A stretch of 59,163 bases of DNA from Burkholderiales bacterium (GTDB taxonomy: Bacteria; Pseudomonadota; Gammaproteobacteria; Burkholderiales; Burkholderiaceae_C). Location: NCBI GenBank assembly GCA_016185015.1, contig JACPOI010000008.1:1-59163 (forward strand), written 5' to 3'. Position numbers and translations under genes: made by a program. The first letter of the stretch is position 1, and the number at the start of each line of letters is the position of its first letter. Positions 1-59,163 of the stretch are shown here, one piece after another. The notes under the pieces were generated by a model that did no database searches, had not been told where the DNA came from, and saw nothing but the letters and a program-made list of their open reading frames with translations.

Positions 1-388
1 ACCGAGGTAGCTTGGAGTTGCTGATACAGCGCGCACCGAATATGGCACCGCTGCCGCAAAGCCAAGTGGATCGAGATCGACTCGAGACAATCTTGCGTAT
101 CAAGTGAGTGAGTCAAAGAATCGATCCAGTAAGGCCGGTAATCCCCCCAATTGTGTAGTTCTGCTTCAGATTGCGCCGCTGTTTCCGCTATTTTGTTGCC
201 TCGATTCCTAGCCCTCCGGTCATTGAGTGTCGGTTCAAGGCTGAGTGCGGCCGGTCAGATTTTGGCGGCAATGTCGGTGGGCGCCGAAAGCTGACGCTCA
301 AGGTTTGACTTTGCAAATTGGACGCTACTGCTGAATGGCGCTAAATCTTGAGACTAGGCTCCGTGTCGCGTCAATCTGTTTCTCATTA
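1..388. other. Gene-free stretch at window edge
   Basis: No reading frame with convincing protein character is visible on either strand before the promoter of the first gene. The stretch may hold the 3' remains of something lying outside the window, but I recognise nothing in it. Confidence 0.4.
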
Positions 389-430
389 TTGACAAACACG
401 GATAAATGCATAGTATGAGAAACACTATGC
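389..430 (+). promoter_or_regulatory. Promoter and operator of the XRE gene
   Basis: TTGACA (389-394) and TAGTAT (411-416) are separated by 16 nt and form a strong sigma-70 promoter. A perfect inverted repeat, GCATAGT (408-414) and ACTATGC (424-430), overlaps the -10 box and the ATG at 427. A start site about 7 nt after the -10 box would leave almost no leader before ATG 427. The layout fits an autorepressed, nearly leaderless antitoxin gene. Confidence 0.6.
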
Positions 431-912
431 CAGCGCCACCACCACCCATCTCTGAGGCTGTCGCAGCTCGACTCGCCCTGCTTGGCGAGAAGATTCGCGC
501 GCAGCGCAAGGCATTGAAAGTGAACGCGACTGCCGCAGCGCAGGCGGCTGGGATGTCGCGTGTCACGCTACACCGTATCGAGCGCGGTGAGCCGTCGGTG
601 ACAATTGGCGCATACCTCAATGCGCTGTCGGTGCTTGGACTGGATTTCGGGATTATCGCGCCGGCCGCAACCGAGCGCGAGAAAGCCTACCGCAAGGGCT
701 GGATTCCTGAACGCATCCGATTGGACGAGTACCCGCAGCTCAAGCAACTCGCTTGGCAAGTGCATGCCGATACCCTGACGCCGGCCGAGGCCTTGAGCAT
801 CTACACCCGCAACAAGCGCCACATCGACGAGCGCGCCATGGATGAGCGCGAGCGCGAGCTGGTGAAAGCACTTCACCTAGCACTGGACAATCCGGACGGA
901 CCGCATGTTTGA
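427..912 (+). CDS. XRE-family HTH protein, orphan antitoxin-like
   Basis: The protein has 161 residues with a helix-turn-helix in its first half (around RKALKVNATAAAQAAGMSRV and the following TLHRIERGEPS) and a charged helical C-terminus. This is the usual form of the DNA-binding antitoxin paired with AbiEii-like nucleotidyltransferase toxins. I chose ATG 427 because the promoter's -10 box covers the upstream ATGs at 406 and 415. The next reading frame starts at 905 inside this gene (8-bp overlap) and begins like a nucleotidyltransferase toxin but is cut short. The antitoxin therefore seems to have lost its partner. It probably represses its own promoter through the inverted repeat at its start. 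Confidence 0.7.
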   Translation: MPAPPPPISEAVAARLALLGEKIRAQRKALKVNATAAAQAAGMSRVTLHRIERGEPSVTIGAYLNALSVLGLDFGIIAPAATEREKAYRKGWIPERIRLDEYPQLKQLAWQVHADTLTPAEALSIYTRNKRHIDERAMDERERELVKALHLALDNPDGPHV

Positions 913-1054
913 GCGGCCGCACCACCAGCGAATTGCGCGCGTGCTGGAGGCCCTCAAGATGCCATCGCAAAGCGGCATGTCGCCAACGTCGGCTGTACAT
1001 CTGAAGCTCGCCGCCCGGCTGACGGGGGTGCCGGGTCCCGGGTGTCCGCCCTAG
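905..1054 (+). pseudogene. Truncated AbiEii-like nucleotidyltransferase
   Basis: The frame opens with MFERPHHQRIARVLEAL, which matches my recollection of the N-terminus of AbiEii/AbiGii-type nucleotidyltransferases encoded next to XRE antitoxins. After about 17 residues the similarity stops, the sequence becomes low-complexity, and it ends at residue 49. The nucleotide-binding and catalytic parts are missing. It overlaps the XRE gene by 8 bp, the usual toxin-antitoxin coupling. I infer a deletion or recombination break near position 956. Confidence 0.55.
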
Positions 1055-1312
1055 GGCAGAAACAGCGAGGTCGCGATCCGGCCACAGCCGACAGCAATCG
1101 CTGCACTCCGGTCGGAGGTGTTGGTAATGTCAGCTCAAGGCTGGTTGCAGACGGATGAATCTGCTGGCCGAACGACCACATTCGTTGAAACCGGTCATTC
1201 ACCGGTCACCTGCGTGACCATCGATTTCGCGTAGTCGCGCTCCCACACACGCACATAGCGAGATGATTCTTCCGGGGCGCCCCGCATGCTCTGGCTGAGT
1301 CTTGTGACTGGG

Positions 1313-2182
1313 CTACCTTTTACGCTTGCTACTCCCCGGCCAAGGAAGCTCTCCGGTCAATTCCTGCAGCCCGTCATCTTCTGCTACTACACGTCCATAG
1401 CGATCAACTTCGATCTTCGGGGCGTCCTCTGGATCGAACCAAAGGAGCGACAAGGTGATGTCTGAAGAAGCGTGATGCCGACTGAGTTCGTTTAACTCGA
1501 GTCCCGACTGCCAGTTCTCAAGCCACACATCTTGTGCGACGTATCCTTCTCTGTAGTCTGAGGAACCGCTTGCGCGAAGTTGGGCCGCTATTGATTCAGT
1601 AGGGATTGGTGACTTGAACGTAATCTTCGCGCCCATGGCGCGAAGTGGGGTCGAGAACGCGGCGTACTTCACCCAGCCGCTTTCCATAGTCACGAATACG
1701 CAAGGTGAATCTGCAAGGCGAGCAAAACGCGAAGCGGTCGCCGGGAAGGATGTCTTGAATGCATCCATCAAAGTCTCGATGGTCCTTAAGGACGGTTCCA
1801 GGTGACGCGCTGCCTGCTTGAATTGCTCGTGAGGCATGAGCAATTCCGCTGCAAAGATGTCGCAGAAGACTTCGTTCGAATCTCGCTTGGCGTAACCCCA
1901 CTGAGGAACATGTTGATGACTTGATGGCAGTCCAAGGATCTTGTGGCCAAGCTCATGACAGATCGTGAATCGCTGTCGTTCATCTGACTCGTTTTCGTTT
2001 ACGGTGATGACGGTTTTGCCTTTGATTTCAGCGACCGTACCCGACTCTCTTGGCAACAGATTCTCTTTGCGTACTCGGGCAGCAACCTTGGCCAAGTAAG
2101 GCCCCAAGTCATCACGGATGTTGGAGAGGTCCAGTCCATTCAGAAAGGAGTGGGCTTGCCTGACAACATCCTGTTCGTCCAT
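1313..2182 (-). CDS. ImmA/IrrE family metallopeptidase
   Basis: The 289-residue protein has a zinc-protease motif in the context TICHELGHKILGLP (HExxH), followed by a second acidic helix (SNEVFCDIFAAELLMP) that supplies the third ligand. This is the ImmA/IrrE fold. Such peptidases cleave a partner XRE repressor to relieve repression, as ImmA does with ImmR in ICEBs1. The XRE gene lies directly upstream (stop at 2187, 4-bp gap), so the two form a regulator-protease pair. The C-terminal 150 residues look like a sensor or substrate-recognition domain. The pair is divergent from the ubiquitin-like operon and probably controls it. Confidence 0.85.
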   Translation of the reverse strand: MDEQDVVRQAHSFLNGLDLSNIRDDLGPYLAKVAARVRKENLLPRESGTVAEIKGKTVITVNENESDERQRFTICHELGHKILGLPSSHQHVPQWGYAKRDSNEVFCDIFAAELLMPHEQFKQAARHLEPSLRTIETLMDAFKTSFPATASRFARLADSPCVFVTMESGWVKYAAFSTPLRAMGAKITFKSPIPTESIAAQLRASGSSDYREGYVAQDVWLENWQSGLELNELSRHHASSDITLSLLWFDPEDAPKIEVDRYGRVVAEDDGLQELTGELPWPGSSKRKR

Positions 2183-2186
2183 GGTG

Positions 2187-2570
2187 CTATTCCTCTTCGT
2201 CGTACATCCGCTTAACCCGTGCCAATAAAGACGCCGGAGTTGGGCGAACTTCACCTCGGAAGCTCATGCCTGCTGCAGATACGAAATGATCGTAGGGAAC
2301 GCCTGGCGAAATCAAGGTATAGCTGACAAGGTCTGGCCAGGTAGTGGGATGTTCCGCCAGCCATTTGAAGATCAACGTGTCGCGCTCAGAAGCCTTTAGA
2401 GCACGAACTAGCTTCGTGACGGTCTCTGCAGTTGGGTTGTCCTTTTCGCCCGTTTCGAGGCGGTTGATGTAGGCGTTATCTACCTCACTCAGCAATCCGA
2501 GTTCACGCTGAGAGAGTGTTCGCCGGACGCGTAACTCTTTCAAGGCAGTGCCGAAGCCATTTGCAGGCAT
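2187..2570 (-). CDS. XRE-family regulator paired with ImmA
   Basis: The 127-residue protein has a typical Cro/C1 helix-turn-helix at its N-terminus (RTLSQRELGLLSEVDNAYIN followed by RLETGEKDNPTAE). I start it at ATG 2570, which is preceded by GGAG at about 8 nt. A GTG at 2741 would add 57 residues but has no ribosome-binding site and would bury the repeats at 2694-2711 in coding sequence. It is co-transcribed with the ImmA/IrrE peptidase, which probably degrades or cleaves it. By position it is the likely repressor of both its own operon and the divergent ubiquitin-like operon. Confidence 0.75.
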   Translation of the reverse strand: MPANGFGTALKELRVRRTLSQRELGLLSEVDNAYINRLETGEKDNPTAETVTKLVRALKASERDTLIFKWLAEHPTTWPDLVSYTLISPGVPYDHFVSAAGMSFRGEVRPTPASLLARVKRMYDEEE

Positions 2571-2693
2571 GCAGGGGTCTCCATTGGGAAATTCGAAAGC
2601 GCAGATTTTGGCGTCTTCTTTTTGTTGCCGAAAAGCAACAACGCGAGCGCCATTTCCTTGACGCTTGACGACAAGAAAATGATCTGGCACAGT

Positions 2694-2778
2694 GTTGTCT
2701 GTGTGGACAACGGGCGCATCGTTCAGAAAGCTACCGGACACTCATAAGCAATTCAATGTTTTTGTTTGGACAGACAAC
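2694..2778. promoter_or_regulatory. Candidate operators before ubiquitin-like operon
   Basis: An inverted repeat, GTTGTC (2694-2699) and GACAAC (2706-2711), recurs in part as GGACAGACAAC at 2768-2778. Both lie between the divergent regulator and the ubiquitin-like operon, where an XRE repressor would act. A second short hairpin, GTTGC/GCAAC, lies nearby at about 2623-2640. Confidence 0.35.
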
Positions 2779-2828
2779 GCAATCTGCCACAAGACGCGCT
2801 GCCTGGCAACTTTTTTAAAGGTGCTGAA

Positions 2829-3359
2829 ATGAAATCCGAAGTTGTTGAAATTTTCCTCCACGGGGCCGGCCGGCCGATGGTTGTTGAGACTCGGGCCGAT
2901 GAAGTCTTGCGTGACCTCCTCAACAGGCACGGTGCACATCCGGAGGAGGGTGAGCATGTGTACGTCGGCGAATCCCGCCAAGCACAAGATGACCCTGGCG
3001 CCGAACGGGACGATCACTGTCCTGCGGACGTGGCACTGACCATCGCGCAGTTGGGCTTGCTTGAAAAGCGCCATATTCATACTCATGCAGTGCACAGCAT
3101 CACCGTCACGGTGGAGTTCAACGGTGAGACTGCGAAGCGTGCATTCAACCCGAATACCACCATCGACTCCGTCCTGGCATGGGCTAAGCACCGTCTCCAT
3201 ATCGACCCTGTCGCGGGAGCCGACTATGTGCTCGAACTTGAGCCTTCCGGTGAAATTCCGCGAATGGATGAGCATCTGGGTGATTTGTTGCCCAAAGGTC
3301 AAGACAAACTGAAGTTCAAGCTTGTGAAGGAGGTCAATCCGCAAGGGGCAGTGGTGTGA
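2829..3359 (+). CDS. Ubiquitin-like protein, two tandem beta-grasp domains
   Basis: The 176-residue protein reads as two ubiquitin-like domains in tandem, roughly residues 4-88 and 90-167, joined by a His-rich link (RHIHTHAVHS). This resembles the multi-ubiquitin/BilA class. The tail after the second domain ends NPQG-AVV: one glycine (G173) followed by three residues. That is the form expected of a precursor that the neighbouring JAMM enzyme trims before activation by the E1. ATG 2829 is chosen because AAAGG lies about 8 nt upstream; an in-frame ATG at 2766 has no such site. Its stop overlaps the GTG start of the E2-like gene. The gene is the conjugated modifier of a four-gene system of the Bil/Bub type. 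Domain assignment rests on pattern reading, not on a profile search. Confidence 0.8.
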   Translation: MKSEVVEIFLHGAGRPMVVETRADEVLRDLLNRHGAHPEEGEHVYVGESRQAQDDPGAERDDHCPADVALTIAQLGLLEKRHIHTHAVHSITVTVEFNGETAKRAFNPNTTIDSVLAWAKHRLHIDPVAGADYVLELEPSGEIPRMDEHLGDLLPKGQDKLKFKLVKEVNPQGAVV

Positions 3360-3841
3360 CCTGCACAGCTCAGCGACTGCTAGTCGAGGACCTTGCCGGA
3401 GCTGCCTTCCGTGCTGGTGAAAGTCGGGGTGACTGGCGATTGGAGGGCGTGGCCTCAGAGCTGCCTTGGCCATATGTGTTTACACATATTTTGGCAGCCC
3501 AACGTGAGGGCAGCCCAGTCGAATGGCTTGTCCGCTGGGAAGTAAATGGCTATGGCAGCGGCCCGATTACCGGTGGTTTCTGGGACTCGTCTACGGGCAC
3601 CTATCTGGCCAAAGATAAGTGGCCCAGGGGGAAGCCTGGGTCCGTGGTGGCTTCCGTATTCAAGACGGAGGGCTGGGCAGCACCAGGTGAAGGGTTCTAT
3701 CACCCCTGGGATAGACGCGCCTTGCAGGGGCATCCATGGGCCGACCCACGATTCGCCTGGAGTTCGAAAGTCACGATTGCAGAGTACGTGGCTCAATTTC
3801 ATCGTTGGCTTACTTGCGAGGACTACCTTGGACAAAAATAA
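3356..3841 (+). CDS. E2-like conjugation protein (atypical)
   Basis: The 161-residue protein starts at GTG 3356, overlapping the modifier's stop by 4 bp. Its position between modifier and deconjugase, its length, and the order of an N-terminal helix, a WRL...LRWEV sheet region and a YHPWDRRALQGH segment are what the prokaryotic E2-like families show. The YHPWD segment is where a canonical E2 has its HPN...C active site. The only cysteines are C3 and C154 (in WLTCEDYLGQ), neither in the canonical place. It may be an E2 whose transfer cysteine has moved, or an inactive scaffold-type E2. The assignment depends largely on operon context. Confidence 0.6.
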   Translation: MTCTAQRLLVEDLAGAAFRAGESRGDWRLEGVASELPWPYVFTHILAAQREGSPVEWLVRWEVNGYGSGPITGGFWDSSTGTYLAKDKWPRGKPGSVVASVFKTEGWAAPGEGFYHPWDRRALQGHPWADPRFAWSSKVTIAEYVAQFHRWLTCEDYLGQK

Positions 3842-4316
3842 GCGAGTTGAAATCCCGCGGCTTCAATGGATGGGCCTCGTCGGAGATTTGAATGCCCGCG
3901 GTCGTGGAAAGCGAGAGTCGGGCGCGTTTCTCCTTGGCAAAAGAGATGCCAAGAGTCGAAGCGTGGTGAAGTACATCTGCTACGACGACCTCGATCCGAA
4001 GGCGTTAACGCACGGAATTGTCGAGTTCCATCAAGGAGGTTTTTCGAAGCTATGGGACATCTGCAAGGAACATGGCCTGCAGGTACTTGCAGATGTTCAC
4101 ACCCATCCAGGCAGAGATGTGCGTCAAAGCAGCATCGACAAAGAGAACCCGATGGTACCGGTGAGAGGTCACGTTGGACTAATTATTCCTCGATTTGGAA
4201 AGACTTCCATCTGGAGCCTGGATGCAGTTGGAATTCATCGCTTCCTTGGTGGTCGCCAATGGGAAAGCTTCAGCGCTTCCGACCTAGATTGCCCCGTCAG
4301 ACTTTCTCTTTGGTAG
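3828..4316 (+). CDS. JAMM/JAB deconjugase (DUB-like)
   Basis: The 162-residue protein carries a complete JAMM zinc-isopeptidase motif: E30 (in ESGAFLLG), then H91-x-H93 with seven residues to S101 and two more to D104 (HTHPGRDVRQSSID). The family removes ubiquitin-like proteins from targets or trims their precursors. In phage-defence Bil/Bub operons the equivalent enzyme exposes the modifier's C-terminal glycine. I place the start at TTG 3828, 14 bp inside the E2-like gene, because GAGGA sits 5 nt upstream and the protein then begins just before the fold. An ATG at 3546 would lie deep inside the E2 gene and is unlikely. The E1 gene follows after 4 bp. Confidence 0.88.
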   Translation: MDKNKRVEIPRLQWMGLVGDLNARGRGKRESGAFLLGKRDAKSRSVVKYICYDDLDPKALTHGIVEFHQGGFSKLWDICKEHGLQVLADVHTHPGRDVRQSSIDKENPMVPVRGHVGLIIPRFGKTSIWSLDAVGIHRFLGGRQWESFSASDLDCPVRLSLW

Positions 4317-4320
4317 TGCC

Positions 4321-5712
4321 ATGTCGCAAAAGCCGCAGACTAATCTTTCCAGGGTAGACAAGTTACGTGTCGACAGAGACCAGTTGTCACCCGAAGAATC
4401 AAGGGTAGGTCGCGCGGCTGGCGTACCGGGTATTGTGGTTGGAGAGGACGCTGCAACGTCGGAGTATTTGCAAATAGCCCTACTGACGGCCGTGAACTTG
4501 GCCCGCAAGTCATTCAATGCTCCTGTGCCGGTGCAAGCGCCCAAATGTGTCTGGGAAGCGATTTGCCTTACGGCCTTAGGCGGACAAGAGCGCCTCGGAG
4601 CGGCGCTGTTGGAAATCGGCGCATTTGAGGCGTCAATCAGGGAGACCGCACTGTGCCTCCTCATCGGCAACGGACCATTGGTCCCGCGCTCATTGCGTCT
4701 CACGTTTGATGGATGGCTGATTGGCGTTGGACCGTCCAGTTCCATGCCTCGAATGCAGGAGCGCCCATTCTGTACGTTGGCTGCGATAGCAGCGGCGGCA
4801 ATCGGCGTTGGCGAAGCGTTCTCACACTGGGCCGGCATCAATGTGGCTGCGACTCGCCAGGACATCAAGCTTTCTCTCTGGCGTCCAGATTTGTCGGCGG
4901 ACGACCCGAAGTCGATTGGCAATACCGTGCAAGAGTGTCCTGAATCGCTCGAGCTGTTTGGTTTAGGGCATTTGGGACAAGCCTACCTCTGGGCGATTGC
5001 TTCGCTTCCATTTGAGGATCGGTCCAAGGTGAGGTTGTACTTGTGCGATGACGATGAAGTTGAATTGCCAAATCTTGAGACCGGAGCTCTCTTGACGCCT
5101 TCGGACATCGGGAAGAGAAAGTCCCGTGCGCTTAGTCAATGGCTCGAGAAGCGAAAGTTTGTCACCAAATTGATTGAACGCTTCATTGACGAGAAATACC
5201 GCAGGTGCAGTGCGGAACCGGTCATTGCACTATCGGGATTTGACAACAATGAGGCGCGCCAGTTCCTCTCGTCAGCAGGATTCGACCTTTTGATTGATTC
5301 TGGACTAGGTGGCGAAGCGACAAATTTCGACTCAGTCTCCGTGCGCGCTTGGCCGCAGGACAAGGATGCCAGCACACTATGGCCGCTGGAAGACGATCTA
5401 GCACGCGAGAAACGCGAGGCAAAGCAAAGGGAACGGATTGCCTCAAACAGCGCGTACGAGGACTTAGCGCCTGATGAGTGCGGTCGACTCCTGGTTACTG
5501 GAAAGGCTGTTGCTGTCCCATTCGTAGGAGCCATCGCGTCCGTACTCGTTTTAGCTGAGGTACTACGTGCATGCAATGGGGTCGCCACATTCAATGACCT
5601 TAGGGTTCGCGTCTGCTCGATGACCGACAGGCCGCTTCCTGTAAGTCCATCAAATTCCGAAGCACCGCCTGTAAGAGGCTTGAAGCTCGTGGAGCTCCGA
5701 AAAAGTACCTGA
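4321..5712 (+). CDS. E1-like ThiF-family adenylyltransferase
   Basis: The 463-residue protein has two parts. Residues 1-200 lack nucleotide-binding motifs and fit an inactive adenylation-like half. Residues 205-463 have a Rossmann ATP site (G214-x-G216-x-x-G219 in LFGLGHLGQ) and the D-x-D and N region typical of ThiF/E1 proteins (CDDDEVELPN, residues 242-251). A helical, charged insertion (LAREKREAKQRERI) precedes DECG, where C387 is the best candidate for the catalytic cysteine. An inactive N-terminal half, an active C-terminal half and a helical Cys insertion match the published bacterial E1 of antiviral ubiquitination operons. It would adenylate the G173 tail of the modifier and pass it to the E2-like protein. 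Confidence 0.85.
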   Translation: MSQKPQTNLSRVDKLRVDRDQLSPEESRVGRAAGVPGIVVGEDAATSEYLQIALLTAVNLARKSFNAPVPVQAPKCVWEAICLTALGGQERLGAALLEIGAFEASIRETALCLLIGNGPLVPRSLRLTFDGWLIGVGPSSSMPRMQERPFCTLAAIAAAAIGVGEAFSHWAGINVAATRQDIKLSLWRPDLSADDPKSIGNTVQECPESLELFGLGHLGQAYLWAIASLPFEDRSKVRLYLCDDDEVELPNLETGALLTPSDIGKRKSRALSQWLEKRKFVTKLIERFIDEKYRRCSAEPVIALSGFDNNEARQFLSSAGFDLLIDSGLGGEATNFDSVSVRAWPQDKDASTLWPLEDDLAREKREAKQRERIASNSAYEDLAPDECGRLLVTGKAVAVPFVGAIASVLVLAEVLRACNGVATFNDLRVRVCSMTDRPLPVSPSNSEAPPVRGLKLVELRKST

Positions 5713-5862
5713 ATTTTGGAAGGAGGCGTTGGCCCCCGATGACCGGTCTGCGGCTAATACCGGACGGCCAAGCTTTTTACATGACCGGCAACAGTCGCTG
5801 CATAGCTGCCGACAGCTCTCGGTGCGCCTTTGACGATAGCGCGCCGAGGCATGCTTGAGGCG

Positions 5863-6600
5863 TTAGGTATCGTCGTCCTCGCTGCTCATGATTGGGCCAA
5901 GGAGCGAATCGCGGCCAGGCGAGTAGCGATAGCCTTCAGCTCTGAGCCTGAGCACTTCTTCCTCAGTCAAACCCTTCTTAACCATCTGGGCGACGACTTC
6001 GGGCGTGATCTCCACAGCATCGAATTGACCGATTACTGAGACCATCTTCATCATTGTCGACTGCGCTTGGTCCAGCAGCTTTCGGACGTCAGCGAGCGGG
6101 TAGCCCCCAATCGCACGCGTGCCGATCACAGGATGCTGGGATTCGACGCTGAAAAAGTCACCGAGGAGCTCAAAGGCGCAGTCCCATTCGACCTCAATGC
6201 AGTCTGGATCGTCGCGAAGCCCAATGGTTTGGCGCTCGCCATGCCAGACAAGACACATCGCCAAGTGTTCGTCGGGTTCGAGGAGCCAGGCGTCGCCGAC
6301 TCCGGAGGAGAAGAGCACGAAGGGTGGGCAGGCGACGCCGTTGCTCGTCATTACGGCTTTCGCCTGGCCACGAAGCTCCGCAGCGATGATCGATTCGCAC
6401 TCGTCGCGAATCGACCGCATCTGAGCTACCGCCTTGGCATTCGCGTTGCACTTGACGACGTGGTGCCAGTGGTCGTAGCCGGCCTGCTTGGCGATGCGAG
6501 TAAGCAGGTCGGCGTGCTTGCCTGCGCCGGAGCGCTGCAGCCTCTTGGCTTGTTTCTTGAGGCGTTCGACGACTTCGTCGGGCGTAGGAATGTAACGCAT
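5863..6600 (-). CDS. Unknown protein with AGYxxWxH N-terminal motif
   Basis: The 245-residue protein starts at ATG 6600 behind AAGGAG. Its first 55 residues (LKKQAKRLQRSGAGKHADLL followed by TRIAKQAGYDHWHHV) resemble a short helical motif seen at the N-terminus of many plasmid and island proteins of unknown role. The remainder is mixed, with an acidic tail (MSSEDDDT). No catalytic motif is recognised. It is convergent with the ubiquitin-like operon and has its own promoter space upstream (6601-6816), so it is probably an independent island gene. Confidence 0.65.
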   Translation of the reverse strand: MRYIPTPDEVVERLKKQAKRLQRSGAGKHADLLTRIAKQAGYDHWHHVVKCNANAKAVAQMRSIRDECESIIAAELRGQAKAVMTSNGVACPPFVLFSSGVGDAWLLEPDEHLAMCLVWHGERQTIGLRDDPDCIEVEWDCAFELLGDFFSVESQHPVIGTRAIGGYPLADVRKLLDQAQSTMMKMVSVIGQFDAVEITPEVVAQMVKKGLTEEEVLRLRAEGYRYSPGRDSLLGPIMSSEDDDT

Positions 6601-6816
6601 GACAGACTCCTTCTGTATGCGAATCACGGGTGCCCACTGCCTAGACTCGCCTACAAAGGGAATCAGGGGATGAAGATTGATGGAAGTCGTCCCGCGAGGG
6701 TTTGCCGAGGTGGGCAGCACGCGCCGACATGCGCGATTTTGATAATGTAGCCGTAGCTCGTGCTTTGGTCAACGTGCTCGCAAGATGGACGCATAGACAT
6801 ATGCGACCTGACGCCA

Positions 6817-7503
6817 CTACTGTGGATCATCGCATTTGAAAAGCTGCTGAATGATGTTGTGAACAACAACAAACGTGGTCAATACCGTCGGATAAAGATT
6901 GCTCGTACCATGAGCATGCATATTCCGGATATCAGGCAAGCTGTCCGCAATTCGCCCCAGCCAGTCGATGGCCAAATCCTCCTCTGTTGGCCTGATATCA
7001 GAGGGGTCGTAGGTCATCTCGTTTAGACCCAACTCCTCCATCTTCTTGATCATATCTATGGAGTGGCGCTGGTGGGCGAGTTTCCAAGCAGCATCTTCCC
7101 TAGGCGTGAAGCGCGCATTACTGATCAAGTCTTCGCGCTGTGCAACCCGAAGCATGTGCTTGAAGCCTGGAATATTCTCGTCATCAGGGTTGAGCAACCC
7201 AACGGCGATAAACTTCGATCTCAAGGAAAATTCGAGCGTCGTCAGTACGTATTGCTCAGCGACCATATAAAACCGATAAACGCACCAAGAATACAAAAAA
7301 AGATTCTTGGCTGTCTCAAAGTGAATTCTGATCTCTTCAGGGACTGATGCGCCAAGCACCAGGGTTGACATCGCTTGATGATGTCCGACGAGACGGTTTA
7401 AAGCATGCGCACCTGGTCCCATTCGAGGGTCAGGAAGGGAGATCTTCTCCGGACTGCGGAGGCAGTCGGCTGGATCCAGATCATGGGGGACATTGGTATT
7501 CAT
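6817..7503 (-). CDS. Unknown, possible HEPN-like protein
   Basis: The 228-residue protein is mostly helical. Near its C-terminus it has DIRNMHAHG, an R-x4-H arrangement with a following small residue, as in the RNase motif of HEPN-superfamily proteins, many of which are toxins or defence effectors. Nothing else identifies it. The start is taken at ATG 7503; the longer frame begins with a TTG at 7530. No strong ribosome-binding site is visible. Codon use is AT-rich like the rest of the island. The HEPN idea rests on a single short motif. Confidence 0.55.
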   Translation of the reverse strand: MNTNVPHDLDPADCLRSPEKISLPDPRMGPGAHALNRLVGHHQAMSTLVLGASVPEEIRIHFETAKNLFLYSWCVYRFYMVAEQYVLTTLEFSLRSKFIAVGLLNPDDENIPGFKHMLRVAQREDLISNARFTPREDAAWKLAHQRHSIDMIKKMEELGLNEMTYDPSDIRPTEEDLAIDWLGRIADSLPDIRNMHAHGTSNLYPTVLTTFVVVHNIIQQLFKCDDPQ

Positions 7504-7539
7504 GCGGGGGTGGCAGTGTCTTAGGCGCAAGCAGCTAGC

Positions 7540-8163
7540 TTAAAGCGTCGGCCAGAGGGTTTGAATGATCTTGAGGTTCTGCTCGGCCACTGCGATGGTT
7601 GACGAGCGACGTTTCGTAATGGCGTACGGCTTGTTGGTAAACAGGTCGATGTATTCCAGCTGCTTTGTACTAACGGGTGAGCCGGAAATCTCCAGGGCCC
7701 AGTGGACAAGCTCCAACGTGGTGCGGGCCATCTCGGGTTCGAGTGGCTTGGAGCGGTAGTGCAGCAAAAATAGCTGCTCAGCGCCGTTTTCCTGACCGTT
7801 CAAGTCTGGGCTAAAACGGAGTACTACGTCATCGACCGTAAAACTCAGGTGTTTTGCGGGAGCGATCTTCAGCTTCCGGCTCGCCAGTTCGTCTTGCTTG
7901 AATGAACTCAAGATGCGAAGGTTGTTGTCGCGCTTGGTCTCTTGCGTGAATGCCTCGATCTTTGCGGCCGCACGAGTCAGTTGCTCCACATCATTTCCAG
8001 CTTTGTAAAAAGCCCGGATGCCAACAAGAGCTTGTTGGTAGTAAGGCGTTTTGAATGACTGAGGTCCTTGCTTGGGGTACTTCTGCTCAGCAAGGATGCG
8101 AGCCTGGGCATGCGCCGGGAGATTTAGCAGCTCGGCGAAAGAGCGAATCGTAAGACTTGGCAT
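7540..8163 (-). CDS. Unknown island protein
   Basis: The 207-residue protein starts at ATG 8163 behind AAGGAAA. It has a helical N-terminal half (FAELLNLPAHAQARILAEQ) and a beta-rich middle with FTVDDVVLRFSPDLNG and LFLLHYRSKP. I do not recognise the family. The order of an acidic strand, a hydrophobic strand and a basic residue faintly recalls restriction-type nucleases, but the residues do not line up well enough to claim it. It is followed closely on the same strand by the unknown gene ending at 6817, and the Zn-ribbon gene upstream ends 17 bp before its start. Confidence 0.6.
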   Translation of the reverse strand: MPSLTIRSFAELLNLPAHAQARILAEQKYPKQGPQSFKTPYYQQALVGIRAFYKAGNDVEQLTRAAAKIEAFTQETKRDNNLRILSSFKQDELASRKLKIAPAKHLSFTVDDVVLRFSPDLNGQENGAEQLFLLHYRSKPLEPEMARTTLELVHWALEISGSPVSTKQLEYIDLFTNKPYAITKRRSSTIAVAEQNLKIIQTLWPTL

Positions 8164-8179
8164 GACTGTTTCCTTGAAC

Positions 8180-8653
8180 TCAGGTGTGCGGAACAGAGGC
8201 TGGGGGACGTGTCTGACGGATATGCAGAAGAACTTTCTCGTTGATCTGTTTCTTCTTGGCAATTTGCCTCGGGCTCAATTTCCTCTTGCGCATGATCCGG
8301 ATATAAAAGTCACGCTCCCAATCGTTGATCCAGCCACGCTGGTGTGCATGGTCAATGGCTTCCGCGTTGAGCGACTTCTCTAGGTCCAGGCGGACGCGTT
8401 TGACGGCTTGAAATATCAGGTCAGACGGAAGGCCAATGAATCTCTTTACGCAGCAGTTGCCGACGGTCGCGAAAGCACCGTTAGTTCTGTTACGCAGGAC
8501 ACAGTTCTCGATGATCGGGTAATGGCCGCATAGACAGGTCTCAGGCTCTTCGGATTCGAAAATCTCATGCAGGGTCCATTCGAGTTTGGCCAGATCCCAA
8601 ACCCTAGCGGTGGATCGAGCGAGGATCTCACGGGTGAGCTGAAACTCAGGCAT
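8180..8653 (-). CDS. Zn-ribbon-like island protein
   Basis: The 157-residue protein starts at ATG 8653 behind GAAGGAAA. A cysteine cluster (CLCGHYPI, then C in ENCVLRN, then NCCVKRF) suggests a structural zinc ribbon in the first half. The C-terminus is basic (RIMRKRKLSPRQIAKKKQIN). Similar small Cys-cluster proteins are common on phages and islands without known function. It is probably co-transcribed with the gene ending at 7540. Confidence 0.65.
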   Translation of the reverse strand: MPEFQLTREILARSTARVWDLAKLEWTLHEIFESEEPETCLCGHYPIIENCVLRNRTNGAFATVGNCCVKRFIGLPSDLIFQAVKRVRLDLEKSLNAEAIDHAHQRGWINDWERDFYIRIMRKRKLSPRQIAKKKQINEKVLLHIRQTRPPASVPHT

Positions 8654-8722
8654 CTAGTTTTCCTTCAAACCGGGCCCGGGCTCGATCGGAACCAGGCCTG
8701 GAAAAGCACGTCACAGATGAGC

Positions 8723-8947
8723 TCAACCCTTCGGAGGGGAGGGATCGTTGCCATGGCTGTCCTTGTATTGGATGCGGCCGTTCTGGCCATGGACGACCAG
8801 TTCGGTTTGTTGATTCTGTGAAATCTGCCGCGCCCGATCGACCGCATCTTGTTTGTGGTTGAACACCTCCGTGTCCCGCTTGGCACCGGCACCACGGACC
8901 GCCCACTGGTCATCCCGGGGGACGACATGCTGATTACGTTTGCTCAT
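8723..8947 (-). CDS. DUF2188-domain small protein
   Basis: The 74-residue protein begins MSKRNQHVVPRDDQWAVRGA and contains the pattern typical of DUF2188: a V-P-x-x-x-x-W-A-V strand, a T-x-A-h-x-x-A-R helix and a strand ending LVVHGQNGRI. Family function is unknown. It starts at ATG 8947 behind AAAGGAAT. It is divergent from the sigma-like operon and shares the inverted-repeat-rich region 8948-9074 with it. Confidence 0.8.
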   Translation of the reverse strand: MSKRNQHVVPRDDQWAVRGAGAKRDTEVFNHKQDAVDRARQISQNQQTELVVHGQNGRIQYKDSHGNDPSPPKG

Positions 8948-8980
8948 TTGATTCCTTTCTGCGGCGGGATGCCGCTATAT

Positions 8981-9052
8981 GTATGTACGGTTGCCAAAAA
9001 CGGCGCGGACAGATAGGCTTTTGTCCGCGGCGGTAAATCCGACCGTACATAC
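8981..9052. promoter_or_regulatory. Nested inverted repeats between divergent genes
   Basis: GTATGTACGG (8981-8990) is perfectly inverted at 9043-9052. Inside it, GCGGACA (9005-9011) pairs with TGTCCGC (9022-9028). The nested repeats fill the space between the DUF2188 gene and the sigma-like operon and are good candidates for operator or attenuator structures acting on both. Confidence 0.45.
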
Positions 9053-9074
9053 TAAAAGAGATCAGGAGGAACAA

Positions 9075-9722
9075 GTGCCGCGAGCAAGCACACCGGAACG
9101 TCACGCCAGCCCAGAAGAGGTTGTCCAGGCGTTTAATAAACTTCGACCGGAGGAAGTCCTCCGTCTTAAAAAACGTGCCACCCTCCAGATCGGAGGGACG
9201 GAATACACGAATCCGTTGGAACTGTTGAGCGAGGCAGTTCAGCGGGCAATGATCGCGACAGATCCCAATAAGCAGGAAAACGAACGCGGGCGGCCGTGGC
9301 CGATGGAACGCGTCGAATTACTCGCGTTCTTATCCAGGTCGATAGATAGCATCGCAGACACATCGCGCCAATCCCTGCATCAAAAAGAGACGGATCGCCT
9401 AGAGGCACTCGCCGGGGATGAGGGCGACGTTGCCACTGTGTTGCACGATGCAGACTTTTCTGCGCCAGATATAGTTGATCAGGCAATCGATCTGGAGGAA
9501 GACCGGGCTCGCCAGGCTGCTGCAAAAGCAGATGCAGATCTCATTGAACAGCACTTTGCTGGAGACCAGGCTGTCTTGGCCATCATCGAGGGAGAGAAAG
9601 AAGAAATGTCGCCGGGAGAAGTTCAGGAGATGTTTGGGCTCAACGAAAAAACTTACGATTCGGCGCGCCGCCGTTTGCGCCGCCAAGTTGACAAACTCAT
9701 GCCGGGAAGGAGTCAGAAATGA
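9075..9722 (+). CDS. Sigma-70-like DNA-binding protein
   Basis: The 215-residue protein starts at GTG 9075, which has a full AGGAGG ribosome-binding site 5 nt upstream. Residues 10-120 recall sigma region 2-like helices (NPLELLSEAVQRAM, ERVELLAFLSRSIDSIA). The C-terminus (MSPGEVQEMFGLNEKTYDSA followed by RRRLRRQVD) is a region 4-type helix-turn-helix. It is probably an alternative or accessory sigma-like regulator. Its stop overlaps the ATG of the next gene (ATGA), and the third gene is an ImmA/IrrE peptidase, so it may be held inactive by the middle protein and released by proteolysis. That last point is inference. Confidence 0.6.
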   Translation: MPRASTPERHASPEEVVQAFNKLRPEEVLRLKKRATLQIGGTEYTNPLELLSEAVQRAMIATDPNKQENERGRPWPMERVELLAFLSRSIDSIADTSRQSLHQKETDRLEALAGDEGDVATVLHDADFSAPDIVDQAIDLEEDRARQAAAKADADLIEQHFAGDQAVLAIIEGEKEEMSPGEVQEMFGLNEKTYDSARRRLRRQVDKLMPGRSQK

Positions 9723-10120
9723 GCAACAACAGCGTGAAGGCTCTGGACGCCATCCGCCGCCTGGCCTTAAAAGATCTCGACGCCACGACTGACGAAGAGT
9801 TGCGCGCCGAAGTAATAGAAGATGGGGATGATTTGGCGGCCATTGCTCAGTCAGTAATAACTGAGCTAGACGTCATTATTTCTGGGGCCATGCGTGAGCA
9901 CACTTCAGCAATTAAGTCTCGAATGCCATCGGTGAGTTCTATCACAACACTGCGACCTGCAATTTCGCGCATCAAAGAGTTGATCGAGGGTGCGTTCAAA
10001 GCAGATCCGCAACTGGCTACAGCTTTCCGAGAGGGTTCTCGACAATCGGATGCAGATATAGAGTCGCTCTACGATGACCTAGTAGCGCTGGGCAAGATAC
10101 ACCCACAAGGCAATGATTGA
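9719..10120 (+). CDS. Small acidic helical protein, possible anti-sigma
   Basis: The 133-residue protein is acidic and predicted helical (TTDEELRAEVIEDGDDLAAI). It has no membrane segment and no recognised domain. It is coupled to the sigma-like gene (4-bp overlap) and to the ImmA/IrrE gene (8-bp overlap), which suggests a fixed three-part complex. I infer that it could bind the sigma-like protein and be the peptidase's substrate, but nothing in the sequence proves this. Confidence 0.6.
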   Translation: MSNNSVKALDAIRRLALKDLDATTDEELRAEVIEDGDDLAAIAQSVITELDVIISGAMREHTSAIKSRMPSVSSITTLRPAISRIKELIEGAFKADPQLATAFREGSRQSDADIESLYDDLVALGKIHPQGND

Positions 10121-10871
10121 TCTATCCGCACTGAGTCCAGCAGAACGCCTACTATGGTCATATGGGGTGCGTACATCTGAGCATATCGATCTAGAGGCAA
10201 TAGCTGCTGCGAGAGGTGCTCAGGTTGTCTACCGACGATTAGATGGATGTGCTGCTAGGTTGGTGGCTAGCGATGAAAGGGCCGTTATTAGTATTGCCTT
10301 GGATGACTATCCAGGCCGGCGCCGATTTTCTTTGGGTCATGAGCTTGCGCACTGGATCTGCGACAAGAATCGTGACTCGTTTAAGTGTGCAAATGCCGAT
10401 ATTGCGCCTCAGAACGACGAGGCAAAAACGGTAGAAGCTTATGCAAACAGCTACGCGAGCCAGCTGCTGCTGCCCGACTACCTAGTCGTGCCCTGCATCG
10501 GCAATAAGCCAGTCAATCTTGATCTGGCTCGATCATTGGCCACAGACTTTCGGGCAAGCCTTACAGCTTCTGCAATCAAGCTTACGCGGCGAGCAAAGGC
10601 GCCGGCTGTCATCGCATGCCATGACCAAACGCGCCTTCGGTGGTACCAAAAGAACCTTGCATTTCCTCAAGACATATATGTCCGCAGCCAGCTACACCAG
10701 GACACGTCGGCATTTGAAATGGTTTTTGGTGGTTCGGACGGGATGTCTAGACCAAAACGAGAATCTGCAGACCATTGGCTTAACGGGCCTGGGGTGTTCA
10801 GGATGTGTGTCTCATCCCAATCCATAAAGCTCCCAGACGGAACGGCTTTGTCACTGATAGTACTTGCTTAG
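10113..10871 (+). CDS. ImmA/IrrE family metallopeptidase
   Basis: The 252-residue protein has HExxH in the context SLGHELAHWICDKN and a later helix EAYANSYASQLLLPD that supplies the third zinc ligand, as in the ImmA/IrrE group. The C-terminal half is the variable sensor part. It overlaps the preceding gene by 8 bp. Its operon lacks an XRE repressor; the partner is instead a sigma-like protein. The most likely role is signal-dependent cleavage of a regulator within this operon. It is distinct from the peptidase at 1313-2182. Confidence 0.85.
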   Translation: MIDLSALSPAERLLWSYGVRTSEHIDLEAIAAARGAQVVYRRLDGCAARLVASDERAVISIALDDYPGRRRFSLGHELAHWICDKNRDSFKCANADIAPQNDEAKTVEAYANSYASQLLLPDYLVVPCIGNKPVNLDLARSLATDFRASLTASAIKLTRRAKAPAVIACHDQTRLRWYQKNLAFPQDIYVRSQLHQDTSAFEMVFGGSDGMSRPKRESADHWLNGPGVFRMCVSSQSIKLPDGTALSLIVLA

Positions 10872-11326
10872 CCAAGGCTACACCTGAAACCACATCTCAA
10901 GGATGTATGCCCTGAAACAGTCACTGCCTCATCAAATGTGCATCGCAAGTTGAATATTCGGAACCTATGAAGGACCGGAGTTGGCCGAAAAATAGTCCAC
11001 CAACCACAGATTCATCACAGTTAGAACCTAACTTTGGTGAAATTTCAGTCTAACTTTGATGATGCCCATACGGATGTGTCACAGCACCTCATGACCGCCA
11101 ATGACTGCTATCGCATTTCAGACCTTCAAAGCATAGCCGTCTAACTTCGCTCTTTCTTCATGATCGATTGACTCCACCCGTCTTTTATCACTGTGTGAAA
11201 TGAAACGGTGATAGATGCTTCAAAATTGCAAACCTCTTGAAGCGGCTCGCGTAAATTGTTGATTTTTATAGGAACGGATTGCAGACCCAATTGTCGAATT
11301 GCAGACCCAATTGTTGCCGACATCCG
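10872..11326. other. Gene-free island edge
   Basis: This 455-bp stretch has no convincing gene. It is AT-rich, with repeated CTAACTTTGRTG-like words near 11030-11060. It ends with a tandem 17-bp repeat just before folB. GC rises sharply past this point. It most likely marks the boundary between the accessory island and the core chromosome. Confidence 0.5.
11278..11314. repeat. Tandem 17-bp direct repeat beside folB
   Basis: ATTGCAGACCCAATTGT occurs at 11278-11294 and again at 11298-11314, with 3 nt between the copies. The repeat sits 13 bp from the folB stop, exactly where the composition changes, and could be an attachment-site scar or a recombination hotspot. Confidence 0.6.
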
Positions 11327-11692
11327 TCACCAGATGCCGGTTTCGGCGCGGATGGCGACTTCGCAGTCGTCGAAAATTTCGAGCTTGACGATCTTCACGC
11401 GTACGCCGATCACGCCGGGCAGCTGCAGGAGGCGGTCGGCCAGCTTGCCGATCATGCTCTCCAGCAGGTTCATGTGTTCGGAGCGACATTCGTCGATGAT
11501 GATCTGGCGTACCTTGCGGTAGTCCAGCACGTGGTTGATGTCGTCGTCGTGCGGCCGCAGGGGCTGCGGGCCGAGGTTGAGTTCGGCATCGACCTGGATG
11601 GGCTGCGGCGCGGCGCGCTCGTGGTCGAGGATGCCCAGGTTGGCGTCGAAGCGCAAACCGGTGAGCGTGAGGATCTGGGTGCCTTTGGTCAT
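11327..11692 (-). CDS. folB: Dihydroneopterin aldolase
   Basis: The 121-residue protein has normal length for FolB, which converts 7,8-dihydroneopterin to 6-hydroxymethyl-dihydropterin in folate synthesis. It shows the family's start (LTGLRFDANLGILDHERAAP), the conserved D-Y region (NHVLDYRKV) and the acidic catalytic-side helix (HMNLLESMIGKLADRLL). It lies 12 bp after an SDR reductase gene on the same strand, a pairing often seen in Burkholderiales, where the reductase is thought to act on pterins or folate. Its 3' end touches the island boundary but the gene is intact. Confidence 0.9.
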   Translation of the reverse strand: MTKGTQILTLTGLRFDANLGILDHERAAPQPIQVDAELNLGPQPLRPHDDDINHVLDYRKVRQIIIDECRSEHMNLLESMIGKLADRLLQLPGVIGVRVKIVKLEIFDDCEVAIRAETGIW

Positions 11693-11704
11693 GATGCGCT
11701 TCTC

Positions 11705-12466
11705 TTACATCATAGAAAAGTCGCGCGAGAAGCGCAGCAGGTGCTGGCCGCCGTCCACCAGCAGGGTGGTGCCGGTGATGGACGAATTTTCCAGCGCGAA
11801 TCTCACCGCGCCGGCCACGTCTTCGGGGGTGGAGGAGCGCCCCAGCGGCGAGAGCTTGTGCAGGGCTTCGAACTTCTCGGGGCTCAGGTATTCGCTGGTC
11901 AGCGTCAGGCCGGGCGCCACGCCCACCACGCGCACATCCGGGGCCAGCGCCATGGCCAGCATGGTGTTGGCCGCTTCCAGCGCGGCCTTGGACAGGGTGT
12001 AGCTCAGGAAGTCCGGGTTCTGGTTCCACAGCTTCTGGTCCAGCAGGTTGACCACCACGCCGTCGCCGGCACGCTCCAGCACATGGGCGTGCAGGGCCTG
12101 CGCCAGCAGGATGGGGGCGCCCGTGTTGGTTCGCAGGTGGCGCTCCAGCGCGGCGTAGCCGAAGGTCTCGGCGCTGTCGTGCTCGAACAGCGCGGCGCTG
12201 TTGACCACCGCGTCGACCTGCCCGAAATGCGCGACCACGCGCGGCAGCAGCGCGCGCACGGCGGCCTCATCGGCCAGATCGGTGTCGAAGGCGGCGGCCG
12301 AGACGCCCAGTTGTTCACAGTCGGCTACGGTCTGCATGGCTTCGTCTTCCGAGCCGCGGTAGTGCACGGCCACCTGCCAGCCGGCATTCGCCAGCGCGAG
12401 CGCGATCTCGCGGCCCAGGCGTTTGGCCGAGCCGGTGACCAGGACCGTGCGGGTAGGGGAAGACAT
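11705..12466 (-). CDS. SDR oxidoreductase, pteridine-reductase-like
   Basis: The 253-residue short-chain dehydrogenase has the NADP(H) motif VTGSAKRLGREIA near its N-terminus; the RLG in place of GIG is typical of pteridine-reductase/FolM-like members. It also has the middle strand VVNSAALFEHD and a catalytic Y-x-x-x-K (SYTLSKAAL). Directly upstream of folB, it may reduce dihydrofolate or dihydromonapterin. The exact substrate cannot be read from sequence. Confidence 0.85.
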   Translation of the reverse strand: MSSPTRTVLVTGSAKRLGREIALALANAGWQVAVHYRGSEDEAMQTVADCEQLGVSAAAFDTDLADEAAVRALLPRVVAHFGQVDAVVNSAALFEHDSAETFGYAALERHLRTNTGAPILLAQALHAHVLERAGDGVVVNLLDQKLWNQNPDFLSYTLSKAALEAANTMLAMALAPDVRVVGVAPGLTLTSEYLSPEKFEALHKLSPLGRSSTPEDVAGAVRFALENSSITGTTLLVDGGQHLLRFSRDFSMM

Positions 12467-12480
12467 TGGAGGAGAATCGA

Positions 12481-12745
12481 GGGTCTGTTCACGCCATTTT
12501 TACATGTGCGAACGCGGTTAAAAAAGCGCCAATCTAGGCGCGCGACGACGCTCAGGCTAAAGCCTGAGCTAGGAGTGCAACAACGAGTGGCGGTTTTTTA
12601 ACCCCGTTCCCTTCGGGTTGCGGCCAAAAAGGCCATGCGGGGTGTTGCGCAGTCTAGCCGGAGATGACTCCGGCGGCGACTGCGCGCCTACCGCATGGCC
12701 TTTTTGTTCCACAACGCACCATGCAAAAATGGCGTGAACAGACCC
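12481..12745. repeat. 265-bp palindromic element with nested hairpins
   Basis: The ends (12481-12505 and 12721-12745) form a 25-bp inverted repeat with a single mismatch. Inside are several further stems. One pairs 12516-12530 with 12589-12603 (15 bp, one mismatch) and encloses CTCAGGCT/AGCCTGAG at 12551-12568. The other pairs 12626-12640 with 12691-12705 (15 bp, perfect) and encloses stems 12647-12654/12678-12685 and 12657-12663/12668-12674. No gene fits inside. The element ends 2 bp before the methyltransferase start, so it also forms that gene's leader. It could be a MITE-like element or a structured RNA. Confidence 0.75.
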
Positions 12746-12747
12746 CT

Positions 12748-13839
12748 ATGAATACAGCCGACAGTTTAACGACCACCCTGCAATCCCGCATTGTGCAAGC
12801 CATCACGGCGGCCGGGGGCTGGATCGGCTTTGACGATTTCATGAGCCGGGCCCTGTACACGCCGGGCCTGGGCTATTACGCCAACGACCTGCGCAAGCTC
12901 GGGCTCATGCCGGGTTCGGGCAGCGATTTCGTGACGGCGCCCGAACTCTCGCCCCTGTTCGGCCGCGCGCTGGCGGTGCAGGTGGGGCAGGCCTTGCAGC
13001 ACACGCAGACCGACGAGGTCTGGGAGTTCGGCGCCGGCTCCGGCGCGCTGGCCCTGCAGCTGCTGCAAGCCCTGGGCGAGCAGGTGCGCCGCTATACCAT
13101 CGTGGATCTTTCGGGGGCGCTGCGGGCGCGCCAGCAGCAGACCCTGCAGTCCTTCGGCGACCGTGTGCAGTGGGTCAGCGAACTGCCGGCCACGATGCAG
13201 GGCGTGGTGGTGGGCAACGAGGTGCTCGACGCCATGCCCGTGCAGCTGCTCGCGCGCGGGGGCGGCGCCTGGTACGAGCGCGGCGTGGCCCTGGCGGGCG
13301 AACGTTTCGTCTGGGCCGACCGGCCGACGGCCTTGCGCCCGCCCGTGGAGATCGATGGCAACTACGACTACCTGACCGAGATCCATCCGCAGGCCGAGGC
13401 CTTCGTGCGCACCCTGGCCGAGCGGCTGCAACGTGGCGCGGCCTTCTTTCTCGATTACGGTTTCCCCGAGGCCGAGTACTACCACCCGCAACGCCACATG
13501 GGCACGGTGATGTGCCATCGCGGTCACCGGGCCGACGCCGACCCGCTGGTCGAGGTGGGGCTCAAGGACATCACGGCCCACGTCAATTTCACGGGCATCG
13601 CCCTGGCGGCGCAGGAGGCCGGCCTGTCCGTGCTGGGCTACGGCTCGCAGGCGCGCTTCCTGCTCAACTGCGGGCTGGCCCAGCTGATGGAGCAGGCCGA
13701 ACTGCCGGCGCGTGCGCAGGCGCACAAGCTGATCATGGAACACGAGATGGGCGAGCTGTTCAAGGTCATCGGTCTGGGCACCGGCGAGCCCTGGCTGGCC
13801 GCGGGCTTTTCCGCTGGCGACCGCACCCATACCCTCTGA
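12748..13839 (+). CDS. SAM-dependent methyltransferase, COG1565/NDUFAF7 family
   Basis: The 363-residue protein has the family's N-terminal signature (ISFxxFMxxxLYxPxxGYY, here GFDDFMSRALYTPGLGYYAN) and the SAM-binding strand-loop EFGAGSGALALQLL. In mitochondria the family member NDUFAF7 methylates an arginine of complex I; the bacterial role is unsettled. ATG 12748 is chosen because it directly follows the palindromic element. An in-frame ATG at 12721 lies inside the element's terminal repeat. No clear ribosome-binding site is visible. Confidence 0.85.
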   Translation: MNTADSLTTTLQSRIVQAITAAGGWIGFDDFMSRALYTPGLGYYANDLRKLGLMPGSGSDFVTAPELSPLFGRALAVQVGQALQHTQTDEVWEFGAGSGALALQLLQALGEQVRRYTIVDLSGALRARQQQTLQSFGDRVQWVSELPATMQGVVVGNEVLDAMPVQLLARGGGAWYERGVALAGERFVWADRPTALRPPVEIDGNYDYLTEIHPQAEAFVRTLAERLQRGAAFFLDYGFPEAEYYHPQRHMGTVMCHRGHRADADPLVEVGLKDITAHVNFTGIALAAQEAGLSVLGYGSQARFLLNCGLAQLMEQAELPARAQAHKLIMEHEMGELFKVIGLGTGEPWLAAGFSAGDRTHTL

Positions 13840-13851
13840 AAGCGTTGCCCT

Positions 13852-14046
13852 ATGTTCCGCTGGCTGCTCGTCATCTTTTTCATCCTCCTGCTGGTCAACG
13901 CCGTCACGCCCTGGTTCAAGAAGATCGGTTTTGGCCGCCTGCCGGGCGATTTGAACTTCACACTCTTCGGCCGCGAGTTCAACCTGCCCTTCACCACCAC
14001 CATCCTCCTGAGCCTGGTGGCCGCAGGCATTGCAAAACTCATTTGA
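13852..14046 (+). CDS. DUF2905 small membrane protein
   Basis: The 64-residue protein has two transmembrane segments (FRWLLVIFFILLLVNAV and TTTILLSLVAAGIAKLI) around the conserved GFGRLPGDLNF loop that defines DUF2905. It follows the methyltransferase gene by 12 bp, probably in the same operon. Function is unknown. Confidence 0.88.
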   Translation: MFRWLLVIFFILLLVNAVTPWFKKIGFGRLPGDLNFTLFGREFNLPFTTTILLSLVAAGIAKLI

Positions 14047-14103
14047 GTCCGGCTTGAAACGGGTACCCCCGGCCCTATCTAAACAGGAGGAAAGGGCCTC
14101 CCC

Positions 14104-14544
14104 ATGAGCGAAACGCGTCACATCGTCTGTCCGCACTGTCACACCACCAACCGCGTCAAGGTCGACGACCTGGGCCAGGCGCCCGACTGCGGAGCCTGCC
14201 ATCAGCCCCTGTTTGCCGGCCACCCGGTGGCGCTGGACGAAGCCGCCTTCGAACGGCATATCGGCCGCAGCGAGGTGCCGGTGCTGGTGGACTTCTGGGC
14301 GCCCTGGTGCGGCCCCTGCCGCATGATGGCGCCAGCCTTCGAGCAGGCCGCAGCCCAGCTGGAGCCGCAGGTTCGTTTGGCCAAGGTCAACACCGAAGAC
14401 GAACAGAACCTCGCGGCGCGCTTCAACATCCGCAGCATTCCCACGCTGGCGCTGTTCGTGGGCGGGCGCGAGGTGGCGCGTCAGCCCGGCGCCATGACCT
14501 CGCCGGCACAGATTGCTGCCTGGGTCCAGGCCCATCTGCGTTAA
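14104..14544 (+). CDS. trxC: Thioredoxin 2
   Basis: The 146-residue protein has an N-terminal zinc module (CPHC near residue 9 and CGAC near residue 29), characteristic of TrxC, followed by a thioredoxin fold with the active site WCGPC. It reduces protein disulfides in the cytoplasm and is usually part of the oxidative-stress response. An AGGAGGAAAGG ribosome-binding region lies just upstream. Confidence 0.92.
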   Translation: MSETRHIVCPHCHTTNRVKVDDLGQAPDCGACHQPLFAGHPVALDEAAFERHIGRSEVPVLVDFWAPWCGPCRMMAPAFEQAAAQLEPQVRLAKVNTEDEQNLAARFNIRSIPTLALFVGGREVARQPGAMTSPAQIAAWVQAHLR

Positions 14545-14579
14545 ACGGCTTTTCAGGCCGCGTGGCGGTCTGGCCGGGC

Positions 14580-15854
14580 TCAGCCCTGGTCGTCGTGCGG
14601 CAGCCCCAGGTGCTGCGCCACGGCCCTGGCGCGGGCCGCGTGAATGATCTCGCCCACCTTCTTGCCGCTGTGCCCCTGGGCCAGGGCATGTTCGGCAATG
14701 TCGTTTGTAGGCAAGGCCAGCACGGTCTCCAGCACACCCTGAAGGCGTGCCGCCTGCGGGTAGGGCTGCTGATCCAGGCCCAGGCGGCCTCGGGCGTCGC
14801 ACTCGCAGGCCTGTAGTACCTCGCTGAAGCGCTGAGGTTTGCGGATCGCGTCGCAGCGCTCCAGCAGCCGCAGCAGGGCGGTGGCGCCCAGCGTGCCGCT
14901 GCGGTGGATGTTGCCGTGCTCGCGCGCCACCACGTCGGCCAACTCGCGGCAGTCGATGGGCACACGCAGGCGTTCGCACAGGCCTTTCAGGAGCCGGGCG
15001 CTGCGCTCCTCGTGGCCGATATGGCGCGGCAGCACGTCGGCGGGCGTGGTGCCCTTGCCCAGGTCATGGCCCAGGCAGGCGAAGCGCACGGTCAGTGGTG
15101 CCTTCAACTGCGCCGCCATGTCCAGCACCATCATCAGGTGCACACCGGTGTCGATCTCGGGGTGGTGCTGCTCAGGTTGGGGCACACCCCAGAGGCGGTC
15201 CACTTCGGGTAGCAGCCGTTGCAGGGCGCCGCAGGCGCGCAGCACGTCAAACATGCGCGAGGGTTTTTCTTCCATCAGGCCGCGGCTGAGTTCCTGCCAG
15301 ACACGCTCGGCCACCAGGTGGTCGACCTCGCCGTCGTCCACCATGTGCCGCATCAGCGCCATCGTCTCGGGTGCTACGGTGAAGTCGGTGAAGCGCGCCG
15401 ACAGACGCGCCACGCGCAGGATGCGCACCGGGTCCTCGCGGAAAGCCGGCGTCACGTGGCGGAACACCCGCTGCTCGATGTCGCGTTGCCCGTGGTAGGG
15501 GTCGGTGAGATGTGTCGTGTCGAAGGAACCATCGGGCCGGCACTGGCTGCTGTGCACGGCGATGGCGTTGACGGTCAGGTCGCGCCGCGCCAGGTCGTCC
15601 TCCAGCGTCACGTCGGGCGAGGTGTGGACGGCGAAACCCTTGTAGCCGCGCGCGGTCTTGCGCTCGGTGCGCGCCAGCGCATGCTCCTCCTTGGTCACAG
15701 GGTGCAGAAAGACCGGGAAATCCTTGCCCACGGGGACAAAACCCCGGGCGGCCATCTCCTCGGGGGTGGTTCCCACCACCACCCAGTCGTGGTCCTGGAC
15801 CGGCAAGCCGAGCAGGGCGTCGCGCACCGCGCCACCCACCATGTAGATCTGCAT
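14580..15854 (-). CDS. cca: Multifunctional CCA tRNA nucleotidyltransferase
   Basis: The 424-residue protein has the class II nucleotidyltransferase start (MQIYMVGGAVRDALLG), the ERKTARGYKGF region and a C-terminal HD domain (CLGHDLGKG) that gives the phosphatase/phosphodiesterase activities of the beta/gamma-proteobacterial form. It adds and repairs the CCA end of tRNAs. The start is at ATG 15854, where family similarity begins. It is convergent with trxC. Confidence 0.93.
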   Translation of the reverse strand: MQIYMVGGAVRDALLGLPVQDHDWVVVGTTPEEMAARGFVPVGKDFPVFLHPVTKEEHALARTERKTARGYKGFAVHTSPDVTLEDDLARRDLTVNAIAVHSSQCRPDGSFDTTHLTDPYHGQRDIEQRVFRHVTPAFREDPVRILRVARLSARFTDFTVAPETMALMRHMVDDGEVDHLVAERVWQELSRGLMEEKPSRMFDVLRACGALQRLLPEVDRLWGVPQPEQHHPEIDTGVHLMMVLDMAAQLKAPLTVRFACLGHDLGKGTTPADVLPRHIGHEERSARLLKGLCERLRVPIDCRELADVVAREHGNIHRSGTLGATALLRLLERCDAIRKPQRFSEVLQACECDARGRLGLDQQPYPQAARLQGVLETVLALPTNDIAEHALAQGHSGKKVGEIIHAARARAVAQHLGLPHDDQG

Positions 15855-15877
15855 GGGCTGCAGTCTAGCGCCTTGTT

Positions 15878-16561
15878 TCAGCGCTTGAGCCGGTACGGCT
15901 CTTCGAAGGCGCGGAAGTCGGCCTCGGCTTTGGCGTCGGCAATCCACGCGGCCACACCCGGCAGGGCGGCGACACGCTCCATGTAGGCGGTGATGGCCGG
16001 CGGTACCGGCAGACCGTAAGTCTTCAGCCGCATGCAGACCGGCGCAAAGTAGGCGTCAGCGATGCTGAAGTCGCCGAAGAGCAGCGGTCCGCCGTGGGCC
16101 TGGAGCAACTCGCTCCACATGGCCACCAGGCGCGCCACGTCGGCGCGCACGGCCGCTTGGTCGCGCCAGATCAGCGCGCCCGCTTCCGACAGGGAGGCCT
16201 CGATGTTCTGCGGGCAGTGGCTGCGCAGGGCAGAAAAGCCCGAGTGCATCTCGGCGCAGACGCTGCGCGCGCGGGCACGCGCCGCCTTGTCGGCTGGCCA
16301 GAGTCGCTTCTCGGGGAACTGCTCGGCCAGGTATTCAGCGATGGCCAGGGTGTCCCAGATGACCAGCGCGTCGTCCTGCAGCACCGGCACCTTGCCCGTG
16401 GGCGTGAGGCCGGCCAGGGTCTGCTTGAATTGCGAACCTGAATTGAAGGCGTCGAAGCGCACCAGCACTTCTTCAAACGGGATGCCGGCCTGGCGCAACA
16501 GCACCCAGGGCCGCATGGACCAGGACGAATAGTTCTTGTTGCCGATGGTGAGCTTGCGCAT
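15878..16561 (-). CDS. Glutathione S-transferase family protein
   Basis: The 227-residue protein has a thioredoxin-like N-terminal domain (NKNYSSWSMRPWVLLRQAG, with the cis-Pro and SNAIL-like region around GKVPVLQDDALVIWDTLAI) and an all-helical C-terminal domain. The early YSSWS places a Ser or Tyr at the glutathione site. The substrate is unknown. It lies immediately downstream of the NDUFA9-like gene on the same strand. Confidence 0.88.
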   Translation of the reverse strand: MRKLTIGNKNYSSWSMRPWVLLRQAGIPFEEVLVRFDAFNSGSQFKQTLAGLTPTGKVPVLQDDALVIWDTLAIAEYLAEQFPEKRLWPADKAARARARSVCAEMHSGFSALRSHCPQNIEASLSEAGALIWRDQAAVRADVARLVAMWSELLQAHGGPLLFGDFSIADAYFAPVCMRLKTYGLPVPPAITAYMERVAALPGVAAWIADAKAEADFRAFEEPYRLKR

Positions 16562-16594
16562 GGGCTCCTCCTTGTCTGGAGGGCCATGGTAGCG

Positions 16595-17551
16595 CTAGCG
16601 GCGGCGGAAGCGGCTGCGCAGCGCCAGCAGCGGGTCGCCGTTGCCGAGGTAGGCCGGTGCCACGGCGGCCGGGCCGGTGGACGTGATGCCCAGCGCGGCG
16701 AAACCGGGCAAACGGCCGGTGAGCACGTTGTCGACTTTCATCGAATCGAGGTTGTCGCGGCTCATCAGGGGCTGGCCCGGGGCCAGCTCCATCATCAGCG
16801 CCTGCAGCCGGCCGATGGCCATGGGCAGGGGGATCACCGGGCGGGGCACGCCGGCGGCGCGGCCAGCGAGTTGCACCAGCGCCTTGAGCGTGTGGACGCT
16901 GGGGCCGCCGAGTTCGTAGGTCAGGCCGATGGTGCGCGTGTCCTGCAGGCAATACACCAGGGCCCGGGCTACGTCCTCGACCCAGACCGGCTGGAAACGG
17001 GCGCCGGCACCGGCCAGCGGCATCACGGGGAAGACGCGTTGCAGCGCGGCGAAGAGGTTAAGGAAGCGGTCGTCGGCGCCGAAGATCACGCTGGGGCGCA
17101 GCACGGTGAGCTGCAGTCCCTGGGCCGCTGCTTGCTGCAGCACGGCTTCGCCGCGTGATTTGCTGCGCAGGTAACGCGAGGGAGCGGTGTCGGTCGCGGC
17201 CGGTTCGGCGCCCAGCGCGCTGATATGCACCAGGCGCTTCACGCCCGTGGTCAGGCAGGCGCGAGCCAGCTTCTCCGGCAGCTCGACATGGGTGCGCTGG
17301 AAGGCAGCTTCATCGCCGTGCAGGATGGCCACGAGGTTGATGACCGCGTCGTGGCCGACGAGCAGCTGGCGCAGCGTGGCCTCGTCGTGCACGTCGGCTT
17401 CGAGCACCGTGAGGCGCGGCAGGTGCTGCACCGCGCTGGCGTTGGCGGCGCGCCGCGTGGGCACGGTCATGGCCCAGCCCAGGCGCGCCAGATGTTCACA
17501 GATGTGGCGGCCGACGAAACCCGTACCGCCCAGCAATAGAACCCGTTTCAT
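16595..17551 (-). CDS. NDUFA9-like NAD(P)-binding protein
   Basis: The 318-residue atypical SDR has the Rossmann motif LLLGGTGFVGRHICEHL at its N-terminus and the LVHISALGAEP strand typical of the complex I NDUFA9 subunit family. Bacterial members are free-standing and may act on quinone- or isoprenoid-linked substrates. The usual Y-x-x-x-K is only loosely present (RYLRSKSRGE). It overlaps the transglycosylase gene by 4 bp, which implies translational coupling. Confidence 0.85.
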   Translation of the reverse strand: MKRVLLLGGTGFVGRHICEHLARLGWAMTVPTRRAANASAVQHLPRLTVLEADVHDEATLRQLLVGHDAVINLVAILHGDEAAFQRTHVELPEKLARACLTTGVKRLVHISALGAEPAATDTAPSRYLRSKSRGEAVLQQAAAQGLQLTVLRPSVIFGADDRFLNLFAALQRVFPVMPLAGAGARFQPVWVEDVARALVYCLQDTRTIGLTYELGGPSVHTLKALVQLAGRAAGVPRPVIPLPMAIGRLQALMMELAPGQPLMSRDNLDSMKVDNVLTGRLPGFAALGITSTGPAAVAPAYLGNGDPLLALRSRFRRR

Positions 17552-19548
17552 GGCAACTCTTCAGCAGGTTCGGGCTTGTCCACGCCCAGCGGGCCGACAA
17601 AACCCAGGCGGGCCTTGAGCGACTGGGGCTCGCCCGTGAGCACGGCGGCGTAGTTCACCGTGTTGGCCAGTACCTTCTTGACGTAGTCGCGCGTCTCGCC
17701 GAAGGGGATGTTCTCGGTCCAGATGGCGGCTTCGAGCACCGGGTCGCCGGTCTGGCCGCGCCAGAGCTTGGAGCGGCTGGGGCCGGCGTTGTAGGCCGCC
17801 GCGGCCAGGGGCATGGAGCCGTCGAAGGAGTCCAGCACCAGCTTGAGGTAACCCGTGCCGATGGCGATATTGGTGTCGCGCTGCGTGATCTGCGCGGGCT
17901 TGAAGTTGGCCATGCCGATGCGCCGTGCTGTCCAGCGCGCGGTGGCGGGCATGACCTGCATCAGGCCGGCCGCGCCCACGCCGGACTTGGCGTCGGGGAT
18001 GAAACGGCTTTCCTGGCGGATCAGGCCGTAGACGAAGGCCGGCTCCAGGCCGGTGGCGCTGGCGCGCTGCTGCACTTCCTGGCGGAAGGGGGTGGGGAAA
18101 CGTTGCGAGACGTCGATCACCGAGCGGGTGCGCTCGCTGGCGTTGATGCAGCGGTCCCAGACGTGCAGCTCGCAGGCCACGGCGGCCGCGGCCAGCAGTT
18201 CGCGGTCGCTCATGCCACCGCGCTGGTGCAGGTTGGTGCTGTAGTTCCACTCGCGCACGCCCTCGGTGCGCAGGCCCAGGCCGATGGCGTACAGCGCGCG
18301 CTTGATGCCTTCGTTGTCACGGGCGGCCTGCAGCTCGTCCTCAGTCAGCGGCGCCGGTGCGGCCGGTGCGCTGATGCGCTGGCCCAGCTCTTCCATGGCC
18401 AGCTGCTCGTAGAAACCGCGCGGCGAGGCGATGGACTGCAGCAGGGTGCGCGCACGTAACTCGGCGTTGGTGGCCTGCAGCGCGAGCAGGGCGCGGGCGC
18501 GCCAGTAGATCCAGGTCGGGTCGCGCATCTGCGACTCGCTTAAAGCGGCGATGCTGTCGTGCACCTGCTGCCAGTCGTTGGCACGCAGGGCGGCACGCAC
18601 CTTCCACACGAGGTGGTCGCCGTGCATGTGCATGTCCTGCCCGTTGGCGTAGTAGCCCAGGGCCTTGTCCGAGAGTGTGCGTGCGGCACGCTTGCCGATC
18701 ACGCCCCAGACCCAGCTGCGTTCCTCCTGCGTGAGCTGGGCGCGCCAGCGCAGCTTGCTCACCTCTTCGGCGGCGGCCTGCGGGTCGCTGGAGGCCAGGC
18801 GGATCAGGGCCAGGGTGACCCATTCGCGGGTCTTGGGGCGCAAGGCCGTGAGCTTTTCGTCCAGGTAGCGCTTGGGGTTGGTGTAGAGGGTGTTGAGGCC
18901 GCTCGCCCAGTCCGGGTTGAGCAGGTTGATGGCTTGCTGGGCGATGCGCGGCTTGTCGAATTCGAAACCCAGGCGCGCGCGGCGCCAGGCCACCATGGGG
19001 TCGAGTTTCTCGTCCTTGATCAGGCGCTCGGCGGCGGCGGCGCAGCCGTCATCCGGGTCGCGCTGGGCCAGCCAGAGCTCCTGCACCTGGGCGGCCACGT
19101 CCTCGTTGCTGGTGGCGTAAGCGGCGTGCAGGGCGTGGCAGCGGACTTCCGGGTCGTCGCCCATGCGGTAGCGGGGCAACTCGGCCGTGAAACGGGCCCA
19201 GTCGCGACGCTTGCCCAGTTGCAGCAGCCAGTCGTTGCGCAGGCGGTCTTCCTGGTAGGTGCCGGCATAACGGCTGAGAAAGCTCTCGATTTCAGCCGGC
19301 TTGGCGTCTTCCAGACGGGCGCTGAGCTCCCAATAGGCCGCCCAGGGCTCCAGCACATGGCCCTGAACCTGGGGCAGCAGGGCGGACAGGCGCTTGCTGT
19401 CGGGCTTCTTGTAGGCTTCAGCCATGTCGGTGATCAGCGCGTCCTGATCGGGCTTTACCCGGGCCTTGGCCTTGGTCGGGGCGGCTGCCGCGGGCAGGGC
19501 CAGACCCACCGTCAAGGCGATAGCTGTCAGAATGACTTGAAACTGCAT
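17548..19548 (-). CDS. Soluble lytic murein transglycosylase (Slt70-like)
   Basis: The 666-residue protein starts with a Sec signal peptide (ILTAIALTVGLALPAAAAPT), followed by a long superhelical region of tetratricopeptide-like helices. The C-terminal SLT domain has the catalytic glutamate in RQESRFIPDAKSGVGAAGLM and QVMPATARW. It cleaves peptidoglycan glycan strands in the periplasm, forming 1,6-anhydro ends. Its length is normal for Slt70. It is divergent from the cyclo-ligase gene with only 9 bp between the two start codons. Confidence 0.92.
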   Translation of the reverse strand: MQFQVILTAIALTVGLALPAAAAPTKAKARVKPDQDALITDMAEAYKKPDSKRLSALLPQVQGHVLEPWAAYWELSARLEDAKPAEIESFLSRYAGTYQEDRLRNDWLLQLGKRRDWARFTAELPRYRMGDDPEVRCHALHAAYATSNEDVAAQVQELWLAQRDPDDGCAAAAERLIKDEKLDPMVAWRRARLGFEFDKPRIAQQAINLLNPDWASGLNTLYTNPKRYLDEKLTALRPKTREWVTLALIRLASSDPQAAAEEVSKLRWRAQLTQEERSWVWGVIGKRAARTLSDKALGYYANGQDMHMHGDHLVWKVRAALRANDWQQVHDSIAALSESQMRDPTWIYWRARALLALQATNAELRARTLLQSIASPRGFYEQLAMEELGQRISAPAAPAPLTEDELQAARDNEGIKRALYAIGLGLRTEGVREWNYSTNLHQRGGMSDRELLAAAAVACELHVWDRCINASERTRSVIDVSQRFPTPFRQEVQQRASATGLEPAFVYGLIRQESRFIPDAKSGVGAAGLMQVMPATARWTARRIGMANFKPAQITQRDTNIAIGTGYLKLVLDSFDGSMPLAAAAYNAGPSRSKLWRGQTGDPVLEAAIWTENIPFGETRDYVKKVLANTVNYAAVLTGEPQSLKARLGFVGPLGVDKPEPAEELP

Positions 19549-19557
19549 GTGGAAATT

Positions 19558-20169
19558 ATGGACACATCCGAGGCAAAAAGGGCGTTAGAGAAGAAAAACC
19601 TGCGCCAGCGGCTCATTACTGAACGTTTGAACCTGCCCGATCGCCTACAGCGTGCGGCACTTTTGCAACAGGTCATGCGCATCTGGCTCGTGGGGCGCAG
19701 CGATCTCGTGATTGGCGCCTACTGGCCCATCAAGGGTGAATTCGACCCCCTGCCGGCCCTGCACCGCTGGAAAGAGGACGGCGAGCTGCTCGACAACCCG
19801 CAGCCGCGGCGCATCGGCCTGCCCGTGATCGACAAGGTGCACAAGACCCTGACCTTTCACGCCTGGTACCCCGGTTGCCCGATGGAGGAGGATGCCTATG
19901 GCATTCCGAAACCCAAGGACACCGAGATCATCCTGCCCACCCTGCTGTTCGTGCCCTGCGTGGGTTACGGGCCGGGTGGTTACCGCCTGGGCTATGGCGG
20001 CGGTTTCTACGACCGCACCCTGGCCACCCTGCAGCCCAAGCCCTACACCGTGGGGCTGGGCTACACCCAGGGTTATCTGGACGATTTCGAACCCGAACCG
20101 CACGACGTGCCGCTGGAGGCCATCCTCAACGACAACGGCGTGGTGTGGCCGGTGGCCGGGATGGGGTGA
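19558..20169 (+). CDS. 5-formyltetrahydrofolate cyclo-ligase
   Basis: The 203-residue protein has the family's N-terminal basic region (EKKNLRQRLITERLNLP), the IGAYWPIKGEFDP strand and the glycine-rich ATP-binding GYGPGGYRLGYGGGFYDRTL. It converts 5-formyl-THF to 5,10-methenyl-THF. In proteobacteria it often lies near the 6S RNA gene, but no such RNA is evident here. Confidence 0.92.
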   Translation: MDTSEAKRALEKKNLRQRLITERLNLPDRLQRAALLQQVMRIWLVGRSDLVIGAYWPIKGEFDPLPALHRWKEDGELLDNPQPRRIGLPVIDKVHKTLTFHAWYPGCPMEEDAYGIPKPKDTEIILPTLLFVPCVGYGPGGYRLGYGGGFYDRTLATLQPKPYTVGLGYTQGYLDDFEPEPHDVPLEAILNDNGVVWPVAGMG

Positions 20170-20243
20170 TTACGGTATCCGTAACCCATTACGCCTAAGT
20201 AAAATCGGCACTTTCGCCTAGCGGCGTGTCCCCCGGAGTTCCC

Positions 20244-21233
20244 ATGAGCAAAGCCTTTGCCTCGCAAGCCGACCTGACCGACAAGAAAACCACCTTCGAG
20301 CAGCTCAGCCAGCACTGCTGGGCTTACACCACCGAGGGCGACCCGAACTCCGGCGTCATCATCGGCGAGCGTTTCATCATGGTCAGCGACGCCACCGCCA
20401 CCCCGGCCATGGCGCGCGACCTGATCGCCAAGATCCGCACGGTGAGCGACCTGCCCATCAAGTACGTGCTGCTCACGCACTACCACGCAGTGCGCGTGCT
20501 GGGCGCCTATGCCTATGCCGCCGAGGGCGCCACCGAGATCATCGCCAGCCAGGGCACGCTGGAGCTGATCCGCGAGCGCGGCGCGCAGGACATGAAGAGC
20601 GAGATGGAGCGCTTCCCGCGCCTGTTCCGCAACGCCGAGACCGTGCCCGGCCTGACCTGGCCCACCATGGTCATCGGTGGCGGCAACCCCGTGAAGGGCG
20701 AGGTGCCGGGCAAGCTGTCCATCAACCTGGGCGGCGTGGTGGTGCAGATCTGGAGCCCGGGCCCCGGCCACACGCGCGGCGACACCATTGGCTGGGTGGA
20801 AGAGGAAAAAGTGCTGTACTCGGGCGACCTGGTCGAGTACGAGGCCGGCGTCTACACCGGCGACGCGCAACTGGCCGAATGGCCAACCACGCTGGAAGCG
20901 CTGCGTGCCCTCAAGGCGGAGTACATCGTGCCCGGCCGCGGCGAGGCCATGAAGGGCAACGCCAACGTGAACAAGGCGCTGGACTACACCAAGCGCTGGG
21001 TCGAGACCCTCTACAAGGCGGGCCAGGAAGCCGTGGCGCAAGGCCTGGACCTGAAAGCCGCCATGGCCCATACGCGCAAGAGCATGGATCCGGTGTTCGG
21101 CCACGTCTTCATCTACGAACACTGTCTGCCCTTCGACGTGAGCCGCGCCTATGACGAGGCCAGCGGCATCAAGAACCCGCGCATCTGGACCGCTGAGCGC
21201 GACCAGCAGATGTGGGCTGCGCTACAGAGTTGA
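20244..21233 (+). CDS. MBL-fold metallohydrolase with altered metal site
   Basis: The 329-residue protein has the metallo-beta-lactamase fold order: the HxH strand, the GPGHTRGD strand with a metal His, and the YSGDLVE aspartate. The canonical HxHxDH reads H79-Y-H81-A-V83-R84, so the Asp and the last His are replaced and the second metal site is probably lost. ATG 20244 is chosen over the GTG at 20226 because GGAG lies just before it. The substrate is unknown; the protein is probably cytoplasmic. Confidence 0.85.
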   Translation: MSKAFASQADLTDKKTTFEQLSQHCWAYTTEGDPNSGVIIGERFIMVSDATATPAMARDLIAKIRTVSDLPIKYVLLTHYHAVRVLGAYAYAAEGATEIIASQGTLELIRERGAQDMKSEMERFPRLFRNAETVPGLTWPTMVIGGGNPVKGEVPGKLSINLGGVVVQIWSPGPGHTRGDTIGWVEEEKVLYSGDLVEYEAGVYTGDAQLAEWPTTLEALRALKAEYIVPGRGEAMKGNANVNKALDYTKRWVETLYKAGQEAVAQGLDLKAAMAHTRKSMDPVFGHVFIYEHCLPFDVSRAYDEASGIKNPRIWTAERDQQMWAALQS

Positions 21234-21241
21234 GCCGGCTT

Positions 21242-21841
21242 TCACTGGCAGGACGCTGCCAGGCCCTTCATCTGCTGCTCGCACTGCGCGCGTGAGGATT
21301 CGGGCAGGCTGGCGCAGCGGGCCAGCATCCTGGCCGGGTCCATGTGTTTGCACATGGGGCTGTTCTTGTCGAACTGCATCATGGACTCGCCCTTGCAGGC
21401 GCCGGCGTGGGTGTAGCGCACCTTGAAGTTGCGCTGCTTGCCGTCCTTGCTGACGGTGGTGTCCATCAGGTAGCTCTTATCGCTCTCGCGGGTCATGAGC
21501 ATGCGCGAGCCCCCGCCGTCCTTGCAGTTGATCTCGATCTCAGCCTGGCTGTCGGTGTTGCGCAGGACCTGGGGCGTGCACCGGGGGTCTTCGGCGGGGG
21601 TGTTCCTGGACATCTGCTTGGCCACGTCCATGCACAGGCCGGTCTGGCCCATGGCCGCTGCACCGCGGGCCATCTGCGGGTCGTCGCTGGAGACCAGTTC
21701 CATCCGCCACAGGCCCTGCCCCATCGGTGTCGATTTGAACAGCTTGAGTTCGGACAAGGGGCCGGCTGCGTGGACTGTGCCGGCCAGCGTCAGGTCGGCC
21801 AGCAGGACAACACGCAGAAGGCCAAGGATGAAGCGGTGCAT
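21242..21841 (-). CDS. DUF3617 exported protein
   Basis: The 199-residue protein has an N-terminal signal peptide (LGLLRVVLLADLTLAGTVHA) and the DUF3617 layout of a long beta region with conserved paired cysteines. A second Cys-rich helical tail is also present (CKHMDPARMLARCASLPESS). It is probably periplasmic. Function is unknown. It is convergent with the MBL gene. Confidence 0.8.
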   Translation of the reverse strand: MHRFILGLLRVVLLADLTLAGTVHAAGPLSELKLFKSTPMGQGLWRMELVSSDDPQMARGAAAMGQTGLCMDVAKQMSRNTPAEDPRCTPQVLRNTDSQAEIEINCKDGGGSRMLMTRESDKSYLMDTTVSKDGKQRNFKVRYTHAGACKGESMMQFDKNSPMCKHMDPARMLARCASLPESSRAQCEQQMKGLAASCQ

Positions 21842-21905
21842 GGCGAAGCTCCAGTCTGGATGGGTACGGCCATTCTCGCAGAGCGATCCCGGCGTGGCCA
21901 GCGTT

Positions 21906-22766
21906 TCAGCCCGGTGCGATCAGGGCTTGCAGGTCGGCCTCGTAGCCCCGTAGCCGCTCGATCAGCCGGCGCCGCTGCGCCTCGCTGGCGCTGTTGTGCA
22001 GGGCGGCGATGGTCTGGCAGCCCTCCTGCAGCATGCGCTCGAATTGCTCACGCGCAGCAGGCTCGGGCGGCTCCAGGCTGCGTTGCACGAGGGCCAGCAT
22101 TTCAGCCTTGACGTGCGCCGGGCGCTCGCCCAACCGGTGTTCCTGCAGCACACGCAGCGTGTCCTGCTGGCGGCGCAGGCGCTCGGCCCAGGCCAGGCGC
22201 GCATCGAAGCTGGACGCCGTGATGCGCTCGCGCAGCAAAGCCTTCTGGGCCTGGCTCAGGCTGCCGTAGAAATCCTCGTAGCGCTCCACGGTGCGCTCCA
22301 GGCGCCGCGCCAGCAATTCGGCCGGGCTGCCGTCCAGCCACTCTTCACGCCACTTGCGGTTGTGTTTCTCGAATTGCCGGTCCAAGTGGCGCAGCTGCGC
22401 GGGCTGTAGGGTGGGCGCCAGCCGGGCCAGTCCTTCGGCGCTCTGTTCCCCCATGCGCTGCAGGTGCATGCGGGCCTGGGCCAGGTGCGTGCAGACCTGC
22501 TCGGGCGTGACCGGCCCGGCGGCCTGTTGCTGCAGGCGCTGGAGCAGCCCGGCATAGGCGGGCAGCTCCTGGCGGCGGTGCCAGGCATGGAGGGCGTCCA
22601 GGCTGTCGCGCACCGGCCTGGCCTGGGCCTCGTTGAAGTCGATGTAGCCGTCCAGCCACCAGTAGAGCAGGGTGGGGGCGTTGTTGTAGCCGGTTTGCAC
22701 GGCGCTGCAGCCGGCCAGCACAAGCAGCAGCAGCGCACCGATAATGCGGGGCAGGAAACTCAACAT
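21906..22766 (-). CDS. DUF6279-type lipoprotein
   Basis: The 286-residue protein has a lipoprotein signal ending in LLLLVLAGCSAVQTGYNN (lipobox LAGC). The conserved YNNAPTLLYWWLDGYIDFN is the hallmark of this family. The remainder is helical and Arg-rich. It is probably anchored at the outer membrane; function is unknown. Its start is 16 bp from the divergent glmU start. Confidence 0.85.
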   Translation of the reverse strand: MLSFLPRIIGALLLLVLAGCSAVQTGYNNAPTLLYWWLDGYIDFNEAQARPVRDSLDALHAWHRRQELPAYAGLLQRLQQQAAGPVTPEQVCTHLAQARMHLQRMGEQSAEGLARLAPTLQPAQLRHLDRQFEKHNRKWREEWLDGSPAELLARRLERTVERYEDFYGSLSQAQKALLRERITASSFDARLAWAERLRRQQDTLRVLQEHRLGERPAHVKAEMLALVQRSLEPPEPAAREQFERMLQEGCQTIAALHNSASEAQRRRLIERLRGYEADLQALIAPG

Positions 22767-22782
22767 CACGGTGGACAGGCGC

Positions 22783-24192
22783 ATGAAGCAGAACGGACAG
22801 GCAGTGGATGTGGCCATCATGGCCGCTGGCAAGGGCACGCGCATGAAAAGCAGGTTGCCCAAAGTGTTGCACCGTTTGGCCGGTCGTGCATTGTTGCAGC
22901 ATGTGGTGGACACGGCCGCAGGGTTGAATGCCCGCCGCGTGGTCATCATCACCGGCCATGGCGCCGCCGAAGTCGAGGCCGGGGTGGTGCACCCGGGCGG
23001 TGGTTTGCTGCAGTTTGTGCGCCAGGAGCCGCAGCTGGGCACCGGCCATGCCGTGCAACAGGCCGTGCCGGCGCTGCCGGACGACGGCATCGTGGTGGTC
23101 TTGTCGGGCGACGTGCCGCTGACAGAAGGCGCCACGCTGCGTGCGCTGATCGACGCCTGCGGCGGCGACAAGCTGGCCCTGCTGACCATCGCCTTCGACG
23201 ACCCCACGGGTTATGGCCGCATCGTGCGCGCCGCGAACGGCGACGTACAGGCCATTGTGGAGCACAAGGACGCCAGCGAGGCCCAGCGCGCCATCCAGGA
23301 GATCTACAGCGGCATCATGGCGGTGCCGGCCCGGCTGCTCAAGCCCTGGCTGGCGCAGCTCGACAACAAGAACGCCCAGGGCGAGTACTACCTGACCGAC
23401 GTGGTGAAGTTCGCGGTGGCCCAAGGCGTGCCCGTGGTGGCGCACAAGATCAGCGACGCGCTGCAGGTGGCCGGCATCAACAGCCCGGTGCAGCTGGCCG
23501 AGCTGGAGCGCGCCCACCAGCAGCGTGTGGCCAGGACATTGATGGAGCAGGGCGTGCGCCTGGCCGACCCGGCGCGTTTCGATGTGCGCGGCGAACTGTT
23601 GTGCGGGCAGGACGTGGAGATCGACATCAACTGCATCTTCGCGGGCCGTGTGGAGCTGGGCGAGGGTGTGCGTATCGGCGCGCACTGCACGATCAGCAAC
23701 GCACGCATCGCCGCCGACACGGTGATCCACCCCTACACCCACATCGAAGGCGGTGTCAGCGACAAGGACCGGGTCGAGGTCGGCGCCGGCGCCCTGGTCG
23801 GCCCCTATGCCCGGCTGCGCCCCGGCGCCAAGCTGGGTGACGAGGTGCACATCGGCAACTTCGTCGAGATCAAGGCCGCGACGCTGGCCAGGGGCGCCAA
23901 GGCCAACCACCTGGCCTACATCGGCGACTCCAAGGTGGGCGAGCGAGTGAACTACGGTGCGGGCAGCATCACGGCCAACTACGACGGCGCCAACAAGCAC
24001 ACCACGGTGATCGAGGCCGACGTGCACATCGGCAGCAACTGCGTGCTGATCGCGCCCGTCACCATCGGTGCCGGCGGCACCGTGGGCGGCGGCTCCACCA
24101 TCACCAAGGACACCGCGCCCGGCACCCTGACCGTGGCGCGCGCCAAGCAGGTCAGCCTGAGCAACTGGAAACGGCCCGAGAAGAAAAAATAG
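22783..24192 (+). CDS. glmU: UDP-GlcNAc pyrophosphorylase / GlcN-1-P acetyltransferase
   Basis: The 469-residue bifunctional enzyme has an N-terminal nucleotidyltransferase domain with IMAAGKGTRMKSRLPKVLH and a C-terminal left-handed beta-helix of hexapeptide repeats ending in the acetyltransferase site (GAGSITANYDGANKHTTVI). It makes UDP-GlcNAc for peptidoglycan and LPS. ATG 22783 is selected over an upstream in-frame ATG at 22744, which lies in the divergent lipoprotein gene. With glmS at 25603 it forms the amino-sugar pathway. Confidence 0.95.
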   Translation: MKQNGQAVDVAIMAAGKGTRMKSRLPKVLHRLAGRALLQHVVDTAAGLNARRVVIITGHGAAEVEAGVVHPGGGLLQFVRQEPQLGTGHAVQQAVPALPDDGIVVVLSGDVPLTEGATLRALIDACGGDKLALLTIAFDDPTGYGRIVRAANGDVQAIVEHKDASEAQRAIQEIYSGIMAVPARLLKPWLAQLDNKNAQGEYYLTDVVKFAVAQGVPVVAHKISDALQVAGINSPVQLAELERAHQQRVARTLMEQGVRLADPARFDVRGELLCGQDVEIDINCIFAGRVELGEGVRIGAHCTISNARIAADTVIHPYTHIEGGVSDKDRVEVGAGALVGPYARLRPGAKLGDEVHIGNFVEIKAATLARGAKANHLAYIGDSKVGERVNYGAGSITANYDGANKHTTVIEADVHIGSNCVLIAPVTIGAGGTVGGGSTITKDTAPGTLTVARAKQVSLSNWKRPEKKK

Positions 24193-24197
24193 AAACG

Positions 24198-24950
24198 ATG
24201 AGCGAACCCACGCCCGAGCAGGAAATCGCGCGGCTGCAGGCCGAGTTGCAAGGCGCGCGCGCCGCGCTTGGCGACTTCGCCTACGCGGTCTCGCACGACC
24301 TGCGCGCCAGCCTGCGCCACATCATGTCCTACGCGGCCCTGCTGCGCGAGGAGATGGGGCCCGTGCTGCCGGGTGAAGCGCTCAGCTACCTGGAGACGGT
24401 GCACGGCGCGGCCCGCACGCTGGGCCAGCAGATCGACGGCCTGATGAGCTGGTCGCAGCTGGACCGGGTCGAACTGCAGGTGCGCGAGTGGGAGGTCGGC
24501 ACCCTGGTGGCCGAGGCGCAGGCCCAGCTGGCCGAGTTGTGTGCCGGCCGCCGCATCGAATGGCAGGTGCAGGAGGGTTTGCCCGTTCTCATCGGCGACG
24601 GTGCGTTGCTGCGCCAGCTCTTCGTGCACCTGCTGTCCAATGCGCTCAAGTTCACGCGGCCGCGCGACACAGCGGTGATCGAGGTCGTCGCCGCGGTGAC
24701 GCCCGAAGGGCTGGCCACGATCCAGGTGCGCGACAACGGCGTGGGCTTCGACCCGGTGCGCCAGTTCAAGCTCTTCCATGTCTTCCAGCGCCTGCACAGT
24801 GCCAGCCAGTTCGAAGGCCTGGGCCTGGGGCTGGCACTCGCGCGCAAGATTGTCGAGCGCCACGGCGGCAGCATCCGTGCCGAGGGCGCACTGGACGCCG
24901 GTTGCACCGTCAGCGTCACGCTGCCGTGTGCCATGGGCGCGCCCGTCTGA
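24198..24950 (+). CDS. Sensorless histidine kinase
   Basis: The 250-residue protein begins with a short coiled helix, then a HisKA domain with the phospho-acceptor in FAYAVSHDLRASLRHI, and ends with an HATPase_c domain (N-box VHLLSNALKFT, G1 box VRDNGVGFD, G2 GLGLGLALARKIV). No sensing or membrane domain is present, so it must receive its signal from a partner. It follows glmU by 5 bp. No response regulator gene is adjacent. It resembles the kinase part of phytochrome-type sensors. Confidence 0.85.
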   Translation: MSEPTPEQEIARLQAELQGARAALGDFAYAVSHDLRASLRHIMSYAALLREEMGPVLPGEALSYLETVHGAARTLGQQIDGLMSWSQLDRVELQVREWEVGTLVAEAQAQLAELCAGRRIEWQVQEGLPVLIGDGALLRQLFVHLLSNALKFTRPRDTAVIEVVAAVTPEGLATIQVRDNGVGFDPVRQFKLFHVFQRLHSASQFEGLGLGLALARKIVERHGGSIRAEGALDAGCTVSVTLPCAMGAPV

Positions 24951-24979
24951 GCTGAGCCTGGCGGGCTGGGCGCAGTCCC

Positions 24980-25468
24980 TTACTTCGCTGGCAGGGGCAC
25001 GCGTGTGCCGAATTTGCTGCGTTTCACGCTGAAGAAAGCCTTCACGTTGCGCACATTGGCGTCGCTGGTGAACAGGCGCTGCGCCAGCGCCAGGTAGTCT
25101 GGCATGTCGCGTGCGTGCACCACCAGCACGAAGTCCGGCCCGGGCGAAACGCGGTAGCACTGCTGCACGGCCTCGTCGGCCGCCACGCGCAACTCGAAGG
25201 CCGTCTGCGCCTCCTCACCCTGGCGCTCCAGCGTGATCTCCACGATGGCCTGCAGGCCGTGGCCCAGCAGGGGCGCGAGCTTGTCGGTGTTGAGGATGGC
25301 AACCTGCTTTTCGATCAGGCTGCTGTCCACCAGGCGCTTGACGCGCCGCAGGCAGGTGGGCGGCGAGATGTGGGCCAGCGCGGCCAGGGCCTGGTTGCTC
25401 AGGCTGGCGTCTTTTTGCAAGGCGTCGAGCAGCAGCAGATCCGTGGCATCTATGGTGATTGATTCCAT
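24980..25468 (-). CDS. Lrp/AsnC family regulator
   Basis: The 162-residue protein has the N-terminal AsnC helix-turn-helix (LLLLDALQKDASLSNQALAA followed by LAHISPPTCLRRVKRL) and a C-terminal ligand-binding RAM domain. It is divergent from glmS, and the AT-rich region between them contains inverted repeats suited to such a regulator. It probably controls itself; control of glmS is possible by position. The effector is unknown. Confidence 0.88.
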   Translation of the reverse strand: MESITIDATDLLLLDALQKDASLSNQALAALAHISPPTCLRRVKRLVDSSLIEKQVAILNTDKLAPLLGHGLQAIVEITLERQGEEAQTAFELRVAADEAVQQCYRVSPGPDFVLVVHARDMPDYLALAQRLFTSDANVRNVKAFFSVKRSKFGTRVPLPAK

Positions 25469-25483
25469 TTGATGATTATTTTT

Positions 25484-25557
25484 GAAATATCTGGTCTTGT
25501 CATGTGTTTTATGAAATTTAAGTTCATAAAAAGCAAAAAATCAATCAGATATTTTTC
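25484..25557. promoter_or_regulatory. Inverted repeats between lrp-type gene and glmS
   Basis: TTTTATGAA (25507-25515) is perfectly inverted as TTCATAAAA (25523-25531) with a 7-nt spacer. Outside it, GAAATATCTG (25484-25493) pairs with CAGATATTTTTC (25546-25557). The region is strongly AT-rich against a GC-rich background, as expected for an Lrp/AsnC binding region serving both divergent promoters. Confidence 0.5.
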
Positions 25558-25602
25558 ATCACTGCTTCTACCATCGCCCCATCGAGTTCAGGAGACACCC
25601 TT

Positions 25603-27453
25603 ATGTGTGGCATCGTCGGCGCCGTTTCCAATCACAACATCGTCCCCGTGCTGGTGCAGGGCCTGCAGCGCCTGGAGTACCGCGGTTATGACTCCTGCGG
25701 CGTGGCCGTGCATGCGGCCGGCGGTCTGCAGCGCGCGCGCAGCACCTCGCGCGTGGCCGAACTGGCCGAGCAGGTGGTCCGCGACCAGGTGACCGGCTAC
25801 ACCGGCATCGCCCACACCCGCTGGGCCACGCACGGCGTCCCCGCCGTGCACAACGCCCATCCGCATTTCAGCCACGGCCCGGGCGCCGACACCGCGCAGC
25901 GTGCGGCGCGTGTGGCCCTGGTGCACAACGGCATCATCGAAAACCATGACGAGCTGCGCGCCGCTCTGCAGAAGAAGGGCTACGTCTTCGTCAGCCAGAC
26001 CGACACCGAGGTCATCGCCCACCTGATCGATTCGATCTACGAAGGCGACCTCTTCGAGGCCGTCAAGGCCGCGACGAAACAGCTGCACGGCGCCTACGCC
26101 ATCGCCGTCTTCCACAAGGACGAGCCGCACCGTGTGGTGGGTGCGCGCGCTGGCTCGCCGCTGATCCTGGGCGTGGGCAGCGATGGTTCGCATTACCTGG
26201 CCAGCGATGCCATGGCCCTGGCCGGCGTGACCGACCAGATCGTCTATCTCGAAGAGGGCGACGTGGTGGACCTGCAGTTGGGCAAGTTCTGGGTGGTGGG
26301 CCGCGACCACAAGCCCGCGCAGCGCGCCGTCAAGACCGTGTTGGCCCACAGCGGCGCGGCTGAACTCGGTCCCTACCGCCACTACATGCAGAAGGAAATC
26401 TTCGAGCAACCGCGAGCCATCGCCGACACGCTCGAAGGCGTAGAGGGCATCGTGCCCGAGTTGTTTGGTGACGGCGCCTACCGCGTCTTCAAGGACATCG
26501 ACAACGTGCTCATCCTGGCCTGCGGCACCAGCTACTACAGCGGTTGCGCCGCCAAGTACTGGCTGGAGAGCATTGCCAAGATCCCCACGCAGGTGGAAGT
26601 GGCCAGCGAATACCGCTACCGCGACTCGGTGCCCAACCCGCGTACGCTGGTGGTCACCATCAGCCAGTCGGGTGAGACGGCGGACACGCTGGCCGCCCTG
26701 CGCCACGCGCAAAGCCTGGGCATGGCGCAGACGTTGACGATCTGCAATGTGGCCACCAGCGCCATGGTGCGCGAGTGCAAGCTGGCCTACATCACCCGCG
26801 CGGGTGTGGAGATCGGCGTGGCCTCCACCAAGGCTTTCACCACCCAGCTGGCCGGCCTCTTCCTGCTCACGCTGGCGCTGGCTCAGGTGCGCGGACATTT
26901 GACGGAAGCCGACGAGGCGGAGCACCTCAAGGCCATGCGCCACCTGCCCGTGGCCCTGCAGGCCGTGCTGGCGCTGGAGCCCCAGGTCATGAGCTGGGCC
27001 GAGGACTTCGCTCGCATGGAAAACGCGCTCTTCCTCGGCCGTGGCCTGCACTACCCCATCGCGCTCGAAGGCGCGCTCAAGCTCAAGGAAATCAGCTACA
27101 TCCACGCCGAGGCCTACCCGGCCGGTGAGCTCAAGCACGGCCCCCTGGCCCTGGTGACCAGCGCCATGCCCGTGGTCACGGTGGCGCCCAACGATGCGCT
27201 GCTGGAAAAACTCAAGAGCAATCTGCACGAGGTGCGCGCGCGCGGCGGCGTGCTCTACGTGCTGGCCGACAGCGACACCCGCATCGAAAGCGGCGAAGGC
27301 CTGCACGTGATCCGCATGCCCGAGCACTACGGCGCGTTGTCACCGCTACTGCACGTGGTGCCGCTGCAGCTGCTGGCATATCACACGGCGTGTGCGAGGG
27401 GGACGGATGTGGATAAGCCGCGTAATTTGGCCAAGAGCGTCACGGTTGAGTGA
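25603..27453 (+). CDS. glmS: Glutamine--fructose-6-phosphate aminotransferase
   Basis: The 616-residue protein starts [12 protein letters not shown] with the glutaminase nucleophile Cys2, followed by a class II amidotransferase domain. Two SIS isomerase domains follow ([35 protein letters not shown]), and the protein ends NLAKSVTVE. It makes glucosamine-6-phosphate, the first step of UDP-GlcNAc synthesis completed by glmU. Length is normal. No ribozyme-like leader is seen in the 134 bp upstream, as expected outside Firmicutes. Confidence 0.96.
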
Positions 27454-27477
27454 CGCTCTTGGTGGCGCGTCGCGCCA
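27431..27477 (+). terminator. Hairpins over the glmS stop
   Basis: CCAAGAGCGTCAC (27431-27443) pairs perfectly with 27450-27462 around a 6-nt loop, so the stop codon TGA lies in the stem. It is followed at once by a short palindrome, TGGCGCG-T-CGCGCCA (27463-27477). No T-tract follows, so intrinsic termination is only possible; an mRNA-end stabiliser is an alternative. Confidence 0.5.
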
Positions 27478-27483
27478 TGTGGC

Positions 27484-27636
27484 GTTACGGCCGAAATCTA
27501 CCGCGTCGTTGAGGAGCTGGCGGAAATCCGGGACAGCCTGGTGATTGACCTCGAATACCTGGGGCGTCCGTCGTACATGCCGCTGCTCGTTGTCCTGGCA
27601 CCCGGCCAGGCACTGGACGACGCATTGAAGGCCTGA
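27484..27636 (+). pseudogene. C-terminal remnant of acetoacetate--CoA ligase
   Basis: The 50-residue open frame reads TAEIYRVVEELAEIRDSLVI and on through DLEYLGRPSYMPLLVVLAPG to a TGA. This fits the C-terminal region of acetoacetyl-CoA synthetase. No upstream part of the gene is present: the fragment begins right after glmS and ends where an intact enzyme would still have a tail. It is a decayed piece left by rearrangement at the start of the second accessory patch. Confidence 0.6.
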
Positions 27637-27784
27637 ATTGTTCAACAGATACGCAGCAAAGCAAAGTCGTGGTGCACTGGTGCAGCAAGTACCGGGCGCA
27701 AGTCACCAACCGGACCAGCAAGACACCAGTTTGAGATTCGCAGTGCAGTCGCGCATCTAGCATCTGGACCCACACATCGGCAAG

Positions 27785-28126
27785 ATGGCCAGCGGGCGGT
27801 ACTACGCCTACTCACAAGGCTACGACAAAGACCCGGTGATGGGATCCCTACGGGATGTTCAAGCGGCCCTGGGCCTGTCTGTGCCACCCAGCCCCCGCAC
27901 CACCAAATCCCGTGAGGCGAGTAAGACGCAAGGCATGAGCACTTTCAACGTGACGCTGACCTTCCAGCACCCGGCATGGGACGAGCGAGAGGGTTTGCTT
28001 TACGAGGGCATCGTCGCCGCGTCCAAGACCGAGGCGAACCGCAAGGTGCGCGCCATGGCCGCCAGTTACGGCCAGACCTACTGCCAGGGCCGGATCTACC
28101 TCAAGGCTACCAAGGCCTCAGTTTGA
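27785..28126 (+). CDS. Unknown small protein
   Basis: The 113-residue frame has two parts: MASGRYYAYSQGYDKDPVMG with a linker, then MSTFNVTLTFQHPAWDEREG and further to residue 113. The second part starts with its own ATG at 27935 and looks like an independent small mixed alpha/beta protein, so the true start may be there. No ribosome-binding site stands out for either. Its stop overlaps the end of the convergent gene by 9 bp. No family is recognised. Confidence 0.45.
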   Translation: MASGRYYAYSQGYDKDPVMGSLRDVQAALGLSVPPSPRTTKSREASKTQGMSTFNVTLTFQHPAWDEREGLLYEGIVAASKTEANRKVRAMAASYGQTYCQGRIYLKATKASV

Positions 28127-28858
28127 TCCAGGAGTCAGGATCGACTTTGCTCGGGCATTCTTGATAAGTTCGGACAGCGCGTCCCTGCGAATGTGCGCTT
28201 TGCTCGGGTACTCTGACAGCGCCAATAAGACGTGTTCGTTCCAACCCGAGCTGATGTTGAGCGCTCTCCCGTCCCCGGCGAACGTGCAAAGCACGGAGCT
28301 GCTGTCTTCCGAATAATCAGATGGAGCGACACCTAGACTTTGCCGTAACCCGCTGCACGTTTCGCGAGCCCAATGCTTCTTTTCGTTCGACCCGCCTACT
28401 TTGCCCATCCAGTAGATTGCAAGGACTTCCAGCGGGGCAGTCTCAAGGTCTGAGAGCTTGAAGTTCTTGGTGGTAGCGTTGGGCAGGTAAGGGATCGCAA
28501 TGATCATGTGCGAGGCATACCGACGGCCACCGTCGCTACGGGTGAACTCAGCGTAGGGCAAAGCAGGGTTGTTCTTGCTCGGCTTGAAGTAAACCCGCCG
28601 CTCCAGGCCTTCCGTGTCGGTTCCAGCTTCGATACCCATGATGCGGAACCCGGGGTTCGCATCAGCCCCTCGCTTGATCTTCTGGAACAAGCGAACTCCT
28701 TCAAGTGCCATCGGGATGTCAGGCTGCGCCTGGGCGATTGCGGCGCCAGAGAACCATCCAGCCAGCCCCATTAACGCGACTGCGGCAATACTTCTGTACC
28801 GAACTCCCACGTAGAACCCCTTAGTTTTGCAGCCAATGAAAGCGACAGAATATGCCAT
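28118..28858 (-). CDS. Exported protein of unknown function
   Basis: The 246-residue frame has a hydrophobic export signal at residues 17-43 (RSIAAVALMGLAGWFSGAAI followed by AQAQP). The true start is therefore probably a GTG at 28810, which would put the signal at the N-terminus. The mature part is mixed, with two cysteines (ETCSGLR and SSVLCTF) that could form a disulfide. No family is recognised. The terminator of the DUF805 gene lies just upstream. Confidence 0.55.
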   Translation of the reverse strand: MAYSVAFIGCKTKGFYVGVRYRSIAAVALMGLAGWFSGAAIAQAQPDIPMALEGVRLFQKIKRGADANPGFRIMGIEAGTDTEGLERRVYFKPSKNNPALPYAEFTRSDGGRRYASHMIIAIPYLPNATTKNFKLSDLETAPLEVLAIYWMGKVGGSNEKKHWARETCSGLRQSLGVAPSDYSEDSSSVLCTFAGDGRALNISSGWNEHVLLALSEYPSKAHIRRDALSELIKNARAKSILTPGSN

Positions 28859-28885
28859 GAAAAAAGCCGCCTCGCGGGCGGCTTG
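28859..28885 (-). terminator. Intrinsic terminator of the DUF805 gene
   Basis: Read on the minus strand, AAGCCGCC and GGCGGCTT form a strong stem (28865-28872 with 28878-28885), followed by a run of T. It is a classic Rho-independent terminator for the gene ending at 28933. Confidence 0.85.
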
Positions 28886-28932
28886 ATCGGGGTTGTGTGA
28901 AGTCTAGTTTACGCTGGACTTGTGCTCGCGGT

Positions 28933-29268
28933 TCAAGGTGTGACAGCCGATGACTGAGCCCAACGGCTGGAGATCTTGCTTGGGGTCAGGGACCACACGA
29001 TCATGATCAGACCGATGATCGGGATGAGGGAGACAAGAAGCCACCAACCGCTCTTGTCGATGTCGTGCAGGCGGCGCACTCCTACGGCCAGCGTGGGCAT
29101 GAGCAGGCCCAGCATCAGAACGAAGTACAAAACAGGCGAGATGATCAGGCCAACGCAGACCGCCAGGAAGTAAAACAGTGTCCACCACCAGTATTCGGAA
29201 CGGCTGGCCACGCCCTCGAAGGTTGCGTACTTGGAAAGGCAGGTTTTGATGGCGTCGAAAAAGGTCAT
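28933..29268 (-). CDS. DUF805 membrane protein
   Basis: The 111-residue protein has the DUF805 pattern: an N-terminal cytoplasmic part with the F-x-G-x-x-S-R-x-E-Y-W motif (FEGVASRSEYWWW), about three transmembrane helices and the conserved RRLHDIDKSGWW loop. The usual C-terminal GPNRFG tail is missing and replaced by TPSKISSRWAQSSAVTP, which may reflect a frameshift near the 3' end. Function is unknown. An intrinsic terminator follows. Confidence 0.88.
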   Translation of the reverse strand: MTFFDAIKTCLSKYATFEGVASRSEYWWWTLFYFLAVCVGLIISPVLYFVLMLGLLMPTLAVGVRRLHDIDKSGWWLLVSLIPIIGLIMIVWSLTPSKISSRWAQSSAVTP

Positions 29269-29398
29269 GTGGTCCTCGGTGATGTTTTAGGGTTCCAAGC
29301 GCCGGCCTTGCGTCACGGGCATTCTTGCCCAAGGGCTGTGTGCTGCCTATCCCCCATTCGGGGCATAGAACAACACTTTGTCCCAGTTGAGGTCGAAA

Positions 29399-29956
29399 TC
29401 AGCCTTCAGGGATCTCGACGCCGGCTTCCCTGGCCAGCTTCACCCATCGCACGATACGGGCGCGCAGCTCACGCTGATTCACCTCTGGCGGCATTTGGCT
29501 CATCATTCCCAGGGCCTCTGATAGCCGCAGGTAGCGGTGCTCAAGAAGGGCAACGCAGAATTCCCTGTCCTTTGGCCGGCCCGCCGCAGCCTTGGACATG
29601 AACAGGTCCACCACACTGATGCAGTATCCGACGCCAGGCTCGCGCGTGGCAGCCGGTACACGCAAAACTCGACCCATCCAGCCGTTGGGCAACAGCGCGG
29701 TCATCGCACCAACGCCCTGGGCGTAATACCCGTTTGCCTTGTGAAACGTCGACCCCTCTCCGATCGCGCCGTCGATCTTGTCCGCAAGTTCGGGATGGTG
29801 CAGCGGATAGATGTCTGCCTCCACTGAAACCGTCAGGACATTCGGGGGGTTCGGATCGGAGCCGAGGATCGCCTGACTTCCGATCACCACAAGTTCGTAC
29901 TCCTTCGTGATGTCAGTGCTGGCCCGAATAAGGTGCTCCAGATCCTGCAGCCTCAT
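29399..29956 (-). CDS. Nucleotidyltransferase-like toxin candidate (DUF6036-like)
   Basis: The 185-residue protein has YELVVIGSQAILGSDPN followed by VSVEADIYP, in the order of the G-S and D-x-D-like elements of the minimal nucleotidyltransferase fold seen in DUF6036-type proteins. It overlaps the upstream HTH gene by 4 bp. An HTH protein followed by a nucleotidyltransferase is the layout of type II/IV toxin-antitoxin pairs, so this is a candidate toxin. Unlike the broken pair at 427-1054, this one looks complete. Confidence 0.65.
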   Translation of the reverse strand: MRLQDLEHLIRASTDITKEYELVVIGSQAILGSDPNPPNVLTVSVEADIYPLHHPELADKIDGAIGEGSTFHKANGYYAQGVGAMTALLPNGWMGRVLRVPAATREPGVGYCISVVDLFMSKAAAGRPKDREFCVALLEHRYLRLSEALGMMSQMPPEVNQRELRARIVRWVKLAREAGVEIPEG

Positions 29957-30633
29957 GTGCCAGCCCCCTTGGCTTCGCCGTCAAAGGACACCCCGCTCTT
30001 GAGCTCGACCAGCTGTTCCAAGATCGCCAGTCGATCCTCGTTGGGCAGGAGGGTCGGAATAGGCGAGGCCTGGCGTAATTGTTGGGAACGCGAAGAGCGG
30101 CCGAGGACCACGCGGTACGCCTTTTCCGTCAAGATCCTTTTCCACTCCAGCCACAATGGCGCAGAGCGCGATTTGGGATCGTTCGCCAACCACTGATCCA
30201 CTGTCGCGAGTGCGCGCGCGCGCATGGTCGAATCACGTTTGACCATTTCCATCCCAGCCGCATGCAGCGCCAAGCTCTGCAAGTCCTGAAGAGCACTGGC
30301 GTCGCGGTCGGCAGAAACCGTGACCTTGACCGCAGGGCGGGAGTGGCGGGAGCGCGCGGCCGCATTGTTCGTCGCCGTGGGGTTCATCACATCGCTGGCC
30401 AGCATGGCCAACTCACCACCGATTCCCAAGGCTGACATCACTCGCAGGTAGGTACCGATCGATGTGTTGGGGTCGCCTGACTCCACTGCGCGCAGGGTGG
30501 GGCGTGAAATGCGGACCAGCTCGGAGAACTCGACCGTGCCCTGACCCCGTGCCTTGCGCAGGCGCTGCAGCCGGTCGCCCAGCTGGTGCAGCAGCTCACG
30601 ATCCAGGACGGAGAGGGTAGGGAGGTTGCTCAT
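29953..30633 (-). CDS. XRE-type HTH protein, antitoxin candidate
   Basis: The 226-residue protein has an HTH near residues 15-65 (RLRKARGQGTVEFSELVRIS followed by RPTLRAVESGDPNTSIGTYL), with the same GEPS/GDPNTSIGTYL layout as the protein at 427-912. A C-terminal extension of about 130 residues may bind the downstream nucleotidyltransferase. The promoter contains an inverted repeat over the -35/-10 region, which fits autorepression. The start is ATG 30633. Confidence 0.75.
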   Translation of the reverse strand: MSNLPTLSVLDRELLHQLGDRLQRLRKARGQGTVEFSELVRISRPTLRAVESGDPNTSIGTYLRVMSALGIGGELAMLASDVMNPTATNNAAARSRHSRPAVKVTVSADRDASALQDLQSLALHAAGMEMVKRDSTMRARALATVDQWLANDPKSRSAPLWLEWKRILTEKAYRVVLGRSSRSQQLRQASPIPTLLPNEDRLAILEQLVELKSGVSFDGEAKGAGT

Positions 30634-30642
30634 TTGAGATGC

Positions 30643-30671
30643 ATGATAGCCAAAATGCCTTTTTTTGGCAA
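30643..30671 (-). promoter_or_regulatory. Promoter-operator of the HTH/NTase pair
   Basis: On the minus strand, TTGCCA (30666-30671) and TATCAT (30643-30648) are 17 nt apart. GCCAAAA (30649-30655) and TTTTGGC (30663-30669) form an inverted repeat with a 7-nt spacer filling the space between them, as expected for an autorepressed antitoxin promoter. Confidence 0.55.
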
Positions 30672-31084
30672 TTATGGTTTACAAATAAGCAACAAGGAGC
30701 CGGCGCGCGGGCAGACGAAAAAGCCGCCCTTGGGACGACCGTGGGCGGCTGGATTTGGGCTGACACCGGTGTGCCTCTGTGCCTGTGATCAGTTGGCTTG
30801 GTGGGTCTCCATGCGGTCCAGCAGATCATTGGCCAGCTTGAACAGGAGCCGGCCCGCCAGGCTACGCTCATTCGGGCCCAAGGTCAGCGGGCCGAGGTCA
30901 CAGTCGGGAGCGCACAACGAAACTTCACCGTTCCCATGCCGGCTGACCTAGCCGTCCAGGTCAGGAACCGCACCGTTGTCCTCGCCGTCGAGCAGCACTG
31001 GGGCCCATCAACGGCCCTGAAAGTTCGAACATTGGCGCTGGCCTGAAGCGCGCAAGATGCGTGGCTTGCGGCGCAGGCTAAGGG
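30672..31084. other. Gene-poor stretch with decayed frame
   Basis: No intact gene is visible. On the minus strand, 30789-30947 is open and reads protein-like (LGPLTLGPNERSLAGRLLFK and on to METHQAN), but it lacks a start and is preceded by a stop. It is probably the 3' end of a lost gene. The terminator hairpin at 30722-30750 would have served it. Confidence 0.35.
30722..30750 (-). terminator. Intrinsic terminator-like hairpin
   Basis: AGCCGCCC (30722-30729) pairs with GGGCGGCT (30743-30750). On the minus strand the stem is followed by a T-run. The only upstream reading frame is the decayed one at 30789-30947. Confidence 0.6.
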
Positions 31085-32083
31085 CTAGCGTTGCGGCGCC
31101 TGAGGCCTTGCAAAGGCGTCGCGGATGGCGTCAGCATCTGCGCCAGTGGAGAGCAGCAGCGTCAGGAGCAGCCGTGCCTTGGCGCTGCTCATGTGGCCGC
31201 AGGGAATGACGCCTTTGGCGATCAGGTCCATCTCCGAGCCGGAAAAGCCATAGGTCCGGGTGAAGACCTTGCCGGCCCGCACCCGGGTGCTCAACAGCAC
31301 GGGCATCTCGCTGGCCAGGCGGGCCACAGTCTCTGCCGCCGCGGCCGGGACATGCCCGGCTCCCACGCCCTCGATCACGGCGCCCTCGTAGCCCAGACCG
31401 GCCAGTGTCGCCAGCATGCGGCCGTCCTCTCCCAGGCCCAGCGGGACAAGCGCCACACGGCTGTCCCGTTGCACGGGGGTCTGGATGTAAGGGGTGTCGC
31501 GCTGGGGCGTCATCATCCATTCGACCTGTCCCTCGGCCACCAAGCCCAGGGCGCCTGTACCCGGCGAGCTGAAGGCGCTGGTCAGGGAGGTGTGCGACTT
31601 CTGGACCCAGCGTGCCGAATGGATCTCGTCGTTCAGCACCACGACCACGCCCTGGCCGCCCAGGCGTGGGTCTGCGGCCACCCGTACCGCCGAGAGCAGG
31701 TTGGCGGGCCCGTCGGCGCCTGCCGCCTGGGGGCCGCGCATCGCGCCGGTCACCACGACCGGGTAGCGGGGGTCGGTCAGCAGATCCAGAACGAAGGCCG
31801 TGTCTTCGATGGTGTCGGTGCCTTGCACGACCACGGCGCCATCGATGCCGCTGGCGAATTGCGTGCGCAGCAGGGTGGCTACCTCTACCAGTTGCGCGAT
31901 GCTGAGGGAGGCGCCAGGCAGGCTGAAGCGCGTGGTGGCCTCCAGTGTGGCGACGTCGGCCAGCCCCGGCACGCTGGCAATCAGGTGCTCGGCCGTCAGC
32001 GTCGGCGTGATGCCGCCGGCCGCCGAGGTGGTCATGGTGATGGTGCCGCCCAGCGAGACCACCAGGATGCGCGGCAGGCTCAC
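31085..32083 (-). CDS. Asparaginase family protein
   Basis: The 332-residue protein has both type I/II asparaginase signatures: the N-terminal VVSLGGTITM with its catalytic Thr and the VVQGTDTIEDTAF motif with the second Thr-Asp pair. No signal peptide is present, so it is cytoplasmic. Its start overlaps the stop of the upstream deacetylase gene by 4 bp. In this neighbourhood of deacetylase-like C-N hydrolases and a Bug receptor it may hydrolyse an amide intermediate rather than asparagine itself; that is inference. Confidence 0.88.
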   Translation of the reverse strand: MSLPRILVVSLGGTITMTTSAAGGITPTLTAEHLIASVPGLADVATLEATTRFSLPGASLSIAQLVEVATLLRTQFASGIDGAVVVQGTDTIEDTAFVLDLLTDPRYPVVVTGAMRGPQAAGADGPANLLSAVRVAADPRLGGQGVVVVLNDEIHSARWVQKSHTSLTSAFSSPGTGALGLVAEGQVEWMMTPQRDTPYIQTPVQRDSRVALVPLGLGEDGRMLATLAGLGYEGAVIEGVGAGHVPAAAAETVARLASEMPVLLSTRVRAGKVFTRTYGFSGSEMDLIAKGVIPCGHMSSAKARLLLTLLLSTGADADAIRDAFARPQAPQR

Positions 32084-32979
32084 GTGCCGGCCTTTTTCTG
32101 TTGCGCCAGGAACCAGTCGAGGATCTGCTCGCCCGTCCAGACCAGCACATGCTCATGGCCCAGCACGTAGTCGTAGAGCTGTTCGAGGTAAGCGATGCGG
32201 TGCGGAACGCCACTGAGGTAGGGATGGACCGAGATGGCCATCACCCGCGGCGCCTTGGCGCCGTCGAGGTAGAGGCGGTCGAAATGGGCCTTGCCGCGCT
32301 TGAGCATCTCGTCAGAGGGGTGCTGCTGCACGGCGGAGATCACCACGTCATTCAATTCGACGGTGTAGGGCACCGAGGTGATGGCGCCCTTGGAGGACTT
32401 CAGCGCCACCGGCTGGTCGTCCAGCACCCAGTCGGCCACGTACTGGATGCCGCATTCGGCCAGGTGGTCCAGGGTGTCGTCGGTCTCGGTCAGGCCCGGG
32501 CTCTCCCAGCCACGCGGGGCCTTGCCGGTGAACTTGCGGATCTCGTCCATGGTCTCGCGGATCGCGGCGAGCTGGTCTTCCACCTTGTGCATGGGGCGCT
32601 GCACCAGGCCGTGGCCCATGAACTCCCAGCCGGCTTGCAAGGCGGCGGTGCAGACTTCTTCGTACATGCGGCAGGTGGCGCCGTTGAGCGCAAAGGTGGC
32701 CTTCATCTTGCGGTCGCTCAGCGCTTCCAGGATGCGCCAGAAACCCACACGCATGCCGTACTCATGCCAGGACCAGTTGGGCACGTCGGGCAGCAGCGGG
32801 CTGCCCATGGGCGGGGACAGCACGGCGCGCGGCATGGCGCCGGCCGGGTCCCAGACTTCGACGTTGACGATGTTCCAGACCACCACGCGCGCGCCGCCCG
32901 GCAATTCGAGCTTGGGACGTTTGACGATGGACTGGTAGGGCGCGCGGGCTCGTACGCTGCTGCCGGTGGGAATGCTCAT
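32080..32979 (-). CDS. Polysaccharide deacetylase family protein (PuuE-like)
   Basis: The 299-residue protein belongs to the NodB-fold group resembling PuuE allantoinase: ATFALNGATCRMYEE, the GWEFMGHGLVQRPMHK metal-ligand region and GWESPGLTETDDTLDHL. Such enzymes open ureide or cyclic amide rings rather than deacetylating sugars. ATG 32979 is used because family similarity starts there. The product probably works with the second copy at 33066-33995 and with the asparaginase in one catabolic pathway. Confidence 0.85.
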   Translation of the reverse strand: MSIPTGSSVRARAPYQSIVKRPKLELPGGARVVVWNIVNVEVWDPAGAMPRAVLSPPMGSPLLPDVPNWSWHEYGMRVGFWRILEALSDRKMKATFALNGATCRMYEEVCTAALQAGWEFMGHGLVQRPMHKVEDQLAAIRETMDEIRKFTGKAPRGWESPGLTETDDTLDHLAECGIQYVADWVLDDQPVALKSSKGAITSVPYTVELNDVVISAVQQHPSDEMLKRGKAHFDRLYLDGAKAPRVMAISVHPYLSGVPHRIAYLEQLYDYVLGHEHVLVWTGEQILDWFLAQQKKAGT

Positions 32980-33065
32980 GGAGGCTCCGGGTCTGGGGAT
33001 GAAGGTGGGTTGGGGTGTCGGCCTGTAGCGCGTACCGCAGGCTGCATGAGGGTCGAGGTCCTGTG

Positions 33066-33995
33066 TCAGAGCGCCTTGGCCGGGGCTTCGCTGCCGGGGA
33101 TCAGGCCGGCCGGCAGGCTGTGGCAGTAGTCGGAGATCTCGCCCGGCTTGGCGAACCAGACGCGGGAGCGGTGCACGCTTTCCACGCAATGCCTTAGCGC
33201 CTGGCGCAGCAGGCGCAGGCGGAAGGGCTGGCCGAAGATGTTGGGATGGACGGAGATGTTCATCACCAGCGGATGCCGCACGCACTGCTCGATCATCTCG
33301 TCGAACTGCTGCACGATCATGTCGCAGAACTCGCTGGCGTCCTGCTTGCGGTGCGTGATGACCTGCGAGTCGTTGAGCTCGACCGGGTAGGGGATGGACA
33401 GGATGGGGCCGCTGCGGGTGCGCATCCAGACCGGCTGGTCGTCCATGGGCCAGTCCATGAGGTACTTGAAGCCGGCTTCCTTGAGCAGGTCCGGCGTGTG
33501 GTTGGTCTCGTAGGCGCCCGAACCCATCCAGCCGGTCGGCGCCTTGCCCTCGTGGGCGACGAACTTGTCGATCACTTCCTTGATGATGCGCTCTTCGTCG
33601 GCCTCCCACATCCCGCGGTGGTTCTCGGCATTGGTGCGGCCATGGCCCACGATCTCGTCGCCGCGCCGGCGGATCTCGTCCATGATCTGCGGCGTGTAGT
33701 CATACACCAGACTGTTCACGTTGTGCGCCACGGGCAGCCGCAACTCGTCGAACAGTTCGAACAGCCGCCAGATGCCGATACGGCTGCCGTAGTCCCGCCA
33801 CGAGTAGTTGCGGTGGGTTTGCGGCTCCCCGACCTTGGCCGGGTCGTGCCCCTGTCCTGCGCCGAAAGCGAAGCACTCGATGTTCGTCGTGATGACAAAA
33901 GCCAGCCGTGCGCCGCCGGGCCAGTTGTAGTCCTTGCGCTCGTTGAGCGGCACGTAGTCGTAGCGGTTATGGCGGGGCAGGAGGGGGCGTGGCAT
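33066..33995 (-). CDS. Polysaccharide deacetylase family protein (PuuE-like)
   Basis: The 309-residue protein is a paralogue of the next gene in the operon. It has LPVAHNVNSLVYDYTPQIMD, RRGDEIVGHGRTNAENHRGM and GWMGSGAYETNHTPDLLKEA, the order seen in PuuE-like ring-opening hydrolases. As first gene of the three-gene minus-strand operon, it reads away from the Bug receptor gene across a 475-bp region with repeated candidate operators. Substrate is unknown; a ureide or cyclic imide is likely. Confidence 0.85.
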   Translation of the reverse strand: MPRPLLPRHNRYDYVPLNERKDYNWPGGARLAFVITTNIECFAFGAGQGHDPAKVGEPQTHRNYSWRDYGSRIGIWRLFELFDELRLPVAHNVNSLVYDYTPQIMDEIRRRGDEIVGHGRTNAENHRGMWEADEERIIKEVIDKFVAHEGKAPTGWMGSGAYETNHTPDLLKEAGFKYLMDWPMDDQPVWMRTRSGPILSIPYPVELNDSQVITHRKQDASEFCDMIVQQFDEMIEQCVRHPLVMNISVHPNIFGQPFRLRLLRQALRHCVESVHRSRVWFAKPGEISDYCHSLPAGLIPGSEAPAKAL

Positions 33996-34470
33996 GGTGG
34001 GGTGGCAATGAGTCGTGATCAGTTGGAAGTGGCGGGCTCCGGCAGGCGCGCGGACGCTCGGGTGGGCTGCGGGTCATCCTACTCCGGCGCTAAAAATGCT
34101 GTCAACGGAGAATTCAAAGAGTCCAAATAGTGAAACCGTTAATCCAGACCGTGCGTGCCTGCTCGTCGCTGGTGCAAGGGTTTACCTGCATCGGCGCAGC
34201 GCAAACCTCACTCTCAATTCAAGTGACAGTGCGATCCTGGAACGACCGCGGGCCGGATGCTGCCCGCGTGTTGCCGCCTGGCGGTCCACCTCAGGAAACA
34301 ATAAAGTCCAAATAGCGAAACAATCGACAAGAGGCTTGACACGTCCGGGTGACGACTCCACCATGACCCAGGAGCCTCCCTCACGGTACGCAAGAACGGA
34401 ATAAATTGGGGCCCATGCAGAGCAGATTTCTCACCCACACTTTCGTCAACCGACTTCAAACGGATCCCAC
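33996..34470. promoter_or_regulatory. Divergent control region with repeated 16-bp word
   Basis: No gene is visible in this 475-bp stretch. GTCCAAATAGTGAAAC (34121-34136) recurs as GTCCAAATAGCGAAAC (34306-34321), one mismatch in 16. The copies lie in front of the deacetylase operon and the Bug gene respectively, which suggests binding sites for the IclR regulator encoded downstream. Confidence 0.5.
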
Positions 34471-35448
34471 ATGAAGCCTTTCAAACCTGCGTTCTGGACG
34501 GCCGTACTCGCGGCACTTGTCACGGCAGCCCCTGCCTTTGCACAGCCGGCGGCCTATCCTTCCAAGCCCATCACCATGGTGGTCGGATTTGCCCCGGGCG
34601 GAATTTCTGACGTGCTGTCGCGTGCCCTGGCGGCACGCCTGACGCAGCAAATGGGTCAGAACGTGATCGTGGAAAACAAGCCGGGTGCGGGTACCACCAT
34701 CGCCTCGGCGTATATCGCCAACGCAGCGCCGGACGGCTACACGATCATGCTGCAGGACGTCACCACCCACGCCATCAATGCGGCGGCCTACAAGAAGCTG
34801 CGCTACGACACCTGGAACGACTTCACCCTGGTCAGCCTGGTCGCCTCGACGCCCCTGATGCTGGTGTCCAGCCTCGCGTCGGGTGCCAAGGACGTACAGG
34901 GCCTGGTCTCCCTGGTGAAGTCCAAGCCGGACCAGCTGGCCTACGCGTCGTCCGGCAATGGCGCCATCACCCATTTGTCGGGCGAGTATTTCAAGAGCCT
35001 GGCCGGCATCAATGCCCTGCACGTGCCCTACAAGGGGAGTTCCCCGGCGACCCAGGCCATCATCGCCGGCGAGGTGGTCTACACCTTTTCCACCATGCCG
35101 CCCGCCGTGGCCAACGTCAAGGGCGGGAAGATCTACGGCCTGGCGGTCACCTCCGGCAAGCGGGTGAACGCAGCGCCCGATGTGCCGACGCTGAAAGAGG
35201 CTGGCGTGCCGCTGGAGATCCTTCTGTACAGCGGCATCATGGGTCCCAAAGGCATGCCGCCGGCGATCGTCGAGCGGCTGGGCGCGGAAGTGAAAAAAGC
35301 GCTCGCTAGTCCTGAGATGAAGTTGACGCTGGCCAATATTGGCGCCGAAGACCTGGCAAGTTCGCCGGCGGAATTCGCGGCCCTGGCCAAGGTGGAGACC
35401 GAGAAGATGGCCACGGCGGTGAAGATCGCCGGCGTCGTGCTGGACTGA
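34471..35448 (+). CDS. Bug-type tripartite tricarboxylate transporter receptor
   Basis: The 325-residue periplasmic binding protein has a signal peptide (FWTAVLAALVTAAPAFAQPA) and Bug-family hallmarks: YPSKPITMVVGFAPGGISDV, VIVENKPGAGTTIASAYIA and PDGYTIMLQD. It captures a carboxylate-type substrate, usually for a TctAB-type permease, but no permease gene is near. Position suggests it recognises the substrate of the divergent hydrolase operon. Confidence 0.9.
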   Translation: MKPFKPAFWTAVLAALVTAAPAFAQPAAYPSKPITMVVGFAPGGISDVLSRALAARLTQQMGQNVIVENKPGAGTTIASAYIANAAPDGYTIMLQDVTTHAINAAAYKKLRYDTWNDFTLVSLVASTPLMLVSSLASGAKDVQGLVSLVKSKPDQLAYASSGNGAITHLSGEYFKSLAGINALHVPYKGSSPATQAIIAGEVVYTFSTMPPAVANVKGGKIYGLAVTSGKRVNAAPDVPTLKEAGVPLEILLYSGIMGPKGMPPAIVERLGAEVKKALASPEMKLTLANIGAEDLASSPAEFAALAKVETEKMATAVKIAGVVLD

Positions 35449-35472
35449 GCCCCGACGTTCACGAGGCAGCCC

Positions 35473-36249
35473 ATTTCCACCGAGCCCCGGGACCCTTCAG
35501 GCACGCAGACCATCAGCAGGGCCATCCGGGCCCTGCGGGTGGTCGCGGCCCACGAGCCCCACGGTATCCGCTTGGTGGATCTGTCGCAGCAGATGGGCTT
35601 GCCGCGACCAACCGCGCATCGCCTGCTCAAGGCGCTGGTGCTGGAAGAAATCCTGGTGCAAAAGGAGGGCTCGCGACGCTACTGCCTCGGCCCGCTCCTG
35701 TTCGAACTGGGCATCTCTGCTACGCATCAGTTCAATCTCAAAGATATCTGCCAGCCCGTTTGCACCGCGCTGGCGGAGAAGACGGGTGACACCGCCTTCC
35801 TGTTCCTGCGCAGCGGCTACGACGCCGTCTGCATTTCCAGGACCCAGGGTAACTACCCCATCCAGACACCCTCGGTCCCGGTGGGCAGCCGCCAGCCCCT
35901 GGGCGTGAGCGCGGGCGGGCTGGCCCTGCTCAGCGCCTTGCCGGTCGACGAGATGGAGGACGTGATCGCGGCGGTCGCCCCGCGGCTGGGGGCCTATGGC
36001 GACCTCGATGCGCAGGAGCTGCGCGAGTTGTGCGCCCTGGCCCAGACCCAGGGGTATGCCGCGACCGGTAACCACGCGGTCCCGGGCGTGAAAGCCATCG
36101 GCTTGCCCATCTATGACAGCTCCAGAACACCGATTGCGGCCATCACGGTGGCCGCCACCCAGGCGCGCATGACGGACCGCCGCATCTCCACCGTGCTGCC
36201 TCTGCTGCGCATGGCGGCCAAAGAGGTGACGCGGCTGCTGCATCAATAG
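35473..36249 (+). CDS. IclR-family regulator, possible AUU start
   Basis: The frame encodes an IclR protein: an N-terminal winged helix (RLVDLSQQMGLPRPTAHRLL) and a C-terminal effector domain. The first helix of the HTH (TISRAIRALRVVAAHEPHGI) lies partly before the first GTG at 35539, and no ATG, GTG or TTG exists between it and the upstream stop. An ATT at 35473 preceded by GAGG at 6 nt would give the normal N-terminus of 258 residues. The start is therefore uncertain: ATT 35473 or a truncated GTG 35539 (236 aa). It probably regulates the Bug gene and the divergent operon. Confidence 0.75.
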   Translation: MSTEPRDPSGTQTISRAIRALRVVAAHEPHGIRLVDLSQQMGLPRPTAHRLLKALVLEEILVQKEGSRRYCLGPLLFELGISATHQFNLKDICQPVCTALAEKTGDTAFLFLRSGYDAVCISRTQGNYPIQTPSVPVGSRQPLGVSAGGLALLSALPVDEMEDVIAAVAPRLGAYGDLDAQELRELCALAQTQGYAATGNHAVPGVKAIGLPIYDSSRTPIAAITVAATQARMTDRRISTVLPLLRMAAKEVTRLLHQ

Positions 36250-36251
36250 CC

Positions 36252-36368
36252 GAGAAGCCGCTGGCGTATCAGACCGTCTGCGCGCGCGGGGTCGACGGTG
36301 ATCAGCCCGGGAACCTGGCCAAAAGCGTCACGGCCGGATCAGCGCGATATCAGCGTCGTTTCAGATAG
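36252..36368 (+). pseudogene. GlmS/SIS-domain C-terminal remnant
   Basis: The open frame reads EKPLAYQTVCARGVDGDQPG followed by NLAKSVTAG and a stop. It closely follows the end of the GlmS encoded at 25603-27453 ([27 protein letters not shown]). It has no start and no upstream SIS domain. It is a leftover of a second GlmS-like or SIS-type gene, now squeezed between iclR and the TPR-methyltransferase gene. Confidence 0.6.
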
Positions 36369-37552
36369 ACATAACGCCCATGCACCGGACGTTGCTGGTC
36401 GAAGCGTATGGCTTCTTCGTGGCTGCTCACCATGTCGTAGCCGTGCCGCTGCGCGAGCTCCTGCAGGTAGGCGGGTGAGTGGGCGTAGCGCAGGCTGGGC
36501 AGCAGCTGCACGGTTTGCCCGGGCGCCGCGTCCTCCACGGTGAAGGCCAGCCAGCTACCTTTGCGCATGCGGGTCGCCAACAGGCCAAAGACCTGCTCCA
36601 GTGCGCCGACGTAGATGAAAACATCGGCGGCCAGCACCAGGTCATAGGGCTCTTGCGTCGTGGCCAGGACCTCGTGGATGTCGCCGACGTGCAGCGCGTC
36701 GTACACCGCGCGCTGCCTGGCCTTGTCCACCATCGCGGGTGAAATGTCCACGCCGCTCAGGTGGTCCGCACGCGCACGCACATGGGCACCGCACAGGCCG
36801 GTGCCGCAGCCCAGGTCCAGTACGCGCGGGAAGCGCGGGCCTGCGTCAGGCGGCAGCCGGTCGATCAACAGCTGGTGGCCCTGGTAACCCAGCTGCTCGA
36901 CCAGATGCGTGTCGAACGCTTCGGCGTAGTCATCAAACAGCTGCCTGACGTATTGTTGTGGAGGGCTTGCGACGTCCTCCTTGTGTGTCACGGCGGCCAG
37001 AAAATACCGCAGAACTTCAGGGTCGCCGCCGCTGTCCAGTGCGCGCTGGAAGCAGGCGGCTGCCTGTTCAAACTGACCCGCTTCCCGGTACAGGCCCCCC
37101 AGTTCGGTCAACGTGGCTGTGTGATTGGCATCGTGCTGGAGGGCTTCCTGGTAGGCCTGCATGGCCTCGGAGATGCGGCCCAGCCGTGCCAGGCATTGCG
37201 CATATTGGGCGCGCAGGGTGGCCGTATCGCTGCCGAGGGCAAAACAGCGTTCCAAGCTGCTGATCGCCGCGTCGAAACGCTCAAGCCCCTGTTGTGCCTC
37301 GGCCAAGGCCAACCAGGCGCCGGCTTGGTCCGGCTCGGCCGCCAGCGCCGCGCGCAGCAAGGGCTCGGCCTCGGCGTAGCGCTGCAGTTTGACCCGGGTG
37401 ATGCCCAGGTTCTGCATCACCGAAATCCGCCCCGGGGCGAGTTTCAGCGCCTGCTCGAAATGGCCTTCAGCCGCTGGCCAGTCACCGGCTTCCAGGGTGT
37501 GCAGGCCTTGCAGGAATGCGGCCTTGGCTTGTTCGAGGGGGTCTGCGCTCAT
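36350..37552 (-). CDS. TPR-repeat methyltransferase
   Basis: The 400-residue protein has five or so tetratricopeptide repeats in the first 190 residues (for example DWPAAEGHFEQALKLAPGRI). A class I SAM-dependent methyltransferase domain follows, with VLDLGCGTGLCGAHV and VLAADVFIYVGAL. Fusion of TPRs to a methyltransferase is a known arrangement. The TPRs probably bind a protein target. Start at ATG 37552. Confidence 0.85.
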   Translation of the reverse strand: MSADPLEQAKAAFLQGLHTLEAGDWPAAEGHFEQALKLAPGRISVMQNLGITRVKLQRYAEAEPLLRAALAAEPDQAGAWLALAEAQQGLERFDAAISSLERCFALGSDTATLRAQYAQCLARLGRISEAMQAYQEALQHDANHTATLTELGGLYREAGQFEQAAACFQRALDSGGDPEVLRYFLAAVTHKEDVASPPQQYVRQLFDDYAEAFDTHLVEQLGYQGHQLLIDRLPPDAGPRFPRVLDLGCGTGLCGAHVRARADHLSGVDISPAMVDKARQRAVYDALHVGDIHEVLATTQEPYDLVLAADVFIYVGALEQVFGLLATRMRKGSWLAFTVEDAAPGQTVQLLPSLRYAHSPAYLQELAQRHGYDMVSSHEEAIRFDQQRPVHGRYVYLKRR

Positions 37553-37825
37553 GCAGCAATTATCTGGGCCGCTGGTGGACGATGCGCCGGATCGCACCAC
37601 GACCATCGTTCCATGCGGGTTTACCCGGGCGCTCATCCATCGCATGATGATATGGAATAGGACGTAATCGGCATTGGACCCAGAGCGCTGACGTTTCTAA
37701 ACTCAGAGCTTGCGCCGCAGCCAGCTCCCCTCACCACGAACAATGGCCACAGATAGCAAACAGGCATTGCTCCACTGCGACTTCCCAGGTCTCTGAGGCC
37801 TGGGCCCGCGAGTCTTTTCATCACC

Positions 37826-40033
37826 ATGCCTGACGTCTCCACCCCCCAGCCCCGCGGTTTTGTGATCGACCGCAAGGACGGCCGCCCGCAACTGCCCGGC
37901 AGCCTGCACACCAACCGCCGCCTCTCGCAGTGGCTGGGTTTCGATGAGCCCGGCCGGGTGCATGTGTACACCGGCAAGGTCGAGCTGGGGCAGGGCATCC
38001 TCACCGCGCTGATGCTCATCGTGGCCGAAGAGCTGGACGTGCCGCTGGAGAGCGTGCGCATCCGCAGCGCCAGCACCGCGCAGGGCCCCGATGAAGGCGT
38101 GACCTCCGGCAGCCTGTCGGTGCAGGACAGCGGCGGCGCCTTGCGCCAGGTTTGCGCCGAGGTGCGCGCCATGGCTTTGCAACGTGCCGCGGTACTCGCC
38201 GGCGAGAGCGTCGATATGATCGTGGTGCAGGCCGGGCGCTTCCGCTCCGCGCAGGGGCAGGACCTTGGCGACTACACGAGCCTGCTCCACGACCTGGATC
38301 TCAACATCGAGTGCGCGGGCGCGGCACGGCCCAAGACGGCCGCCCAACGCAGCCTCTTCGGGCAGGCACGCCCCGAGCGCATCGATCTGGCTGACAAGGT
38401 GTTTGGCCAGGCCCGTTTCATCCAGGACCTGCGCCTGCCTGGACTGCAACACGGCCGCGTGCTGCGCCCGCCCACACTGGACGCGACGCTGGCCCATTGG
38501 CCGGCCGACGAGGTGGCGGCGCTGCCGCCCGGTGTGCGCTGCTGGGCTGATGGACGTTTCATCGCCATCGTTGCCAGCTCGGAGCGCGACGCCGATATGG
38601 CAGCCACCCGCCTGGCGGGCAAGATCAAGTGGCAGGCCGGTGCGCCGCTGCCCGACGTGCATGCGCTCGACGCCTTCCTCACGTCCGCCCCGCACGAGAC
38701 CACGAAAACCGCCGAGCGCGGTGAAGCCGAGTGGCCCAGCGATGGCCTGCAGCACAGCGCGGTCTACCTCAAGCCCTATCTGGCCCACGCCTCCATCGGC
38801 ACGTCCTGCGCGCTGGCGCGGTGGGACGGCCGGCGCCTGGAGGTCTGGACCCACAGCCAGGGCATCCACAACCTGCGCGACGATCTGGTCAAGGCCCTGG
38901 CCCGCGAAACCACGCCGGTGGCCAAGGAAGACATCGTCGTCCACCACGTCGAGGGTTCGGGCTGTTACGGTCACAACGGTGCCGACGACGTGGCCTTTGA
39001 TGCCGTGCTGATGGCCTTGCGCTGCCCAGGCCAACCCGTGCGTGTGTTGTGGTCGCGCGCGGACGAACTCACACACAGCCCGCTGGGTGCCGCGCACCGC
39101 GTCGCGCTGCGCGCGCGGCTCGACGATACGGGCCGCCTGAGCCACTGGCAGCACGAGCTCTGGGCCAACGGTTACAGCTCGCGCCCGGGCCGTGCGCCCG
39201 TGCCGGCCCTGCTGGCCGCCAGCGAACGCGCCGACGCCACCGCTTTGCCACTGCCCATCAACCCGCCGCTGGCCGCTGGCGGCGGGGCCGATCGCAATGC
39301 CGTTCCGGCGTATGTGGTGCCCAACTTCCAGGTCATTCACAACCGCCTGACCGTGATGCCCCTGCGCACCTCGGCCATGCGCGCGCTGGGTGCCTACGCC
39401 AATGTGTTCGCGATCGAGTCTTTTGTCGACGAACTCGCGCTGCAGGCCGGTGAGGCGCCGCTGGCCTTCCGCCAGCGCCACCTCGAAGACCCGCGTGCCC
39501 TGGCCGTGCTCCAGGAAGTGGTGCAGCGCTCCAGCTGGTGGGGCCAGCGTGTGCAGGAGCCCGAAGGCATAGGCCACGGCCTGGCCTGGGCACGTTACAA
39601 GAACACGGGCGCCTGGTGTGCCGTGATTGCGCGCGTGCGGGTGGACGAACAGGTGCGTGTGCTCAACCTCGACCTCGCGGTCGATGTGGGCATGGTGGTG
39701 GACCTCGATGGTGTCGTCAACCAGATCGAAGGCGGCGCGGTCCAGAGCGTGAGCTGGTCGACCAAGGAGCAGGTCACCTTTGACCGCGAGGCCATCACCA
39801 GCAACGAGTGGCTGAGCTACCCGGTGCTGCGTTTCAGCGAGGTGCCCGAGCTACGGGTGCATGTGATCGACCGGCCCGACGAACCCCCGCTGGGTGCCGG
39901 CGAAGCCGCCCAGGGCCCGGTGGCCGCCGCGCTGGCCAATGCCGTGTTCGATGCCCTCGGGGTGCGCGTGCGCGAACTGCCTTTGACCCCCGACACACTG
40001 CTGCGTGCCGTCCATGCCGCGGAGGCCGCATGA
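37826..40033 (+). CDS. Molybdenum hydroxylase large subunit
   Basis: The 735-residue protein belongs to the xanthine dehydrogenase / isoquinoline 1-oxidoreductase type. It has the molybdopterin-binding stretches GKVELGQGILTALMLI and VEGSGCYGHNGADDVAFDAV and ends near the conserved GEAAQGPVAAAL with the catalytic glutamate. It lacks a twin-arginine signal. The small 2Fe-2S subunit follows with a 4-bp overlap, and no FAD subunit is present, so electrons probably pass to a cytochrome or other acceptor, as in nicotinate or isoquinoline hydroxylases. It most likely hydroxylates an N-heteroaromatic ring or an aldehyde. Confidence 0.88.
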   Translation: MPDVSTPQPRGFVIDRKDGRPQLPGSLHTNRRLSQWLGFDEPGRVHVYTGKVELGQGILTALMLIVAEELDVPLESVRIRSASTAQGPDEGVTSGSLSVQDSGGALRQVCAEVRAMALQRAAVLAGESVDMIVVQAGRFRSAQGQDLGDYTSLLHDLDLNIECAGAARPKTAAQRSLFGQARPERIDLADKVFGQARFIQDLRLPGLQHGRVLRPPTLDATLAHWPADEVAALPPGVRCWADGRFIAIVASSERDADMAATRLAGKIKWQAGAPLPDVHALDAFLTSAPHETTKTAERGEAEWPSDGLQHSAVYLKPYLAHASIGTSCALARWDGRRLEVWTHSQGIHNLRDDLVKALARETTPVAKEDIVVHHVEGSGCYGHNGADDVAFDAVLMALRCPGQPVRVLWSRADELTHSPLGAAHRVALRARLDDTGRLSHWQHELWANGYSSRPGRAPVPALLAASERADATALPLPINPPLAAGGGADRNAVPAYVVPNFQVIHNRLTVMPLRTSAMRALGAYANVFAIESFVDELALQAGEAPLAFRQRHLEDPRALAVLQEVVQRSSWWGQRVQEPEGIGHGLAWARYKNTGAWCAVIARVRVDEQVRVLNLDLAVDVGMVVDLDGVVNQIEGGAVQSVSWSTKEQVTFDREAITSNEWLSYPVLRFSEVPELRVHVIDRPDEPPLGAGEAAQGPVAAALANAVFDALGVRVRELPLTPDTLLRAVHAAEAA

Positions 40034-40515
40034 GCGAAAAGAAACCAACCATGTTCCACGTCAACCAGCAGCCCGTGCAGTTTGACGGCGACGAGAAGGC
40101 CACCCTGCTGTCGGTGCTGCGCGACGAATTGGCTCTGAGCGGCCCGAAGTTCGGCTGCGGCCAGGGCGAGTGCGGTGCCTGCATGGTGCTGGTGGACGGC
40201 CAGCCGCAGACCTCCTGCAATCTGCCGGTGTGGTCCATCCAGGGCCGGCAGGTGACCACGCTCGAAGGCCTGGGCACGCCGACCCATCCGCACCCGGTGC
40301 AGACGGCCTTCATCGAAGAGCGCGCCGCCCAGTGCGGCTACTGCGTGGCCGGCATCATCACCTCGGCCTGTGCGCTGCTGGCGCGTAACCCACAGCCCAG
40401 CCGCGACGACATCGTGTCGGGCCTGGACAAACATCTGTGCCGTTGCGGCGCCCAGACGCGCATGGTGCGTGCCATCGAGCGGGCAGCAGCTTCCCCCATC
40501 TCCAAAAAATCCTGA
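40030..40515 (+). CDS. 2Fe-2S small subunit of the Mo hydroxylase
   Basis: The 161-residue protein carries a plant-type 2Fe-2S site (CGQGECGACMVLVDG) and a second cluster in the helical domain (CGYCVAGIITSACALL and CRCGAQ). It pairs with the preceding large subunit, whose stop its ATG overlaps. It transfers electrons out of the molybdenum centre. Confidence 0.92.
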   Translation: MSEKKPTMFHVNQQPVQFDGDEKATLLSVLRDELALSGPKFGCGQGECGACMVLVDGQPQTSCNLPVWSIQGRQVTTLEGLGTPTHPHPVQTAFIEERAAQCGYCVAGIITSACALLARNPQPSRDDIVSGLDKHLCRCGAQTRMVRAIERAAASPISKKS

Positions 40516-40525
40516 CCCTTCACCC

Positions 40526-41644
40526 ATGCTCAAGAACTGGCTCTCTCCCAAATCCCACGCCCAAGGTTGCAGCGGCTTCTGGTTCTGCAGCTGCGCGGGC
40601 CTGCCCATCGTGCCCGGCGGCGGCGGTGGCAGCACCACCGCCACCGGCCGTGCGCCGGTGATCATCCGCGGCAAGCGCGCGCGCACGGTGGACGCGCATG
40701 CCCACTGCTACTTCCAGGCGGGCCTGGACCTGATGGGCGCCGAGGCCAAGGGCGTGTTGCCGCCGGTCAAGGGCGTGCCCGAACACTTCCTGCAGATGGA
40801 CCAGCAGCTCACCGCACGCTTCGAAGCCATGGACGCCATGGGCATCGATCTGCAGGTGCTCAGCATCAACCCCTTCTGGTACAAGAAGGATCGCGAGACC
40901 GCCGAGGCGATCTGCCGCGTGCACAACGAGAGTTTTGCCGAGCTGTGCGCGAACCATCCCAAGCGCCTGGCCGCCTTTGCCTCGCTGCCCATGCAGTTCC
41001 CCGAACTTGCCGTGCAGATGCTCGAAGAAGCCGTGAAGAAACACGGCCTCAAGGGCGCGGCCATCGGCGGCAGTGTGGCCGGGGACGACTTCGCCAACCC
41101 GCAATACCACCCCGTGCTGGCCAAGGCGCAGGAACTGGGTGTGATGCTTTTCATCCACCCGCAAAGCACGCCCGAACTGGCGGCCCGCTTCAAGGGCAAT
41201 GGCTGGCTGTCCAACGTGATCGGCAACCCGCTGGACACCACCATCGCGCTGCAGAAGTTGATCTTCGAAGGCGTGTTCGACAAATACCCCGAGCTCAAGG
41301 TGCTGGGCGCCCACGGCGGCGGTTTCCTCGGCTCTTACGCGCCGCGCATGGACCGCAGCTGTTTTGTCTCGCCGCAGAACTGCAACCCCGAGATCGTGCT
41401 CAAGAAGAAACCGACGGAGTACATCCGCCAGATCTACTTCGACTCGCTGGTCTTCACCGGTGAGGCGCTGCGCCACTTGGCGGCCGAAGTGGGCGCGGGT
41501 CAGATCATGATCGGCACCGACCACCCCATCCCCTGGGTGGAGGACCCCGTGGGCCATGTGATGGCCACCCCCGAACTCAGCGACGAAGACCGCCTGGCCA
41601 TCCTGGGCGAGAACGCGATCCGCGTGCTGGGGCTCACGGTCTGA
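40526..41644 (+). CDS. Amidohydrolase/decarboxylase (ACMSD-like)
   Basis: The 372-residue protein belongs to the amidohydrolase-2 superfamily, with the metal motif VDAHAHCYF (HxH), later HGGGFLGSYAPRMDRS and IGTDHPIPWVEDPVGHVM. Relatives decarboxylate aromatic-ring cleavage products or aromatic acids without oxygen. The first 45 residues are Cys- and Gly-rich (SGFWFCSCAGLPIVPGGGGG) and unusual for the family. It follows the Mo-hydroxylase subunits by 10 bp, so ring hydroxylation followed by decarboxylation is a reasonable pathway guess. Confidence 0.82.
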   Translation: MLKNWLSPKSHAQGCSGFWFCSCAGLPIVPGGGGGSTTATGRAPVIIRGKRARTVDAHAHCYFQAGLDLMGAEAKGVLPPVKGVPEHFLQMDQQLTARFEAMDAMGIDLQVLSINPFWYKKDRETAEAICRVHNESFAELCANHPKRLAAFASLPMQFPELAVQMLEEAVKKHGLKGAAIGGSVAGDDFANPQYHPVLAKAQELGVMLFIHPQSTPELAARFKGNGWLSNVIGNPLDTTIALQKLIFEGVFDKYPELKVLGAHGGGFLGSYAPRMDRSCFVSPQNCNPEIVLKKKPTEYIRQIYFDSLVFTGEALRHLAAEVGAGQIMIGTDHPIPWVEDPVGHVMATPELSDEDRLAILGENAIRVLGLTV

Positions 41645-41688
41645 AGGCCGGTCGCCAGTTACCTACAGACAACCAAGAAGGAGACACC

Positions 41689-42681
41689 ATGCAACAACTT
41701 TCCACCTGCACGCGACGTTTCGCGCTCACACTGGCCGCTGCGGCTGGCCTGACCCTGGCCGCCCCCGTGCTGGCCCAGGGCACTTACCCCAACAAGCCCA
41801 TCCGCATGATCGTGCCGCTGGGTGCGGGCAGCGCGGTTGATGTGGCGGCGCGCCTGCTGGCGCAGAAGATGTCGGAGAACATGGGCCAGGCCATCGTGGT
41901 CGAGAACATCACGGGCGCAGCCGGCATCATCGGTGCCGACCGACTGGCCAAGGCCGCACCGGATGGCTACACCATCGGTGGCTTCAACGACAGCGTGTTG
42001 ACCATGGTGCCCAATCTGAACAAGAACACGCCCTTCAACCCCGTTACCGACTTCGCCCACATCTCGCAGGTCGCCACCATCGTGTTCAGTGTCGCTGTTC
42101 CCGCCGATTCGAAATACAAGACGGCGGCCGAGCTGGTGGCTGCAGCCAAGGCCGCACCCGGCCAGATCACCTACGCCTCGGGTGGCAACGGCAGCCCCCA
42201 GCACCTGGGCGGCGCGCTGTTCGCAGCGCACACCGGCATCGACATCAAGCACGTGCCCTACCGCGACGCCAGCCAGGCGGCCCAGGGCGTGGCCGGCAAC
42301 CAGGTCGACATGACGGTGCAGGGCATCGCGACGGTGGCCTCCCTCACCAAGGCCGGCAAGCTGCGCATCGTTGGCGTGATGGCAGACACCCGCAATCCCG
42401 AATACCCGGAGGCGCAGACACTCAAGGAGCAGGGCATCCAGGGCTTCGAGTACAGCACCTGGTTCGCGCTGACCTCGCCTAAGGGCACACCGAAGGAGAT
42501 CGTTGATCGTCTGCAGCGTGAAGTGGCCAAGGCCCTGACCGATCCCGCGATCAAGGAGCGTTATGCCGGCCTGGGCCTGCTGCCCAACGGCACCACGCCC
42601 GAGCAGATCTCGACCCTGGTGCGCAACCAGCTGGCCCGCTACGGCAAGGCCATTAGCGACAACAACATCAAGGCCGAGTGA
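41689..42681 (+). CDS. Bug-type tripartite tricarboxylate transporter receptor
   Basis: The 330-residue periplasmic receptor has a signal peptide (FALTLAAAAGLTLAAPVLAQ) and Bug motifs (YPNKPIRMIVPLGAGSAVDV; IVVENITGAAGIIGADRLA; PDGYTIGG). It ends the Mo-hydroxylase operon (44-bp gap, with an AAGAAGGAGA ribosome-binding site) and probably binds that pathway's carboxylated substrate. It is a distant paralogue of the receptor at 34471. Confidence 0.9.
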   Translation: MQQLSTCTRRFALTLAAAAGLTLAAPVLAQGTYPNKPIRMIVPLGAGSAVDVAARLLAQKMSENMGQAIVVENITGAAGIIGADRLAKAAPDGYTIGGFNDSVLTMVPNLNKNTPFNPVTDFAHISQVATIVFSVAVPADSKYKTAAELVAAAKAAPGQITYASGGNGSPQHLGGALFAAHTGIDIKHVPYRDASQAAQGVAGNQVDMTVQGIATVASLTKAGKLRIVGVMADTRNPEYPEAQTLKEQGIQGFEYSTWFALTSPKGTPKEIVDRLQREVAKALTDPAIKERYAGLGLLPNGTTPEQISTLVRNQLARYGKAISDNNIKAE

Positions 42682-42690
42682 GGTGCTTGC

Positions 42691-42720
42691 GCCGCATGCG
42701 CCCCCTGGCGCGCATGCGGC
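42691..42720 (+). terminator. Hairpin after the Bug gene
   Basis: GCCGCATGCGC (42691-42701) pairs with GCGCATGCGGC (42710-42720), a perfect 11-bp stem 10 bp after the stop. No T-run follows, so it may end the operon only partly or protect the mRNA end. Confidence 0.45.
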
Positions 42721-42751
42721 GGCATCTGCCCTGAACCGCGGCAGCAGGCGG

Positions 42752-42788
42752 TACCCCTAAGGGTTTATACCCAAGAGCATTTACCTAG
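42752..42788 (+). promoter_or_regulatory. TACC-rich palindromes before unknown gene
   Basis: ACCCCTAAGGGT and GGGTTTATACCC overlap at 42753-42772, with TACC words at 42752, 42768 and 42782 spaced by about 14-16 nt. Roughly helical spacing suggests a dimeric activator of the LuxR/NarL type. The assignment is tentative. Confidence 0.3.
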
Positions 42789-42850
42789 TAAAAATACGTA
42801 CGCGCTGACCTAAGATCCCGGCTTCGTTGGGTTCGTTGGTTCGTATAAAA

Positions 42851-43192
42851 ATGTTCAGTGCTGCTACCAGATTCCTCTCCACCATGCAGGAGAGGCTCAA
42901 TCCCTTGCGCGACGACTCCGTCGTTGCCGCCTTCCATATGGACGACATCCGTCAGGCCATGCTCAAGTGCCTGGACGAAGAGTGCGCCGGGCACTTCCCG
43001 CAAGTCGAGCGGCGCATCCTCATGGCGACCAATGTGCCGGCCCTGTGGTTCCTGCGGCCCGAACTGCTGATGGCGGTGGCAACACGCTGCGGCGAACAGG
43101 CCGCGCATCAGATGGTCAACGAGATCTCGGCCATGTTCGAAGGTCTGCTGCCCAAGAGCCTGAACTCCAGGCCGAGCCGGTTGCAGCGCTGA
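42851..43192 (+). CDS. Conserved small protein of unknown function
   Basis: The 113-residue protein is mainly helical (LRDDSVVAAFHMDDIRQAML) and soluble. A middle stretch LMATNVPALWFLRPELLMAV is hydrophobic but short for a membrane helix. I start it at ATG 42851. It is isolated between its own promoter-like region and a strong terminator, so it is a monocistronic gene. No family is recognised. Confidence 0.65.
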   Translation: MFSAATRFLSTMQERLNPLRDDSVVAAFHMDDIRQAMLKCLDEECAGHFPQVERRILMATNVPALWFLRPELLMAVATRCGEQAAHQMVNEISAMFEGLLPKSLNSRPSRLQR

Positions 43193-43238
43193 GTCTGTAG
43201 CGCAGCGGCTGGCTGCGTTTGACCCCCCTGGTTTTTGC

Positions 43239-43275
43239 AAAGGCGCCCGGCCATCAGCCGGGCGCCTTTGTTTTT
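43239..43275 (+). terminator. Strong intrinsic terminator
   Basis: A perfect GC-rich stem (43242-43251 with 43257-43266, loop CATCA, extended by AAA/TTT) is followed by TTTGTTTTT. It ends the gene at 42851. Confidence 0.92.
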
Positions 43276-43370
43276 GGCCCGGATGGGTCAAAAAGTCCAA
43301 TTTCTTTCGAAAGGGCGACATTCTTCGGGGTTTTGGAGCGCCCAAACCCCAAGTTTTTTGAAAATAGGCC

Positions 43371-43397
43371 TAAATAACCTCCCATTTCTGCCGTTAA
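43371..43397 (+). promoter_or_regulatory. Sigma-28 (FliA)-type promoter
   Basis: TAAA (43371-43374), 15 nt, then GCCGTTAA (43390-43397). The flagellar sigma-28 consensus is TAAA-N15-GCCGATAA, so only one base of the -10 box differs. It precedes the gene at 43455 and suggests that the gene belongs to the late flagellar or chemotaxis regulon. Confidence 0.6.
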
Positions 43398-43454
43398 CCA
43401 ATGTACGTAACAGGATAAAAGCCTCCCGCTTCCGGGCTGAGGTGAATAGCCATC

Positions 43455-43982
43455 ATGCAACTACCTAACATTGAGCGAACAGCCATCCGGCCGGCCGGCT
43501 CGGAGGTAGTTGCGCCTGCCGCTGCCAGGGTGATCCCGGTGGCGCCGGTGAATCCGCCGGCCCCTGCGGTGCAGGAAATCGCCAGCGTGGTGAACGACAT
43601 CAACCCGGTGGTGCAGGCCCAGGCCAACCAGGCGGCCGCCAAGGCTGACCCGTTGCAGGGCGGCAGCCAGGCCGACAACTCGTCCAAGGACTGGACGCAG
43701 CGCAAGGAAACTGTGGCCCGGCAGGAAGAGGCGCCGCCCAAGGAGCCTGTGTCCAAGATGCTGATTGAGCATATGCATGCGGTCTGGAGTGCCAGCGCGC
43801 GCGTGGTCGAGATCTGGATGCAGAACAACCCGGCGCAGAATCCGAGCGTGAACCAGCAGATCCAGGCGCAGAGCCAGGCGGCCAACCGGAGCGTCGATCC
43901 GACAGCCACGCCGGGTGTGATCGCCAAGGAAGTGCTGACTTACTCTCCGAGCCGGATCAAGAAGACCGAGAAGCCGGAATAG
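43455..43982 (+). CDS. Unknown Pro/Ala/Gln-rich protein, possibly motility-linked
   Basis: The 175-residue protein has a Pro/Ala/Val-rich N-terminal half (VAPAAARVIPVAPVNPPAPA) and a Gln/Asn-rich C-terminal part (QNNPAQNPSVNQQIQAQSQA). A short amphipathic helix around MLIEHMHAVWSASARVVEIW lies between. It is predicted to be largely disordered, with no signal peptide. The sigma-28-type promoter upstream suggests a flagellar link, but no domain supports this directly. Confidence 0.6.
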   Translation: MQLPNIERTAIRPAGSEVVAPAAARVIPVAPVNPPAPAVQEIASVVNDINPVVQAQANQAAAKADPLQGGSQADNSSKDWTQRKETVARQEEAPPKEPVSKMLIEHMHAVWSASARVVEIWMQNNPAQNPSVNQQIQAQSQAANRSVDPTATPGVIAKEVLTYSPSRIKKTEKPE

Positions 43983-44026
43983 ACGCCAGCCGTCAACCGC
44001 CTGGGGCGGGGCGATAACATCGGGGC

Positions 44027-44734
44027 ATGCTGCACAAGACCGCCCTCGTCCTTTTCTCCGGCGGGCAGGATTCCACCACCTGCCTGGCCCACGCCCTCAA
44101 GTCCTACGAGCGCGTCGAAACCATCGCCTTTGATTACCGTCAGCGCCACCATGTGGAGCTGGAAGCCCGCGTGCAGGTGCTGGCTGAGATTCGTCGCCAG
44201 TTTCCGCACTGGGCGCCCAAGCTGGGCCAGGACCACATGCTGGACCTGGCCGTGCTGGGTGCGGTGAGCGAGACCTCGCTGACACGTGAGACCGCTTTCA
44301 AGATGGAGTCCAGCGGCCTGCCCAACACCTTCGTGCCCGGGCGCAACCTGCTGTTCCTCACGCTGGCCGCCGCCGTGGCCTACCGGCGCGACCTGCAGGT
44401 CATCGTGACGGGTGTGTGCGAGACCGATTTCTCGGGTTACCCCGATTGCCGCGACGACACCATGAAGGCCATGCAGCTGGCGCTATCGCTGGGCATGGAC
44501 AAGCGCTACCTGATCGAGACGCCGCTGATGTGGATCGACAAGGCCGACACCTGGCGCATGGCCGAGGCGCTGGGCGGCACGGCGCTGGTGGACCTGATCG
44601 TCGAACACACCCACACCTGCTACCTGGGCGACCGCGCCCACCGCCACGCCTGGGGTTATGGCTGCGGCACCTGCCCGGCCTGCGAGCTGCGCGCGCGCGG
44701 CTGGGAGCACTACAAGGCCGCTCCTCAGGCCTGA
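44027..44734 (+). CDS. queC: 7-cyano-7-deazaguanine synthase
   Basis: The 235-residue protein has the PP-loop [18 protein letters not shown] and the C-terminal zinc-binding cysteines (C-x8-9-C-x2-C-x2-C, here around [20 protein letters not shown] and CPAC). It converts carboxydeazaguanine to preQ0 in queuosine synthesis. It overlaps the convergent ABC exporter gene by 10 bp. Confidence 0.95.
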
Positions 44735-46488
44735 CGCAACTGGAAGAGGGCGACAGTCTGGTCGCTGCGCTTTTCCAGCGTCCAGGTGTGGCGGTGATAA
44801 GTGGCCACGCTATGCCGGTGCGCTATTGAAATAATAGCGCCATTGCCCGATTTCACGAGCACCATCAACCTGCCGTAGAGCGTCTTTTCGGCTTCCTCGT
44901 CGAGCGCGCTGGTGGCTTCGTCGGCAAACACCCAGGACGGTTTCTTGAGGAAGACGCGCGCCAGTGCCAGGCGCTGCTGTTCGCCCCCAGACAGTTTCTG
45001 GCTCCAGGCCGCCATCTCGTCAAGCTGGTCCACCAGCTGGGGCAGCATGGCGTCGCGCAGGGCCTGCCTGAGTGTCTCGTCATCGTATTTCTCGGCCGGT
45101 TCCGGGTAGGCCAGGGCGTCGCGCAGGGACGCATTGGGGAAATAGGGCCGCTGGGGGATGAACATGCTGGATGTGGGGAGCGAGACGTGGCCCGAGGCCA
45201 AAGGCCAGATGCCGGCCAGCGCGCGGAACAGTGTGGATTTGCCGCTGCCCGAAGGCCCGCTGAGCAGGATGCTGTCACCCGGCTGCACCTGTAGAGCGGT
45301 GTGGGCCAGCAGGCGGCTGCCGGTGGGCAGATCCACCGAGAGGTCGCTGGCCTGCATGTCGGCGCCCACACTGGTTTCGTGGCTCAGCGGTGTGACCTGG
45401 CTGGCTTTCTGGATGGCGGTTTCGAAATGGGTCAGGCGGTCGGCGGTGGCGCGCCAGGCGGCCAGGCTGTCATAGTTGTCGATGAACCAGGACAGCGAAT
45501 CCTGCACACGGTTGAAGGCCGAAGCGATCTGCATCATCGTGCCGAGCTGGATGGCACCGCTGAAAAAGCGCGGCGCTGCCACGATGAAGGGAAACACCGT
45601 GGAGGCTTGGCCGAAGGAGGCCGTGAACATGGTCAGCCGCTTCTGCGCGTCGATCAGCTTGAGGTAGTTGTTCAGCACGTAGCCGAAGCGCAGATCCAGC
45701 TGCTTGTACTCCACCGTTTCACCGCGGTCCAGCGCAATGGCCTCGCTGTACTCGCGCACACGCACCAGGTGGTGCCGGAAGTCGGCCTCGCGGCGCTGTT
45801 GTTCGTAGTTCAGCGGGATCAGCCGGCGGCCCACGTAGTGCGTGAGGACCGTGCCCACCGCACAGTAGAGGATGGCCACCCAGAGCATGAAGCCCGGGAT
45901 GGCGAATTCGGTGCCGTTCCACTGGAAGGTGAATTCGCCACTGAGGGCCCACAGAATGCCGACGAAGCTCACGAAGGTGACCAGCGCGTTGAGCAGGCCC
46001 ATGCTCAGGTCCACGGTGGCGGTGGTGAAGAGCTTGAGGTCTTCCTGGATGCGCTGGTCAGGGTTGTCGGGCGACTGGTCGGGGGCGAGCTGGGCGTAGC
46101 GCGTGAGTTCCAGGTGGTAATAGACCCGGTTGTCGAGCCAGCGTTGCAGGTAGTGGCGCGTCATCCAGGCGCGCCAGCGCATTTCGAGCTGCTGGGTCAG
46201 GTAGAAGCGGTAGACCGCGATGATGATGTAGATGAAAGCCAGCACGGTGTAGCGCACCAGCTGCTCGATGAACACCGGGTAGTTCTTTTCCTGCAGCGCA
46301 TCGTAGAAGAAGCGGTTCCACTCATTGAACAGCACCAGCGTGTACACGAAGGCCAGATTGAGCGCGACGATGGAGGCCAGCAGGGCGCGCGCCTTCCACT
46401 TTTCCTCGGACTTGAAGTAGGGCAGGGACAAGGCCCAGGCGCGGATGAGAAAGGCCTTGAAATCAGCTGCTTTCTTGAGCAGGGACAT
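44725..46488 (-). CDS. ABC exporter, SbmA/YddA-like fused permease-ATPase
   Basis: The 587-residue protein has an N-terminal membrane domain with about six helices of the ABC_membrane_2 (SbmA/BacA-like) type ([20 protein letters not shown]). A C-terminal ATPase follows: Walker [17 protein letters not shown], signature [15 protein letters not shown] and Walker [13 protein letters not shown]. Relatives import peptides or export vitamin B12-like or fatty acyl compounds. The substrate cannot be inferred here. Confidence 0.88.
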
Positions 46489-46508
46489 GAATGTGCCTCG
46501 CGGAAAAA

Positions 46509-47417
46509 TCAGGGGTTGGAGACGCCGCTGGCGACATGCCCCGAAGGCACGTGCTGTGCGGCCGATTCGATGTGGCCGGTCTGGTCGTCGAAGAAGAAGT
46601 CGGGTTCGAACTCGCGTAGGAACTCGCCCTTGGGCAGGCCGCCCAGGAACATGGCTTCATCCACCTCGATGTGCCAGTCCATCAGCGTGCGGATGGCGCG
46701 CTCGTGTGCCGGTGCACTGCGCGCCGTCACCAGCGCGGTGCGGATGCGCATGCTGGGCGTGCCTTCCTGCTGCAGGCGGTGCAGGGCAGCCAGCAGGGGC
46801 TTGAAGGGGCCGGCCAGCAGGGGCTGGTGCGCCTTGTCGCGCTCGTGCTGCTGGAAGGCGTTCAGGCCTTCGGCCTGGAACACGCGTTCAGCTTCGTCGC
46901 TGAAGAGCACGGCGTCGCCGTCGAAGGCGATGCGCACCTCATGCGGGTGGTTGTCCTGGGCGCGCACCGAATGCGTGGCCACGGTGGCGGCCGGGAAGCC
47001 CTGGGCCAGTGCCGCCCGCACGTCGTCGGGGTTGGCCGAGAGGAAGAGGTTGGCGTGCAGGGGCTTGAGGTAGCGCCAGGGCGACTGGCCGCGCGTGAAG
47101 CTGCCGCGCTCGATGGGCAGGCCGTAGTGCTGGGCCGAGCGGAACACGCGCATGCCCGAGACCGGGTCGTTGCGCGAGAGGATCACCACCTCCACGCGCT
47201 GGGCTTCCTGGTCGTTGAAGGCCAGCAGCTTCTTGACCATGGAGAAGGCCACGCCGGGCTTGGCCGGAACGTCGAGCTTGTCCAACTGCAGTTTCATGTA
47301 GGCGCGGTCCTTATGCGGGCCGTGGCCGTGCTCGAAGACCTTGTTCTCTTCCTCGAAGTCGAACAGGGCCCGCGAGGAAATGGCGACGACCAGCTTGCCG
47401 TCCAGTGATGCACCCAT
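46509..47417 (-). CDS. 5'-nucleotidase (cytosolic, PF06189 type)
   Basis: The 302-residue protein has the family-specific start (KLVVAISSRALFDFEEENKV), a middle LPIERGSFTRGQSPWRYLKP and the HAD-like acidic loop AFDGDAVLFSDEAERVF. It dephosphorylates nucleoside monophosphates. Start at ATG 47417, where similarity begins. Confidence 0.88.
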   Translation of the reverse strand: MGASLDGKLVVAISSRALFDFEEENKVFEHGHGPHKDRAYMKLQLDKLDVPAKPGVAFSMVKKLLAFNDQEAQRVEVVILSRNDPVSGMRVFRSAQHYGLPIERGSFTRGQSPWRYLKPLHANLFLSANPDDVRAALAQGFPAATVATHSVRAQDNHPHEVRIAFDGDAVLFSDEAERVFQAEGLNAFQQHERDKAHQPLLAGPFKPLLAALHRLQQEGTPSMRIRTALVTARSAPAHERAIRTLMDWHIEVDEAMFLGGLPKGEFLREFEPDFFFDDQTGHIESAAQHVPSGHVASGVSNP

Positions 47418-47439
47418 GCGTCTTCCCTTTGTGTTGTCG

Positions 47440-48003
47440 TCAGGCGCTGGCCCAGCGTGCCAGCAGTTCCACGTCTTCCGGGACCAGCTGGCCTTTTTCG
47501 GCCTGCAGCACACGGCCATCGCGGCCGCGGATCAGGGTGATGGGCAGGCCCTTGGGCTTCGGCAGAACGCGATGGATCTCCGGCGTGACGAAACCCACGG
47601 GGAAGGTGTAGCCCTTCTTCTGCAGATAGGCCAAGGCGTCTTCAGGTTTGCGGTCGATGGACAGGGTGAGCAGTTGCAGGCCCTTGCCACCCAGGGCGCG
47701 CTGCGACTCCCAGAGCTTCTGCATCTCGGGGCTTTGCAGCGCGCAGAAGGGGCAGGTGCTGGCCCACCAGTAGACCGCGAGCACCCGCCCGTCGGCCTGG
47801 GCCGGACGGAACACCGTGCCATCGAGCAAGGGGACTTCGGGCAGGCGCAATGGCGTGCCCGGTGCGGGCAGGGGGCCGGCCTTGGCCTCGACGCCGGGGG
47901 AGGAGGGGGCAGCGACAGGCTGCCCCAGTGCGGACTGGCCCAGGGCCAGGCTGCCGGCGAAAAGCGCGCTGCCGGCGACCAGCTGTCTACGTTGCGGATT
48001 CAT
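47440..48003 (-). CDS. TlpA-like disulfide reductase
   Basis: The 187-residue protein has a twin-arginine-like signal (MNPQRRQLVAGSALFAGSLA) and a periplasmic thioredoxin fold with the active site STCPFCALQSPEM (CPFC). The family reduces periplasmic disulfides, for example in cytochrome maturation. Start at ATG 48003; a longer frame to 48039 would displace the signal peptide. Confidence 0.86.
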   Translation of the reverse strand: MNPQRRQLVAGSALFAGSLALGQSALGQPVAAPSSPGVEAKAGPLPAPGTPLRLPEVPLLDGTVFRPAQADGRVLAVYWWASTCPFCALQSPEMQKLWESQRALGGKGLQLLTLSIDRKPEDALAYLQKKGYTFPVGFVTPEIHRVLPKPKGLPITLIRGRDGRVLQAEKGQLVPEDVELLARWASA

Positions 48004-48051
48004 GCCGATGATCTTAGCGCCTGACGATGTCGGCGCCATCGGGGTGAGCCC

Positions 48052-48963
48052 TCAGGCCCAGGAGTCGATCAGCGGTTCGGCCTGCTCGATCAGGAACTTC
48101 TTGAACGATTGCGCCGCGGGCGAGAGTTTCTTCTGGCCCAGGTGCGTGACGTACCACTTGCCGACGATAGGCATGCCGCTGATGTCCAGCAGGGCCAGGT
48201 GGCCGGCGGCCAGTTCGTGGCGCACCGTGCGCATGGAGAGGAAGGCCAGGCCCATGCCGGCCATGACGGCCTGCTTGATGGTCTCGTTGCTGGGCATCTC
48301 CATGGCCACCTTGATCGGCATCTCGTACTGCTCGAACAGGCGCTCCATGGCCGCGCGCGTGCCCGAACCCTGCTCGCGCACGACAAAGGGGTGGTCCTTC
48401 AGCACGTCGAAGGCCATGCGCTTGCGCCGCACCAGCGGGTGGTCCGGCGGGGCCACGATGGCCAGCGGGTTGCTGGCGAAAGGCGTGGCCTCGCAGTCGA
48501 GGTTGGCGGGGGCGCGCCCCATGATGACCAGGTCCAGCTCGTTGCGCGAGAGCATGCCCAGGATGTTGTCGCGGTTGTCGATGTGCAGCGAGATGTCGAT
48601 GCCCGGCATCAGCTTGGTGAAGCGCACCAGCAGCATGGGCACGAAGTACTTGGCGGTGCTGACGATGCCCAGCTCGATCCGGCCTTTCTTGGCCCCCACG
48701 TGCTCGGCCATGCTGGCTTCCAGGTCCTTGAGCTTGCCCAGGGCGGCGATGGCGTGAGTCAGGAACTCCAGGCCGGCATGCGTGAGCTGGATGTTGCGGC
48801 CGACCGGTTCTATCAGCGAAAGGCCGAAGGCCTCTTCCAGCTGGCGGATCTGCATGGACACGGCGGGCTGCGTGACAAACAGGCGTTCGGCCGCTCGGGA
48901 GACCGATTTTTCGCGGGCGACTTCGATGAAGGTCTGCAGTTGCTTGAGCGTGTAGTTGCGCAT
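48052..48963 (-). CDS. LysR-family regulator, second CbbR-like
   Basis: The 303-residue protein has an N-terminal winged helix (EKSVSRAAERLFVTQPAVSM) and a CbbR-type effector domain with VREQGSGTRAAMERLFEQYE and SNETIKQAVMAGMGLAFLS. It is clearly a paralogue of the regulator at 49028-49975 over the effector domain. It lies just downstream of that gene, with its own palindromes at 48972-49002. The two regulators may sense different metabolites or control different cbb-linked genes. Confidence 0.85.
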   Translation of the reverse strand: MRNYTLKQLQTFIEVAREKSVSRAAERLFVTQPAVSMQIRQLEEAFGLSLIEPVGRNIQLTHAGLEFLTHAIAALGKLKDLEASMAEHVGAKKGRIELGIVSTAKYFVPMLLVRFTKLMPGIDISLHIDNRDNILGMLSRNELDLVIMGRAPANLDCEATPFASNPLAIVAPPDHPLVRRKRMAFDVLKDHPFVVREQGSGTRAAMERLFEQYEMPIKVAMEMPSNETIKQAVMAGMGLAFLSMRTVRHELAAGHLALLDISGMPIVGKWYVTHLGQKKLSPAAQSFKKFLIEQAEPLIDSWA

Positions 48964-48971
48964 GAAATCAA

Positions 48972-49002
48972 ATCAGCTAATGCTGATATTTGCTTAAGCA
49001 AA
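48972..49002. promoter_or_regulatory. LysR-type palindromes before second regulator
   Basis: ATCAGC (48972-48977) and GCTGAT (48982-48987) flank TAAT, and a perfect 14-bp palindrome TTTGCTTAAGCAAA lies at 48989-49002. Both are directly before the start of the LysR gene at 48963 and fit autoregulation. Confidence 0.55.
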
Positions 49003-49027
49003 CATTATATTTGTTGATGAATCGGGG

Positions 49028-49974
49028 TCAGTTCGCGCCCAGCGGCGCCATGCGGATGTGGCGGCCGTACTGCTCGGCCAGGAAGACCTCGCCGCGTTCC
49101 AGGATGAAGTAGCGGAAGGCCTCGGCCGGCGGCGACAGCAGCTTGGACAGGGTGTGCACCACGTTCCAGGCGCGCACCACCGGGGCGCCCTGGACGTCGA
49201 GGATGGCCACGAGTTGGTTGTCCAGCTCCAGGCCGATGGTGTGCAGCGAAAGAAAGCTCAGGCCCATGCCGGCCATGACCGCCTGCTTGATGGTCTCGTT
49301 GCTCGACATCTCCATCGTGACCTTGGGTTCGAAGTTCGCATCGCCGAAGAACTTCTCCATGGCCGCGCGCGTGCCCGAGCCCTGCTCGCGCACGATGAAG
49401 CTGTAGGGCTGCAGCGCCGGCACATCCAGGTGGCCGCGCTTGAGCAGCGGGTGGTCCACCGGTGCCACGAAGACGTGCGGGTGGGCGGCAAAGGGTTCGG
49501 CGCGCGTGGCCATCTCCTTCGGGGGGCGGCCCATGATGGCGATGTCCACCTCGTTGCCCTGCAGCATCTTGAGCAGTTGCTCCCGGTTGCCCACGATCAG
49601 GCGCACCTCGATGCCTTCGTGCTCGCGCTGGAACTCGGCCAGCAGGCGCGGCAGGAAGTATTTGGCCGTGCTGACCATGCCGATGGTCAGCGTGCCGATC
49701 TCCAGCTTCTGCAGGCGCGCCGCGGCGTCCTCGGCGTCCTTGAGCGTGGCCAGGATCTTGCGCGCGTAGACCAGCATGTACTCGCCCGCCGTGGTCAGCG
49801 CCACTTGGCGGCCGCTGCGTTCGAACAGGGGCAGGCCCACATGGCTCTCGAGCTCCTTGATCTGCATGGTCACGGCCGGCGGCGTCAGGTGCATGGCCAG
49901 CGCCGCCTTGCTGAAACTGAGCTGGCGGGCGACCTCGCTGAACACCCGGAGTTGGCGAAAGGTGGCGTTCTTCA

Positions 49975-49975
<1 letters not shown>
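49028..49975 (-). CDS. cbbR: LysR-family CO2-fixation regulator
   Basis: The 315-residue protein has an N-terminal winged helix (RQLSFSKAALAMHLTPPAVT) and the CbbR effector domain (VREQGSGTRAAMEKFFGDAN; SNETIKQAVMAGMGLSFLSL). It is divergent from cbbL, the standard position of CbbR, which activates the operon in response to metabolites such as phosphoenolpyruvate, RuBP or NADPH. Its start lies 102 bp from that of cbbL. Confidence 0.93.
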
Positions 49976-51535
<1,560 letters not shown>

Positions 51536-51559
51536 GCCCGAATACAGGAGAACCGAACC

Positions 51560-51994
51560 ATGATGAGCAACCCCACCGGCCGCCTGACCCAGGGCCAGTT
51601 CAGCTTCCTGCCCGACCTGACGGACGCCGAGATCACGCTGCAGATCGAATACGGCCTCAAGAAGGGCTACGCCTGGAGCGTGGAATACACCGACGATCCG
51701 CACCCGCGCAACACCTACTGGGAAATGTTCGGCATGCCCATGTTCGACCTGCAGGACGCGGCCGGCGTGTTGATGGAAGTGAAGAACTGCCGCAAGTCCT
51801 TCCCCAGCCACTACATCCGCCTGATGGCCTTCGACTCCACCCGTGGTGTCGAGTCCATCGTGATGAGCTTCATCGTCAACCGGCCCAAGGACGAACCCGG
51901 CTTCATGCTGGAGCGCCAGGAAATCGGCGGCCGTTCGATGCGTTACACCACGCGCGGTTACGGCGCCGACAAACCCGAAGGCAAGCGCTACTGA
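51560..51994 (+). CDS. cbbS: RuBisCO small subunit, red-type
   Basis: The 144-residue protein has [20 protein letters not shown], the [20 protein letters not shown] core and a C-terminal [17 protein letters not shown] extension that forms the central pore barrel in red-type enzymes. It follows cbbL by 24 bp. Start ATG 51560 or 51563; the AGGAG at 51546 suits either. Confidence 0.96.
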
Positions 51995-52023
51995 TCCGAT
52001 CGCCCTCTGCGGACCACCTGACC

Positions 52024-52989
52024 ATGACTGCACCCAGCTACGCCATCCCCGGTGTCGTGTCGGCGCCCGCCGCCTCGCCGGTGGAAGAGGCCGGCGGCCC
52101 GTCCCTGGCGCCGGTGGACAGCGGCGCGCGCAGCGTGGCGCAGGTGCTGGCGCAATCGCAGGTGGAAGACGTGCTGGCCGAGCTGGAGCGCGACCTTGTG
52201 GGCCTGGCACCGGTCAAGGCGCGCATCCGCGACATCGCCGCGCTGCTGGTGATCGACAAGCTGCGCATCAACCTGGGCCTGACCAGCCAAGCGCCCAGCC
52301 TGCACATGTGCTTCACCGGCAACCCCGGCACGGGCAAGACCACGGTCGCCCTGCGCATGGCGCAGATCCTGCACCGCCTGGGTTATGTGCGCAAAGGCCA
52401 TCTGGTGGCCGTCACGCGTGACGACCTGGTGGGCCAGTACATCGGCCACACGGCACCCAAGACCAAGGAAGTGCTGAAGAAGGCGATGGGGGGCGTGCTC
52501 TTCATCGACGAGGCTTATTACCTCTACCGCCCCGAGAACGAGCGTGACTACGGGCAGGAGGCCATCGAGATCCTGCTGCAGGTGATGGAAAACCAGCGTG
52601 ACGACCTGGTGGTGATCCTGGCCGGCTACAAGGACCGCATGGACACCTTCTTCCAGTCCAACCCCGGCATGTCCTCGCGCATCGCCCACCACCTGGACTT
52701 TCCCGACTACTCGGTGGACGAGTTGATGCAGATTTCCGGGAAAATGCTGGAGACGCAGAATTACCGCTTCGGCCCCGGTGCGGCCGAGGCCTTCGACCGG
52801 TATCTGCAATTGCGCATCGGCCAGCCGCATTTCGCCAACGCACGCAGCGTGCGCAACGCGCTGGACCGGGCCCGTCTGCGCCAGGCCAGCCGCCTGTTTG
52901 CCGAGCGTGACCGCGAATTGACCCGGGACGACCTGACGACCATCGAGGCGCAGGACATCCTGGCCAGCCGATTGTTTAAAACCGAATGA
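52024..52989 (+). CDS. cbbX: Red-type RuBisCO activase, AAA+
   Basis: The 321-residue AAA+ protein has Walker A G99NPGTGKT106 and Walker B with D162-E163 ([10 protein letters not shown]), and the pore-loop region [13 protein letters not shown]. Red-type activases pull on the large subunit's C-terminus to release inhibitory sugar phosphates, often after RuBP activation. It is placed right after cbbS as usual. The first 60 residues are variable. Confidence 0.95.
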
Positions 52990-52997
52990 GGTTCTCC

Positions 52998-53750
52998 ATG
53001 ACCCAGCCCACGCTACAAGCCCTGATCTTCGACGTCGACGGCACCATTGCCGATACCGAGAGCCTGCACCTGGAGGCCTTCAACTACGCTTTCAACGAAC
53101 TGGACCTGGGCTGGCACTGGGACGAGGCGCTGTACACCGAACTGCTGGAAGTCTCCGGGGGCAAGGAGCGCGTGCAGCACTACTGGAAGCGGATCAACGC
53201 CGATGTGAAGGCGCTGGACGCGCAGGCGGTGCAGCAGACCGTCAACCGCATCCACGAGCTCAAGACCGCCTACTACGAGGGCGCCATCAACGCCGGTGCC
53301 GTGGGCCTGCGCCCGGGCATCCTTGAACTGTTCGATGAAGCCGCCGGCGCCGGTGTGCTGCTGGCCATTGCTACCACCACCTCGCCGGTCAACATCGCGG
53401 CCCTGCTGCGCCGTGCCATGGGGCCGGCCTGGCGCCACGCCTTCGCGGCCATCGGGGACGGCTCCACGGCGCCGCTGAAGAAGCCGCACCCCATGGTGTA
53501 TGTACAGATCCTGCAGACGCTGCAACTCGATCCGCGGGCCTGCCTGGCCTTCGAGGATTCGGGCAACGGCCTGAAGGCGGCCACCCTGGCCGGCCTGGCC
53601 ACGGTGATCACGCCCACGCAGTACACCCGCCACCACGACTTCAGCCGCGCCATGCATGTGCTGCCCGACCTGGGCAAGGTGCACCTGGCCGACCTGCAGC
53701 AATGGCACCAGGCGCACTGGTCCGGTGAGCGTCTCCTGACGGTTGAGTAA
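52998..53750 (+). CDS. cbbY: CbbY-type HAD phosphatase
   Basis: The 250-residue HAD protein has the nucleophile motif LIFDVDGTIADTESLHLEAF, the TTTSPVN motif II and the FEDSGNGLKAA motif IV. CbbY dephosphorylates xylulose-1,5-bisphosphate, an inhibitor produced by RuBisCO misfire and released by CbbX. ATG 52998 is preferred because TGAGG lies 6 nt upstream; an earlier ATG at 52986 overlaps the cbbX stop. Confidence 0.93.
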   Translation: MTQPTLQALIFDVDGTIADTESLHLEAFNYAFNELDLGWHWDEALYTELLEVSGGKERVQHYWKRINADVKALDAQAVQQTVNRIHELKTAYYEGAINAGAVGLRPGILELFDEAAGAGVLLAIATTTSPVNIAALLRRAMGPAWRHAFAAIGDGSTAPLKKPHPMVYVQILQTLQLDPRACLAFEDSGNGLKAATLAGLATVITPTQYTRHHDFSRAMHVLPDLGKVHLADLQQWHQAHWSGERLLTVE

Positions 53751-53766
53751 ATAAAGTAGCCCCATC

Positions 53767-54861
53767 ATGCCCCTGTCCAAACGAACCACCCTGACCCAGT
53801 TCCTGATCGAGGAGCGCCGTCGTTTCCCGGATGCCCGGGGCGACTTCAATGCGCTGATCCTCGACGTGGCGCTGGCCTGCAAGGCCATCGCGCGCGCCGT
53901 GGCCTTTGGCGAACTCGGTGGCGTGCTGGGCAACCAGAGCGGTGAGCAGGGTGATGCCGTCAATGTGCAGGGCGAGACGCAGAAGAAGCTCGACATCCTG
54001 AGCAATGAGCTCTTCACGCACCTCAACGAGTGGGGTGGACACCTGGCGGGCATGGCTTCCGAGGAGATGGACCTGCCCTACCAGATCCCGGCCAAGCATC
54101 CGCGCGGCAAGTACCTGCTGGTGTTCGATCCGCTCGACGGCTCCAGCAACATCGACGTCAACGTCTCGGTGGGCAGCATCTTTTCCGTCCTGCGGGCGCC
54201 GCAGGAGGTGGTGGCCTCGGGTCGCGATGTCGTCGAGGCCGACTTCCTGCAGCCCGGCACGCAGCAGGTGGCGGCCGGTTACGCGCTCTACGGCCCCACC
54301 ACCATGCTGGTGCTGACGGTGGGCAACGGTGTCAATGGTTTCACGCTCGACCCCAACCTGGGCGAGTTCATGCTCACACATCCGAAGCTGCAGATCCCGG
54401 CCGATACCCAGGAATTCGCCATCAACGCCTCCAACAGCCGGTTCTGGGAAGCCCCGATCCGACGTTACGTGGACGAGTGCCTGGCCGGCAAGACCGGTCC
54501 CCGGGGCAAAGACTTCAACATGCGCTGGATCGCTTCCATGGTGGCCGAGGCGCACCGCATCCTGATGCGCGGCGGTGTCTTCATGTACCCCAAGGACAGC
54601 AAGGAACCGGCCAAGAACGGCCGCCTGCGCCTGCTGTACGAGGCCAACCCCGTGGGTTTCATCATGGAGCAGGCGGGCGGGCGCGCCAGCACAGGGCGCC
54701 AGCCGATGTTGATGGTGCAGCCGACCTCGCTGCACCAGCGCATCGGCCTCATCTTCGGCTCGAAGAACGAAGTCGAGCGCATCGAGCGCTACCACGCGGA
54801 GCCGATCAAGATCGAGAACGACAGCCCGTTGTTCGCCGAGCGCGGATTGTTTCGCGTGTGA
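53767..54861 (+). CDS. cbbF: Fructose-1,6-bisphosphatase class I
   Basis: The 364-residue protein has the class I metal site in [20 protein letters not shown] and the substrate loop [16 protein letters not shown]. It removes the 1-phosphate of fructose-1,6-bisphosphate, and often of sedoheptulose-1,7-bisphosphate, in RuBP regeneration. It lies 16 bp after cbbY. Confidence 0.95.
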
Positions 54862-54865
54862 ATAT

Positions 54866-54950
54866 GAAGCACCCCCTGAGTGCCCTGCGGGCTCTTCCCC
54901 CTGAAGGGGGACGACACCAGCGGCCCGGCAAAGCCGGTTCCGCGGTGTCC
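54866..54950. repeat. Structured intergenic repeat
   Basis: Two hairpins fill this stretch: TTCCCCCT/AGGGGGA near 54895-54910, and a long imperfect stem from GACACC (about 54913) to GGTGTC (54943-54948) capped by CCGGC-AAA-GCCGG. The sequence resembles a highly repeated intergenic element I recall from Comamonadaceae genomes. It separates fbp from the phosphoribulokinase gene and could lower or end transcription between them. Confidence 0.6.
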
Positions 54951-55026
54951 CGCGATCAGTCCCGGGGGCGCTTGCAGGGATTCACATCGCATGAATCAAA
55001 AGATTTTTTAGCTTCAGGAGACCTTT

Positions 55027-55911
55027 GTGTCTGAACGTCATCCCATCATCGCGATCACCGGTTCATCGGGGGCCGGTACGTCCACCGTGACGCGCACCTT
55101 CGCCAACATCTTCCGCCGCGAAGGCGTGAAGGCCGCCATCATCGAGGGCGACAGCTTCCACCGTTTCGACCGCAAGGAGATGAAACGCAAGGCGGCCGAG
55201 GCCGAGAAGACGGGCAACAAGCACTTCAGCCACTTCGGCTCCGACAACAACCTGTTCGGCGAGCTCGAGAGCCTGTTCGCCACCTATGCCAGATCCGGAA
55301 CCGGGAAGGCGCGCAAATACCTGCACAACGATGAAGAAGCCGCGCCCTACAAGCAGGAGCCCGGCACCTTCACGCCCTGGGAAGATCTGCCGGCTGACAC
55401 CGACATGCTGTTCTACGAAGGCCTGCACGGCGCCGTGATCACGCCCGAGCACAACATCGCCCAGCACCCGGACCTGCGCATCGGCGTGGTGCCGGTGATC
55501 AACCTGGAATGGATCCAGAAGCTCTGGCGCGACAAGCACCAGCGCGGCTACAGCACCGAAGCGGTGACCGACACCATCCTGCGCCGCATGCCCGACTACG
55601 TGAACTACATCGTGCCGCAGTTCGCGCACACCCACGTGAACTTCCAGCGCGTGCCCATGGTGGATACCTCCAACCCCTTCATCTCGCGCGACATCCCCTC
55701 CGCCGACGAGAGCATGGTGGTGATCCGCTTCGCCAACCCCAAGGGCATCGACTTCCCCTACCTGCTGGGCATGATCGACAACTCCTGGATGAGCCGCGCC
55801 AACACCATCTGCGTGCCCGGCGGCAAGATGGAACTGGCCATGCAGCTGATCTTCACGCCCTTCGTCTGGCGCATGATGGAGCGCCGCAAGCGTGCGCTGG
55901 GAGCGAACTGA
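55027..55911 (+). CDS. cbbP: Phosphoribulokinase
   Basis: The 294-residue class I (proteobacterial) enzyme has a variant P-loop [14 protein letters not shown] without the usual lysine, as is normal for this class. It also has the [20 protein letters not shown] motif with the catalytic region. It makes RuBP from ribulose-5-phosphate. The start is GTG 55027 with AGGAG about 8 nt upstream. Confidence 0.95.
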
Positions 55912-55912
55912 G

Positions 55913-57967
55913 ATGAGCGCACCGATGACCCCTCCCTCGCCCGAACTCGCCCGCCGCATGGCCAACGCCATCCGCATGCTGGCGGTGGACGCGGTCGAGC
56001 AGGCCAAGTCCGGCCACCCCGGCGCGCCCATGGGCATGGCCGACATTGCCGAGGTGCTGTGGAACCGCCACCTGCGCCACAACCCGGCCAACCCGCAGTG
56101 GGCAGACCGCGACCGTTTCGTCCTGTCCAACGGCCATGGCTCCATGCTGCTGTACGCCTTGCTGCATCTCACCGGGTATGACCTGCCGATGGAGGAGCTC
56201 AAACGCTTCCGCCAGCTGCACAGCAAGACCGCGGGCCACCCCGAAGTGGGTGTGACACCCGGCGTCGAAACCACCACCGGTCCCCTGGGCCAGGGCATCG
56301 CCAATGCCGTGGGCATGGCGCTGGCCGAGAAACTGCTGGCCACCGAATTCAACCGCGACGAGTTGGCCATCGTCGATCACCACACCTACACCTTCCTCGG
56401 TGACGGTTGCATGATGGAGGGCATCAGCCACGAGGCGTGCTCGCTGGCCGGCACGCTGCGTCTGTCCAAGCTCGTCGCGCTCTACGACGACAACGGTATC
56501 TCCATCGACGGCCATGTCGAAGGCTGGTTCACCGACGACACGCCGGCGCGTTTCCGAGCCTATGGCTGGCACGTGATCCCCGATGTCGATGGGCACGACC
56601 CTGCCGCCATCGACCGCGCCATCGTGCAGGCGCGTGCGCAGGCGCAGCGCCCCGACGGCAAGCCCACGCTGATCTGCTGCAAGACGGTGATCGGCCAGGG
56701 CTCACCCAACAAGGCCGGCACGCACGACGTACACGGCGCTGCACTCGGCGCGGCCGAGGTGGCAGCCACTCGCGAAGCGCTGGGCTGGACCGCTGCGCCT
56801 TTCGAGATCCCTGCCGACGTGGCCCAGGCCTGGCATGCCGTGGCGCGCGGCCAGGCCCTGCAGGAAGAATGGCGGCAGCGCTTCGAGCGCTACCGCACGC
56901 TCTACCCGGAGGATGCGGCCGAGTTCGAGCGCCGCATGCAGGGTGACCTGCTGCCGGCATTCGGCGAACGTCTGTCGCAGATCTTCGAGACCGTCGCTGC
57001 GCGTACGGACGCCTTGGCCACACGCAAGGCCAGCCAGAATGCGCTGGACCTGCTGGCGCCGCTGCTGCCCGAGTTCTTTGGCGGCAGTGCCGACCTGACC
57101 GGCTCCAACCTGACCAACTTCAAGAACTGCACGCTGGCCGGGCGTGATGTCTGGGGCAACCACCTGTCCTACGGCGTGCGCGAGTTCGGCATGGCCGCCA
57201 TCATGAACGGCATCGGCCTGCACGGGGGCTACATCCCTTACGGCGGCACCTTTCTGACCTTCAGCGACTACAGCCGTAACGCCATCCGCATGGCCGCGCT
57301 GATGAAACAGCGTGTGGTGCATGTGTTCACCCACGATTCCATCGGCCTGGGCGAGGACGGCCCCACCCACCAGTCGGTTGAACACGTGCCCTCGCTGCGC
57401 ATCATTCCCAACCTGGACGTCTGGCGTCCGGCCGACAGCCTGGAGACGGCCGTGGCCTGGGTCTGCGCCATCGAACGCCGGGACGGCCCCAGCGCGCTGG
57501 CCCTGTCGCGGCAGAACCTGCCGCGCCTGGCCGACCGTGCCGAACTGGCCGCTCACATCCGCCGCGGCGGCTACATCCTGGCCGAGCAGGACGAGCCAGA
57601 GGCCGTGATCATCGCCACCGGCTCCGAAACCATGCTGGCCATGCAGGCGTACGAGCAGCTGGCCAAGGAGGGGATCGCCACGCGTGTGGTCTCCATGCCC
57701 TGCACCAATGTGTTCGACCGCCAGCCCCCGTCCTACCAGGACGCCGTGCTGCCGCTGGACCTGCCCGCGGTGGCGGTGGAGGCTGCGCACCCCGACTTCT
57801 GGCGCAAGTACGTCGGACGCCGCGGCCATGTGGTGGGCATCGCGAGCTTCGGCGAGTCGGCGCCGGCCAAGGACCTGTACCCGCACTTCGGCATCACGGT
57901 GCAGGCCATCGTGCAGGCCGTGCGGGAACGGGTGCGGGTGCGGCAAGGTGCCGCTGCCGTCGCCTGA
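55913..57967 (+). CDS. cbbT: Transketolase
   Basis: The 684-residue protein has the thiamine-diphosphate and Mg site ([20 protein letters not shown]), the first-domain [18 protein letters not shown] and the central [20 protein letters not shown]. It moves two-carbon units in the regenerative part of the cycle. Its ATG at 55913 directly follows the phosphoribulokinase stop with 1 bp between. Confidence 0.96.
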
Positions 57968-57987
57968 TTTTTTTCAGATCTACTTCG

Positions 57988-59163
<1,176 letters not shown>

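Follow-up and report, generated by a model that had tools for sequence, protein, structure and literature searches.

A bil operon beside capH- and capP-like genes

The window analysed here is the whole of a 59,163-nt stretch of DNA from a Burkholderiales bacterium (GCA_016185015.1, contig JACPOI010000008.1, positions 1 to 59,163), in which positions 2829-5712 are filled by four consecutive open reading frames (ORFs) on the plus strand. The first, bilA (2829..3359, +), encodes a ubiquitin-like protein (Ubl) with two predicted beta-grasp domains (PADLOC BilA, 8.6e-36; AlphaFold model); the N-terminal half was recognised from an internal repeat and residues 89-173 from a structure match, and Pfam gave only a sub-threshold DUF2604 match. 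It is followed by bilB (3356..3841, +), encoding a putative UBC/E2-fold protein without the catalytic Cys (PADLOC BilB, 2.8e-39; Pfam DUF7665, 3.9e-28), by bilC (3828..4316, +; the TTG start codon at 3828 is inferred), encoding a JAB/JAMM deconjugase (PADLOC BilC, 1.1e-59; Prok-JAB, 2.2e-6; PDB 8tyx BilC, 8.4e-4), and by bilD (4321..5712, +), encoding an E1-like adenylyltransferase (PADLOC BilD, 8.6e-119; ThiF, 4.5e-8; PDB 8tyz E1(BilD), 0.0046). All four PADLOC matches were to Bil (E from 8.6e-36 to 8.6e-119), and NCBIfam gave no match above its cut-offs for BilA, BilB, BilC, or BilD. According to the available text of PMC11354881, BilA is the Ubl, BilB the E2, BilC the JAB deubiquitinase-like enzyme (DUB), and BilD the E1. 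Judged by homology and architecture, the window operon is a Bil system and, as in the Bil type, presumably has an anti-phage role through conjugation of BilA.

The first-pass annotation had read this site as a full ubiquitin-like conjugation operon of anti-phage type, with all four parts, and this was borne out by the PADLOC matches to all four proteins; the Prok-JAB, ThiF, and DUF7665 matches to BilC, BilD, and BilB agreed with it, as did the beta-grasp fold of the first protein. Its proposal of a distinct gene order was dropped, because the order A-B-C-D (Ubl-E2-DUB-E1) on one strand was common to all 105 loci in which the four genes were found (3 further loci, in which bilA was not found, were excluded from this count); the arrangement in the window is therefore canonical. 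Its suggestion of a separate subtype lost this ground but gained another, since no member of the window's clade has the catalytic E2 Cys. It had also credited both Bil and Bub operons with protection against phage, and the Bub part does not stand: protection by Bub operons has not been demonstrated so far, as stated in the accessible portion of PMC13373217. Thus, the operon is of a known kind with canonical order, and the new point is the missing E2 Cys in otherwise intact operons.

Divergent from bilA lies a gene for a capH-like HTH repressor (2187..2741, −; HTH_3, 4.4e-11), which matched PADLOC capH (3e-12) over its HTH part only (profile positions 2-60 of 103), and next to it a gene for its partner, a capP-like ImmA/IrrE (M78) protease (1313..2182, −; PADLOC capP, 8.2e-57; Peptidase_M78, 1.1e-16). 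The window thus has the adjacent capH and capP genes of a CapH+CapP-regulated immune operon, capH being recognised by its HTH part only. Characterised pairs, as described in the available part of PMC13373217, react to DNA damage and occur alongside immune operons, including Bub, and in them CapP cleaves CapH upon binding single-stranded DNA (ssDNA).

Several other features were observed in the window. A second CapP-like ImmA/IrrE protease (10113-10871, +; PADLOC capP, 1.3e-50) is encoded 4 kb past the operon, behind a 247-aa ORF of unknown kind (8979-9722), and perhaps controls another immune operon that was lost or is unrecognised. Near the contig start, an HTH protein (406-912, +) matched PADLOC AbiEi with its C-terminal part (7.4e-16, residues 103-157). 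Four ORFs downstream of bilD (5863-8653, −) gave no match in Pfam (E 0.01) or PADLOC (E 0.001). At 48000-58700, a Calvin-cycle cluster was recognised by eye, no profile being run, with LysR regulators, the RuBisCO large subunit (50075-51535), a CbbX-like ATPase, fructose bisphosphatase, phosphoribulokinase, transketolase, and phosphoglycolate phosphatase, perhaps pointing to an autotrophic betaproteobacterium as host.

The catalytic column of BilB

Comparison loci, numbered with the prefix L, included 80 from genome_contigs, where a single BilD peptide pattern had turned up 163 loci, of which the 80 best were taken after confirmation and ranking against the window sequence; because the loci were ranked by likeness to the window, the share of Cys-less BilB among them is not a prevalence. 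Loci with no recognised BilB (L002, L018, L026, L096, and L097) and those with BilD alone visible in the available stretch (L109 and L119) were dropped, and eight duplicate copies were removed before 101 distinct BilB proteins were counted; the 107 rows of the conservation count (16 Cys-less and 91 Cys-bearing) include some identical proteins. With tblastn, BilD matched 37 of 72,556 plasmid records and none of 50,697 phage records, and a scan of viral_contigs yielded one relative, the Cys-bearing L098. Among genomes searched with BilD, 60 relatives of the window's genome gave three matches, two of them partial and the third the window itself; of the 369 in its class only the window matched at 1e-20, and of the 399 in its family 7 matched, counting the window. 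For the family of L017's genome the tally was 12 of 349 with L017 counted, for the order to which L016's genome belongs 1 of 251 (L016 itself), and for that of L015 2 of 31, one of them L015. On a plasmid of Burkholderia cepacia ATCC 25416 (L002), a bilD relative 53.5% identical to the window's lies at 4995-6284 with no recognised bilB adjoining, and L109 likewise holds a bilD relative without a recognised bilB beside it; these genes are either remnants or E1 genes with another use.

The first-pass annotation had called the E2 atypical, and rightly so: at the catalytic column the window BilB carries Trp118, within FYHPWDR (window sequence at the site, YHPWDRRALQGH), where 85 of the 101 distinct BilB proteins have Cys, the others having W (6), L (5), Y (4), or S (1). 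This column is the sole one with Cys in 85/85 of the Cys group, the next best reaching 62/85. The Cys-bearing relatives commonly read LPCDRxSxxGH at the site; His at +8 is kept in 91/91 Cys rows, Glu at +6 occurs in part of these relatives, and His at +13 was found in none of those inspected. For the published BilB, the accessible text of PMC11354881 gives Cys138 in a CEHH motif, with E at +6, H at +8, and H at +13. By spacing and by the all-Cys column, the Trp118 column best fits this Cys138.

The predicted model of the window BilB (pLDDT 94.8) has a UBC fold, and its best structure match was 8tz0_C, with Mms2 also among the structure matches; the E2 fold that had been read in the second protein was thereby upheld. 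Sequence profiles of BilB against the PDB found no E2, and no chain at E 10, so that the fold assignment depends on the predicted model and its structure match. Since Trp118 replaces the active-site thioester Cys, we do not class BilB among the catalytic E2 enzymes; sequence and model together suggest a pseudo-E2, with an E2 fold and Trp instead of the thioester Cys. The PADLOC BilB profile matched 64/64 members of a BilB set, Cys-less ones included, which means that such profile annotation labels proteins as the E2 component regardless of the presence of the Cys. No report of a Cys-less BilB was found in the literature searched, the primary Bil papers lying outside its reach.

Cys-less lineages and their conserved partners

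Cys-less BilB was observed in several lineages. The window's clade (the window, L003 with the identical L017, L004, L015, and L016) had a support of 100/100 on the BilD tree and shares the site FYH(P/H)(W/Y)DR, with Tyr at the catalytic column in L003, L004, L015, and L016 and Trp in the window. Leu occupies the column in a Methylobacterium/Sphingorhabdus clade (L008, L084, and L092), likewise supported at 100/100 on the BilD tree, and L024, L033, and L062 are single cases. A Trp clade of L014, L105, and L106, with L122 beside it, appeared on the BilC+BilD tree; these four form a further Cys-less lineage with the motif (I/V)YR(A/G/P)W. On the BilB tree, the branch that unites L004 with the window's clade also contains L033 (support 89). 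The minimum number of changes that explains the Cys/Cys-less label is 6 on the BilD tree, with 14 rows including L071; it is 5 on the BilC+BilD tree, with 16 rows (3 changes forced by supported branches), and also 5 on a BilB tree built without the site columns (2 forced). These changes may be losses or partly regains, and their direction is unsettled because the trees are unrooted and several Cys-less rows are long-branched (L014, L033, and L062 on the BilD tree; L122, L033, and L062 on the BilC+BilD tree).

Sequencing error was ruled out as the reason why the window's clade lacks the Cys, since independent records agree on its absence: the plasmids L003 and L004, the complete chromosome L015, the drafts L016 and L017, and the window. 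The case of L071 is a separate one. Its BilB (195-668) has Ser at the catalytic column, with a codon one base off that of the near-identical L081 and L083 (TGC to AGC), possibly through a mutation private to this locus or an artefact of the metagenome bin; L071 was therefore set aside from the Cys/Cys-less group comparison, the 107-row conservation count, and the BilC+BilD and BilB trees, and was kept in the BilD tree.

The partners of the Cys-less BilB proteins retained their catalytic residues. In the window, BilD has GLGHLG, Asp243, Lys267, and Cys387, and the corresponding GxGxxG, Asp, Lys, and Cys are present in 107/107 rows; in an earlier set of 96 BilD rows, which included loci without BilB, the Cys was present in 94 and fell in a gap in 2. 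The JAMM motif of BilC is complete (E / HTH / S / D in the window), with E, H, H, S, and D in 107/107 rows. The conjugation Gly of BilA was found in 15/16 Cys-less rows (one gap) and in 88/88 Cys rows; the window BilA ends in ...NPQG-AVV, that is, Gly173 and a three-residue tail, and BilA of the clade mates L003 and L015 stops at the Gly with no tail. All four genes are open frames in 16/16 Cys-less rows. In BilB itself, Tyr115 is kept in all rows, and Asp119, Arg120, and His126 in 13/16, 15/16, and 15/16 Cys-less rows, respectively. The other BilB proteins of the clade share 38-56% identity with that of the window, and between the window and L015 pN was 0.285 and pS 0.716, with dS near saturation; the identity and a pN well below pS indicate that BilB has been kept with a bulky residue at the site. 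The dN/dS of L084/L092 BilB includes N-terminal codons overlapping bilA and is unreliable.

Regulatory neighbours were also compared. Each of the five distinct clade members encodes a CapP-like protease no more than about 3 kb from bilA (weakly matched in L003, 6e-9), and one is also encoded beside L033. This trait is shared by some Cys-bearing loci, L045 and L091 having a CapP-like neighbour and L031 a CapH-like one. A UvrD-type helicase gene lies upstream instead in 63/77 Cys-bearing loci and in all three Methylobacterium/Sphingorhabdus loci, and L014 has an annotated XRE-family regulator upstream and no UvrD match.

Proposed mechanism, alternatives, and known systems

Because the E2 lacks its Cys while the catalytic residues checked in its partners are intact, the tag is perhaps attached in an unusual way. 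We proposed that ssDNA-activated CapP would cleave CapH and switch the operon on, that BilC would trim AVV off the BilA Gly, and that BilD would adenylate BilA and load it onto Cys387; BilD should form this thioester, since its Cys is invariant. BilB, at whose usual site no BilA thioester is possible, would then act as an Mms2/UEV-like scaffold, holding the substrate or positioning the E1~BilA thioester, while BilA would pass from BilD to the target directly, without an E2 thioester; this is the simplest reading of the parts present. BilC would be able to reverse the conjugation. The target would presumably be a phage structural protein, after the Collimonas Bil system, for which the available text of PMC11364771 names the central tail fibre. 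This reading as a whole, an anti-phage Bil operon under CapH/CapP control with a pseudo-E2 BilB and direct transfer from E1 to target, is put forward tentatively, and we give it not quite an even chance. We are more doubtful of the broader possibility that a family of bacterial Ubl immune pathways dispensed with the E2 thioester more than once, the E1~Ubl thioester being discharged directly on the target and the pseudo-E2 serving as scaffold or substrate receptor, so that the "E2" would be an E3-like specificity factor.

In the main alternative, an ordinary E1-E2 relay would still operate, the nucleophile having moved to Cys154 (WLTCEDY), which would then carry the BilA thioester near the conserved Asp156. 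Four of the five distinct clade members (the window, L003, L015, and L016) have Cys at this column, and in the model Cys154 stands at the end of helix 141-153, the last large helix, adjoining Asp156. However, in the clade member L004 this position is Gly and the single Cys lies elsewhere, nor is the route open to the Cys-less BilB proteins of L008 and L033, whose last 150 residues are free of Cys. Cys at this column was found in 20/85 Cys-bearing and 4/15 Cys-less relatives (Fisher p 0.75); relocation to residue 154 is ruled out as a general rule, and we consider a relocated nucleophile unlikely. A non-cysteine nucleophile, forming an oxyester via Ser, Thr, or Tyr near the pocket, would suit the Tyr at the site in most of the clade (L003, L004, L015, and L016), and Ye et al. 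reportedly discussed non-Cys chemistry for a diverged bacterial pathway in 2026; but neither the Trp of the window nor the Leu of the Methylobacterium/Sphingorhabdus clade is a nucleophile, which makes this chemistry improbable.

The loss of the canonical catalytic residue would also be expected of a dead remnant in an operon that is degenerate or being lost, and the single-base difference at the L071 codon from its Cys-bearing sisters is of this kind. The open frames in every Cys-less row, the invariant E1 and JAMM residues, the identity within the clade with its low pN, and a replacement that is always W, Y, or L, L071 apart, argue against decay, which we regard as quite unlikely. Finally, a separate E2 acting in trans could perform the thioester step, leaving BilB as an adaptor only; Mms2/UEV proteins act beside a Cys-bearing E2, and Mms2 is among the structure matches of BilB. 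Yet no second BilB was present in the four genomes searched (the window's, L015, L016, and L017), and in the window's genome (assembly 95.76% complete) a search with Prok-E2_A, B, and E gave no match to the first two; the only match to Prok-E2_E was sub-threshold with an internal stop, and matches of the same type also occurred in control genomes. An E2 in trans therefore appears highly improbable.

The E1-E2 thioester relay is regarded as the core of ubiquitin-type conjugation. Natural Cys-less Bil operons with intact E1, modifier, and deconjugase thus offer a compact four-gene test of a non-catalytic E2 fold in conjugation, and bear on how E1-only transfer could precede or replace the relay.

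Compared with known systems, the window operon resembles Bil BilABCD of Collimonas sp. OK412 and the solved 8tyx/8tyz/8tz0 set in its four genes, two-domain Ubl, UBC-fold E2, JAMM DUB, and E1 with conserved Cys, and differs from them in having no Cys at the E2 catalytic position; its sequences are also distant from the solved set (BilD to 8tyz, E 0.0046; BilB profile, no PDB chain at E 10). The UEV/Mms2 pseudo-E2s are eukaryotic and have a Cys-bearing E2 partner, whereas none was found for the window in the families searched. The class 6e operons, as far as described in the available text of Iyer et al. (2006; PMC1779556), share with the window a bacterial Ubl operon and a UBC-fold protein without Cys, there a polyUbl with an inactive E2/RWD-like UBC domain; however, in that text JAB is fused to E1 and a metal-binding protein is encoded, whereas the window has four separate Bil genes, and, unlike the class 6e UBC protein, most BilB homologues are Cys-bearing. 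The nearest relatives are the Bil operons of Paraburkholderia caffeinilytica CF1 plasmid p1 (L003) and Acidithiobacillus sp. YTS05 (L015), which share with the window the FYH(P/H)(W/Y)DR site and a CapP-like regulator near the operon; the CF1 operon may have been among those assayed by Millman et al. (2022). Both differ from the window in having Tyr rather than Trp at the site and a BilA without a tail after the Gly, and in L003 the regulator genes and the operon share one strand, whereas those of the window are divergent.
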